This document shows, piece after piece, positions 1 to 64,000 of a DNA stretch of 64,000 nt. The DNA is from Ricordea florida (Eukaryota; Cnidaria; Anthozoa; Corallimorpharia; Ricordeidae). Every line of letters starts with the position of its first letter. Within the stretch, counting starts at the first letter, position 1. The translations under genes were made by a program, and so were the position numbers. The notes below the pieces were generated by a model. That model was not told the origin of the DNA, searched no databases, and saw only the letters and a list, made by a program, of their open reading frames with translations. The DNA lies in the NCBI GenBank assembly GCA_949710005.1, contig OX453275.1, positions 4,758,473-4,822,472 on the forward strand. Direction: 5' to 3'.

Positions 1-999
1 ACTATAGAATTTCTCAAAGTGAAATTGTTTTGAATATCACGCTGATTATTTTTGACACCGCGGTGAGAGTGTTGACTGAATGGATGTTCAGTAGCAGTAT
101 TTCAGAAATTTTACGAAACCAACTGTGCTCACTTTTCAGAAACAATGAATAAAGAATAATGTAAAATTTCTCAAGAGGAGCTGTGTGCATGGCGAAAACT
201 ACATATAGTATTAAAAAAAATGAAATTTAAATGTGAAAAGCTGTAGGGATATGTGAGTAAGTAGTCCTGTCACCACTAAATCTTCTTCCACGTGCCAGTT
301 GAAAAACAGTCAAAACCCACTAAATGGATTTCTATCAAATATTTATCGATGCGCACAGCCTGAAAATTCACTAATTCTCGACGTACATTACCTAACAAAT
401 ACGGTATTACTGTCAGAAAATTCACATTTTCACGGACGGGCACTATCCATCCGCGTATTTTCCTCGGAAGCCGGCACTATGGGCTGATGTGTGTCTCCGC
501 GGATGAACACTATCGCATCACGTGATCAATTTAAACCAATAAGAATCGGAGAAAATTTTATGGTGAACCATAATGGCTGGTATGGAATTAGGCTTGGATA
601 AATTCTGCTCGTAAAATGGCTTATTGTGCCTGCCTGCAATGCTCGCAGAAATCGCTTATTTTGCTCGAAATTCTGCCGGCAGAATTTATCGGAATCGGTC
701 TGAACGATACATTGCCATCATATGGGCTAGGACCACTAACTCACATATCCGTACAGCTTTTCACATTTAAATTTCATTTTGTTTGATACTATCACGGTAG
801 TTTTCGCCATGCACACAGCTCCTCTTGAGAAATTTTACATTATTCTTTATTCATTGTTTCTGAAAAGTGAGCACAGTTGGTTTCGTAAAATTTCTGAAAT
901 ACTGCTACTGAACATCCATTCAGTCAACACTCTCACCGCGGTGTCAAAAATAATCAGCGTGATATTCAAAACAATTTCACTTTGAGAAATTCTATAGTA
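1..999. mobile_element. Foldback (long inverted repeat) element
   Basis: The first ~255 bases reappear as an almost perfect reverse complement at about 745-999, starting ACTATAGAATTTC and ending GAAATTCTATAGT. The ~480-bp centre (roughly 260-740) has no long ORF and no transposase. This is a non-autonomous foldback or MITE-like DNA element. Its left end coincides with the window edge, so the arm may extend further left and no target duplication can be scored. Confidence 0.85.
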
Positions 1000-1467
1000 T
1001 GGCAAATTAATGACGCTTGAGGAATTTCGCCTTTAACTCCCAGAAAAATGGGAACATACTTGTAATTTCCCAATAGCAAGGGATTTATTAACGGCTCAGT
1101 GTTTTAAAATACCGGTACGCGAAATGTGCAAAAAAAACCTTTTTTCATGTCGAATAGTTGCCTTTTTTGCGAGGAAAATCAACAGTATTTGCAAACCCCT
1201 TTTATCGCTCAGACCGCCATTCAAATCAAACATCTCTTTTGGGTAATTAGAGTTTTAAGTGTTCGGGTGCGAATATTATTCTATACTAAAGCTGCTGAGA
1301 CGCATCATACACGCCTCCAGTAGGTAATGAGGATCTTCACAACTCAAAATCTTCCTCCAAAATATTCGTCCTGATTGTAAAACATGCCATCAACGTGATG
1401 TTATTGTCTTCGTATGCTATAAATTCAGAGAAGCATCAAAGTTGCTCGCAATTGTGTGCTCTGGACG

Positions 1468-1527
1468 ATGAGGAAGATGAAGGTATTGTTTTTACTACTA
1501 GCTGTTGTTGGAGGCTTGTTCACAGCG
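1468..1527 (+). CDS. Candidate signal-peptide first exon of the lipoxygenase
   Basis: An ATG at 1468 opens 20 codons reading M-R-K-M-K followed by a hydrophobic run (VLFLLLAVVGG) and small residues, as in a secretion signal. It stops at a strong GTAAGG donor at 1528 in phase 0. The first firm lipoxygenase exon (acceptor AG at 2044-2045) needs a different incoming phase, so at least one more short exon or another acceptor must lie between. The region 1640-1740 contains an open stretch that could serve, but no combination is proven. Treat this as a hypothesis about the 5' end; the exon could also be chance or belong to another transcript. Confidence 0.3.
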
Positions 1528-2045
1528 GTAAGGAAAGTAGAAGAGTTCTCGGCTACTCTCATTCAACCCAGCTAATGTAAAGCTTAAACGGTTCACCTTG
1601 GTTCACTTTGTACGGTGTGCTGCGAGAAAATATTAGACGGAGCTTATAAGACAAACCGCACAACGACAACGTCCATTGCACGGGAAAAACAATAGCACTG
1701 GTGAACAAAACAGTGGAAATGCACTACAAAATACCGTCTGGTAGGTGGTATCTTTGCACGGTCCTCTACAAAACGACAAAATTGTCAAGACCGAACTCGG
1801 AAGGAAATGTGAACAGTAACAAGTGGTTAAAATCTACACTTTCAATGAACTTGAAATGAGAACACAATGAAACAAGCCTGCTACCAAATATACAAAAGGC
1901 AACACAGCCCTTTATCACTGGTGTCGTCCTCGACCTTTTCGTCGACGTGTTTCCTATAAGCTCCCAATTAATCAATGTTTTGACTTCACTGGTTACAGTA
2001 GAATGTCTTGTCGTCATGGCTGACGTTACACTTTTTTCTCCTCAG

Positions 2046-5000
2046 ACCCACAGATGCCGCTCTCTGTGACGTCTCTCTTCCTCAAGACACATCCATGCTG
2101 TCCAAATGTTATTTAATCAGACAGACGGCATTGAAGCGAAAACAGAAAACCTTCAATTTAGCCCCCGGAACCCAAGATCTTCCGTTTGCATTACTAGACA
2201 TGAAGCCGATTCAACTGATTAAAATTATTGAGCTAGATCCGTTCATTCGCTACTACGCTAACAAATGGCTGACCATGGGAGGTGTAGGGAACTTGATTAC
2301 CAAACAGTATCTCAAAAGGTTCCCTAATGAGATAAAAAATATCACCCAGTACGAGCAAATATCAAGTTTCTTTGAAGCTGCATTCCGGGGAACTTTAGGG
2401 GTAAATACCTTGATTTCTTTTCTTATTTTTAGAAGTTTATATAAAATCAGTGATAAAAATCATGTCTTAATTTCTTAATGTTCAGAATGATTTCAGACTG
2501 CCATCACCATATGAGCCGGTTATCGGAGGGAAGTACAGTTGGTTGAGCGATAAACTATTTGCCCAACAGCGCTTGGCGGGAGTGAACCCGATGTCAATCA
2601 GCAAAATCACTATGGGAACAGGTTGGTGCAACTTGCTGGGATCTGCTACCTTCAAGTCACGACGTAATAACAATCAATCTCATTCGCTACTTGCTTTTTT
2701 TTCTTAGAAATCGGCTTGGATTGGAATGAGCTGCAACAAAATCACCTGAATCCACAATTTGATTGGGAGGCTGCCGTGAAGACAGTAGTTGGCGAGAATC
2801 TATCGTTGCAATTAGTAGGCTCTTTCTTTATATTTAAAGAACAAATTTGCAGCTAAATTGCTAACTATTAGTACTTCAAGTTCCGATATTGATCAACATC
2901 AATTTCTTGTTACTGCTGATATAAAAACATACAACTGATGAAACCGAGTACAGTTGAACCTCGATTATCCGTACTTTTTGCCCAAGACCCAACGAGTCCG
3001 GATAATTCAGATTCGACTGTAATAAGACTATTTTATAAAGATATAATCATTAATGAGATGCTATGGATACTCTAACAAATTTCCATTCGTATACTATATA
3101 AAATGCATGGGATCTCTTCAAGTAACGAATATGAATTGTCAGTTAAAAAAACTTAAACGTTATATTAGCACGGTAAAATGCAAAATACTACAAGCAGAAA
3201 TGTTTACAAAGGATTGGAAGACTACAGTAGTTTTGAAAAGCAATGAGAAAAATTGATCTAAAACTGAACAGTCGGCCAAATAATTGAAGTTAGGTCACCA
3301 CGTCTTTCAAAATCCCTAAATAACCCGGCAAAAAGGACTTTTCTTCAATTATAAACATTATTTCTTTATTAGTTAAGATATTCAGCAAGTGTAACAGGCT
3401 GTTAACGTTGTTCCATGGTAACATTTTTGGAACATCTAGCAAAAATTCTTCCTTATTGTGACCTTTAATCCCCAAATGACGATAAGTTGGCAATGATACT
3501 GCTCAAATTAAGATGTTTCTATTTCCTATTCCAAAAGGCAATAGAGAATGGTTACGTGTTCGGCGTTCGTTATGAAGATTGCGACAATTTGCCCAGAGGA
3601 CCGGATCTCACTGATCAAGATTCAAGTAGAATCATGTGGAGTTTCAAATCGCCAATTGCTTTGTTTGCTGTGGATCCTGAAAGACCTGAAGATGGATTGA
3701 AACCACTTGCAATCCAGATGGATCACACTCCAGGTGCCTAAGCATGAGACAGCATAATTATAAAGAATATTACAACTCTAACTTTTTTCAACTGAAACAA
3801 TACAGCGTTAGCAGTTTCATTGCACTATACAGTGTGCTTCTAACTTTTTCATCTGTGCATCAAACCATGCAGTGTGACCATTCCTTGTACAGCTACTGAA
3901 CAGTGCTGTACTGTGGTACTTGTTTTACTGTACAATGTCCTAGGTTTTTCGTCTGTGGATCAAACCATGCAGTGTGACTATACTTTGTAAAGCTACTGAA
4001 CAGTACTGTACTTTGGTGCTGTTCGCACGTTACGTTTTTCAGTATCACCTTTCATTACTGACTAGCATGAACTCGAGCACCACGATAATGGCTGTACAAA
4101 ACCAACTTTAACGCCAGTCAAATGCAGCTTCGCTACTTTATTATTTTCAAACCTCTGAAATTCTTACGCTGGAATCATTCTTGCCACTTGTCTTTCCTGG
4201 TTTTCCTTATGGCCCTCACTTGAAGTCTGAGAGCTACTGATTCTGTGTTTCATTTTACCATGTACAGATTTACAAGTTTACACTCCAGCTGACGGTGACA
4301 ACTGGTTGTTAGCCAAACTTAACGTCCAAGTGACAGACCTTGGCTACGCTCAGATTGTCGAACACCTTGCCAAGGTATGAAGCTACGAACTTGCACTTTT
4401 GACTTTACTAAATCAAATCTAATTTCAGTACTGTAGCTCCGATCTTCTCGTAAGAACCATGAACCGTACTCTCTGAGCGTAAAGTATTTTGCATGTACTT
4501 AAATAATCTGTTCATTCCACAGGTACACTTTCTGATGGAGCCATTCTGCGTGTGCTTAAAAAGAACCCTTTCTTTTTTGCATCCGCTGAACCAAATTCTG
4601 AAATATCACTGCCGTGAGCTCATCATCCCAAACAAGTTTGGCGTACCAGTCCTCGAGGCCACCGTACCTCAGTTGTTTGCCTACGGATTGAAAGGCTTAG
4701 GCCAGCTTCTGAAAAGGGCGCGTCCTAAAACTACGTGGGCAATCACAGATTTGAGAGAAAATATAAAGGTGCGCGTAGTGTAAAGAGATAAGGAGATACA
4801 AATAGAACAATCTGTTACAAGATTTTATCCTAGCAGTAGTAAGGTATTTTTAAGCAATTGCCATTTGGCCTGGATAAAAAGGAAGAGCCTAGAAAAGGAT
4901 TCAAACCCGCTCTACTACACTAACCAAAACCAGCCGTCTACACTGGAAGCAGATCAATATATGCATCACTTTCAAATATATTTTCAAGTTGTTAAAAAAT

Positions 5001-7940
5001 GCAATTATTGTTAACTATGTCAGGTGTCTTAAACTTCTAAATTCTAATTATATATTTATTATAAAGGTCATGTCTGAGGATCAAACCTGTTTAAGTCGTA
5101 AGGGAATAAAAACACATACATACTATATCCCGTTCAGGCCTGAGTTTTTTCAGCCTTTAATTTCACAGCTGCTTAAGTTATGTACATAACTGCGATCATC
5201 ATTTAATGTTATTACATATTAATCCTCAGTTGAAACATATGGTCTTTCATATATTCATTTGCATCATACTATATTTGTGCCTACTAAAATAACATAACTT
5301 AACATATTACGAAACAATTTTACCCAAAAAAAATACTTTTCCATTATTTTTGAGAAATTATATTTAGCACTAAAGTTGATACTACTATATCACCGCAATT
5401 ACCAGTTCACACGTTTTTTTCGTTTAAACTTAATTTTCTATCTTCCGTTTTCCTTTAAGGTAACATGAGAGTGCAAACATACTTCAGTTAGACACTAAAG
5501 GATTGTTAACACAACCCTTTACGCCTGCTCTAAAAAAACTTTAAGTAGACGCTAAACGTAAAAAAACATTAATAGCGAAGGAAAAACTCTTAACGAAACT
5601 TTGCAACTAGTCACCAGTATAACACAACGATCACCTGCAAAGCTTCATTTGGTTTTGATTCACAGCACAATATTGCTTGGGAAATCTATTTATGACCTAC
5701 AACAACTAAAGAAATTGGCCTATAACTGAATTTTGTTGAAAGCCACTGCAGGTCTTGACCGTCTTCGATGAACAATATTCTAATCTGTAACTTTTCTTTA
5801 AACCCTTTATTAAAACAGAGGCGAGGATTGGACGACAAGAATCTTCTACAGTACTTTCCATACAGAGACGACGGCGAAGAGATCTTGTCCGCCATTGAAG
5901 CTATGGTACAGGATTATCTAGACCTGTGAGTAAAAAACCTGAATACTCTATTTACTCCAATTTTCCTAAAATGCTCTAAACTCATATCGTTGCAAATAGC
6001 ATGATCACGAATCAAAAGTCCAAACCATCGTACAGCTTGTCAGTTTTTCTTTCAGTTACCCAATAATTTAATTACTTAGTTGAACTTTAATTAATTTTTT
6101 AGATACTACGAGTATGACTGCGACATCAAAAAAGATAGAGAACTGAAGAATTTTCTTAACGAAGTTTCCAGCAATGGCGCTGGAAAGAACGGTGGTATTG
6201 GTCAGGTAAGGTACCAAAATTTAAATCAAGTTTGGTCAACATAATAGTTCATTCCATCCACCCTAACTCCTTTTAGTTTTTTTAACTCGCTCGTTCCAAT
6301 TAACGCGCACTCATGTCCTTTTGAACAGCAGCTGGAACAAACTCCCTCAAGAAAAATTAGTAATTGCAATTCTGATATAATCTACAACCGCACTCTCTAC
6401 ACGAATTAGATGTACAGCAGAATCCAATTGTCATAGACAAGAGCCTCTTTTTCTTCATTGGTGTAAGCGACATCTATTATGACTTCTGATTAACTCATTA
6501 TACTCTCTATATCTACTAGCGAAACAGCTTTCAATTTTGATTTTGGCTTCTCATTCCTATTAAACCGTGAAACCGTTTGTTATGCACAACAAACTATTTA
6601 CCAAAAAAACTCAAAACAGGACCTGTCTCATACACAACTATGATAAAGTAATACTGAAGATAACACTAAAACTGCTGTTTATTCCTCTTCCATTCTGTAA
6701 AGATTGTAGGCTTACCTCCCAAAATCACTACAAAGGCCGAGCTTCGTGAGATTCTGAGTCGAATAATCTGGCAACTAAGTGGTCAACATGCAGCAGTGAA
6801 CTATCTAATCTCAGACTACGCTGCTTTTGTACCAAACAACCCGACCAAACTGTACAACGACACCAGAGTACCACCAGGAGAATTCAACGTATACAGACTG
6901 CCTAACAAACTCACAGCCGTGGTAAGTAATCCATAAGAAAGAACTTAGCTAAGCCCACAAAATTCAAATGCAAATCTTCAAAATAAGGAAGCGTACATTT
7001 TTTACCGGCAACAGGGTTGAGGATGGTGTGATTAAGAAAGAACTACTTAAAAATTTCGTGACCCCCGAGATCTTTCCAATTTTTTCGCATACCCCCCTCC
7101 ATCGTAAAAATGAACTGTCCCTAACTCAAGGAGTTTCTTGGGCCAAATTCAGTTGAGTAGGAAATGAAAACAAGACAGTAGGACTAGCCTGACGAGAAAT
7201 TTAGAGAACAATGATCTGCAGCACCGATTGCTCTTCTACTACACCATTATTAATAAATATACTATAAAATTTAGGGAATCTATAACATCTATATTAACTC
7301 AATATTTCCAATAACGCGAGAAATTGATGGTCTTGATTCAGAAATACAATTGTACGTAAATTCTAACAAATCTGGGCTCATTCTCAGCGGCAGACACTTA
7401 CTACCCTCTAACTTCTAAAAAAATTACTTTTGCTCAAAACGTTTGTACTTGAAATTAGAAAAGAAATTAAAGTGACACAGGTTAAGTTTCCATCCACGCC
7501 CCTAAACCATGACCTATGAACAGCGGCTGTTAACAAGCCCAACCAATTTTCCTTTTCTTAGTTCTCGAGATAAAATCACAGATGAATTGGAGATCAAACC
7601 TGTGATACTGAAAGAGAACACACCTTTGTACACGACCCCATTATCAATATGGACCACTTAACTTTACAGATTTCCTTCTATTTTTTACACATTTCCTTAT
7701 TCACAGGTGGAAATCAATCTATCCATGACATTAGCCAGTTTCCGTTTCGACAATCTCTTTGACTATGGATATGAATTGCAAGATAAAAAAGCCACACGTG
7801 TAGTAAACAAACATTACGCCAACCTTCTCCAAGACGTTAGCACGACCCTGGAAGAAAGAAACAAGAAGCGAGAACAGAACGACGACCTAACATACCCGTA
7901 TCTCCTCCCACAGTGCTTACCCAATGGCATTCAGTCTTAG
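2046..7940 (+). CDS. Lipoxygenase, PLAT-less, predicted R-specific (10 exons, 5' end unresolved)
   Basis: Exons with matching phases: 2046-2400, 2486-2621, 2708-2814, 3538-3733, 4268-4374, 4523-4768, 5819-5925, 6103-6205, 6703-6921, 7707-7940 (stop 7938-7940), about 602 aa. It is a non-heme iron fatty-acid dioxygenase that inserts O2 into polyunsaturated fatty acids. Family landmarks are FAQQRLAGVNP (exon 2), the His-x4-His iron ligands (codons 4363-4365 and 4526-4528, split by an intron), PYRDDG (exon 7) and QHAAVN with ligands His 6787-6789 and Asn 6799-6801. By alignment to human 5-LOX, the Coffa position (A410 there) is Gly at 4640-4642, which predicts R stereochemistry. No PLAT domain is seen; the N-terminal part (SLPQ..., then basic residues) resembles bacterial secreted lipoxygenases. 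The C-terminus ends I-Q-S, whereas the family usually ends in Ile, whose carboxylate binds iron. All ten exons are open, so it is probably functional. Confidence 0.9.
2951..3019. mobile_element. 69-bp miniature TIR element in a lipoxygenase intron
   Basis: The sequence starts CAGTTGAACCTCGATTATCC and ends with its imperfect inverse (GTCCGGATAATTC...GACTG), and it is flanked by TA on both sides. Termini and TA target match the larger element at 10074-10723, so this is an extreme internal-deletion copy. The TA target fits the Tc1/mariner/pogo superfamily. Confidence 0.75.
3830..4025 (-). repeat. Two to three copies of the 106-bp satellite unit
   Basis: Diverged units containing GATCAAACCATGCAGTGTGA and an ACAGTACTGTAC-like segment. 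They are the reverse complement of the 106-bp array at 42465-43340 inside BTAF1. They lie in the intron between exons 4 and 5 of the lipoxygenase. The shared unit at two loci shows a dispersed satellite seed rather than a private minisatellite. Confidence 0.75.
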
Positions 7941-8030
7941 CTCGCGTTAACAAACCACGCAACCTATACGAAAAAATATCTGTAATTGTCGTTGACAATA
8001 CTACCATATCACGGTACTATAAGTTACAAA

Positions 8031-8036
8031 AATAAA
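8031..8036 (+). terminator. Likely poly(A) signal of the lipoxygenase
   Basis: An AATAAA hexamer 91 bp after the stop codon in AT-rich sequence. It is the first canonical hexamer downstream of the gene. Confidence 0.6.
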
Positions 8037-9210
8037 AATCGATAAGTTTCAAATGTGATAAGTCTGTTAAATGCTCCCAAGGAGATCTTGTAACTTTGCC
8101 GCAATGATAAAACATTGAAAAATGAGCAGGTTTATAAGGAGAAATGAAGTGAGACTAAAATAAACAAACAAACACGTATTGAACCGTCATTCACTGATAC
8201 TTAATGGTCGCGTAATTTAAATCTTACCTTGGTTCTTCTTACTCACAGGACTGACAATCGTTTCAACCCAGGTCTCGCACTAGCTTGTAGATTTCCATTG
8301 CAAGTGTCCTATTGTCATTCATAGTATCAGCCAAAAGGACAATATAAGATAACCTTACTATTTTCTGTCACATTTTTCTGGTATGGTGCAAAACATGAAC
8401 GGTTAAGAATGGAATTTAATAATAAAAGTCTAAGTGCAGCTTCAACGAAGGACATAAGCTAATACGTCAACAATGACCCTCGAGCAGCTATTTGGTTGTA
8501 CCTATCACGGGGCTCCAGGTCATTACTAACTTATTGCTACCCAGAGAAACCGGATACAAAAGAACACAAGATTGTGTTAAATGAGGAACGATTCATGCAG
8601 GCATAACAAAATTACAAAACTCTCGATCTGCGAGGTTTTGCCCTTGCGTCGGCTTGTTAGATGCGTTGTTAGTTACAACGAACTAAACTCACATAAACAA
8701 GAACATAGAACGAACGTTCTTCAAATGAAGCTCCAACTGCTCGAAGAGGAAGATGATTTGCCAGTACAGTAAACCTACCTCTCTGGGTCTCCGACCCAAG
8801 TTTTTTTTCTCCCTTTCCGAGTGTCAGTACCATAGGACGCCGACGATTTGTCGACAATTTCCAAGAACCAGCCGAATCGGAAATTCGTTTCTGGTATTTC
8901 TCGGCTGTCCTTTTGGACGGTATGATTTAGGCACAACCGAAGAACACTAGTCAAATTTATAGCCGGCCTTCACAGAGGTCATAGCGCTAGAATAAGTTCA
9001 CAATGTGGATAAAATATGTAAGCTGATTTTAAGTTTGTACTTGAGAGGAAGGCAGGGGATAGGCAGGCGTTTCGTTTTGTTGGGAGGGTGTAGAGAGATT
9101 CTTAAAAAAGGATGTAGGGTAAGTGGAGGGTATTAGCTCAGTCCAGTTGATGACTTGAATCATTCCAAACTCCTTTCACACTTTCTTGACTGTTGAACAG
9201 GGGAGAATAT

Positions 9211-9362
9211 AGCCTGCGTAGCAAGCGTTTCCGTGCTGTTTCGGAGCAAAGACCGCGTGAAAAATGGCTCTCGTTTCATTTCTCGCGCGGCCAAAACCGA
9301 GAATCTCGTTCCTTGGTCTTTGTTTCCTCCGAAACAGCACGGAAACGCTTGCTACGCAGGCT
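9211..9362. mobile_element. 152-bp palindromic MITE
   Basis: The ends AGCCTGCGTAGCAAGCG... and ...CGCTTGCTACGCAGGCT are perfect reverse complements over about 36 bp, and the centre also pairs partly (CTCGTTTCATTTCTCG against CGAGAATCTCG). No coding capacity. The GCCTGCG tip is shared with the 87-bp hairpin at 52031-52117. Confidence 0.9.
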
Positions 9363-10073
9363 AGGGAGAATAATATTATAGCAGTGCAAACTGTTGGAAA
9401 AGACATAACCCACAGTTTCGCACTTTCGTCTTGAAGTGCTACTTAAGTTGAGGAGCACATCACTCTCCCGAACAGGGAGGCTTTTGACACTCGACTGCAC
9501 TTTAGTAGAAACTGTAGTCCACTAAGACAAGGCTTTAATTACCTACCCTGGCACAATTCTCCAAATTCTTTGTAAAATACTTACAATGCTGTTGCGCCCG
9601 TCAAAAGCTTCGTCCGTTCTTGATCTCGTCGATCGCTACCTACAGCTGTAAATCTTACTTTCGATTTATTAAATTTGTGATTTTAAAAGGTGCAAAGAAC
9701 TTACTAGAATAAATTGGACACCGTTCTCACGCGGCCACTATATCCCGCAAAAACTAATCGGGCACTTTCTAAGCCTGTTACATTGTCCTCAAATTAAAAT
9801 TGAAGTGCAATTCAACGACTGTTCAACTAAAATACAATTTAAGAATTTAAAGAAAGAAAAATTTGTTTAAAACAAAATTACTGCCTATACATATAAAATA
9901 TGCTCAAAATACAATACTTTATTTATACACGTGACACCAAGGAACTCCTAAGTGCTCGTTAAAACGTGTACGTGTGTATGACCTATGAAACCAGAGGTAG
10001 GGACCTACGTCCCCTACTCTTTTCGAACAGTGTGTGGGTTCTTTGACGTCCCACAGATTATAAGGAACAAGTA

Positions 10074-10723
10074 CAGTCGAACCTCGATTATCCGGACTCG
10101 GTGGGACTAGGGTAAATAGTCCGGATAATCGAGAGTCCGGATAATCGAAAATATGAATATTAATGAGACAAGGTAAACAAAAGAAGTAAAGATAACACAT
10201 TTTTAATTCTAAAAGTTTGCTTCAATGGCCCGATTTATACTAGAGACGGATCATCCGTCTGGGACGAACTTGGGCAAAGAACGGTAGTTCGTCTTATAAT
10301 TCGTCTGTGTATAAATACGGGCTTTCAGACGGATCATCCGTCCAGACGAACTACCACCGTAGTTCGTCTTGACACACGAACTACGTCTCAAAGCCCGTAT
10401 TTATACACAGACGAATTATAAGACGAACTACCGTTCTTTGCCCAAGTTCGTCCCAGACTGATGATCCGTCTCTAGTATAAATCGGGCCAATGACTGCAAA
10501 TACATGTGTGAAGGTCCATCACGTTCAGTGTTTATAAATGAGAACCTATTCATCGCTTCTAAAAAACTGAAACATACCAGTTTGCTTTAAAGTCTTTTTT
10601 TACCTCCTAAAGTTTTTAACATCTAAGGTCATTAATATTCATGGGAAAAAACGGGACCAGAGAAAAAGTCCGGATAATCGAAAAGTCCGGATAATCGATG
10701 TCCGGATAATCGAGGTTTGACTG
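10074..10723. mobile_element. TIR DNA element, TA target (non-autonomous)
   Basis: It starts CAGTCGAACCTCGATTATCC, ends with the inverse (GGATAATCGAGGTTTGACTG) and is flanked by TA on both sides (10072-10073 and 10724-10725). Subterminal GTCCGGATAATCG motifs are repeated several times near each end, which suggests clustered transposase-binding sites. No transposase ORF is present. It is interrupted by a second palindromic element at 10227-10488. Confidence 0.85.
10227..10488. mobile_element. 262-bp palindromic MITE nested in the TIR element
   Basis: The arms run from GGCCCGATTTATACTAGAG to CTCTAGTATAAATCGGGCC and stay complementary almost to the centre. Short AAT-containing flanks on both sides may be a target duplication. 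Its position inside 10074-10723 makes it the younger insertion. Confidence 0.85.
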
Positions 10724-11087
10724 TATGGTGAGACGGGACCTTCATTTTAACGTCCTTATCCGAGAAGACTAATGCCCCATTCACACCAACTAAATATGTT
10801 TAGTTAAACCAGGTTTTAAAACTGTGAAAATTGGTAACCGAACACTGGAGCACGGACTTTTACACAGGATTCCAATAATATTTAACATTTCATTTCCATT
10901 TGCGCTAAATTTGCGGTGAAACAACGTCAGTAAGCAGCTTTTATAAAGGAAGCAATTTTAAACCGTGTTTAACTAAACATCAATTAAACATGTTTAAGCT
11001 TTGGTGTGAACTGGGTATTACTCTAACCGTTTGCGAATGTCATTTCAAAGGCAGCACTTTCTCCTCAATTATATTTAAAGATCGTGA

Positions 11088-11168
11088 GCGTTTGGTCCGG
11101 CTGGGGTTTGAACCCGCAATCTCCCGCACAGTAGTCCAGTGCTCTACCAACTGAGCTAACTGGTCGGC
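11088..11168 (-). repeat. tRNA-derived SINE head
   Basis: Read on the minus strand it contains an A box (TTAGCTCAGTTGGTAGAGC) and a B box (GGTTCAAACCC) at tRNA spacing. The acceptor and T stems do not pair properly, so it is not a functional tRNA gene. It is probably the head of a SINE whose body is degraded. Confidence 0.65.
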
Positions 11169-11337
11169 TGTTATGATGTAAATAAATTTTAGTGGTTATG
11201 ATATATATGAATTTATATAAATATAAATATATTTAAACATAGATTTATATTTTTAAAAATATAAATGATATAACCAATTCATCAGACTCTCTTTCCGCTC
11301 CGATTTGCTGATGACAGACTGAAACAGGCTCTTACTC

Positions 11338-11460
11338 CGTGTACCGGCACAGATGACGTAGCGCATTGTTTCATCATTGTGTGTAAAATTATTCAGTAAC
11401 ATCTTTGTTATTGTCTGGCTTTGTTTTACGTCATCTGTGCCGGTACACGGAGTAGGAGCC
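11338..11460. mobile_element. 123-bp MITE
   Basis: The ends GGCTCTTACTCCGTGTACCG and CGGTACACGGAGTAGGAGCC are inverted over about 33 bp around a unique AT-rich centre. No coding capacity. Confidence 0.85.
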
Positions 11461-13030
11461 CTGAAATACCTTTACTTTATCCAACAATCCCAAACACCTT
11501 GAAAGAACTATAAACCAAGAACTAATTAAAGTGAAAACCTAGTGTGACATAAATAACCTCTCAACAAATCTTTCTAAAACTAAATTTTTGATAATAACGT
11601 CACCCCAGAAACGTCTTAATACTCAAATCAACGTAACCTTACCGGACAATGATGGCAACATGTTTTCATTAGAACAAAAAGACCATATAAAATATCTTGG
11701 AGTAATTATTGATAAGAAGATTAATTGGAAACACCACATCTTGTGCGTCTGTTCCCGCATTGCAAGAAACACTGGTATTTCCTTTAAACTACGACACTAT
11801 CTTTAACCTCTACAGGTACAGCAGTTAAACCACAATCTGATATACCCTTACATATCCTATGCCATTTTTGCTTGGAGTAGAACCTATAAAACTAGCCTAA
11901 AAAAATACAATCTAAACAAAATCATATTGCCAGGACTATCTTTTTTGCGACGTTGTATGGAAAAGATTCAGAAAGTGCATTGCCTCTTGATATGTTGACA
12001 GTAGAAAACACTTTTAAGCTTCAGGCATTTAAATTTGTACATAGTTGGCATCGAAAAAAGCTTCCGTAAATTTTTACTGACTCATTCATCTATGCCAAAG
12101 ATATTCACCCCTACAATACGAGATTTGCCTATGAAGATAACTTCTACAAGAGGCTGACACTATTTTGGGAAACGAAACGAAATGTTAAGAAACGAGTGCT
12201 GTATTATCAGAAATGAAGTTATTAATTAACACGAAGGGAAATTACCATGATACATTCTCTCTCCTTCAAAGTTAAATCTATTTCACAAAATAGCAATTTG
12301 GAAAACATTACTATTTTGCGAAATACGTTGTTTCAGTTGAAATGAGTACTTGCCAGTCGTTTCAAGGTATTTTACAACTCATTTGTAAATTGTGGAAAGC
12401 CCGATCAAATTTGCTGTTAGAAGAGGTGGTTTCCAATCGTTTTAAAGTGTAAAATCAAGGTATATTACAACGCATTTCGCAAAATAATGTTTTCTAAAAT
12501 CGCTATTTTGCGAAATGGGTTGAAATACACCTTGATTTACACTTTAAAACAATTGGAAGCCACTGCACCTCTTCCAACAACAAATTTGATCGGGCTTTCC
12601 ACAATTTACAAATGAGTTGTAAAATACCTTGAAAAAAACTGGCAGTTACTCATTTCAACTGGAACAACGCATTTCGCAAAATAGTAATGTTTTCCAAAAT
12701 TGCTATTTTGTGAAATAGATTTAATTTTGAAGGAGAGAGAATGTATCATGGTAATTTCCCTTCGTGTTAAGTGATAACGACATTTCTGATAATACAGCAC
12801 TTGTTTCTTAACTGTTCGTCTTATGTTTGTTTTGTTTCGATTCGTTTCGCAAAATAGTATAAGCCTCTACAAGGTACGCGTTAGAACCAGCATTGGGAAA
12901 CAGACGATAGCCTCAACAGAATGATGTTTGGCAAGACTAAACCGATCAAATTTAAAAATCTCAGCACGATCTGTTTCAGTAAAAGAGTTAAACAATACCT
13001 GCTACTCAGGCAGTTTGGTTCTTGACGCTA
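11461..13030 (+). pseudogene. LINE reverse-transcriptase 3' fragment, decayed and interrupted
   Basis: The frame around 11588-11806 reads KYLGVIIDKKINWKHHI and later TGISFKLRHYL, typical of the region after the polymerase domain of non-LTR retrotransposons. Homology continues with frameshifts to FAYEDNFYK at 12150, is broken by the foldback element 12151-12866, then resumes with VRVRTSIGKQ and ends near 13030. The upstream polymerase and endonuclease parts are absent. It is an old, non-functional copy. Confidence 0.7.
12151..12866. mobile_element. 716-bp foldback element with 7-bp target duplication
   Basis: The two halves are long reverse complements with termini AGGCTKAYACTATTTTG. The element is flanked by CTACAAG at 12144-12150 and 12867-12873, and deleting one copy plus the element rejoins the LINE reading frame. 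A target duplication of this size fits hAT-like transposition (usually 8 bp). There is no transposase. Confidence 0.9.
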
Positions 13031-13404
13031 CTTTCGTAACTGGCTTACTCTTCTTCTCTTTTTATATTTGCTAGCCTGCTTTGCGCTCTGGTTGGGAATT
13101 TTTTTTTGCCCTTTTTCGCTTTTATTGTGTTTTTGCCTTTTATTGCCTTTATGTGCACTGCTTTGTGCTTGCGCAATTATGTGAATGAAAGCTACAAAAC
13201 TTAAAACATGACACGTCTAGTGCTAAACTAGAAAACCTTCGGGTTCACTTTTGCTCTAGGCATTTCGTAACAGTATCTATATTTTTAATATAAACCAATT
13301 ATATATATATATAAGGATAAAAAAGTAAAAATATAGAGACAAATGTATTTTTGTATTCTCAGGAAATGCAAAATAAAAATAATTAATGTATTGTATTGTC
13401 TAAC

Positions 13405-13580
13405 TTTAGTTCGTCTAGTTTGATCGTCCGGGTGAGGGTAGTTCAGAAAAGAACTGTTGTTGGTGACTGACGTTTCGACAACCTGAGCGGAAGTCATCTT
13501 CAGAGTCAAGTGAATAGTGTTTGTCAGACGATGATGTTATAAGTCTGGTCTGTTAAACATGATTGGTCAGTTTAGCCATG
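13405..13580 (-). repeat. Dispersed repeat with hammerhead-ribozyme-like core
   Basis: On the minus strand it reads CTGAAGA (complement of 13497-13503), a short hairpin region, then GAAACGTC. The flanking TGACT and AGTCA (13504-13508 and 13464-13468) can form stem I. All core positions of a type I hammerhead are present, although stem II is short (GAC/GTC) with one unpaired U. The upstream block GATCGTCCGG also occurs at 47262, which marks a repeat family. Confidence 0.55.
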
Positions 13581-14362
13581 ATATTGTCTAACTTTGAAAG
13601 AAAGATATACTTCAGTGATCCCATTATATATTTGTGATTGGTGAATTATTTCTTAGAGCATAACAAATGTTACCGAAGTCACTACCATAATGTGGCAAAG
13701 CACTGGAAAGAAAAATCTTAACAATTTGTTTCTTGTTGATATGGAATGAAAATGATTAAGATATAAAGAGGGCAGAAAGCCTTTCAGACCATGGTGGCAA
13801 AATGCAAATACACCCTTAACTCTTATGTTCAATGATTGCATTGTTTTGTGCATGACTCTCAAGAAGCTAAGTTCCATGCAAAATTAATGTCCATAATATA
13901 CATTTTGCTATATTTTTGTTGCACGGAGTTAACATGCAGTGGGAAAATATGGTGGGTAGAAACACAGGCTCTCAACAATCTGAAACAGCTTTCCTTACCA
14001 GTTTATTTTTAGAAACAGAACTTTAACATTTGTACATGAATAATATTACTGTTTCTATGACGTAATCTAAAGTAAACTTAAAACAATTGGCTTTGGAAAG
14101 GTACATGTACACAGGAAGGGAAATCTAGGGAGCAAAGATTCTATATCACGAAAACACCTTTCATCAGGAAACATAAACACAAGGAAAATAAAGAAAAATT
14201 GTTTGGTGGCAAAAGTAAATGACTAATACATTAAACAAACTCAAATCTGACAAGTTTTTCAGGGCTCTATTCTCGGAGACCATTGATATCTGTATGTACA
14301 TGTACAGTGTAGTAAAAGCAAATCTGGTTCAGGTAGTCTTCTGTGATATCAACAATAATTTA

Positions 14363-17216
14363 TTACACAAGTTTCTCCATTTCACTTTGCACATGCTGTG
14401 CTAGTTCTTTGTATTCCTTGCATTTGATTTCTATGACCCTTCGCTGTGAAAGAAATAGTGAAAGTCAGTAAGCACTGCACAAAATAAGAACTGTACCTAC
14501 AATAAAAATAAAATGTAATGTGCTTTAGACATGAAAACTACAGATGTAATATTTGAAGGGGTACAAAAGGTTTACAATAAATGACTAACGTTGTTTAGTT
14601 ACCTTACAGAAAGGCTTTTCAAGTAACTTTAATTTATATAACCAAACCCAGAAGATAAGGTTAACATTCCAAGATTTATATTTAAATGTAATTTCTTTGA
14701 AAGACAAAAAATTGCCTGTAATGAAAAGCTGTAAAACATGTAACTTGTATCATTTTGAAAAACAAGAAAGTGGGATTATCAAAAAAGGTGATAAAGTTAT
14801 AATGCTGTATTAAGATGAATGGTGTCAACATTTAGAGTGTTGGCTCTTTGTGAGAGAGAGAACAAAGGGCTGATGCTTAATATCAGCTCCCTTTCTTATC
14901 CTGCATTGTTATTACTTATTTTATCAATTTGATTGATAATCCCAATTTCTGGTGTTTCAAATTCCCACCAACACAGCACCAGGTTCTTTAGAAAATGCAC
15001 CCATAACCTATATATGTTTTTGTTTGGCTCACCATCCTGTTTATTTGCCTCTTGGTTTCCAGCTCTAGAAAGTCCTCCACAGTCCAGTCATCCTCTTGTT
15101 TGTTCAGTAACAGAAACTCGCATTTAGGTGAATGGGCCTTATGTTCTTCTCTGCAAGACAAGAAAGGTATCATTGTATGATAGAATAGAATTTATTATTT
15201 TTCCTTTAGTAGCATCAAAATAATGATGAAAAATAATCATCCCTGTGAAGAACAAGATAAAATCTCCTGTGTGTCACATTTAGGCAAACATTTTGTTATT
15301 TACTGTTAAAAGCAGTTTTAATACAATGTCAAAAGTGATGTTTCAATAAATTTCTTTGGTTTTTGATGACTAGTCTAAGACTAAGATATATGACTTGTGA
15401 AATAATCTTGTTGCAATTTCTTGATAACCTGAAGTAAAACAAAAATAAAACCAGTTGTGGTTACTTGACAAAACTACTTAACCAATGCTTGGTTCATTTA
15501 CCAGCTTTTAACTTACCACTAAATGCAATTGTTTTCAGATCAATATACCGGTACTCATCTTTTTATGTAAATTGTAACATTACCAACAAAGTTGAGATGT
15601 TTGGCCTCTTGATCAGCATCTCTGAATTAATTATTTTTATTCATGGACATGACAGATGCCAATTGGCTTTGGTAAGACCCATAAAGGTAAAGTGGTCCAA
15701 TGGTCAGAACATTACACCAAACAAAACGTTTTTGCTAGATTTCCATACCACTCCATACTTCATTATGCATGCTGTAGCTATATTGTTTAGGGTAATGCAC
15801 ATGCAAACATTTTCTAGTTTTTGAAAAGCAAAACAGCCTGGGTACAGCATGCATACTAAAGTATGCTGTTATATAGAAATCTAAGCACTTTAGCCAGATT
15901 TCTGTATACAGGATGTATACAGGATGCATAAAGGAATATGGGGAACTAAGGGAATCTACATGTATCCATTATTTTTTCTTACAGTGGATTGTCCTCTGGC
16001 TCCCATCCTTCAAGTTCTTTGAAACATACAAAGCATCTGGCAATGTCTGGATCCCTGTCAGTAGCAGAATGATAAAACCCTGCTTCCGCCATCTAAAACC
16101 AAAAAAAAATAATCAAAATTTTTGCCTAGCCCTCCATTTCTGCGGAGTTGATTACTGTTTCTTTTTCATGATCTATACACCTTGCCAAAGACTGTATAGA
16201 TCACCTCAGAATTTTAAAGTTTGACCAACATCATCTTTGGTGCAGTATGAAATGTTGTCATCAACAACAGTTCTTTTTAGAACTATCTTCACCGGGATGA
16301 TCGAACTCCACAAACAACTGCTGAGACTCCTTTGTTCAAACCATTTACAGTTAGGTTTATTGTTAAGAATATTTTGTTTCCTTTGTTTTACGTCAACTGT
16401 GATGAATAAATTATATTACACGACATGAGTCTCGCCCAAAAAAAATATCGAACTTTTCGAGATGATCGCTAGGTCAATTAGGTTACATGGCGTACATATT
16501 GTAGCTGTATTGTGCAAGAGAGTTCTTGGAAAACTAGAAATGTCATTATGTAAGATTTCCGCACAGGTCCCTACTTCATTATGCATGCAGTAGCTGTATT
16601 GTCTTGGGCATTGTACGCGCAAACTTTACATATTTTGCAGGAACGAAATAGTATATCTACAGCGTGCATAATGAAGTAGGGACCTGTGCGGAAATCTTAT
16701 CGTGCACGGTACTCCACTCCTAGTTCCCTTTAATTAGCCTAGACTACTTGCCATAGAAGAAATCTAAAAAGCGATAAAATACAAGTTACGCTGTGCCTAT
16801 ATGTCCGGCAGCCGGACAGAATTTTCAAAATACTCGGTGTCCGGCAGTCGAAATTTTCTCGTGTTATGATTTTAATATCGGTGATTACCTAACATAAACA
16901 TCCATATTCCTTGTCTCCTAGCCCTAATCCTTAACCTTATTGGCATAATCTACCCTGAAAGCGAAGAAAACCAGACTGCCGGACACCGAGTGTTTTGAAA
17001 ATCCTGCCCGACTGCCCTCTGAATGCCGGACATAGAGACACTTGCTTTGTACAAGTTAAAGCTAATGAGAAAGTCCCAATCGAGTGTGTAGAAACGTACC
17101 TTTCTGGCAGTACAGTTGGAACCCGACTCTTCAGTGAAAGGCCAGTCTTTGAATGTCGCTAATCGATTCTCAAATTTGTTCATATGGAACTCGTAGCTGA
17201 TAATATTGTCCGTCAT
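14363..17216 (-). CDS. BIRC5: Survivin, BIR-domain chromosomal passenger protein
   Basis: Four exons in transcript order: 17100-17216 (ATG 17214-17216), 15983-16092, 15033-15150 and 14363-14443 (stop 14363-14365). All splice sites are GT-AG and phases match. The product is 141 aa; human survivin has 142. Exon 1 carries [10 protein letters not shown], exon 2 [20 protein letters not shown] and GWEPEDNP, and exon 3 HSPKCEF. The BIR zinc ligands are Cys59, Cys62, His79 and Cys86, equivalent to human 57, 60, 77 and 84. The last exon gives a charged helix (coiled-coil tail) used with INCENP and borealin. In the family the protein localises Aurora B in mitosis and can restrain apoptosis. It is divergently paired with NPLOC4, with 201 bp between start codons. 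An AATAAA on the minus strand (14359-14364) overlaps the stop codon, so the 3' UTR may be very short or use another signal. Confidence 0.95.
16551..16699. mobile_element. 149-bp MITE in BIRC5 intron 1
   Basis: The ends TAAGATTTCCGCACAGGTCC and GGACCTGTGCGGAAATCTTA are perfect inverted repeats extending about 40 bp. A weaker relative with the same CTTCATTATGCATGC core lies around 15740-15890 in intron 2. Confidence 0.85.
16798..17034. mobile_element. Inverted-repeat element in BIRC5 intron 1
   Basis: The left arm TATGTCCGGCAG... with ACTCGGTGTCCGGCAGTC matches the inverse right arm GACTGCCGGACACCGAGT ... TGCCGGACATA. It ends about 65 bp from the exon 1 donor. No coding capacity. Confidence 0.75.
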
Positions 17217-17417
17217 CGTTTCCTAACGAACGAAGTAAAGGAAAAGTTTGAAAATGGCGGTCAAGGAACGCTTCCTTAGTCCCAGTCTTCTTTCAGTCCT
17301 AAAATACCCAGTCTGCCGCGACAAATCTCATCACACGGTTACACGACCTGCAATGGCGAAAGAGGAAGAACTGGAAAGCGGTCCAAATTTCTCTTAACCG
17401 ACTTCCTGAATACCAGA
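17217..17417. promoter_or_regulatory. Bidirectional BIRC5/NPLOC4 promoter region
   Basis: This 201-bp spacer separates two divergent start codons, so both promoters must lie here or in first introns. Visible candidates are TTTGAA at 17247-17252, identical to the core of CHR cell-cycle elements known in vertebrate survivin promoters, and AAAATGGCGGT just after it, a YY1-like site. No TATA box is evident. An ATG at 17254 within this region opens a uORF of about 47 codons ending before the NPLOC4 start, if transcription begins upstream of it. Motif roles are inferred. Confidence 0.6.
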
Positions 17418-20400
17418 ATGGCTCAAATTGTAAGTATCCAATTATTAAAAGATCGAAACAGATCCAAATATGTCAAACTTATTTGTTGCTTTTAAATTTA
17501 TGACCCCTAGATTGTACGTGTTCAATCTCGTGAGGGAACTTTCAGGATCAAGACCTCCCTCAATGAAACTGTTTCATCTTTTATAGACAAGGTAAAGATT
17601 TCTACTTGTACTACAGTGATAACGATAACGATGTTTTAACGAGTTTTGTTAATGGGTAATACATCTTCGCGCAATAAACTTATACAATTGTTTCCCGAGC
17701 CGGTGAGGTAAGTGCCTAGGGAGCCGAGCCCTGATAAAAGTTATCAATTGGTATGTATCCCGCGGGTCACGGGTTGTGTGGGCAGGATTAGGTACTTCGC
17801 TTTCAGTCGTAAAGGGATAAAATTGGCAAGTGTATAAATCTTGGAAATTAAAGTATGTTCAATTAGTCTTAAATCTTTGAAATTAACTTTAAATTTCTGT
17901 AGTTATAACCATGCTTCATGAAACCCTAAACTCCCAAGGTATGAGTGGCAATTCTCCTTAGTGACTACCATTCACTTTCTTCTGAGTTAGTTTGGTGGAG
18001 CTGGCATCAGATCAATTGGATATTCCTAGGATGATCATTGCCTGAATTCTCATTATCTTAGTACTTGACTTTCTGTTAATATTGTGAGGAGAGTTCATAT
18101 GTTGATCACCTCTGGGTCCACAAAAAGACAATAAGCATACCAGATACTGGGTAAGCATATTTATTTGAATAAGCACCCAACTTTGAATGAGTGTCCACCT
18201 TGAATAAGCGCCTACCCTGAAGGTAAAAAAAGTCAAGAAGGGCCCACTACCCCCTCCCCCCAGAAAAAAATCTGAAATCTGAAGTGCCCAAGTGGAGTTT
18301 TGATTATTATTTCATCCCTGTCCTTCAATTCCTAAATTCATTGTCTGACAGTCTATAAAAATGCTTATGTGAGCCCAAAGTTTTTTCAGCTGCATAAGAA
18401 TGGTAGAATATTTAATAAGTGCCCAGTAACGAAAACGTTTACACATCAGTCAAGTGCCCACTCTCAAGGTCCAAAAATATGATAACTGCCCAGGGTGCAT
18501 ATTTGAACAAATAGCGTAACCCCTGCCCAACTTCAAAAGAAAAGAAATATTGGTTTTGTATTTGTGAAGACTCTTTCAAAAGGATGATATTTGTGTAGGC
18601 CTTGAATGCTGGAGAGACCTTTAATTACTGAAGTACTGTGATCAGTGTTATGGATGGAAAATAATTCTCAGTCCATGTTTATTGTAGGTGGCACAAGAGC
18701 TTTCTCTACAAAGAAGAAGTTGGACATTGTTTAAAAGTCGAAATAAGTCAGAGGAAATAAGAAATTCTGCGAGGAAAAAGCTGGTTTCTCTAGGCATTAA
18801 GTACGTACATGCATGATTACCAACTGCCTCTGTTAACAATAGAATTTTGGCTAGACTGCAGAATACTGGGCCACTTATTTACATCTCACTGCACATCAAA
18901 AGCTCTTATTGTCATGTGTCTCATTCTTCAAACTTTCCCTCTGAGGTGTAAATGAGGTGTGCATAGACAAAAGTGTAGTTGCTCCAAAACTTGCAAAAAA
19001 AGTTTTGAAGGCATTTGGGAGATATACTAATCTGAAATAGAAACACTTTACATGTTTTTGTACTTTAAGTTTAAGTATGTTTTTTTAATCTTCCTCTTTT
19101 GTTTGAGCATTTTGTATTTCCATCTTAATTATGTATACCATGCAATATGTGATTTAGATCTTGCATTGTTTCTGTTCTTCCCTGAATGGGATTGAAAACT
19201 GTTGTGATGCTATCATATTAATCTGCCAATACTTTATACCAGCAAGGTGGAAAGAGACAGTTTGTGTCAAATCACTTGCCAAAGAAAGAACATTTAGGTC
19301 ATATCCTGGGCTTGAACCATCAAATACAAACCACTGATATGACTTTTCTTTTTCAGATCTTTATGAACTGTAAGTACACATTTTAATGTAAGAAAATCTG
19401 TCCTGGTATTTTACTTACAGACATGGGGACATGCTGTTCTTGTCTGAGAACCTCTCAGCAGCTAGTCCAGACATAAGTTCCAATGCAGATTCTCAAGTCA
19501 ATGTCGGTTATGTCAAAGAGGATGAAATTGACCTTTTCCTCTCCAAGCAAGATGGCTTGATACACCGGGAAAGAGATCCTCAACTGTAAGCCCTAGATCT
19601 CAGTTCATATTATTATAGTTATGCAAAGGTTTCAGAAAGTGTTTTAGTTTTGAATACAGGTAATAATGGTAATATCAATAAACCTTGCTTTAACCTTTGC
19701 CACTGACTAACCAAGAATCTTTCCTTTATACTGTGGGTTCAAAAAAAAATATTTGATTTACTGTATACCATGCATGGTATTTCCTCGAGTAGTGGTGAAA
19801 AAAGCTTGATTCTGTCAAAAAATTGGTGGACTATATTTAGCTAATCAGTAATCCATATGCTGCCTGCAGAAGTTAGCTGCACATCTTTTCAGCAGATTAC
19901 AATGAAGTCATACAACTGCTTTTCCCTCTCTGGCCCTCTGCCTACCTCCAAACAGTGTACCTACATGTAGCAGTCATGATTTCTTTTGTAATACTTACAG
20001 TATTGATGAGTTAAATATTTGAATAAAATAGGATGCAATTGCACCACCTGAATTTAAAGCATGCACAAGTAAAATTTACAAATGGGCTTACCGGTAATGA
20101 TTTAAGTCTCTTTGACTTACCATACAGATACAACCTTGTTTGTAATATTAGTGCTCCCTTTTCATTCATCTATAGGTGCCATCACAACCCAAACAGTAAA
20201 TGTATTCACTGTTTTCCACTCGAGGTAAATCAGGGTTCCATCCTTGTGTACTGGTACACAAGAGCTGATACAATAAACCAAACAATACATTACAGCTAAC
20301 CAATGTCTCCAAGACAAAGAGAATACAATGGTTTATTCCCTTGTGTACCAGTATAATATTATAAGGACAGAACCTAAATCAGTGACCTTTTTCATGATTC

Positions 20401-23400
20401 TCCTTTTTTGGGTAGCTTATCCAGAGTTTAGGGTTATAATACATTGATTGAAATATTGTGAAAATAATAACTTTCTTAGTCATTATCACCTGTTTGGTTA
20501 AGTATGTACTTGGAGTGAAAGACTTGAATAATTTTTTGTAGACTACAACAAGAGACTCTTCATTGAGTCATGGCACTCTGAAATGGAAACCAGTTGTGGT
20601 CAAGAATGCAAAGTGCTTCTGTGTGCTTACACATCTTTAATTTCAAATCAGTTCATGTAAAAATTCAAATGTAAATGCAACATTCAGATTTCTAACTCAG
20701 GTCAAGGAGGACAGTGGTCATAAAAATTTCAGTTAAGAAAAATAGACCAGACAACACAAGCAAAAATCAAAAAAAAATAAAAATAAAATAAAAGAAAGAA
20801 TTTGTATGCTGCCATTTGCCCAAGAGTGTGTAATTGTTATTCACCTTTGGTGCAATATTGGTGTCGTGATTATTACAAACCATTTAAACACTTGTTTATC
20901 TATTTATTTTGCAGCCTTATGATGAAAGTTATCTGAAGAAACGTGAACCCCCCATCAAACACATGTCTTTTCATGCCTTCCTGAAAAAACTAAGTGGTGG
21001 GACAGATAGGTAAGTACAGTAAGTGCTATAACTAGTTGTGATGTGTGACATTTTGTCAATAAGTTTTTTCGACCTTCCCCCATTTAATATCTGGCAGCAT
21101 TTAGTCAAATGTTTTCCACAGCTGTGTGCCAAGCTTGTGTGCCAAGCAAGCAGGTGTGTTTAATATACATCTACACAACGTTATATTATGACAGGGGCAA
21201 ATTTGCAGTGTTGGAAGATATCAGTTGCAGGATTAAACCTGGATGTAGGGACCATCCACCATGGCCAGGCGGAATTTGTACAAAGTGTCAACCAAGTGCC
21301 ATTACACTCAAAAGACAAGTATGTCTAGAATGTTCTAAGTATACATGTTATCAACTAAATGGCTGTCCGGTCAAATTCACTGTTCTTGAAAATGTTTTAA
21401 GCAGTCTAGGTTTTACGCCTCTCACTTTTTAAATCCCCCAAGACAGCAAGTGTGATTTATTTTGAATTTTAATAGCAACTTGAAAATTATACTTGTCTCA
21501 GTACATATACATGTTTGTTTACTGCTCGTATTAGCATTAGTAACGGTAATCATACGTTCTTTTCGTTCAATTTGGAATTACATGTAATTTGCACGAGTGA
21601 TTTTTTTAAAAAGCTGAAATTGCATGAGCCGCTTTGGCGGATGAAATTTCACCTTTTTGGAAAACTCCCAAGTGCAATTAGCAAGTTAATTCCAAATTGA
21701 ACGAGAAAAACCGTATGATTACTTATCAATAATATAAACACGCAGCCGTTCTCAGGAGAGGAACGTTGCGTGACGACACTAAGAACGGCTTCGAAAGAGA
21801 CTATGTTTCATTCAGCCCACTGAAATTTTGAAATATCAGGGCGGAATTTTTGTTGAATGGAAAGTAATGCGCACTCATACTAACTTTCCCGTGACATCTC
21901 TGATATTGGAATAGTAACCGCGCGATTGCGATGTCGAGGCTGGGGTTGAATCGCCGGGAGATTCAAGCAGCTGTCTTTGTAGCATTTCAAGGGAAGCTTG
22001 TGTTTTATGTGCTTTCTTCGTTCCAAATGGTTTTAAAATTACGAGAGAAAGAAATATCTTTGCTCGAGGATATTCAAAACCTTACAGCAAAGGATCTGCG
22101 AGAAATTTTGTGATCTCATTCAGAATCAACGGGAGGAATGAAAGCGGACCTGGTGCTTAAAGTTTACGCTCTATTGATGCGAGACGTGCTGCGATCGAAT
22201 GCGAAAAACGTAGAAAGTGAAGAATATACAACGACCTGAAGATCATAGAGGGCATGCACTGACGCATCGCTTTAACATGGTTATGATCAATTCGCCTGGG
22301 TAATGAATTAAAATTGCCGGACTCGCCGACATCGCCCCACGGTTCAACATGTCTTTTCAAATATTAGATTTTGACTTTGATGATCGATCACACGTGATCC
22401 AAAAACGATGCAGGTTTGTACGTTTAGTACTTGAAGTAATCAGAGGTTAGTACAAGTATCTGCTTTGAGGAAGGCTGTAGAAGGCAATGCTTATCTTTGG
22501 ACTTGAGTAACGTACGTGCAACTTGGCCAATTAGACGACAAATATAAGAAGAGCTCGAAATGTACAAACAGATTTTTATTTCAGCTTTCTTATACAAAAC
22601 AGAAATTGCCTATGAGGATTTTCGAACAAAGCAACTTATGCATCTACTGTTCATGTTACGCGGCACCAACATCGCGCCACAATGAAAATATTTTTTTTTC
22701 AAAATGGAGCACACGACAATCAAAAGTGATCATAGTGCGGATAAATAGAATACCTGTGAATAAGAAACGTTGCGGATTCTATAGTTAAGTATAGTTGGCA
22801 TTCGATCAAGTTAACTTGGACGATTTTATAGACGACGAATGGAACAGGATTTTAAGATCTACACAAGATCACTGCAAGCGTAGGTAACCCGAAGGTAACT
22901 GTTCCCTCCTTCGCAGTCGTCCTTAGGGATGGAGTGTTGCGTGACGAGACTAAAAACGGCTGCGAAGGAGACTATGTTCCATTCGGCCCATGGAAATTTT
23001 GAAATATCAGGGCGGAAGTTTTGTTGAATGGAAAGTACTGCGCACTCATACTATCTTTTCCGTGTAGTTGTGAAAACAGAAGCTGCCGCCCTTAAACTGA
23101 TTTACGGAAATAAATAGCTTGAGCAGAAGACGGCTAATGGAGTATAAGCAGGAGCCCATTACCCGGAAAGTGCAACTGCTGTAGGTTCATGCAACGGCGT
23201 TTTCACAAGTAAGGTTATTTTTAGAGCGGCCACTCCCGCGAAAAAACGTTGTTTCCGCTGTCTCAGTTACCTCATTGGAGCTACTATTCTCTGTGTAAAT
23301 ACCTTCGTCAGAAATGCTGTCCGAACACTCCGATGAAGACTCGTGTATGTCGCCTATGTTCGCTGTCGCTACAGGCGTTTATCATGCTACATATCAATCA

Positions 23401-26400
23401 TGCACTAGCTTGTGATTGGCTCTACCAAACCAATTCGCGGGAGAGACGATCTAAAAATAACCTTACTTGTGAAAACGCAGTTTCACAGACCTAGTATGGG
23501 AGTTGTAAGCTCCGGGTAATGGGCTCCTGGTATCGGATATTAAACCTATCACTCCCAGAAGTGATCAATATGTAACTTCCCCTCACAATACCAATACATT
23601 GCTAAGCAAACAGGTGACGAGAATCAAGAAAATTATCAACCTGAGGATACTGAATTGATCTACATCCAAATTCTCCACAACACTCACAAAGTAGAATTAC
23701 TACATGGATTTTGGGTGTGCAAGTGTTTAAGAATCAACATCCATAAATTTATGTCAAACGTACTTTTAATGATTCATTACTTCAGTTTGATAATATAAAC
23801 AAGTATTGGCCAGAGTAAACCGTTCTTGATTTAATGTAGCCATTTTTTCTCACTCGAGAAAACGTATCACAGAGTTTCCGCAGAAAATTTTTGTCATCAT
23901 TTTATGTGATATCATTGGCTTAGAAAATTTCCTATTGTCTTTCAGCCAATCATAATCCAGAGTTTCGATGTGTAATTTGCACTGGTGTTACACTTTTTGC
24001 ACTGGTGTTACACGTGAACTGCACTGCTCTCATCCAATCAGAATCGAGTGATTCTTATGTGTATTATTAAGGCAGTAACTACTGCAAGAAGGCATTTGAA
24101 GTTGCCTGCGTGTTTTCTGACATTTTTGTTGATAAAGTACCTGTACTGGTTTTTAATTCAGGAATACAGACATGTTGACAACATCTTGTTTGAAAACCCG
24201 TCCATCGTGGAACCATTCCTGAATTACTGGAGGAAGACTGGAAATCAGGCAAGTTATTATAAAACCAACCTGTGTAATTGTCTGCTAAAATGTACTTTAT
24301 TAGGAAGGGTTTCAGTTTTGGTTACCAGATAAGTAATTTACCAGTAGGATTTTGACCAAGGAGGAACTAGTTTCAAAACACTTTGGAATTATTTTTTTTA
24401 AAGTCTGGTTTCTAGCATAACGTCCTCTGCTCTATTGAAAACCTGTAAGCTAAAAATAATTCCTTTTCATAACAGAGATTGGGATTTTTGTATGGCCGTT
24501 ATGAGCATCATAAAGATGTGCCCCTTGGAATAAGGGCTTCTGTAGCTGCCATCTACGAGCCCCCACAGGTGAGTGATCCTTCAAGAACCCTAGATATTTG
24601 TTAACTTGTTTGAGGTTCATATTGGAAAATTAGTGTTCTAGTCAATAAAAGAGATGGTTTCTTATTCGTGTTGGGCCTACTTAGATAGTTTCTAGTCATC
24701 CAATTACTAAATAAGCAAGTCAAATATCCAAATACACAGTGCCTTCTTAGTTTAGTCAAGATTCCTAAATAATTTCTGCTCAAATTGTTGCCCAAAATTT
24801 ACGTCAAAAATTATGCACCAAACTCGCAAAAGATTGCTTTGGTAAATATTAAAACATGATATTACACCTTATTGTAACTTATTTTCGCGAGAACTTATTT
24901 TGCGAAAATGTAACGTGCATATTTCGCGGGAGTGAAATTTTACTATTTGTCCAAAACAATGTATTATGAGGAAACTAAATTGAGTTGCACAGTTACTCCC
25001 AGAATCGGTTCGACTGATTTTCATTTTCCATAGTAAATAGTTTTCATTACATTGAACAATGCTATAAAACAAGAAAAACTGTGAACAATTTGACATGTTC
25101 CTTTGCAACAAATTAGAGCTAACCAAAAGTACTACGCGCATGACGCCGTCAAATTGCCCTTACAGCTGGATGACATTGTCAGTCCCTTCAAACAAGTCCT
25201 CATTAAAATTAATTTAAAAAAAAAAAAACAACCTATATCAGGGTATTAAATTTCGCGTTATTAATTTTCGCGACGACTTATTTTCGCGGGACTTTAATTT
25301 CGTGATTTTTTGAAAGTCGCCCCCAGATCAATAATGGGATCAATATCAGTATCCGCGTAACCGCGCAACTACCCCTCCCCTAACCCAACAATAACACTAA
25401 CTTGGGGAGGGGTAGGTGCACAGTTGCTCAGATACTGACATTGATCCCAGTAATGCGCATGTACAACCCTGGAAGCTATCTTTGGTTCGTCTCTCACAGG
25501 TAACAAATGAGATCACTGCTTTACTAGCAGCTTTCAGTGTAAAAGTTTCTATTGTGGCCCGCTAAATTGACCAGTCACAGCGCGCGTACTAACTGAAAGA
25601 TGTAATAATGAATTTTAATTTCGTTTGAAAGAATCGATCTTCAATTACTTTAGTTTGGGGCAAAAGTAGCCGACGTCTCTGATCGAAGTAGCCGACGCAA
25701 GCCGAGGTTTTTCGTCGGACATCAGTGCTTATTAAAACCCCTGATATTTGGTCATAACTCATACATTCGTCAATACGTCAATTTCCATGTACGTAATTGA
25801 TACTTGTTTTCGCGGGACTAATATTTTGCGATTTTCGGGATTCCCAAATTATCACGAATTTCAAGTCCCGAAAAAAAAAAGGTTACTGCGAAAATTAACC
25901 ACACGAAATTTCAACCTCGTTCCCAGGACCTTTTCCCTGATTTTGGCCTATCCCCAAACTCAGGGAAGAGGTCCTGAGAACGAGGTTGACGAAATTTAAT
26001 ACCCTGCCTTTATGATGCTTTCATCGATTTTAACGAGGACCCATTTGAAGGATTGACAATATACTTCAGCTGTTAGTGCAATTCGACGGTGTCATTGCCT
26101 AATAATCGCCAAGTATTACATCAACTTCGCTTCAAGAGAGAAGGAACCCTACTACTTCGAAGCTTTCCTTGTCTATTTAAAGAGCAAATTAGCCATTGAG
26201 AAAAGGAAAGCAATATCGCAAATCAATTCTTAAACTTAATGCAAGGTATTTTCACTTTTTTCATGTAAGCAATAGATTCCACACAATTATTCTAAGGCAA
26301 GCCCTAACGGTAATAACACGCACGCACGTAGTTTCTGTGTAAGTAGCTTTCTATTTATTTATTTATTTACTTATTTTCTCTTTTCTGTAAGTAGTTTTTT

Positions 26401-29400
26401 TTTTCTTTTCGTTTAAACGTGTAAGTAACCTTATGTCTATTCAATCTTTGTAATTGTTGTAAACCATAAATCAATAAAGAAGAGAGAAAAAAAAAAATTC
26501 GACGGTGTCATGTAGAACTAAATATGGCTCAACTTTGTTGCAAAGGAACATGTCAAACTTTGCAATTTTTTCTTGTTATATGGTTTTGTTCAGCGTAATG
26601 GACGCTATCGCTATGGAAAGTTAAAATCAGTCGTGCCAATTCTGAGAGTAACTCTTTTTTTTAATGCAGAGTGGAATTTTGGCAATCGTGAACTTTACTT
26701 CCCGAGAAATTTACCTGTTCCATTTCGGCGAAATTAAGTTCCCATGAAAGTAAGTAACAATAAGGTTGAATAATTCTCGAATTGTCACCACTAATCGCTG
26801 CTACCATCAAGCTTGGCATATCAATAGCGCCCACGTTCCATTGAACCGCGACGTTGGCGGGTTATTACTCGACGCTTAGTTACATCTTGTGTATGAAGCA
26901 ACAGCATTCATCAAGGGTATCATGTTTAGGGAGCTTCACAGCCTTGCACAATCACCCCTGAAGAAGACACAAGACAGGAGTGTCACAACATTGAGTCTGT
27001 GAATTATTAAAGGAGCTTCACAGCCTTGCCCAATCACCTCTGAAGAAGACACTAGACAGGAGTGTCAAAACATTGAGTCTGTGAATTATTAAAGGAGATT
27101 CACAGCCTTGCCCAATCACCACTGAAGAAGACACTAGACAGGAGTGTCAAAACATTGAGTCTGTGAATTATTAAAGGAGCTTCACAGCCTTGCCCAATCA
27201 CCCCTGAAGAAGACACTAGACAGGAGTGTCACAACATTGAGTCTGTGAATTATTAAAGGAGCTTCACAGCCTTGCCCAATCACCCCTGAAGAAGACACAA
27301 GACAGGAGTGTCAAAACATTGAGTCTGTGAATTATTAAAGGAGCTTCACAGCCTTGCCCAATCACCTCTGAAGAAGACACTAGACAGGAGTGTCAAAACA
27401 TTGAGTCTGTGAATTATTAAAGGAGATTCACAGCCTTGCCCAATCACCACTGAAGAAGACACTAGACAGGAGTGTCAAAACATTGAGTCTGTGAATTATT
27501 AAAGGAGCTTCACAGCCTCGCCCAATCACCCCTGAAGAAGACACTAGACAGGAGTGTCACAACATTGAGTCTGTGAATTATTAAAGGAGCTTCACAGCCT
27601 TGCCCAATCACCACTGAAGAAGACACTAGACAGGAGTGTCAAAACATTGAGTCTGTGAATTATTAAAGGAGCTTCACAGCCTCGCCCAATCACCCCTGAA
27701 GAAGACACTAGACAGGAGTGTCACAACATTGAGTCTGTGAATTATTAAAGGAGCATCACAGCCTTGCCCAATCACCTCTGAAGAAGACACTAGACAGGAG
27801 TGTCACAACATTGAGTCTGTGAATTATTAAAGGAGCTTCACAGCCTTGCCTAATCACCACTGAAGAAGACACTAGACAGAAGTGTCACAACATTGAGTCT
27901 GTGAATTATTAAAGGAGTTTCACAGCCTTGCTCAATCACCTCTGAAGAAGACACTAGACAGAAGTGTCACAACATTGAGTCTGTGAATTATTAAAGGAGT
28001 TTCACAGCCTTGCTCAATCACCTCTGAAGAAGACACTAGACAGAAGTGTCACAACATTGAGTCTGTGAATTATTAAAGGAGTTTCACAGCCTTGCTCAAT
28101 CACCTCTGAAGAAGACACTAGACAGGAGTGTCACAACATTGAGTCTGTGAATTATTAAAGGAGATTCACAGCCTTGCCTAATCACCACTGAAGAAGACAC
28201 TAGACAGAAGTGTCACAACATTGAGTCTGTGAATTATTAAAGGAGATTCACAGCCTTGCCTAATCACCACTGAAGAAGACACTAGACAGAAGTGTCACAA
28301 CATTGAGTCTGTGAATTATTAAAGGAGTTTCACAGCCTTGCTCAATCACCTCTGAAGAAGACACTAGACAGGAGTGTCAAAACATTGAGTCTGTGAATTA
28401 TTAAAGGAGATTCACAGCCTTGCCTAATCACCACTGAAGAAGACAGAAGTGTCACAACATTGAGTCTGTGAATTATTAAAGGAGCATCACAGCCTTGCCC
28501 AATCACCTCTGAAGAAGACACTAGACAGGAGTGTCAAAACATTGAGTCTGTGAATTATTAAAGGAGATTCACAGCCTTGCCCAATCACCCCTGAAGAAGA
28601 CACTAGACAGGAGTGTCACAACATTGAGTCTGTGAATTATTAAAGGAGATTCACAGCCTTGCCCAATCACCCCTGAAGAAGACACTAGACAGGAGTGTCA
28701 AAACATTGAGTCTGTGAATTATTAAAGGAGATTCACAGCCTTGCCCAATCACCCCTGAAGAAGACACTAGACAGGAGTGTCACAACATTGAGTCTGTGAA
28801 TTATTAAAGGAGATTCACAGCCTTGCCCAATCACCCCTGAAGAAGACACTAGACAGGAGTGTCACAACATTGAGTCTGTGAATTATTAAAGGAGCTTCAC
28901 AGCCTTGCCTAATCACCACTGAAGAAGACACTAGACAGGAGTGTCACAACATTGAGTCTGTGAATTATTAAAGGAGTTTCACAGCCTTGCCCAATCACCA
29001 CTGAAGAAGACACTAGACAGGAGTGTCACAACATTGAGTCTGTGAATTATTAAAGGAGTTTCACAGCCTTGCTCAATCACCACTGAAGAAGACACTAGAC
29101 AGAAGTGTCACAACATTGAGTCTGTGAATTATTAAAGGAGCTTCACAGCCTTGCCCAATCACCCCTGACGAAGACACTAGACAGAAGTGTCACAACATTG
29201 AGTCTGTGAATTATTAAAGGAGTTTCACAGCCTTGCCTAATCAGCCCTAAAGAAGACACTAGACAGGAGTGTCAAAACTCCGGGTCGGTGAATTGTAAAG
29301 TTTTAAGTGACATTCATTATTTCAAACCAGTGTAGCATCAAACTATGGCTGATTGTACACCTGGTTGCAATGCGCACATTTCCTTTAACCCTTCAGGTCT

Positions 29401-30711
29401 CAGTAGTGACCAGCATCCAATTTCTCATTAGAATATTCACTATTCATCAGCCATTCATGTTATGAGAATAACGAAAATGATCACCAAAAATGAGTTGTAT
29501 TGATATTCAAACAAATTCTCCTCACTAGTACCATAACAAATACATGAGAACAGTTAGGAGAAAATGAATATTGATATTGGGGTTTAAAGGGTTACCAGTG
29601 AGGTAATTAGCGATATTTCCATTTACTAGGAGGACACGCCAGACAGTATAAAGCTGTTAGAGAACCCACATGATGCAGCAGTTAACGCACTAGCGGCCCA
29701 CCTGGGTCTACAGCGTGTTGGTTGGATATTCACTGATCTGGTACCAGAAGATATGAGGAAAGGTACAGTGAAGCACTTACGAGACATCAACACGCACTTC
29801 CTGACAGCCGAGGAATGCATCCTGGCAGGCCAGCTACAGAACCAGAACCCTTCACCATGTAGATTATCCTCAAATGGAAAGTTTGGTTCAAAGTTTGCCA
29901 CAGTTGTTGTGTCAGGTGTGTCAGTCAAGTTATTAGTACTTTGTGTTCAATAACTGAACATTGTGAGAATATTCTTGCATCCTGTTACGGCAGTGAGAAT
30001 ATCTTTGCCTTTAGTTATGTCAGTGAGAATATTTTTGCTTCCACACCAACTCTCAAGAGGCCTGTGTACACTTGTAAGTTTAATGATATGATAATTATAC
30101 CTCGCAAGTTAATAACACATCTTACTTTGTAAGTGGTGTCTGACACATCTATTGTAACTTTGCAACTTCAGGTGACATGAACAACCAAGTTGGATTTGAA
30201 GGTTTTCAGGTATGATAATCAATTTATTGATCTCTTTGATGTATCTAGTCGCTCATGTTTTCAGGTCTCATTAATATAAAGCAACGTTTGTTGCAAGGTG
30301 AATTTTCAGAGGCGCTTTTCTCCTCTCCAGGTCTCAAATCAGTGCATGGCACTCGTGCGTGATGATTGCCTGGTACCAACGATTGATGAACCGGGCCTTG
30401 GGTATATCCGGGAATCCTCGAGTGACCAGTATGTCCCGGATGTCTTCTACAAGGTTGGAATCGAACTTGAGTCGAAATTTTGAGTTGTAAGGCTACTTCA
30501 GACTTAAATTTTCTGCTCTTTCTTTAGGATACTGACTCTTACGGCAACGAAGTGACACTGCTTGCACGACCTATGCCGATTGAATATGTATTGGTTCAGG
30601 CAAGTGTTAACAGCGGCTTCTATTTAAGAAATAGAAAACATGTACCGTGTTTCTATCGAGGTGTAGAAACACGAGTGGAAGTTTAGGAGAACGAAAAATG
30701 CTGTGGAAACG

Positions 30712-30742
<31 letters not shown>

Positions 30743-30760
30743 GAGTTCTCCCAAACTTTT

Positions 30761-30796
<36 letters not shown>

Positions 30797-33384
30797 CATG
30801 TTTTCTATTTCTTTTAGAAAACACCACAATGAAAAAAAGGAAAGCAACTTGTTAACTTTGATGACCAAAATGTAAATTCTCTTTGGCGCGTCATCATTAC
30901 GTCAACGGCTCGTGCTAGTTCTGTGTTTCTATCGAGTTATAGAAACATGAATTCTAACCAATCAACGCGCGTATTTTCTTAGGACTATTTTCTAAATAGC
31001 TTTGTTCGGCTTTCATCTCCCCCTGAACACTGAAAGAAAGTGATGAGGGGAAGGGGGGTCGGGGGTCGGAGGATGATTGGGGTGATAGGATACCCTCCCT
31101 ATTGAAATTAAATTAGACCCTCTGTAAGAGATCAATTTTGCCGTGGCGCAATGTATAGAGATGGCGTAGTAGAACGGAACGGACACACATGTTAACGCAA
31201 AAATGACTTCCTTCAACGAGTTGAATGTCGAATTTAATTTTTACACTTTTGAGATAAAGGTTAGTGTGTTGGTTCAGAAATTTGAACATGACATTAACCA
31301 GTTCCAGCGATCAACTAGCGTAGCTCATTGAAATCTCCAAGTTACAAAATTTACTCCAACAGTTCAGATGTACGGTACATATGTTAGTTTCTTAAGTTGA
31401 GATATGTACGAGATATAGTAAGCTCTATGTACTAAATATTATGTGCAGGTACCAGCAGCGCTCCCAGTTGAGCCACAATATACATTCTCCAACCAAAGTC
31501 AAGGAGAACCGTTTCCAATAGAAAACCGTTCAAGTCTGGGGGAAATACAGGTAAAGTTGAATAGTGCAAAGTAATTATGCAAATAACATTTTTCATCAAT
31601 TGCGTCAGTAATGTTATTTCAGTCGAAATTTTTTTTAAAAAAATTGGTTGACGAGATTTTATACCGAAATTTCCCTTTTCCTCGCTTAATTTAATGGTCC
31701 AAGAAACCAAGACTCCACGACATCTTTCTGACTGCTTGGCGAAAACGTTTCATAAATGAACAAACGCAGGAGAACGACGGGTAGAACGAGGAAGCGTAAA
31801 TACCTTACGGCGGTTTTGAACTCAGTCCATGATGCACTCGTTGTTTTTAGTTTTGATTCCAATTGGCTAAAACAGAAGCGAGAGATTCGTTAGCCAATCG
31901 TCTTTCATAGCAATGCAAAACCAAAGCAGTCTCAAAATTTTATTGAACTGGAACCCACCCCTATTTGAAGATCAGAATGCGTTTTGTCTATCGTTTGAAC
32001 GCGTTTGCGGAGCGTTTCCACGAAGCACATTTTGTCCTCTATTGCATTAATCGCTCACCTTTCGTGTTCGTTTGTTTTTACAGGATTTCAATGCGTTTGT
32101 GAGGTACTTAAACCAGTTTTCTCCTGATGGATTCCTAGGCGCTATGTCCAATTTCCATCTGTTGGTGTTCCTGGCAACGTGTGACATTCTACCGTTAAAG
32201 GTAGGAAGCGAATCCAGTGGGCTTTTAAGGAGTAAAAAATATAAATTCTTCAGATATTTTGTCAACTCTGCTCCGAGGTTTTTCTTCCATTGGAAAAGCA
32301 CTAGTCACTTTCGAGTTCTTAATGTATGTCTTCTTATACCGAAGAAGCAAGAACAAATTTTAGTTCCCCGAAAACTTAGTTTTTCTGCTAGCTTGCCTAG
32401 CTGGCGAAAGCGAGTGCGTCTGTTATTTTTTTTGGCAAAGAGTCGGGTTGGCAGACGTTGTATCCTGCACGTTGTCTTGAATGGAAAACTAACCCGTACG
32501 TACAAGGAACAGAATCTTAGGTCTCTACTTTTAGTGGGACCCGGCGGCAAGTACACACAAAAATCTCATTCAACTCTGAGCAGTTACCTATGTGATAGCT
32601 TCACTTTGTCCTCTGAAGATTTCTCTTGTCGCAATCCGCTGTACTTCAAACCTTTGCTTTTCAGGATCACATGAGAGAGCTGTGCGAAGCCGTCAGAAAT
32701 CAAGACCACGATGCAGCCCGCCGCTGGAGTAAAAGCGAACACTGGGCCACGGTGATACAACTTATGCAAGCGGCGAACGGTGAGGACTTGGGCGCTAGCA
32801 ATAGTTATCATCTGACAAAGATGTCCTAGAGGGAGAGGGGAGGGAGGAGATAAAGTAAACACTAGGAATATGGATCAGAATTTGCGGTAACAGTAAACCT
32901 TGTTAAAGAGGATGTTTGTTACGAGCCGACGTGCTTCGTGAAGCAGAGAACGAAGCCCCTTGGAAACCGACTCTCAAAAGATTAGAGTGTGCATCCATAC
33001 ATTTTGAGGTTTTGTGTTTTCATTACTTTGACGAAGGACGCTCAACACGTTAGCTTCCCTTTTATCTTGCGGTGGTACAACTCACATTGGAAAATTCATT
33101 TGTGTAAGGTTTCTCTGGCTGTGTTCTATTGTTTTGTTGACCAATGGCATGGAACATTGGAAGAGCTTCGTCCCGCTCCTGAAGTGGCGTTACGTTGACT
33201 AATGTGCTTTCCTGTTTTGCTCTGTTCTTCAGCGCCTTCCCCAGAGCCACATGGAAGCAGCGACGTCGACATGGCGGATGCATCGCCGTCTCCCACACGC
33301 GCAGGCTGGACTTGCAAGCACTGTACCTTTATTAACCAATACGGGCACGAAAATTGTGACATGTGCGGATTGCCAAGACTTTGA
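17418..33384 (+). CDS. NPLOC4: NPL4 homolog, ubiquitin-recognition cofactor of p97/VCP
   Basis: Seventeen exons with consistent phases: 17418-17429, 17511-17591, 18688-18800, 19421-19585, 20176-20224, 20915-21009, 21195-21318, 24162-24248, 24476-24568, 29630-29915, 30172-30209, 30331-30453, 30528-30599, 31449-31550, 32084-32200, 32665-32779, 33233-33384. The total is 607 aa; human NPL4 has 608. Order: UBX-like N-terminus (IIVRVQS, residues 1-80), Npl4 zinc finger (about 123-215; [12 protein letters not shown] and CRIKPGC...CTKCQPS), inactive MPN-like domain (about 215-450; VGWIFTDL) and a C-terminal NZF finger (about 582-605; CKHCTF...CDMCG) with the Thr-Phe pair that contacts ubiquitin. With UFD1 it guides p97 to ubiquitinated clients for unfolding and ER-associated degradation. 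Exons 8 and 13 end in GC donors. Intron 9 is 5.1 kb and full of repeats. Confidence 0.97.
21546..21722. mobile_element. 177-bp MITE in NPLOC4 intron 7
   Basis: The termini GTAATCATACG and CGTATGATTAC, and inner TTCAATTTGGAATTA with TAATTCCAAATTGAA, form inverted arms of about 35 bp. The centre is unique and non-coding. Confidence 0.8.
21735..23070. repeat. Pair of ~150-bp direct repeats in NPLOC4 intron 7
   Basis: Blocks at about 21755-21900 and 22925-23070 share GTTGCGTGACGA..., GAAATTTTGAAATATCAGGG and TGAATGGAAAGTA at roughly 85-90% identity in the same orientation. The sequence between them has no recognised exon. They are copies of one dispersed repeat, or the ends of a larger inserted unit. 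Confidence 0.6.
23149..23530. mobile_element. ~380-bp TIR element in NPLOC4 intron 7
   Basis: It begins CAGGAGCCCATTACCCGGA and ends TCCGGGTAATGGGCTCCTGG. Subterminal blocks are also inverted (ACAAGTAAGGTTATTTTTAG against CTAAAAATAACCTTACTTGT). No transposase. Confidence 0.8.
25239..26006. mobile_element. Nested TIR element (CAGGGTATTAAATTTCG ends)
   Basis: It starts CAGGGTATTAAATTTCG and ends with the inverse CGAAATTTAATACCCTG. Repeated TTTTCGCG motifs flank both ends. Near its right end it carries a further small palindrome (25912-25988, AACCTCGTTCCCAGGACC against GGTCCTGAGAACGAGGTT). This makes three levels of nesting. Confidence 0.75.
26080..26510 (+). mobile_element. 5'-truncated LINE copy with 16-bp target duplication
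   Basis: The direct repeats AATTCGACGGTGTCAT at 26080-26095 and 26495-26510 enclose 26096-26494. The insert ends AATAAA plus about 10-15 A residues and begins in an open frame that terminates ...[13 protein letters not shown]-stop, like the extreme C-terminus of a retrotransposon ORF. This is a textbook target-primed reverse-transcription product with severe 5' truncation. The perfect duplication argues that it is recent. Confidence 0.85.
26929..29299. repeat. 82-bp satellite array, 29 copies, in NPLOC4 intron 9
   Basis: The period is 82 bp (starts at 26929, 27011, 27093, 27175 and on), with 28 units of 82 bp except one short by 7 (about 28440), plus a diverged last unit. Each unit carries TTCACAG ... 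CTGAAGA, the inverted pair GACACT/AGTGTC around AGACAGG, (C/A)AAC, GAGTC and CTGTGAA, so the RNA could fold with two nested stems. Units 1-4 and 5-8 share the same order of variants, showing a 328-bp higher-order duplication. The period is not a multiple of 3 and units contain stops, so it is non-coding. Confidence 0.95.
30620..30995 (+). mobile_element. ~375-bp palindrome-rich element, NPLOC4 intron 13
   Basis: It contains repeated GTTTCTATCGAGTTATAGAAAC palindromes and a long inverted pair around CTGTGGAAAC...GTTTCCACAG. A close copy in the opposite orientation occupies 39722-40098 in BTAF1. The element begins about 25 bp after the GC donor of exon 13. Non-coding. Confidence 0.8.
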
Positions 33385-35048
33385 CCCGACCATTTGCAAA
33401 AGACAGGTTGCCTGCAAAATTAGATCGCTTAATGAAAGAGGTCGCTGTAAGTTTGTCGAGATTTTTGAAGCTTATTCCAAGTTCGCTTTGGAGGGGAATG
33501 GAGCATTGATGCATGATGCCGGCGCATTGCGAAGGTGTTCTACGGCGACGGGGTGAGGCTTGACAACGCCCTGTTAAAAGGCTAAAAGAACCCGCTGTTG
33601 AAATTTTGGATCCCCGTCCCACACACCACGCCACACTGACCTTCCATCCCAGGTTACTTTGGTGGTTTGGATGGCTAAAGTGAATCGTTCAAAACTCGAG
33701 ACTTGTGTACAACTCGTAAAGCGATTTTTTTGTTTATAACCAATTAAATTCTCCATCACACTTTTGTTGGTTAAACGTGGTCACGGAATTCCTTTATGCA
33801 GACCATATCTCATACCAGGCGGTTTACCCGTTCAGTATCAGAAACGAAGGAAATCGGACTGAAAAGCGCCTAGCTTGGAATCAGGACGGACTAAAAACGT
33901 TCTCCGTTCCCTTTCCAATTAAGGAGGTAAGGAACAACGGCACGTGTTTAATTGCTGCTCTGATTGGCTTACAGAACAGACCAATCAACTCCGGCCGTTT
34001 ATTTCTCCATGGCGTCTCCTGTTAACGGAGGTCAAAGTTCATTACCCCGAGATGAAGATTTATATTGACGTGTCCAAGGGCTATTTTTTGTGCTTCAAAA
34101 TTCAAGGAAAACTTCTTTAAACATGTTGTGGCGATAGGATCGTGTGATTCTATCCGTCTTGTAACGGCTTCGCTGAAATAAAAACTTCCCACAATTGTTT
34201 TGAAGTACATTGAGTTTGAAGAGAAAGAGGTGACGCTCGCACATTGACGCACATGCTAATATTACAGTGACAAAGAAACTCGGGATGTGTAATAAAATTG
34301 CTTTATTTTTACTGATTTTGAAAGGTGAAGGGCCGTTATCCCTTCCTTCAATTGAGTTGTAATTTAATAATGATCCTCTCCGCATGCTGAACTTTCAACT
34401 TTAAACGTTCTTTACCTCTAGAATCCGAATATGAGTGATATAAACCCAGGTACAAACTTGAGTAGAAATGCAGGTTTGCAATGGAAAACCTTGCAGGTCT
34501 ACAGGTATTCACTGCAAGACTCAAGAATATTACCTTGATGTGGTAATTCTTATCGAGCAACACTTTCCAGTACCACATCTGACGAGTTAAATCCACTCTT
34601 CATGTATGAGCTTCAAAGTGTCAACTAAAAACCTAAAGACACTTCACAGGAAGATTCGCTTGACTCTGTTCCTTTCATTTGCTTGAAATTCGATACCCCG
34701 TTCTGCACTAACAAATGACTCTGAAACCGTTTGTGCACTAATCGTGTCACAGTACTAACATGAGCTTGGAAACCAAACTCCAATATTTTCCTGAGCAACT
34801 CAGTCGTCTGTACTTCACGTGGTTTTACTCGTTCTCGCTGTTCCATATAGCATTGTCTACCCGTACAAATGGTGTTTCTATAGCGTTCTGCAACAAAATA
34901 GACCGTTTATTCTCCGTTTTGCAAACAATCGTTGGCAGATAACTTGCAAGATTAATTTGTATTCTGTAGCAGTTTTCGATCGTTCCCCTGCGGGGTTCGA
35001 AATCCTGACGGAAAAAGCGTAGTTGTCTCGGAGAGCAGTAGCCATTAT
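33385..35048. terminator. Convergent 3' spacer of NPLOC4 and BTAF1
   Basis: No coding exon was recognised. Plus-strand poly(A) candidates for NPLOC4 are ATTAAA near 33744, AATAAA at 34177-34182 and AATAAA at 34291-34296. Minus-strand candidates for BTAF1 are TTTATT at 34906-34911 (about 140 bp beyond the stop) and 34302-34307. If distal signals are used, the two 3' UTRs overlap around 34.3 kb. Confidence 0.5.
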
Positions 35049-38000
35049 TCACTCCAAGGACTCGATGAAGTTATCCAAGTTATACTCTGTTTCATACTGC
35101 TCTTCGTCCCATAGTTCCCCGAGATTTTCCATAATGTTCTTCAACGACGACTTGCCGGTTTCTCTGCCTTCCTGTGCAATCGATTTTTCCTTCCTGTTTT
35201 CCTTGTCCACACTGAACAGGTCTAACAACTGCCCGGTGTCCATTGTTAAAAGACTTGAGTTGTCTTGAGAGATGACTGTATTTGCGATGTTAAGTTTGAA
35301 TTTCTGCAGCCTGGAATGGTACAGAAAGATGACGAACATTTCAGTTGATAAAGGGTGCGTTCCTGTGGTATGATCCGGATCTGGATTTGTGATCCGAGAT
35401 CACACGGATCATGGTGAATCAAAGAAATCGATGAAATCTTGCCCAGATCAGATTCACCGGTTCCGTGCAATCTCGGATCACACTAAAGCATACTAAAGCA
35501 ACACAACCAAAGTTTCAAACAGCTCTGAGCCGGGTTGTTCGAAGCAGGGTTAAGGTAACCGAGGGTTAGTGCGAAATTTAAATGCAGATATGAGAGCTTG
35601 AAAAGCACATTCAGTATAATTCTTTTAGAATACAATTTGATGATTGTATGCTCTGAGAAAGTTATCGGTGAAAACGCTTTTTAACAAGAGGAAAAGAAAC
35701 CCGGGTTTAAATTTAACCCTGGGTTAACGCAATTCGGCCTTCGAACAACCGGCCCCTGTAACACAGCAGTCTAGGAGCGCGTTCCTTTGACATGATCTGG
35801 ATTTGTGATCCGGGATCACTCAGATCATGGCGCATCAAAAGGAACCGATAGATCCATACCCAGAATGAATCATCGGTTCATTTGATGCGCCAGCCATGAT
35901 CAGCGTGATCTCGGATAACAAACCCAGGTCCAGATTATACCGAAGAAACGCACACTACATTGAACTGCCAACCGCTTAGTGGTTACAACTTGAAGACATA
36001 ATGAATCAAGGGCTCATCCTCGGTGTAAAAACCTGTTACGCTCACGAGTGACGTAGAACAAAGGAAACAAAGGAGACAAAACAATAGAGACTAGGAAAAT
36101 AATAGTGAAATAACAAAGAAAAACTTCACAGGTTTTTACACCGAGGATGACCCGAATCAAGTGATGTTTTCCATGTCCGTAAACGATTCGAACCAAGGAG
36201 TCGTAGTAGCTATAAGTACAGTGCGATCTTCTGAGTGTAGTTAGCTCAGGAAAAAAAAAACTGTTAAGGATGTTGCGCGAGGTTTTGACAACCTGCTAGC
36301 TCAGGTATAAACTTACAAACAAACATCACAAACGCCGTCGAAACCAGGACATTTAAACTATTTTTATTACGAGACACCCAATTTATGACAAACTCACCCC
36401 ATAATCTTTTCCTCCAGGGTCCCTTTGGTAATCAGTCGGTACACATTCACTACTTTCTTCTGTCCAATACGATGCGCTCGATCCATGGCCTAGGGAAGAG
36501 TGTCAGGAAAGTCGCGACTCATTCCAGTTGAAAAGTTATGTAAATAACGGATCACTGATTGTTCTCTTTTTACTCGTTTCAGTCTCTGTAGTATTTGTAA
36601 ACTGACTGATTCTTGAAAGTATCCGAGTTGGTTACCAACTAATTGTAATTGTTAGCAATTAACAATAACCGCGCGTTCCTTTGATATGATCCACAGCGGC
36701 GTAGCTAGGATCTTTCAAAGGGGGGGTCACACTGTGTCACACCCAGGGTACTTAACAGATTGTTATGTCGACATCCACGCAGTGTTTTACTAAACGTGAA
36801 TTTTTTTTCGAATGAGCAGTGAGCGTGGGAGGGGGGGGGAGGGACAAGCCTACAAAATAGCTGCATAAATGAATTAATTTCCACGTAACATAAATTACTC
36901 TAATTTAGTCTCACAAATGGGGGGGTCACGGGCACCCCAGGACCCACCACCCCCCCTAACTACGCCCCCGATCCAGGATCACTCAGATCATGGCGGATCA
37001 AAAGGAACCGACAGATCCTTGCCCAAAGCGGATTCGTCGATTTCCTAAATGTTCCATGATCCGTGTGATCTTAGATCACAAACCCATAGCCGGATCATAC
37101 CAAACGAACGCACCCTAAGACAGCAATTCATAGATTTCTATAAAACGTCAACACAAACCGAGAGCAAGTTGTCTAACTGTTTGGACGTGAGCCACTACTA
37201 ATCGATTTACCAAACAAAAGGAACATGTTTTCTTTTTTCACTTCATGCAAGATTACATAGCTCACTTTACATGAATGTCTCTAATCCTGAAATAAATAAA
37301 TAGAGAGACACTTAAATGTACAATAGGCCGAAAAAATTCAGAGTACCGATCTGTTAACATGAGGAATTTACCAAGAATAAACACAAATAAATAAGAGAAT
37401 CGACATGAGGAACCTACCTGAAGATCCTTCATAGGGTTCCAGTCGTGTTCAACAAAGATCACAGTGTCTGCTCCGGTCAAATTGAGACCCAATCCTCCGA
37501 CATGAGTTGTAAGAAGCAGGATATCAATGGAAGGGTCGTTGTTGAATCTACATGCGTAAAAAAAGGAAAAAATGATTTTACAATGACAAGGCACAGTAAA
37601 AGGAGATCAAAGCCTTTGGATGGTTGTGGAGACAAGAGAGGAGAAGGTCTGCCGTCGGAGTGTACAAAGATCTTAGACCAATAGACACTTTTTGCTCTTT
37701 GAAACAAATGCTAATCACTCCATCTAGGTGCCTCCCATCCACTCTCGATGCTGGCTTAGCTGTTACGACACATGTTTTTAATGCCCAAGGTACAGCGCTT
37801 GGAAATGTATCCCAACAATGTTTGAGTGGGTGGGGAGGGAAGGGGAAATATATCCCAACAATGCTTGAGGGGGGTGGGGAGGGAAGGGGAAATATATCCC
37901 AACAATGCTTGAGGGGGGTGGGGAGGGAAGGGGTAAAAAGAAATCAACGAATTCTGTCGATCGGTCCAAAGTATTTTAGCAAAGACTGAAGATATTTAAC

Positions 38001-39976
38001 AAATGAAAGATGGTCGCAGTTATGTAAGAAAAATAGTCAGTTGCCAAGTTAAGACCTGAAAAAAAGTCAGGCTTCAACGGCATTCGAACCCATGTCCTTG
38101 CGACACCGGTGCAACGCTCTAACCAACTGGGCCGGGATGTTCGAAGCAGGATTAAGGTAACCCAGGGTTAGTGCGAAATTTCAATGCAGATATGAGAGCT
38201 TAAAAAGCACATTCGGTATAATTCTTTTAATACAATTTGATGATTGTATGCTCTGAATAAAATAGAGAACGTTATCGGAGAAAACGCTTCTTAACAAGAG
38301 GAAAAGAAACCCATGTTAAAATTTAACCCTGGGTTAGTGCCAATCGGCCTTCGAACAACCGGCCCCTGAGCTATCAAGTCAACTGGAAGCTGGTCATTTG
38401 TGAGTTCGTACTGAAGCTGTAGAAGATGAAGAAATGAATGTACATATATGAAAATTCCATATATGTGCACTGCGGTAGAAAGATATTTAATAAATACAGG
38501 ATCCTTGCAGTTATGTAAGCAACATAGTCAGTTGCCAAGATACTGAGACCTGACTGTGGCTGTTTGAACCCGTGTAAAGGTAAATGGACGAGATCCAAAC
38601 ACTAACCGCTGTACGACTGAATATCGTGAGCCCGCAGGGGTACTTCCATCAAGCCTGAGGTACGTCACACTGGGCATGTGCTTCCTGCAACAGGCGAGAA
38701 GTAATTCAACGCTTGGGAATAGAACTGACAGAACTCTCTAATGATTACACGCATTACAAATTGTTTTTCCCATGATGTTTGTCTTCGTTCCCTGGTCACC
38801 AAACTTACGTAACTAAACAACATCTTAAAGCTAGGTTCTCTAACCCGTCACTCCTCTGTTGGTAAAATATCGGACTAATCATAAGCCAAAATGTAATCTT
38901 GTGGTAACAAACGCGTAGAAAATCCCCAGTGTAGGATGACATTGAACCACAATATAGCCACAAACGTCACAATACCAAAACAAGACCAGCACTAGGAATA
39001 TAGGGAAAACTTTCAATCCAAGGAGTCCATTACAGCTGAGCATAGGTAAAGATACATAGAGGTGTATAAACCATATTTCAAAGAGTTAAGGCCAACTTAT
39101 GCAAGACGGCCAATACATCTAAAACTCTTACTTGAGTAAGTCATTCTCAACAATATTCAACATGCTTTTCAGTTGACAAAACAGTAAAACACGGTGTTGA
39201 GAGACGACTGGATCCGACGACAAGTCACTGGAGCCTGGAGACGAGGAGCTCACTCCTATCCCACAATCCAAAAGGAGCTGCCTGTGAAATAAGAAGGTTT
39301 TCTTTAATGCAGCACATTTCATAGGACGCCGGTATAGGTAGTGTGATCTAAGATCTGAAGATTTGGGATTGAAACTCCTTTTGACCATATTTTTAGTTGG
39401 ATTCCTCAAGGTTTTCAATAAAAGCGACAACATTCGATTACAAGTACGTTTTTTAACGATAGTTCCTTTTCTGTACATAACTTGCAAAAAAAATGAATCA
39501 TAGCATAAACAGACAAGGAAGCGTTCTCACTTGAGGGCCACGAGTTTGGCTGCGTGTTGAATGTCCGAGATGGTGGCGTTTTGTTGCCGCAGCTGTTCCA
39601 TGACTTTATCGTATTCTGGATGATTGGCAGTGAGCACCAGAAGAGGGTGATTGCACACTTTACGGAGGTACTGTAGAGCCTATAAACCACACAGAGGAAT
39701 GACAGACATGAAAGAAACTCCTTTAGAAAACAGTCCTAAGAAAGTACGCGCGCTGATTGGTTAGAAATCGTGTTTCTATAACTCGATAGAAACACAGAAC
39801 TAGCACGAGCTGTTGACGTAAAGATGACGCGAGCAAAGAGAATTTACATTTTGATAATCAAAGCTAACAAGTTGCTTTTCTTTTTTTCGTCGCGGTGTTT
39901 TCTAAAAGAAATAGAAAACACGTTCTTCGTGTTTCTATTGAGTTATAGAAACACGAGTGAAAGTTTGGGAGAACTC

Positions 39977-40007
<31 letters not shown>

Positions 40008-40008
40008 C

Positions 40009-40039
<31 letters not shown>

Positions 40040-43000
40040 CTTTCACTCGTGTTTCTATAACTCGATAGAAACACGGTACATGTTTTCTATTTCTTAACTG
40101 TTATATAACTGATTCCGCAAGCAATGGGCAACATGAGGTGAATCCTGAATTCTGATTGGTTACCACAGTGGGCAAGATGGGCGAATCTTAAGCGCTCGGG
40201 ATTGCCCGCTTTGTCCCGCGAAACAAACTAAAATCGCCATATTACAAAACCTTCATTGACCAAGCTTGTTCGGTCAAGACGACTGCATATTGGCCTTATT
40301 TTTTTTGCGTTTTTATTGACCTCTGAGCTGACCGGTTTAGCAAGGTACTTCTGAAAGCTGACTGATTTAGCCAGTATGTTCCGAGAGCAGACCGGTTTAA
40401 CCAATTAGTTCTGACAGCTGACTGGTTTAACCAGTTAGTTCTGAGAGCTGACTGGTTTAACCAGTAGGTTCTGAGAGCTCACTGGTTTAACCAGTTAGTT
40501 CTGAGAGCTGACTGGTTTAACCAGTTGGTTCTGAGAGCTGACCGGTTTAGGTGCTTAGACCTGACAAATCATTAGCACCGCACGACTACTCCAACCGAAC
40601 TCAGACTGGTAGGCGCGGCTATCAATAATCAAAGGCTCCTTCGAGCTACCTCATGGTATGTGGTAATTATTCCATGAAGTGCTGTCCTTTCCCCAGACCA
40701 TAAAGCGTTCATTCCGAATAGTTCGTTTTGTGCACTCTTGCTACGACTGATCGATTACTCGTCGTCCAACTTGGAGACATCGTCACTTTTAAGACTTTAA
40801 AATCCATTTCTTTGCCCTCGAGCATTCTTGAACACATTTCCTGTTCGTTCGCGAGATCTTCAAAAGTGTATTTTGATCAAATATGGAGCGAAAAGAACGA
40901 AAACCCGCCTTGACAATCTTTGCCTCGGCCTCAACACAACAGACGCCATTTTGTAAACATGTGCTGCCGCTTTGTCTCACCCCCTCCCCCCACATATGTG
41001 AACATAAAATAATTGCACCACTTTGTGGACGAAACCAAACCTAGCGGGATAGGGGAGAACCTGTTTAATTCACATTTAATGCGGATTTAATGCATAAATT
41101 AATTGTCTAACGGGAATGGAGTGACAAATCCAACCATTACTATACCTCATGGTATGACGTACATACCATGAGGTAAAAAGGATGAAGACGAACCTGGAAA
41201 ATATGAGGGGTTTCCTTTTTAACAGTATCATCACTGTCTCCGTCAATGTGTGACACGGAATCTTCAAGTCCTTTTTTCACCCGAGATTTGGCAAAATCCT
41301 CGTATAATTGCACCTGAAAGGCCAAAAAAAAGAGACACTTTTGTCGCTGAACCCACAACTACAAATAGATAAGAGAACTTTTTAAATGTCTAGGCCGCCT
41401 TTTGGACTTAAAGTGCAAGAAATTTGCTTAAGGACACGTATTGAACCGTTGACAAGAATGAATCGGACCACGAAATTCGTACAATCTAGTTGAAGTTCTT
41501 GTTAGCCCGAAATAGGTCAAATGGAATGTAATCTGTACAAGAACATAATTCAAATTTCCTCGACGTTTAAAAGTCCACTAAATCAGCTTGAAAATCATGC
41601 CACACGTGGCCCCTGGTAAACCTCTGTCCGGAACTAACCTGAAGGGGGCTCAGCTCACAATAGTAGTCCTGAATAATCTTGGGAGGAAGGTCTTGAAGCA
41701 CATCTTCCTTTAGGCGTCTGAGAAGGAACGGTAAGACTTGACGATGAAGGGACTCCATGGCCAGTGCACCTGAGTCATGACAAACGACACCTTTTACTTT
41801 GTACACTTTTTTATTCACACTTAATCAAATTTGCACTATTTTTTTTTTTTGGGATAAGAAAATAAGCATGCAGAACATTATATTTAGTCATTTTACCTTC
41901 TAGGGAAAAAGTGCGTAATGGCTAAAAGGAGCAAAGCTTTCGTGTTAGCCACTACCTCAATGCAGTTACAAAAACGAGGGGAAGTAGAATTCATACTTGT
42001 ATTTTCACTACCGTTCAGTTCCGAAAGTAACGACCCTAGTTACTTTCTGTGGGCCATTCGAAGTTAATAAAATGAAAAAGAAAACAAATGAACTTGGGAT
42101 CACAAGAAAATGGGTAAATCAAACGAGTTGATTAAGTAAGTTATACCACCGTAAGGTAAAAAGGAGGTGCTGACGTTTCGAGCGTTAGCCCTTCGTCGGA
42201 GTGAATGCGACCTGGGATCAGTTTGGTATGGCTTGTGATATCTACCATTTCCCTTATTTCATGCTAAAAAGGAAAATTTCTCTTGAGGTCGCTACTTTCG
42301 GAAGACCGTAATTTTTAAAGGAGGGATGGGGCGGTGGGGGGGGGGGGGGGGGTGTCGCTACTTTCGAGATTTGGAATTGCTAACGCATGTGAAATTATAT
42401 CGCTAATCTCGAACGGTGGCTACCGTAAGTGGGTCGTTAATTTCGAAACTTAACGATATTCGGTAACTTGACAAAGAATGGTCACATTGCATTGTTTGAT
42501 CCAAAACTGAAAAAGTTAGAACCACAGTGTATAATAAAACAAAGAGTACCACAGTACAGTACTGTTCAGTAGCTTTACAAAGAATGGTCACACTGCATGG
42601 TTTGATCCACAGATAAAAAAATTAGAACCACACTGTATATCAAAACAAACAGTACCACAGTACAGTACTGTTCAGTAGCTTTACAAAGAATGGTCACACG
42701 GCATGGTTTGATCCAAAACTGAAAAAGTTAGAACTACACCGTATAATAAAACAAACAGTACCACAGTACAGTACTGTTCAGTAGCTTTACAAAGAATGGT
42801 CACACTGCATGGTTTGATCCACAGATGAAAAAGTTAGAACTACACTGTATAGTAAAACAAACAGTACCACAGTACAGTACTGTTCAGTAGCTTGACAAAG
42901 AATGGTCACACTGCATGGTTTGATCCACAGATGAAAAAGATAGAACCACACTGTATAATAAAACAAACAGTACCACAGTACAGTACTGTTCAGTAGTTTG

Positions 43001-46000
43001 ACAAAAAATGGTCACACTGCATGGTTTGATCCAACGAATGAAAAGGTAGAACAACACTGTATAGTAAAACAAACAGTACCACAGTACAGTACTGTTCAGT
43101 AGCTTTACAAAGAATGGTCACACTGCATGGTTTGATCCACAGATGAAAAAGTAAGACCCACACTGTATAGTAAAACAAACAGTACCACAGTACAGTACTG
43201 TTCAGTAGTTTTACAAAGAATGGTCACACTGCATGGTTTGATCCACAGATGAAAAAGTTAGAACCACGCTGTATAGTAAAACAAACAGTACCACAGTACA
43301 GTACTGTTCAGTAGTTTTACAAAGAATGGTCACACTGCGGACGGTTTGTTATGCGTACCGGCCTCTTGTTCCTTAGAAGAGGATTTTGCGTCTCTGCTTT
43401 GTAGGATGGGTTTACCAAACCGAGCTTGGAACTGTTTTTCGGTACCCAGGAAGCCAGGCATGAGAAAATCAAACAATGACCACAACTCAAGGACGTTGTT
43501 CTGGAAGAAAATACAAGAAAACAATCAGACACACTACGATGCTACGCTGGTTTAGTTAATGGTGTTCCTTTGAAAGTTACAATTCACAGACCCAACGTTT
43601 CAACACTCTTTTTTTTGTCTGGTGTCTCCTTCAGGGCTGAAGTGGTTTTGGCTGTGTGGCTCTACTTATACCCACGAAGAATTGTGTTGGTTAAGGTGTA
43701 AATAAATCTCTAGTAAAAAGCCTCCCAAAAGCTTCTTTCTCAGTTGTCCAGATTGCTCTTGTACTGGTCCAAAGCGAATTATAAGGAGATTATGCAACAC
43801 ACGCCGACGATGTCGACGGTACCAAACAATACCATTAATGAAGGAAACAATGAAACTAAACGTGCAAAATACAGTCTGGTTACTTTTCTTTGCCGTCCTT
43901 TGAAAAACAACAACGTGGAATAACCATTTTTCAAGTTTTTTCGAAGACGCGAATGCATAACAAAATTGCCTTGAAAAATCATTAATGAACTGCGTATAGT
44001 TTAAGCTGAGAATTCTACGGTTAGAAAGAAATAGAGGAAGAAAATAAAACAAGGATGCAGACATTAGTACAGGAGTAAAAAAAAATTCGTTTTTTCACAC
44101 GCGTCGCCCTCGGTGTCGTCGTCGTGCTTGGTTAAAGTTCTCTAATAAATCTCTCCTGCTTGCCTGTATGGGTGTTCCTGAGAGAATGAGCCGATGGCTG
44201 GCACGCAACTGTTTAATGACCTTTGCGAGCTGAAAATGAACAAGAAACATGCCAAATTATAATCTGCGGTGGGAAAAGTAGCTTAAAATATCAATCCTTA
44301 TCCAGTCTAAGCCACCTTATAAAAGGTTCCATTTCCACGTGCCACAACAGACAAACAAAAATCCGACCAGCAAACCGATAAAGGTCCAATTACCGGCAAA
44401 CGAAGCAATGACTGGCTTAAAGTTTCACATTCACGCGACAAAAGCAGCTAATCCCTCCCCTCTTAGGATCCTTCACATCAGTTGTTTAGTTCGTCTCGCA
44501 ACGCTCCCTCCCCCCACCAGAGAAGCGTTGTACGAAGAGCCAGACAACGACCGTGGAGAACACTTTTCAGCACTTTGTGCTCCTCCTGTAAAGCTCACAG
44601 ACAGCGTGCATCACATGTGCCTAACTCGCCTTTGTTTTCCCGTTCTTGATAATATGCCCTTCGTCAAGTACACAATAGTTCCAGTGGACTGACCTGCACA
44701 AATACAACAGAGAGATTCTGGTAAGTCACTCAATCTTCAATTCAAATGAAGAACTTAAAACGCGATCGGGAGTACCCAAAGTCAGCAACATAGTTTCGAG
44801 AAACAAAGGCGATGGATTGACCACATTTTCAGAAGGCAGCCCTATGAAGATCCGACAAAAGTAATTAATTAAAGCTGGGTTAGGCCGGGTGTCTCACTGT
44901 TGTGTTAGTTAGACATAATCATTAAGAGTAAAGGCAAACCACTAGCACGTTTTGCGACTAAATCATACTGGGGCTTTTGTCCTTTTAGGTATCGCCTCGT
45001 CTCCATCGCAACCGTTGTTTGAAGCGTTCCAGGACAGCCAGATAACGGCTACGAAGACTTCGTTTATTGACAAGTTGGCATAAAAAAAAGAAAGCAAATT
45101 ACGAAATGCGTTTAGCACTGAAAGATCGCTTCTTCTGCAACCTGAAGAATGCAAGATTATAAGGAACCACCGCCACTTTGACAGTTTGACAAATGTTTAG
45201 ATCTTTTTAAAACACGCACCTGAAGAAATCACCATCATTCCTGACAATATCATAAGATGCCACCACGAGACTGTGATTCTTGACTTTATTTTGCAGCCTA
45301 CGGTGAAATACAAATTGAACAATTTTGCCATCAAAGTGTAAATCACGATAAATGGATACAACTGACTGGTTCTGCAAGCGGGTAAGATGAGGTGAATACA
45401 GACAGAGGAATGGGTAACATCATATCAGCTCCTTTATGATATAACTGGTTGCGCGAGCGGACAATATGAGGTGAGTCCTGAGTTCTGATTGGCTACCCAG
45501 GCGGGAAAGATGTGCCTATCTTGCCTGCTCGGGATTTCCCGCTTTGTCCCGCGAAACAAGACAAAACACAATGGTCATAAAATAAATCCTCTACTGACCA
45601 AGCTTATTCGGTCAACTCCCGCAAATTGGCCTCGTTCTTTTTGTGTTTTTATTGATCTTGACTACGTCTCGGTTAGAAAAAAATAAAAAAACTCGACCAA
45701 TATGCAGCCATCTTGACCGAACAAGCTTGGTCAATATGCGTTGGAAGCAACATTGATATGGGGGTTTGAGAGAGTGGGACTAAAATGTGTAAGGCTATGG
45801 GTAAATTACTGAAACTTCCAAAAAGAAAATACAGAGTCTAAATACAGATATTTTGCAATTTGTTCAGGTTACGACCTTAACCAGCCTAATGACAGAGTAA
45901 CAAGCTTCCTGTATAGGGAGTTGTGAAGTTTCTTACCTTTGCCTCTCTGAGGGTGAGCCAGTGTAGTGGAGAGGTTTCAGATAATCTTTGTTGACAAACT

Positions 46001-49000
46001 TATCCACCTCATACACCCAGTGCCCTGTTAATGTGGGTGGACAGACAACCAGTGATGGTAGAGGCTTACAGTCAGCAGAACTGGTTTCCTACAACAAGTA
46101 GATAATTTTCTATCATACATTTACGTTTGAACATAATTTAATCATGTTATCTTGGCATAAATAAGATTGGATACATCACAGTCTGCATAAAAAGTACATA
46201 ATTTTCTATAAGAAATTTAGGTTTGAATATAATTTAATCATGTTACATTTGCATAATTAAGATTTAAGACATTAAATTATAAGTATATAATTTGAGGTGA
46301 AATGCAAAGTAAGGATAGCCATTTCCCAACAACGAGTTCCCACGACAAAAATGCCGTTGCTTCCACGACAGCAAAAGACAGTGTTGCGTGTTACAGCTTC
46401 GGGGGGCTCTGCGTTCCTTGCTGAAGTCGTCTAAACCACACAAATAGCAGAAATGTCAAAGCTACCTACATCCACTCAATACAAGCCCCTTGGTATATCA
46501 TCTTCTTTCTTTCACAACACTGTGGCTTTGATATTCAAATCGTTAGCATTATGCTGGATGTTTTTCCCATGAACCTAGTTTATTGACCTTGGTGCCACGA
46601 GTCTCCAATAGCTCAGTGGGAGAGCGTCCGAAAACTCGGTTTACCTTTACCGAGTTTGCGTGTGACAATGCTCAAAAATACATCAGTCACATATTCTCCA
46701 GACTCAAAACATACCATCGTCATTATCTAAAAACGAAAACTGTTTCCAGCCATGGATTGGCGGCCAACTCGAAAGCAGTTGCTACTTTGTTCACCACACA
46801 CATTCAATATAGTATTAGCTCTGTTTTTTTGATTTGTTAATTAACTAATGAAGAGAATCTGTTATTGTTTTAATTTATATTTGTGAACTTACAATATAAA
46901 TAGTGTAAAATAAATTGAACTTGAACTTGATTACACCACGGTCAAATAGGATTGTAAGTCTGTGACGCCTGCTTTGCTCAGGTAAGGGTCATCATGAAAA
47001 AACCCACCAACTCCAAGCACAAACATGTAGAACTTCCACAATATGAGAAATTCAACCCTTGCATGAGATTCCTGGGCGAACGCTTTCTTTCACTCCGCAA
47101 ATATATTACCTTGTATGTGGTACTTTTAGTGTAATGGTCTCCGGCGATCATACAGATGGACTGGAGTGTTTTTCCAAGCCCCATATCTTTGCATTAAGTC
47201 AAGGGATATCATACGAAAAAAATGTCAAAAAAGTTAACAGCAAATAAGAGATTGATTGTTGAGTTCGATCGTCCGGTTGTCGGTAGTTTTGTAACAGTTG
47301 CTGACGTTGACCAAAGTTAAGACAATCTGAGCGGAAGTCATCAAAAGAGCGAGTTGCGTGTAATCAGGAGATGGTACTTAAGCCAGTGTCTAATGTTGTG
47401 ATTGGTCGATCAAGCCATGATGCTATTGGCGGAAGTCATCAACAATCAAGCGAGTTGCGTGTCATCAGGTGGTGGTACTTAAGCCAATGTCCAATGTTGT
47501 GATTGGGCAATCAAGCCATGATGCTATTGGCGGAAGCGTCAACAGCGCACATTGCCATTTTCAAAGGTCAGGTAATGGTCAGAGAGGAAAGTGAAATGGG
47601 ATTTACAGCTTGATTCCAGCGCCCTAACTACTGGAACCCTGGAAAGCTACGGGTCCACTAGAACTCGAACTTAACCTAAGAGTCTTATTTGTCCACCCTA
47701 TAACTAAAATCGGAATTGCGTGACAAGCAATGACTGCTTAACAGGGTCAGAGGTAAAAAGGATACCATCGCAAAGAATGCCATGTAGTTTATACCTGTTG
47801 AGGAATGCCAGCCAGTTTACACCATCCTTTTCAGTAAAAACAAGTAAAGAAGATACACCGGTCAATAAAACACTAAATTCAAATCTGTATTCGACACTCT
47901 ACAACATGAATATAAGGTGATGACCTCAGAGTAGTCATATATGATAATAATTTCTTTACATAACCCAACAATTAATACATGGCCGCATGGAAATATGAAA
48001 ATGATTTCTCTTGGATTGTTGAAAAATATTTCACGATATGCATCTGCTACCACTCGGTATACCAGTAAATCAGTTCATATCATAATAGTAAATATCATTT
48101 TGTAATCAAAAGCCCTACGATAATTGATAATAATTTTTCGAAATCACACAATATGCACAGTTCACTGTTAAGTGGTCCTACTATCATTAAACGATATTCG
48201 TTTGCATTTCACCCTCCTTGACCATACGATAGGATTTCCTTTGAGTTCCGCTGGGCGGCAATCTCGGAGAACTTAAGTAAGGCAATGAGTCCGTATTAGA
48301 CAAACCACTGACTACACGAAACAGTATCATGACAAACGGTCAAACGAACCTGCTGATATTTTCTCAGTTCTGCTTTTATGGGCACTGGAATGGTATAATT
48401 CTCCACCTTTGTACCATCCAGCAGCTGCTCAAGGAACTTGCGCTCTTTCTGTTTCTGTTCCACAAGTGTTTGGGACATGCTTGGCGGATCAGGAATACCG
48501 GACTGCAAAAAAAGAATCAGCAATAATTACCACAACTAACAAACACCTCTCTCTACATGGAACAACTCCACCTAAGGCAGACACCTTCGCTAAAGCAAAC
48601 ACCTACTTCGCTAAGGCGGCCACCTCCCTTGTTAAGGCACCTCCCTCGCTAAAGCAGATACCTCCCTCACTCAGACAGACACTTCCTTCGCTAAGGCCAC
48701 CTCGCTGAGGTAGACACCGTCCTTGCAAAGGCAAACACCTCTCTCGCTTAGTCAGACAACTCCCATTGGAAGGGAGTTGGATAGAGCGCAGAGCAATAAG
48801 CCAGTTCGGAGTTTCAAAAAACACTTGCGCGCGTCGGGATAAAATCAAGCATATATTAAAAATACAAGAGATTTTGAAAGCAAATTCGTGCAAGTACTTT
48901 GCATAACAAAAGACGGAAAATATATGCTTCTTTTTTATCTCGACGCGCGCACGTGTTTTTTGAAACTCCGAATTGGCTTATAAAGAACCGATGTAAATGT

Positions 49001-52000
49001 ACCTCAAGTGGCATAAGCCTGATGAGTGTGGCAAAACAGTGAGTGGCCATGAGTCTCACGTCTTCACACTGATCACTCATTCGTCCCAACACGGGTACCA
49101 CCAACAGCACAACATAAGGCACCACATCCATACCCAGTCGCTCAATAACGCCTAACACATGGTAAGTCAAGGAGCTTTATAACACTGAGGACTTCAAAGC
49201 AGTGAAAGATTATCATTATTGCCTATGGAACACTTTGCCCAAAAGTTTGGCTCTGACCTTTTAAAGGTTGATGAAACCACACAATCCAGAAAAATTAGTA
49301 CTGAAAAGATGCGAAAATGAGATATTAATAAAGTTTACTATAACATGAAAGAGAGAGTACGCGCGTTGTCGTCAAGTTAATAAGTTTAGAGTAAGTTTCT
49401 AAAGAAACGGGTGCTGCGTGGGCGGGAAATTGAGGTTCAAAAAAATTTTGTCAAACGACTTGATAAAGTAAGTTATACCATCGTAAGACTGAAAAAAAGT
49501 GTGCTGACGTTTCGTAATAGCCCTTCATCAGATTCCTTCATCAGATTCCTTCATCAGATTCCTCCATCAAATTCCTCCATCAGATTCCTCCATCAGATTC
49601 CTCCATCAGATTCCTCCATCAGATTCCTCCATCAGATTCCTTCATCAGATTCCTCCATCAGATTCCTCCATCAGATTCCTCCATCAGATTCCTCCATCAG
49701 ATTCCTCCATCAGATTCCTCCATCAGATTCCTTCAACTGATTCCTACAACAGATTCTTTCATCAGGGTCTATCAACTCCTTTGATAGACCAGTTTTAGCT
49801 GGTGAGCTTTAGCTCGTGAGCTTTAGCTCGACAGCTCTCGTTATGGGTTTGAGGGTAACGCTTGTCAGCCAATCATTTTGGCTAATTCCGATAACCATCG
49901 CATCCGTCTGAAACGTGACTAGAAGCACGGCCATATTAGTTTCTTTCATCGCCAAGAGGTGAGTTTCAGCGTATTTTCTAGTCTGGCCAGCTTTGAAAGG
50001 AGACGGGAGGAGTGCGTTTCAGGTGCGAAGCGTGAGGGCGGAGTCCACGCTTGAAATCTTCGCACCAGGAGTCTCTCCTCCCCACCTCCCCTTGTAACGC
50101 CGATCACACAATTTACAGGACAAGAAAGACTGGGTTTGTTACAATCAAAAGGATACATGATACAGCTTCCACGGATCCCTGTCTGTTGGAAACAACATCA
50201 GCAGTACCCATAAGAGGAAGGACATCTTCCACTACAGTCCTCACTGTCTCTAGCGTGGACACCGTACTAAGGACACCCACACACCTAGCAGCAAGGTGTC
50301 GTACTGCACAGTAGGGGTGCTGTAGACATAACACCAGGTTGGGAAGGAGTGCTAACATCTAAAGGAAATGACCAGATATAAAACAGTCAAGCAGCCGGGC
50401 ACAGTAAATGGTACAATCCTGGCCAAAACGTTTGACAAAATCCTTTATTTTACCACAATTGCTACCGATCTCGGAATCTGATTGGCTAATTTGCCGTTGT
50501 CGATGAGAGTCTAGACGACCCTGCTCGCGTCAATGTGTCACGTAATGCAATAGCCAATCAGAAACGCTAATTTTTGGAAATAAACCAATCGTATTGCGAG
50601 AAAGTTATAGCAACGCCTGCTCTTTCATATATTCACATTCATATCTAGAAATGATAATATTTGACCTGTGTTAACAACACAGCATCAACCGCTGCAGCCA
50701 AAACTTCAAACACTTGCAAACAGTTCACAAGATTCTGAGCTTCATTGTCCACACCAACCAGCTTGTCTGCTTCTGTTAAGAAAAGCCAGAGTAAAAATCA
50801 ACATTTACCCTTTAATCTTAAATACTGTTTGTAAATATTGTTTATTAAACACAAGTGTAGACACCGTAGTGTAGTGGTTAGCGTGTCTGATTTCTGAGCA
50901 GGAGATCCGCAGTTCCAGCTCTGGTGATGGCACTGTGTCGTTTTCTTAGACAAGAAACTTAACTTCATGTCTCTCTCCACCCAGACGTATACATGGGAAC
51001 CGGCAATATAATGCTGGGGGTAACTCTACGTTGAACTGGCATCCCATCCAGGGAGGAAGGGAAGTAACAATTATTCCAGGTGTTATATGCTGCTGAACAA
51101 GGTTCCGGCTCATGTGCGCCTTTATTGAATTACTTTACCATAGTTGAAATTCACTAAACTAGCGCATGGCATTAAATTCTCGCGGAGGTTTAAATTCTAG
51201 AATATCCTATTTCTTAATTCTGCCGGAACAAATTTTCGCAATCTTGATTTTTGGACAAACTTTCGCAGATTGACTATGTGAATTTCGTGCGGAAATCAAG
51301 AAGGGAATGCCAAGTTTATTTTCCTATTATTTATTTTCCTAGTTTTCGTGAATAAGTGAGAAATTACATAATTAACATCTTTGTTGGTAAGGAAATGAAC
51401 TTTATGAGTAGTGAATTTTCTAGTGAAATACTCTTGTATGCATCATAAATCGAGGATATTACATGGGCGCGCGCCGGGAGATGCGAAATTTTTCTTCGAG
51501 TGTTGAAAAACATTTCACTCGTTAGCTGCGCTTACTCGTGAAATATTTTTCAACACAAGATGAGAAATTTCGTATCTCCAAGTGACTACGTAATTTTTTA
51601 CTTATCATATCAGCACCAGTGAAATACCAAACCATTTCATTGAAATGCATTTTGTAGGCGCGATTTATTAGGTAAACACGGCAACGGTGTTATTCTTACG
51701 GGTGAAGATATCACGTTTTCGCGCAAAAGCTCACCTTGTATTTCACCAGTGTCTATATAATAAATAGAGGATATTACACGGTGGCGAGAAGATATGAATT
51801 TTATGTTCGAGTGGTAAGAGAATATGGAGATATAAGATAATGTTCTTGTCACGAGAATATAAAATTCATATCTTCGAGCTAACGTATAATTTTCCTTTTA
51901 TTATATAGACAAAAACACATGAAGACGTTCGTCTGGCAGCTTTGTACACGAACTACAAGGCGGGAAATGACGTCATCGATATCCTCATCAGTGAGGATAT

Positions 52001-55000
52001 GGAAAATACGCCACTACGGTCCCGGAAGTAGCCTGCGAGAGCAGACGCTTTTTTCGGCTCGAGTTTCACTCGGCGAGTGAAACTCGAGCCGAAAAAAGGG
52101 TCTGCTCTCGCAGGCTATCCCGGAAGTAGTTTCGTATGAATTTTAACAGAGGTGTAACTCCCAGTAAAAAACTCACGTCTATCTAATACAGGTCGTTATT
52201 TGGTTTTGCAACTTTAACTAAAACTCACCAATCACGGAATTAAATTGCTGAATTCTCTGGGTGGAAGTTCATTTGTAGGTGATTGACGGAAATTTCATTA
52301 AGTCGACAAACATCAAACTACAAGGTAATACTATGTACGTAAGTAAGTAAGGAGTAAGGAAACTTTATTTTACCAGGGTGGCCCATTCAGCAACGAGGCT
52401 GGTATCCAATGAGGCCCTGGAAATGTTATGTTATGTTGTAGACTATAAATCAACTCCACAGTAATCTTGAACTCGTTTAATAAACCGCAATCAACAAAGA
52501 GCCATCGTAGAAAGGTGAAAAATTAAAGAGGATCGAGCGTTTCAGGATCGAGCGGTTCGGGATCGAACGGTTCGACTACAAAAAATACAAAAGACAGAAA
52601 TAAATAAAGAAAACGACTGAAAACTAGTGACAGAGACAAAAGTTGTACTTACAGATTGTTTGCTACGTGAAGATTGGAAAATAAAAAATTCTTGAAAACA
52701 AGTTATAAAACGGGAACACATGGTATAGACCATAGTAATAAAAGTTCACATTGCCACGTGCCGACAAACGTGACGTTTTGTAATCAACATATGTTATGCG
52801 TGTTATTATTAGGCGATTGGATACTTGCCAAATTTTCTTCCATTCCTTAGCTGGTGCAGTGGCCTCACAACTGCTTCCCATAGTCCAGGTAAGCTGGAGG
52901 GTAAAGAACTACCAAAGTGTTTGGCTAACTTGACCAAAGCAAACTCGGAACCTCTTCTCTGGATTGCCAGCAAACGGTTTGTCTGAAAGAGGAAACTGCA
53001 ACAGTCAATGAAGTTGCACGACTATGCCATAAACTCAGTCGAGTTACAAAAAGGGTTATTTTAGAGAGGATTCTTCACGTAGAAATCTAGAGAGGATTCT
53101 TCGAACAGAAATGAGATCAAATGGAAAGACAGTTCCAAACGGCCGACTTGATGATATGGCATTGAGGGTGGCCTGGCAATACCACCCACCACGAAAAATC
53201 CATCACCAAATCTGCATTGGACACCAAAGGGAAAGCAAGCAAGTGGCCGTCTGGCGAATATCACGAGGCAGTAGAGAGTAGAGAAGGAAATGAAACAGAT
53301 AGGGAATACCTGAAGAGGATCCAGGTTATAGCAAATGACCAGCAGATGTGAAGGTATCATGTAGCTGTCCTTCACACCACCTGGCGTAATGCACATGAAA
53401 GAGTGGGTGAGTGAGTTAGTTAGTGAGTGGGTGGATGGTGAGGAGAGGGCGTCTGGGTGAGCGAGTGGGTGGTTGGGTGAGTGAATGGGTGGTTGAATGA
53501 GTGATTGAGTGAGTGAGTAAGTGAATAACTAGGTGGGTGAGTGAGTAGGTGGGTAGTGAGTGGGTGAGTAAGTGATCGAGTGAGCAAGTGGCTAAAAGAC
53601 TGGGTAAGTGAGTGGGTGAGTGAGTGAGTGAGTGAGTAAGCGAGCAAGTGAATGAGTGATATTCACAGTATTCACCTCAACGTCATCGGCACTCCCATCA
53701 CATACACTTGCAGTAATACTATCTTCCACACCACCAGGTACGGTTTTACTCCGCCCACTGCTACTTGTTTTCCGCGTCACTGATGTCAAAGCGTTCTGTA
53801 AGCACAAACATATCAAAAACAAACAAACAAATAAACAAAACGTTACTGTACTTAATATGAACATACAACTTCAAAAGCTGCTGCCTCTCAATAAGACTTT
53901 TCTTGAAACCAAATTTAAATGTCATGAACTTTTTTTGAGGTGATCAGGAAGCCCTGTGGTTGTATTCCTAAGGAAATTACAGCCTTGATCGAACATAACT
54001 TGCCAAAGATAAAGCAAGTCTTCTTCATTCGCGCTTACCGCGCCGATCACAGGATGGAAGTAGTCATATACAGTAACATAAATTAGCCGGTTGTCACTGG
54101 AAGTGCTCACTAAATAGAGATCGCGATGTTTCCACCGCTCACTTCAGGTTTTCTTTACACGGCAGACTTGTTCAACGATACCCCCCTCCCTCCCCGACAG
54201 ACACACGACCGATATATCGACCGCTGGTGTACCCGGATAGGAGATCATCGATCGTCAATCGATTGGCTGGCAGTCGACACGCAGTCGACAATCGATCGAC
54301 ATGTTGGTCGCGTGTCATTCGAGTGTCGACCGACATACCGACCCAAACATGGGTCGATATGTCGATCGAGGCACCCTATAAGAAACTTGATCCCCCCCAC
54401 TCGTACTGTACATGTATACAACTCCAACAAGAAACAATGGTCCAGGAACTTTGGACAATTTACATGACCAAATCTTGTGGAAATGCCAACACGTTTCATA
54501 CATGTGAGCCCCGCAATTACCTTTTGTTGCTGAACTAGTGTAAGAATTCCACTGTACTGATCGCAGTGCACCGTGTTCTCGCGTTCAAGAGTGGTGGTTG
54601 TGCCGCCAGAACTTAGTGAGGCACTGCTAGAGTCAGAAGTCCCTCCCATCATTGGCGAAGGAGGTTCATCATTTGTCACTGTCAGGTTAATATTGATAGC
54701 TGGGGTGACTGCAGGATCACCACAGGCAAATGTGCAAAGGTTCTTCAAGATCTTTGGGGTTGGGCATGGTTCTCGTACCATACACAGCTCTAACAGCCTC
54801 GCCAAAGCATTAGCAGATCGAGACTAAACAAACGGAGACAAAAGACAAAGCACGGAGTGAGTTCCGACATTAAGAACTTGCAAATTAGTTTCAAATAAGT
54901 GATAAAAAATGTGTTTATATGACGGGCACCGTCACAAAGAAGTTATATATGCGTGCAGTTTTACTGTGTTTCTCATACAAGAAGTTACTGGACAATATCA

Positions 55001-58000
55001 GTCCAAAGGAATCTTGAACTTCAAAGCTGAGAGAAAATCTTCCAAAATACGACTAAGAGACAAAAATTGTGTTTACTTTGAGGGGCACCGTCACAAAGAT
55101 GGTTTCAAAGCGTTTTTTCAATGTTTCTGATACAATAAATTAGAGAGAAATATCATGAACATATAACGTTCAAAGCTACGAGAGGACCTTGCAATAGGTA
55201 TGCAATGTTGTGACACGCAATTTGTCATTTTTTATCAGTCGTAAGCTGGTGTTTAAGTTTGCATCCAAAAAGCGGTACATGTACTAGAGTGAAAAAAAAA
55301 GGAAAATCAAAACAAAAATAAAACAAAACAAAAAAAAAACACGTATGAAGAAGAAAAAGGCGCCATGCAAAAAATAAAACCGTTTGAGCAAGATGGCTTT
55401 GGTCGTTTTCTCAGCCTATAATATTTATACTACCGTCCATTATTCTTGCTCCGAACTGAGCAACGGATTACTCGAACGCACAGTAACAATTATTACAAAC
55501 TGCATTTGTATAAATCCATCAATGCCAAGACCCTTACCCAATGTTCCAGACAAGAGACGGGTTTCGGGTCAATGACCCGATAAAGAAGGCTTCTTGACCC
55601 GACAAGCGAAATATAAATGTTTTGAGTCACTGCTAGCACGTAGTCGGGGTGACCCCTCAGATGGTCTGCATGACCCCGGCCCCGATTGAAAAAAACTAAC
55701 TGGAACGCTGCTCACCTGCATCAAGGCCTGTTCTTCCCTCTTGACTGAATCCATGATGGGTCGGATTATGGGGTTTAGCTTGGGAGGGAGTTTGTTAACA
55801 AATATCAGGGCACCAGCCACACTTGATTGAACCCTAAACACAACACAGGATGGTTGTAAATAACAGGTACTTGTTGAAATGTTCAATCAACGGTACCCAA
55901 TGCTGAGCTCATGGATAAAATATTAACACGTATACCTATATGGGATGTAGGGTTCGCCTAAATCAGAAACAAAAGGAACCTGAACCGGAAATAGAAGCTT
56001 GCTTGTCATAGTTTGTGACATAGTCTGTCCAGGAATCCAAAAAGAGAGATGGGCATGCAGTCGATGGAACGAGAAGTAAAAGCAAAACCACTCGTTGTTG
56101 TTATTATAAAACTGTATCTTTATTGAGTCCATCGGAGCTGGCAACATGTTGTAATTTTGCCAACATTTCAAAGCAAGATTTTGCGATTGCTCTGTCACAA
56201 CCAATCAAAAGTTGTTTCAGGAAAACTACAAGTAGTATGAAAAAATTGTTATAATGCAACCACCCTTACCCTGGTTGTATTCCTGAAGAGGCATCAAATC
56301 CTTTCTCCCTGAATGCAACCAGGAGTCCCTGCAAAAGAAACAGCACAGAATTTATGGGTACTGTGTAAATGTTTGTAACACTGACCACTTAACCCCTTTC
56401 ATTACCAAATAAGATCAAAATAGTACAGTTAAGTCTCTTTAGCAAGTGGCAAACACTTACCAGTGTGCTAGTTTAGAGAATCTGGTGCCAAATCAAATAA
56501 AATACCAGTAAATATCACTGAGTCGCTAATTATTGTCTCAATTGACAATGTGTATGACAATGAAAGCAGAGACACAGGATATGAACCACTAAAGTGAGAG
56601 TGAAAGGGTCACGAAAGGTTATTTTCCCTTTATGGAACCCCGGCATACAGTACACTTAATCTAACAATACTTAAACAAATAAAAAATAGAAATTTAGTAA
56701 TCATTCAAGTTCAAGCATATTGCCTACCTGACAATCAGTTTGTAATCTGGTGTTAAGGATTGCAATCTCATCATACACAACTTGTTCTGCCAAAATGTTA
56801 TTTAATTGCTTGACGTTTTCTTCAGGACAACTGCATTTCTAAAATAAAATCAGAAAACAGCAAAAGCCATTAATGCTTTAAGTGAAATAATTACAGTTTT
56901 CTTGTGAGATGAATATAGCACCGTCACAAAATTGATACAAGTAGATTCAACACACAAAGCATACTACCTCTTGGCAGCCAGCCCACTCTGACAATATCAA
57001 TGATGCACACATTCTTTGTATTCCAGAGTTTGACGACAAAGGAAATTGTAAAGTTTGCATCAGAAAAGTAAGAGGGTGCGGGTCAAGACTTCCAATAGTA
57101 CACTTGTCAAAATGTGATGCTAAAAGACCAAGTGCTCTGTGTAACAAAAAAGAATTAACATTACCAACAGGTTAAAGACAGAGAATGTACAGTACATGGC
57201 TATTTATAGTTGATAAGTAGCACTGGAAGAGGTTGCTTTTTACGTGGTGTCCTGATGCATGAAAGCTTAGAATTAGAGGGGGAAATAATTATCTATCCTT
57301 GGTCAAGCCAAAGATTTCACACAAAAATTGTTCTTTCAAAAAGGCACCTATAGGCTTCTTAAAGTATCTAGGCCTCCAGACTGAATTTGAAAGTACATAA
57401 AGTGTAGGTTCTGTTAACATGACTTTTTACCTGTACCTTCATCAATTTGTTTTGCAAATCATCATTTTGAGAGATAGGAAATTGTTTATAATATATCACT
57501 TTACTTACTGAAGTGAAAAAAGTGAAATCTGAGGACCAAACTGGCAGCTAAACAAAAACTATTCTGACTTAAAATATTAATATTAAATAATCTATAATTT
57601 AAACCATATTATCTACTGTACAGTAGTAGGTACATGCAAGATGCACCTTGCTGCAGCTAGTCTAGCTCGTAGCACTGCAAGTTCACGCTGTGCTGGGTTG
57701 GTGGCTAGACTGACTCCAGCGATCATCTCTGGCTGTGGTTCTGTGGAAGCATGCTGTGGACGGCCCCTAATCATGTGAGACTTGTCTCCACTGCGGTCTG
57801 ACTGAAACCAACCAAACAGACCTCGCATTTCACAATGATTGTTACATAGTATAGAGTATACAAATGAAGCAACACTGGGACAAGACTTTCCTGGGACCCC
57901 TGACACTACAGTGCATAGAGCAAAATAATTATATGCAATTCAAGCTAAATAAAAAACATTTGTAGAGATTCTATTATTTAGATACATGATCGTTATTGGA

Positions 58001-61000
58001 TAATTTGTATGAAAATTTGTTTGTGAGGCCTTGGTTCAAGTGGTTGCACTGTAATCTAACAGTACATAAGAAGCAATGCAACATGAACTTATCTTTATGA
58101 GATGATTACCTTGCTCTGGGTCCTATGCAAGGCCTGTATGAGGACTGAAGAGTCAATTGGAGCACAAGGTAGTACCATCATCATACCAAGCCAGCTGTTC
58201 AGAAATGGAAGAGATACGCTTGCTAAATGGACTTTGGGTGACCTCTCCAACATCTCACTCCACACCTGTTTGTTAAAAAAGTCTAGCAATTCTAAGAAAC
58301 TGAATGCCTACATATCTACATTACAAGAGTGTTGCAGTGTAAATGACTTAGCGCTGACCTCCAGACAACAGACTTAATTAATGAATGGACTGAAACTGAC
58401 AAAAACTGACCAATAAGTTAACATAAGTTAAAGAAATCACGGCTTAAACAACCAGTCACAATGATGGATAAAGACATAAATACCAGGTAAATCATCAAAT
58501 GACAGGTAAATCATCACTCTGATAATGGCTTCCACTCTGGTTGTTCAAACATCAGTAACCATCATCAACTAACAAGTTATGTAAACCCGAACAATCGAAC
58601 TTCACAAACAAGAGTGTTACATGTTACAAATCAAATTCTTGAAAACAAAGGTTCAAAATCCTAAACTTGTCGAAAAAACTTTTTTTGTTGTTCAAATGTC
58701 ATGATTAGCTTTTGGTCACCTTGTAAATCATTTCTAAGACATCTGCATCTGACTCCAGAATAAACCTCTGGTAGATATGTCTCAAGGAATCTTGTAGGAC
58801 AGGCATTAGCCAAACACATCCTGGCATAGTCATGTTTTCACCCTACATGTATACAGTGAAAGTAAAAACAGCTCAAATGGTGCTGGCAAAAGACAGCTGC
58901 CAAGCAGATCTTAGGAATAAAAAGAAAATAATTTAATAACAATTAAAATAATTATAATGATAAAATTAATGATGATAATGCTTGTTGGGAACATCGAGGA
59001 TCCTATGAAAAGTGTTGGGCATTTAATAGTGTGTAGAAAAACAGTTTATTTCCTTGAGTCAGGAAACATGACATGAACTTAAACACAATTATTGTTTCAG
59101 TTATTGAGATCAAAAGCTGCGGCAACTTCAAAATCATCATCATCATAACAATGGAAATTAATAATAATAATAATGATAATAAAAGCATTGATGCACAAAC
59201 CTTAGATTTCTGTGAGTCACTGAGAAGAGTCCTAAGTGTTTTATATACTGCTAATCTGACAGATTTAATATTGTGTCTCAAAAATGGCCACAATCTGGGC
59301 ACAAGTTCAGTAAGTGATGCACTTCCTTCTGTTCCACGTAAATCAACAGAAGGACAGGACAAAATACCCGCCAGTAACATCATGATACTGTTAGTTGATG
59401 CTGTTAGGTCATCCAGTTCAACTAATGTGTCCCACAGTGTACAAAGAACTTCCTGTACCTGTAAACACAAAAGATTAAGTGATATACACATCCTAAATTT
59501 GATTCCAGCTGAAAAGAATTTATAAAGTAAAATTACTGTAGCCTTAATGTGATGCCAACCATGTATGGATAGTTGTCCCTAAACATCTACATCAAGTCAC
59601 CACCTTGAGGCTCTAGCAAAAAGGAACAATTAAGTAACATACACAAATACATGCACAATGTATTTTTCTAACCCAAGTCATAAAGTAAATTAAGTCATGC
59701 ACAAAACTGCCTGGGAAAATACAAAATGGAAACAAACTATACCAGAAATATGAACTGTACAGACAAAAGCCTTGTCTAGGGATGAATTCACACACAAACT
59801 ATGTTTGCAGTGGACTACAGACAAAATGGATTCCACTGGATTCGTAATTTAGCTTCCTAACATTGCAAACAGTCCTCTTTCAGGAATTAAGGACAAACAT
59901 TGCAGATTGAAGCAATCCAAACCAGGTTTAGCTTACAGAAATCTCCACACTGAAAGCTTGAAAAAGTTCAAGGTTTCATGTGCCATCTATACTGCTCTGC
60001 ACTTACCCGATCAGGTGCAAATTTCACAAGAGATTCTGCTACAGGTAACAAGGCAGATGCAGCCACTGCACGGACATCATCATCATCATCTTTAAGAGCA
60101 GTAATTATTGGGTCTAAAACCAGTGGAAACAGTTCCTCTGTTAGATCCTGTAAGTAAGGAAACAAATCTTTGTAAACAGTAAGGCAATTATGTGTACTAT
60201 AGTGTTTATTTTAATGTAGGCCGACACACCAGAGCGAAACCTGCACACCAACCCATGGAAAGATATTACCTAAATTGTGCCTACAGAAGTACAGTTGTGT
60301 ACTTTATAAAGTTCTTTTCAACATTAAGTATAGTATTTCTCTTAAAACAAGCTTTATGAATTAAATAAACAAAAGAAAATGGAATTAATCCGCAACATAC
60401 ACATATACACTGCACAGTGTAAATATACCAAATTCAGCTCGCCCTTTTTGTCAACTCATTCTTGTATGATCTATACTGTAAAGTATATGTACTTAGGCAG
60501 TATTACCTGTCTAACAGCCAGCAGGTATTTCAGTCCCAAAAGTCCTCCATGTCTGACCTCCCATTCCTCCTGCGCTTGCAGTGTTAACAGAACTACCATC
60601 ACCCTCTTCACACTCTCCGCATCTGTATGTTTCAAGATCACTCCTATGGTCTGTGCACAAGTTTCACGGACAGGAGCAACAACCTACATGTAATGTTTTG
60701 ACAAGCAATTTAATACTGTTCCACATCATTCTCCTTTCAGCAACTTAAATTGATGTTGGAAAACAAGTATCATGAACGTCTGAGTGTACATTTTACCAAA
60801 CAGAACACTGTCGGCTGTTACTGGTCTTTAATTAAATTTTACCAACCTGAACAGAAGTCTGCATTATTGACAATAAAGTGCATTATGCAGATAATAATTA
60901 TCACATGGCCATGTATATATAGAACTAAAATTAATTCTCTTTGAGCGTTAAGAAATATCTCATGGGTTAGCACAGCAAGCAAGTGAACAATTAACATGAC

Positions 61001-63054
61001 AAAAGAAACTTTATTTAATTCACTTTTGTCAGCTGTGATAGTAACTCTAATTTCTAATGCTTTATAAGAGTTGTTTGCATGGTACGGGTAACTGTCGGCA
61101 TTACCAGTAGTTCAATAAACAGTCTTTGTGATAAGTTAGCAAACACTGAACACCAAATCACACACCAAACCCAAGCCAAATTGATTGGAGGCAAGTCCTC
61201 TCACCCCTACTTCATTCCTTCTCCAACAAGATTGCTGTGCTTCAGTCATTTCTAGGCTATAAAGTACTTCCCATATTGACAAACGCACAGATTAGCTTGG
61301 TATGTAACTCAAAGTGTGCTCCTAGCTATTTCTGGTAATGACAACTGTGCTAGTATCACAAATCTACCTCGTCGCTCACAAAGTCTCCAAAGCGATCCAA
61401 TGCCATTACACAAAGAAGATGCAAGGACATGTTCTCCAGCCACTTCTTGTTTTGAAGCTTCTGCACCTAAATAACGATAAAAAATTATATTTTTTAAATA
61501 AAATCCAAAATTAAAGAACCCGTGCTTGGAAATCTTGCACCAGTTTAGATAAATTATCTCCGTGATTTTCTCCAACAATGAAAAAAGGTCAACATCCATC
61601 ACTCTCCATGCACTTACACCTTCACTTTGTGCATCTACAGTTTTTCCTGCACCAAGACCATGAACCTTGATTATTTCTCTGAGACCTGTTGCCGCTCCAT
61701 GACGCACCTAGAAGGCCACAAATTGCATTGAAAATATCTAGTATAAAATAGGGCAAATAATACAATAACATAATGAATAACTTGTGAAATTTGCACCTGA
61801 TTAGGTAAGGACAGGGCAGTAGATGAGGTATAAAAATAATGCTGAACCTTTCAGGTTTTGAGGCTTTGAGTGTGGAGACTTCCACATAACTACGAGTTTA
61901 AGCTAAACCTGGTTTGAAGGAACAGCCTATAAAAGGTGGTAAAGACAGTTAACTTAGACATGAGCCCTGTCAAACTGAGTAGATTTCCCAAGAAAAAAAT
62001 TAGCGATAACCAGTCCATACAGGCCTTAAATGGCTCGTGTGTCCACTTATTTATTCCGTACAGGCCATTCTACAGTTCTCACCTCCCAAGATTGATGAAA
62101 GAGATCCTGACACAACTCCTGGCTGAAGTTTTCAAAGGGCCATTCACTTGACTAAGGAGAGACAACATCAACAGTCAATCAAGCAACCATTTCACACTTA
62201 AATGTGACCAGAAAGATGACAGAGGTTACGAAAAATACATGTAGAGACATTTTCACTTGATTGTTGATAGTAGCACTGCAATAACTGGTATTGCATAGCT
62301 ACATGTACAATAGGTGATCATCCATTGAAGAATCTCACTCCACTCCATAAAGCTAAAATTTTGAAACGAGAAAATGGGATTATCAAACAAGTTGATAAAG
62401 TAAATTATACCACCATAAGGTAAAAGAGGGTCATTTCAAGCAATATAGCCCTTCGTCTTTTGCTCCGACAAAGGGCTAATGCTCAAAATGACAGCACCCT
62501 CTTTTTACCTTATGGTGGTATAACTTACTTTATCAACTCGTTTGATAATCCCATTAATTTTTCTTGTGTTTCAATTCCCCACCCACGCATCAACAGTTTC
62601 TTGGGAAACTATGTCCTCACAATAGAATTTTGAAATGCGTTCTCACATTTTCCCATGCTTGGCCATGAGAGCATAACAATGTTCTTATCAGTACTACAGT
62701 ACAGTGCATGTGGTACAGTCTGAATAGCTTGGTTTTGGTTTTACTGCAGTATACTGAAAACCCCAAATTAACCGAAATTGCATACAGGGTCAGAATGAAG
62801 TGCAAGGTAGGACAATCATAAAGTATGTGAGGATCGAACTAGTTAGTAATAAGCCCACCTCTTCAAATGTTGCCGCAACATCTGTAACCTGATCCACAAC
62901 CATTTTGTCAGAGTCTACTGATTGGTCTACAATAACACTGGCTGTTTTACGCTTTTTAGTGGCTGGATGGTCTGGTTCTAGATCATTCTCAACACTTTTA
63001 TAGGAAAAACAGAATCAAAAGTCAAGTTTAACCCTTTCACTCCCAAGAGTGACT

Positions 63055-63099
<45 letters not shown>

Positions 63100-63168
63100 A
63101 TGGAGACCCCTTGGGAGTGAAAGGGTTAAAAACTATCTCCCTTAACCCTTTCACTCCCAAGAGTGACT

Positions 63169-63213
<45 letters not shown>

Positions 63214-64000
63214 ATGGAGACCCCTTGGGAGTGAAAGGGTTAAATAACACACTTAATGACTTACTTGTGTTCAATACACCAGGTGGTGTTTAAGGAAGCC
63301 TTGCAATCCCTCTGCATCTGATTTACCGCTCCAGATAAACGGCAAAGATTGCATTTACTCATTTGTTTATCTGCAGTAATTTGATTTACATTCTTTGTTG
63401 TGGTTTAGGACTATCACATAATTTACTGTTAACAAGAATGCTGATTCAATGTAAACCGCATGATCATTGCATGCAATAATTTCCGTGTTTTAATAAAATA
63501 AATCAGTCTTGCATTAATCTTCCTCTTGAGTCATTCTTGGTCATCACATTATCCATCTATTTAATATTTTTACTCTTAAAAAATGAAAACTAAACAAAAA
63601 TTTCCATGGGAGTTTTGTTGCAAATGATGTGAACACCAAGTTGAACACAAAATTCCAGATCATTGCTTCCGCATCGAAAAAACAGGCCACTACAGGGCTG
63701 TCACTAGTTTTTCAAGTAATGTTTTGGTTTTGTATCAATTTTGTATAAATTTTTCAACTAATGTTTTGCTTTTGTATCAAAGAAGCCGGGGCGCAGACTT
63801 GCAGTAGCTGGGGGAAATCCCTGGCCCCCAGCCCTTAGTGACAGTCCTACCACTGGCAAAAAAGAACCAGGAAAATAATTAAACACAACATACTGTATAC
63901 TGTATGTGGAACACCAACAAACATATAAAACAACTTCACCTAGAAGTAATATTGCCAGAAACTGGTGGGCCATCTCCCTCTCTTGATGCATCCTTAGATC
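35049..64000 (-). CDS. BTAF1: BTAF1/Mot1, TBP-removing Snf2 ATPase (5' end off window)
   Basis: Thirty-seven exons placed, transcript order: 63940-64000+, 62859-62994, 62083-62151, 61618-61707, 61368-61466, 60507-60683, 60007-60147, 59201-59458, 58720-58842, 58110-58265, 57647-57801, 56968-57136, 56728-56838, 56270-56328, 55716-55833, 54521-54823, 53676-53795, 52869-52982, 50666-50772, 50157-50358, 49003-49151, 48350-48502, 47766-47826, 47110-47186, 45937-46088, 45220-45297, 44630-44693, 44164-44229, 43359-43500, 41639-41769, 41194-41313, 39531-39679, 39132-39281, 38607-38684, 37418-37547, 36398-36489, 35049-35310 (stop 35049-35051). A short exon between 52869 and 50772 is still missing (phase gap). 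HEAT repeats ([32 protein letters not shown]) precede helicase motifs [45 protein letters not shown] and [14 protein letters not shown]1 uses ATP to strip TBP from promoters. Human residues before about 230 lie outside the window. Confidence 0.96.
35528..35755. mobile_element. ~228-bp MITE, CTG-flanked (copy 1)
   Basis: The left end AGCCGGGTTGTTCGAAGCAG and right end CCTTCGAACAACCGGCCC are inverted, and CTG flanks both sides. A second copy at 38130-38365 has the same orientation and is also flanked by CTG, supporting a 3-bp target duplication. Confidence 0.8.
36694..36969. mobile_element. Element nested in the third ATGATCC MITE
   Basis: The ends GGCGTAGCTAGGATC and CCCTAACTACGCC are inverted, with G-rich (GGGGGGGTCAC) and C-rich (ACCACCCCCCC) subterminal tracts that could pair. 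Removal rejoins the surrounding MITE. Confidence 0.75.
37811..37935. repeat. G-rich minisatellite, three ~43-44 bp units
   Basis: Three units of CCCAACAATG(C/T)TTGAG followed by GGGTGGGGAGGGAAGGGG, in a BTAF1 intron. The four or more G-runs per unit could form G-quadruplexes on the plus strand, which is the template strand for BTAF1. Confidence 0.85.
37985..38605 (-). repeat. Two tRNA-derived SINE copies, one split by a MITE
   Basis: Two body segments sharing GCAGTTATGTAAG and ATAGTCAGTTGCCAAG occur at about 38005 and 38508, each next to a tRNA-like head. The first head (38075-38130, minus strand, B box GGGTTCGAATGCC) runs into CCAACTG, is interrupted by the CTG-flanked MITE 38130-38365 and resumes CTGAGCTATCAAG. 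The second head abuts the BTAF1 exon donor at 38606. Confidence 0.75.
38130..38365. mobile_element. ~236-bp MITE, CTG-flanked (copy 2, inside SINE)
   Basis: Same family and orientation as 35528-35755. CTG at 38127-38129 and 38366-38368 marks the target duplication. Inserted in a SINE head, so it is younger than that SINE. Confidence 0.85.
39722..40098 (-). mobile_element. Second copy of the GTTTCTATCGAG palindromic element
   Basis: Reverse-orientation copy of 30620-30995, about 90% identical by eye, in the BTAF1 intron upstream of exon 39531-39679. Ends include TCCTAAGAAA and GTACATGTTTTCTATTTCTT. Confidence 0.8.
40080..40330 (+). repeat. Dispersed repeat shared with 45365-45740
   Basis: It shares TGAGGTGARTCCTGARTTCTGATTGG, GCCCGCTTTGTCCCGCGAAAC-like and TGACCAAGCTTRTTCGGTCAA segments with 45415-45640. 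The second copy also has the inverted TTGACCGAACAAGCTTGGTCA at its right end. Function unknown. Confidence 0.7.
40323..40552. repeat. 30-bp minisatellite, about 7-8 units
   Basis: The unit CTGACTGGTTTAACCAGTTA plus GTTCTGAGAG has an internal palindrome ACTGGTTTAACCAGT. The array directly follows a dispersed repeat, and outer units are more diverged than central ones. Confidence 0.9.
42112..42215 (-). repeat. Hammerhead-like dispersed repeat, BTAF1 intron
   Basis: The minus strand reads CCGACGA, a GGGC/GCTC hairpin with loop TAAC, then GAAACGTC and AGC. It then runs into the block ACCTTACGGTGGTATAACTT also present at 49465 and 62395/62510. One core position (U4) is changed to C, so a ribozyme here would be damaged. 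Confidence 0.5.
42336..42352. repeat. Run of 17 G residues
   Basis: An uninterrupted G tract preceded by more G-rich sequence (42321-42335) in a BTAF1 intron. It is a likely G-quadruplex former and replication or sequencing trouble spot, so its length is unreliable. Confidence 0.9.
42465..43340. repeat. 106-bp satellite array, about 8 copies, in BTAF1
   Basis: The unit starts at 42465, 42571, 42677, 42783, 42889, 42995, 43101, 43207 and 43313 (partial), with a strict 106-bp period. It contains GGTCACACTGCATGGTTTGA and a palindrome ACAGTACAGTACTGT. The array ends about 17 bp from the donor of exon 43359-43500. Minus-strand ORFs through it are frame-rotating artefacts (106 is not a multiple of 3). 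Related units lie at 3830-4025. Confidence 0.95.
43575..43645 (-). repeat. Single relative of the 82-bp satellite monomer
   Basis: On the minus strand it reads CCCTGAAGGAGACACC, a spacer, GAGTGTTGAAACGTTGGGTC and TGTGAATTG. This matches the order of blocks in the NPLOC4 satellite (CTGAAGAAGACACT, AGTGTCAAAACATTGAGTC, TGTGAAT). It keeps GAAAC where the satellite has lost the G, so it may be closer to the founder. Confidence 0.65.
45365..45740 (+). repeat. Second copy of the dispersed repeat at 40080
   Basis: It holds two partial heads (GCAAGCGGGTAAGATGAGGTG and GCGAGCGGACAATATGAGGTG) and an inverted pair GACCAAGCTTATTCGGTCAA / TTGACCGAACAAGCTTGGTC. It lies in the BTAF1 intron between exons 45937 and 45297. 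Confidence 0.7.
46595..46937 (+). repeat. tRNA-headed SINE with short repeated tail
   Basis: The A-box-like CAATAGCTCAGTGGGAGAGC at 46604 begins the element, and the body ends in the tandem tail TTGAACTTGAACTTGA at about 46914-46930 after TAAAATAAA. No B box is clear. Located in the BTAF1 intron upstream of exon 45937-46088. Confidence 0.6.
47250..47540. repeat. GATCGTCCGG repeat with internal tandem duplication
   Basis: The start matches the repeat at 13420 (GATCGTCCGG, CTGAGCGGAAGTCATC). A ~120-bp segment (GGCGGAAGTCATCAA...CAAGCCATGATGCTATT) is present twice. The hammerhead core is decayed here (CGTTGACCAAAG in place of CGTTTCG). Confidence 0.65.
48545..48765. repeat. Degenerate ~20-bp minisatellite
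   Basis: Imperfect repeats of CCTCCCTCGCTAAGGCAGACA. Located in the BTAF1 intron between exons 49003 and 48502. The high divergence indicates an old array. Confidence 0.75.
49450..49745. repeat. 13-bp minisatellite grown from a hammerhead-like repeat
   Basis: About 18 units of TTCCTCCATCAGA at 49515-49745 follow the dispersed block TTATACCATCGTAAGACTG and GTGCTGACGTTTCG. The complement of the first unit gives CTGATGA, a hexamer box of the hammerhead core, followed by GGGCTATTAC and GAAACGTC. The plus-strand ORF ([13 protein letters not shown] repeated) exists only because three units make 39 bp. Confidence 0.85.
50860..50950 (+). repeat. tRNA-like SINE head
   Basis: GTAGTGTAGTGGTTAGCGTG resembles an A box of a Glu/Asp-type tRNA and GCAGTTCCAGCTC a weak B box, with the sequence continuing into CCCATCCAGGGAGG. 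Stems do not close, so it is not a tRNA gene. In a BTAF1 intron. Confidence 0.5.
51430..51900. repeat. Two related hairpin elements in BTAF1 intron
   Basis: Both start GAGGATATTACA (51453 and 51769) and fold back: GATGCGAAATTT with AAATTTCGTATC in the first, AGATATGAATTTTAT with ATAAAATTCATATCT in the second. They are MITE-like and non-coding. The rest of this 2-kb intron shows nothing recognisable, though one short BTAF1 exon must be hidden here. Confidence 0.65.
52020..52128. mobile_element. 87-bp near-perfect hairpin with 11-bp direct flanks
   Basis: The core 52031-52117 (GCCTGCGAGAGCAGAC ... GTCTGCTCTCGCAGGC, centre GAGTTTCACTCGGCGAGTG) is almost completely self-complementary. TCCCGGAAGTA occurs at 52020-52030 and 52118-52128 as a direct flank, a convincing target duplication. 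It is one of the smallest elements here. Confidence 0.9.
53405..53660. repeat. GTGA/GTGGGTGA minisatellite
   Basis: A run of GTGAGTGAGTG/GTGGGTGAGTGA words of variable length next to BTAF1 exon 53676-53795, ending about 15 bp from its donor. Serine/threonine/leucine/histidine ORFs on the minus strand (SLTHSLTH) are artefacts of the repeat. Confidence 0.95.
62365..62556. mobile_element. ~190-bp palindromic element, BTAF1 intron
   Basis: The left arm GGGATTATCAAACAAGTTGATAAAGTAAATTATACCACCATAAGG-type sequence and its inverse at 62500-62556 enclose AGCCCTTCGTC / GACAAAGGGCT. It shares the TTATACCACC block with 42150 and 49475, so those are single arms of the same family. Confidence 0.85.
63028..63243. 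mobile_element. Two tandem 102-bp TTAA-flanked MITEs
   Basis: 63028-63129 and 63142-63243 are almost identical. Each starts TTAACCCTTTCACTCCCAAG and ends CTTGGGAGTGAAAGGGTTAA, with a 12-bp gap. TTAA target sites fit the piggyBac superfamily. They lie just upstream (in transcript order) of BTAF1 exon 62859-62994. Confidence 0.9.

Follow-up and report, generated by a model that had tools for sequence, protein, structure and literature searches.

The window analysed here is a stretch of 64,000 nucleotides of Ricordea florida DNA, in which a stop-to-stop listing gave 14 ORFs of 125 aa or longer. It contains a tandem array of 82-bp units located within an intron of an NPL4-type gene (Table 1). The exon preceding this intron (24476-24568) corresponds to positions 1-31 of the Pfam NPL4 profile (E-value of 2.2e-14) and is directly followed by GTGAGT, the 3' end of the intron reads CATTTACTAG and ends at 29629, and the exon starting at 29630 corresponds to profile positions 33-127 (E-value of 3.5e-35). 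Both exons also match PDB chains named NPL4. This coverage of the profile on the two sides confirms the intronic location of the array, which had been proposed in an earlier note on this DNA. The array is in the sense orientation relative to the NPL4-type gene.

Table 1. Coordinates of the array, its surroundings, its relatives and the comparison motif within the window
Feature	Position	Strand	Evidence
Host intron of the NPL4-type gene, 5061 bp, GT-AG	24569..29629	+	Profile matches of the flanking exons, splice sites
Single-copy 5' part of the dispersed repeat, abutting the array start	26856..26929	+	BLASTN with the minus-strand copy
Tandem array, 29 units	26930..29300	+	Tandem Repeats Finder, unit splitting
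75-bp unit, 7 bp shorter inside the inner hairpin	28406..28480	+	Unit splitting, alignment
Unit 29, the most diverged, continuing into the 3' flank of the dispersed repeat (GGTGAATTGTAAAG)	29219..29300	+	Unit splitting, BLASTN, alignment
Single-copy 3' part of the dispersed repeat, abutting the array end	29301..29356	+	BLASTN with the minus-strand copy
Other copy of the dispersed repeat, holding a single unit; intron of an SNF2-type gene, sense	43521..43725	-	BLASTN, profile search, flanking exons
Single-copy relative of the unit, keeping GAAACGTT (G12 present), A9 to G	43581..43662	-	BLASTN, alignment, core table
Intact-looking minimal hammerhead outside the array, helix I of 5 bp, core letters complete, GUC	13464..13508	-	0 core mismatches

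A period-82 array of 28.7 copies with 95% matches was recognized by Tandem Repeats Finder at 26930-29278. When the units were delimited by cutting at their common start (GGAG..TCACAGCC), the region 26930-29300 resolved into 29 head-to-tail units, of which 28 have 82 bp and a single one has 75 bp. The 28 full-length units share a mean pairwise identity of 0.950 (minimum 0.817), and the array as such exceeds chance. In this respect (29 units, period of 82) it is as the earlier note described it, but the accompanying statement that all 29 units keep the same motifs was too strong. CTGAAGA is present in 27 units (unit 28 has CTGACGA and unit 29 CTAAAGA), GACACT in 26/29 and AGTGTC in 29/29, while the complete inner hairpin, composed of GACACT, a 7-base loop and AGTGTC, is found in 26 and is absent from units 1, 5 and 19. 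GAGTC occurs in 28/29 units, and the outer arms TTCACAG and CTGTGAA in 27/29 and 28/29, respectively. Directly after GTC, 10 units have AAAAC and 19 have ACAAC, and GAAAC does not occur on the plus strand of 26801-29400. Ten variable columns were counted among 27 units (units 19 and 29 excluded); by eye these lie both in and out of the stems and the core, and no constraint is visible in their distribution. As for higher-order structure, 22 unit types (8 sites) are represented among the 29 units and the sole recurring two-unit block is that of units 2-3 and 6-7, which gives nothing firm on the higher-order organisation of the array.

Several other repeats are present in the window. A 106-bp satellite (8.3 copies, Tandem Repeats Finder) occupies 42459-43338, and a related piece, with 84-85% identity in the two longest matches, lies about 38 kb away at 3801-4023. 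Tandem Repeats Finder also recognized a 30-bp repeat with the palindrome TGGTTTAACCA in its unit (40325-40549, 7.5 copies) and a 114-bp unit starting with TTAACCCTTTCACTCCCAAGAGTG (63028-63244, 1.9 copies, 100% matches). The latter is a repeat known from coral genomes. Another dispersed repeat is represented by 43778-43913 and 1632-1779, minus strand (66% identity over 149 columns).

With the array masked, a BLASTN search of the window using the unit as query revealed one convincing relative, on the minus strand at 43662-43581 (72% identity, E-value of 2.4e-8). A 14-base exact match at 55203-55216 (E-value of 1.3) was dismissed. The similarity between the two loci extends beyond the unit on both sides. 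The 5' flank together with unit 1 shares 66% identity with the second copy over 157 columns (E-values of 3.1e-13 against a chosen 1200-bp subject and 3.0e-11 against the window), and unit 29 together with the 3' flank shares 73% over 122 columns (4.1e-17 and 2.2e-15, respectively). A profile of the three stretches finds two loci and no third one in the window, the next best hit having an E-value of 5.1. The second copy is bracketed by exons at 44164-44229, matching positions 145-165 of Pfam SNF2-rel_dom (E-value of 7.5e-5, below the Pfam cut-off), and at 43330-43524, matching positions 165-206 (E-value of 4.3e-7). Since these match the SNF2 profile on either side, the second copy is intronic and in the sense orientation. 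The best PDB match of a further exon of this gene, which we take to be BTAF1/Mot1-like, is the helicase-like protein 7zb5_E. The simplest reading is that of a dispersed repeat, about 200 bp long or more, whose internal 82-bp stretch would have been amplified in one copy. Because the second copy matches the unit as well as single-copy DNA on both of its sides, the array is explained by local tandem amplification within one copy of the dispersed repeat and not by the insertion of a retrozyme. The single-copy flanks of the longer repeat continue on both sides of the array, which therefore became tandem in place, at the DNA level.

The core of a hammerhead is defined by C3 U4 G5 A6 N7 G8 A9 G12 A13 A14 A15 U16 H17 (PMC3088659, in the section of that paper used here). 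No copy with a complete core was seen among the array units and the relative. G12 is replaced by A in 29/29 units and A13 by C in 19/29, and unit 29 additionally has A for G5. The loss of G12 throughout the array agrees with the earlier note, which had called the motif decayed and its self-cleavage doubtful. In the relative, G12, A13, A14 and A15.1 are present, and the change of A9 to G is its sole fault among the 10 letters tabled. A relative with an intact GAAAC, which the earlier note had named as a check on its proposal, is thus available, with a fault elsewhere in its core. Stem II closes by sequence at 10.1-11.1, through GACACT/AGTGTC in the units with a complete inner hairpin and through 5 pairs, with a G-U at 10.1-11.1, in the relative. 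The unit has one additional unpaired A after A9; one extra base is also found there in the motif at 13464-13508, and an unpaired A at this place has a precedent in the viroid hammerhead CChMVd (PMC3705267, in the excerpt used). The dinucleotide at positions 11.1-12 is CA in the array and TG in the relative (GTGT[CA]AAAC and GTGT[TG]AAAC, respectively). Both may derive from a single CpG, which can decay in these two ways. This comparison of two loci is suggestive, and the array is nearly CpG-free (5 CpG in 2371 bases; observed/expected ratio of 0.046 vs 0.73 for the window); in the neighbouring 10 kb, however, CpG is not depleted (0.96).

The position of the cleavage site was considered in two registers. 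In the relative, GAAAC is followed by GTT and then by GGGT. With cleavage after GUU, helix III consists of an A-U and a C-G pair without a loop, and helix I runs from the core as G-C, G-C, a mismatch and U-A, followed by a one-sided bulge and outer CTGTG/CACAG pairs; in the GUC register, the first helix I pair fails. Ordinary array units have ATT at the cleavage site and A for G at 16.2, which brings the loopless helix III down to one pair. In the GUU register, 15 of the 23 distinct rows have the helix I pair 1.1-2.1 (9 C-G, 6 U-G) and 2/23 the next pair, while in the GUC register the first pair fails in 4/5 sequences tabled and holds in unit 29. This unit has TCC in place of a GUU-type site and fits better in the GUC register, with three pairs beside the core. 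The fold of the earlier note, with a GUC site and a large internal loop, was given up for the relative and the three ordinary units tabled, where the GUU register is preferred, but its GUC site fits unit 29 better.

Outside the array, an intact-looking minimal hammerhead on the minus strand at 13464-13508 served as a yardstick. It consists of TGACT, CTGAAGA, one T, a 3-bp start of stem II, GAAAC, GTC and AGTCA, and is the sole full-descriptor match in the window; matches of equal strength were encountered 2 times in 3323 shuffled windows. In its minimum-energy fold, stem II is formed and the helix I as drawn is not. A complete core at 37986 on the plus strand, lacking helix I, was taken as a chance match. 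Two further hammerhead-like motifs lie on the minus strand. One, CCGACGAAGGGCTAACGCTCGAAACGTC at 42172-42199, has one core mismatch. The other ends with CTGATGAAGGGCTATTACGAAACGTC, and on its CTGATGA half sits a 13-bp minisatellite (49506-49765, AATCTGATGGAGG on the minus strand, 18.8 copies by Tandem Repeats Finder), the array part of which is 49522-49765; a 10-bp hairpin, GGTCTATCAA/TTGATAGACC, is located upstream of this motif. By eye, the motifs at 42172-42199 and 49506-49531 have a common downstream flank and represent a second dispersed family.

The covariance-model check that had been suggested in the earlier note gave no score, since Rfam 15 yielded no matches on the window at gathering scores and none on 26800-29400 at E-values up to 10. 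For the relative, no hammerhead match was obtained, only unrelated families below threshold; among these, SNORD56 at 43582-43642 (21.4 bits vs a cut-off of 36, E-value of 0.055) was dismissed like the other sub-threshold rows. Nevertheless, the Rfam test seems close to blind for minimal hammerheads, because the intact-looking motif at 13464-13508 likewise went without a hammerhead match, as did those at 42172-42199 and 49506-49765.

Relatives outside the window were sought with exact-pattern scans, which may leave out records of the genome that the window belongs to. In IMG/VR, there were 0 hits for the stem with GAAAC, 0 for GAAACGTTGRGTCTGTGAATT and 0 for the unit with its 3' flank, as well as 0 and 0 for the second motif family and the family of the motif at 13503; scans of GTDB genome contigs gave 0 and 0. 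A looser pattern found 60 IMG/VR loci, in which the stem beside GAAAC has at most 3 pairs in 56/60 and 4 or 5 in the remaining 4, and helix I does not exceed 3 pairs in any of the 60. With stems this short, these loci were dropped as chance matches.

One alternative to a ribozyme ancestry is that the hammerhead look is due to chance, the array being an ordinary minisatellite that carries two inverted repeats and grew in a dispersed repeat without any ribozyme in its past. In 60 shuffles of the window, scanned for the 10 core letters together with a stem of at least 6 pairs, cores with at most 1/10 letters wrong (the state of the AAAAC units) appeared 0.2 times per shuffled window and those with at most 2/10 wrong (the state of the ACAAC units) 2.4 times. 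Therefore, the array by itself proves nothing, and its hammerhead look alone does not exceed chance. The same alternative is favoured by the incomplete core of every copy, by the differing register of unit 29, by the missing Rfam score and by the missing compensatory changes. The latter, another check named in the earlier note, were found at 0/13 pairs of the structure it had drawn and at 0/17 when the inner helix I was added (23 distinct rows), so that the stems show no covariation. The motif is also missing from the minimum-energy folds, stem II being present in that of unit 2 and absent in those of unit 4, units 4-5, unit 29 and the relative. On the other hand, the relative has GAAAC where the array has lost it, together with G-C pairs beside the core, and a fuller minimal hammerhead occurs in the same window (13464-13508). 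Moreover, when the letters of either copy were allowed in each column, a joint column shuffle produced a full core with a stem of at least 5 pairs in 46/20,000 cases (at least 4 pairs in 106/20,000), in a procedure that breaks dinucleotides, lets the copies be chosen freely and considers one ribozyme class. Taken together, we consider a chance resemblance unlikely, while giving it appreciable weight.

It is very improbable that the array is a retrozyme, i.e. a hammerhead tandem that spread via circular RNA and decayed in place afterwards. In cnidarians, retrozymes occur as tandem repeats (up to 62-mers) that carry type I motifs, but the units published have 150-450 bp and canonical helices (PMC7229834, in the portion of the article consulted). 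Measured against such metazoan retrozymes (150-450-bp units forming a whole element with a type I hammerhead), the 82-bp unit has an incomplete core and makes up an inner section of a longer repeat. Single-copy DNA of that repeat surrounds the array on both sides, and in the second copy a lone unit stands in the same context, which speaks against the retrozyme-like tandem element of the earlier note. Even less credible is the view that the array is still active as RNA, through slow or dimer-dependent self-cleavage of the intron or in some other structural role. It could appeal to the inner hairpin, complete in most units, to the sense orientation and to the minimal hammerheads of Penelope-like elements, which may cleave as dimers or with the assistance of proteins (PMC7761336 and PMC11167929, in the passages used). 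Nevertheless, G12 is missing in each of the 29 units, and any change in the core disqualified a match in PMC3088659, in the section cited above. The variable columns spare neither the stems nor the core. Furthermore, the outer 7-bp pair TTCACAG/CTGTGAA described in the earlier note has its arms in most units, but in the predicted fold of units 3-5 these pair mainly across the unit junction, with a probability of about 0.8 (0.69 for the last pair), against about 0.1 within a unit; the inner hairpin has a predicted pair probability of about 0.6 in the same RNA.

The reading that we prefer is that the amplified stretch has a hammerhead ancestry, which is plausible, though unproved, and to which we would assign a probability of about 0.65. 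This part of the claim of the earlier note, that the array descends from a hammerhead-type element, is favoured by the relative with GAAAC and weakened by the missing compensatory changes and the silence of Rfam. The dispersed repeat, which is old and spans at least about 200 bp, would have held a minimal type I hammerhead of the kind found in Penelope-like elements, composed of CUGANGA, one extra base, stem II, GAAAC, a loopless helix III, a GUU site and a helix I with a one-sided bulge; we infer the affiliation with Penelope from the motif only. G12 would have been lost ahead of the amplification, possibly via CpG decay. An 82-bp internal stretch of one copy of the repeat was duplicated in tandem at the DNA level, by slippage or unequal exchange, giving rise to the intronic minisatellite. 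The array does not conform to the hammerhead definition and is almost certainly inert, because G12 is gone from every unit. Most likely, it has no function for the host and can be regarded as neutral DNA of the intron, together with which it is presumably transcribed and spliced out.

Minimal hammerheads are reportedly the subject of papers by Cervera and de la Pena (2014), Lunse et al. (2017) and Arkhipova et al. (2017). Those of the Penelope type are described as devoid of helix III (PMC7761336, in the excerpt used), and more than 6000 type I motifs, mostly of the minimal kind, are given for a coral genome (PMC7229834, in the portion consulted). The repeat described here resembles the minimal type I hammerheads of Penelope-like elements, as presented in that excerpt of PMC7761336, in its CUGANGA, stem II, GAAAC, near absence of helix III and dispersed nature, the relative still having GAAACGTT; it differs from them in that no copy has a complete core and that the copies were seen only over about 200 bp, whereas a Penelope-like element as such is characterised by a reverse transcriptase with a GIY-YIG endonuclease. 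With the non-LTR retrozymes of Acropora millepora (PMC7229834, in the same portion), the array shares a head-to-tail tandem arrangement and a type I-like motif in an animal genome, while its unit is of 82 bp instead of 220-245 bp, its core is incomplete and it lies in a longer repeat with single-copy flanks. The hammerhead satellites of newts, schistosomes and Dolichopoda crickets likewise have a hammerhead-type motif in the satellite unit; in the accounts consulted, however, they are reported as self-cleaving or catalytic, whereas here there is one local array, with the motif broken in each unit. Our literature search found no paper linking a hammerhead ribozyme with an intronic tandem minisatellite, nor one on the letters of the motif. 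Minisatellites can grow from pieces of transposable elements, and the array is comparable with these, as an internal piece of a dispersed repeat was amplified in tandem at one locus; here, the piece resembles a ribozyme.

Two separate arrays in the window are located on hammerhead-like motifs, that of 82 bp and that of 13 bp at 49522-49765 on the minus strand, and both copies of the dispersed repeat are intronic, in the sense orientation and broken in the core. A wider idea, to which we give little credence, is that relics of minimal-hammerhead elements would be preferred seeds of new tandem arrays and that, in genes and on the sense strand, only copies with an already dead core could be amplified. 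The silence of Rfam seems to say little about the minimal hammerheads of animal genomes, as an intact-looking one in the window is missed. The array illustrates the birth of a satellite, in which a piece of a dispersed repeat was amplified 29 times at one site with the flanks still present. If the hammerhead ancestry is true, tandem hammerhead-like units need not be retrozymes, and the occurrence of the motif in tandem would be separable from the retrozyme life cycle.
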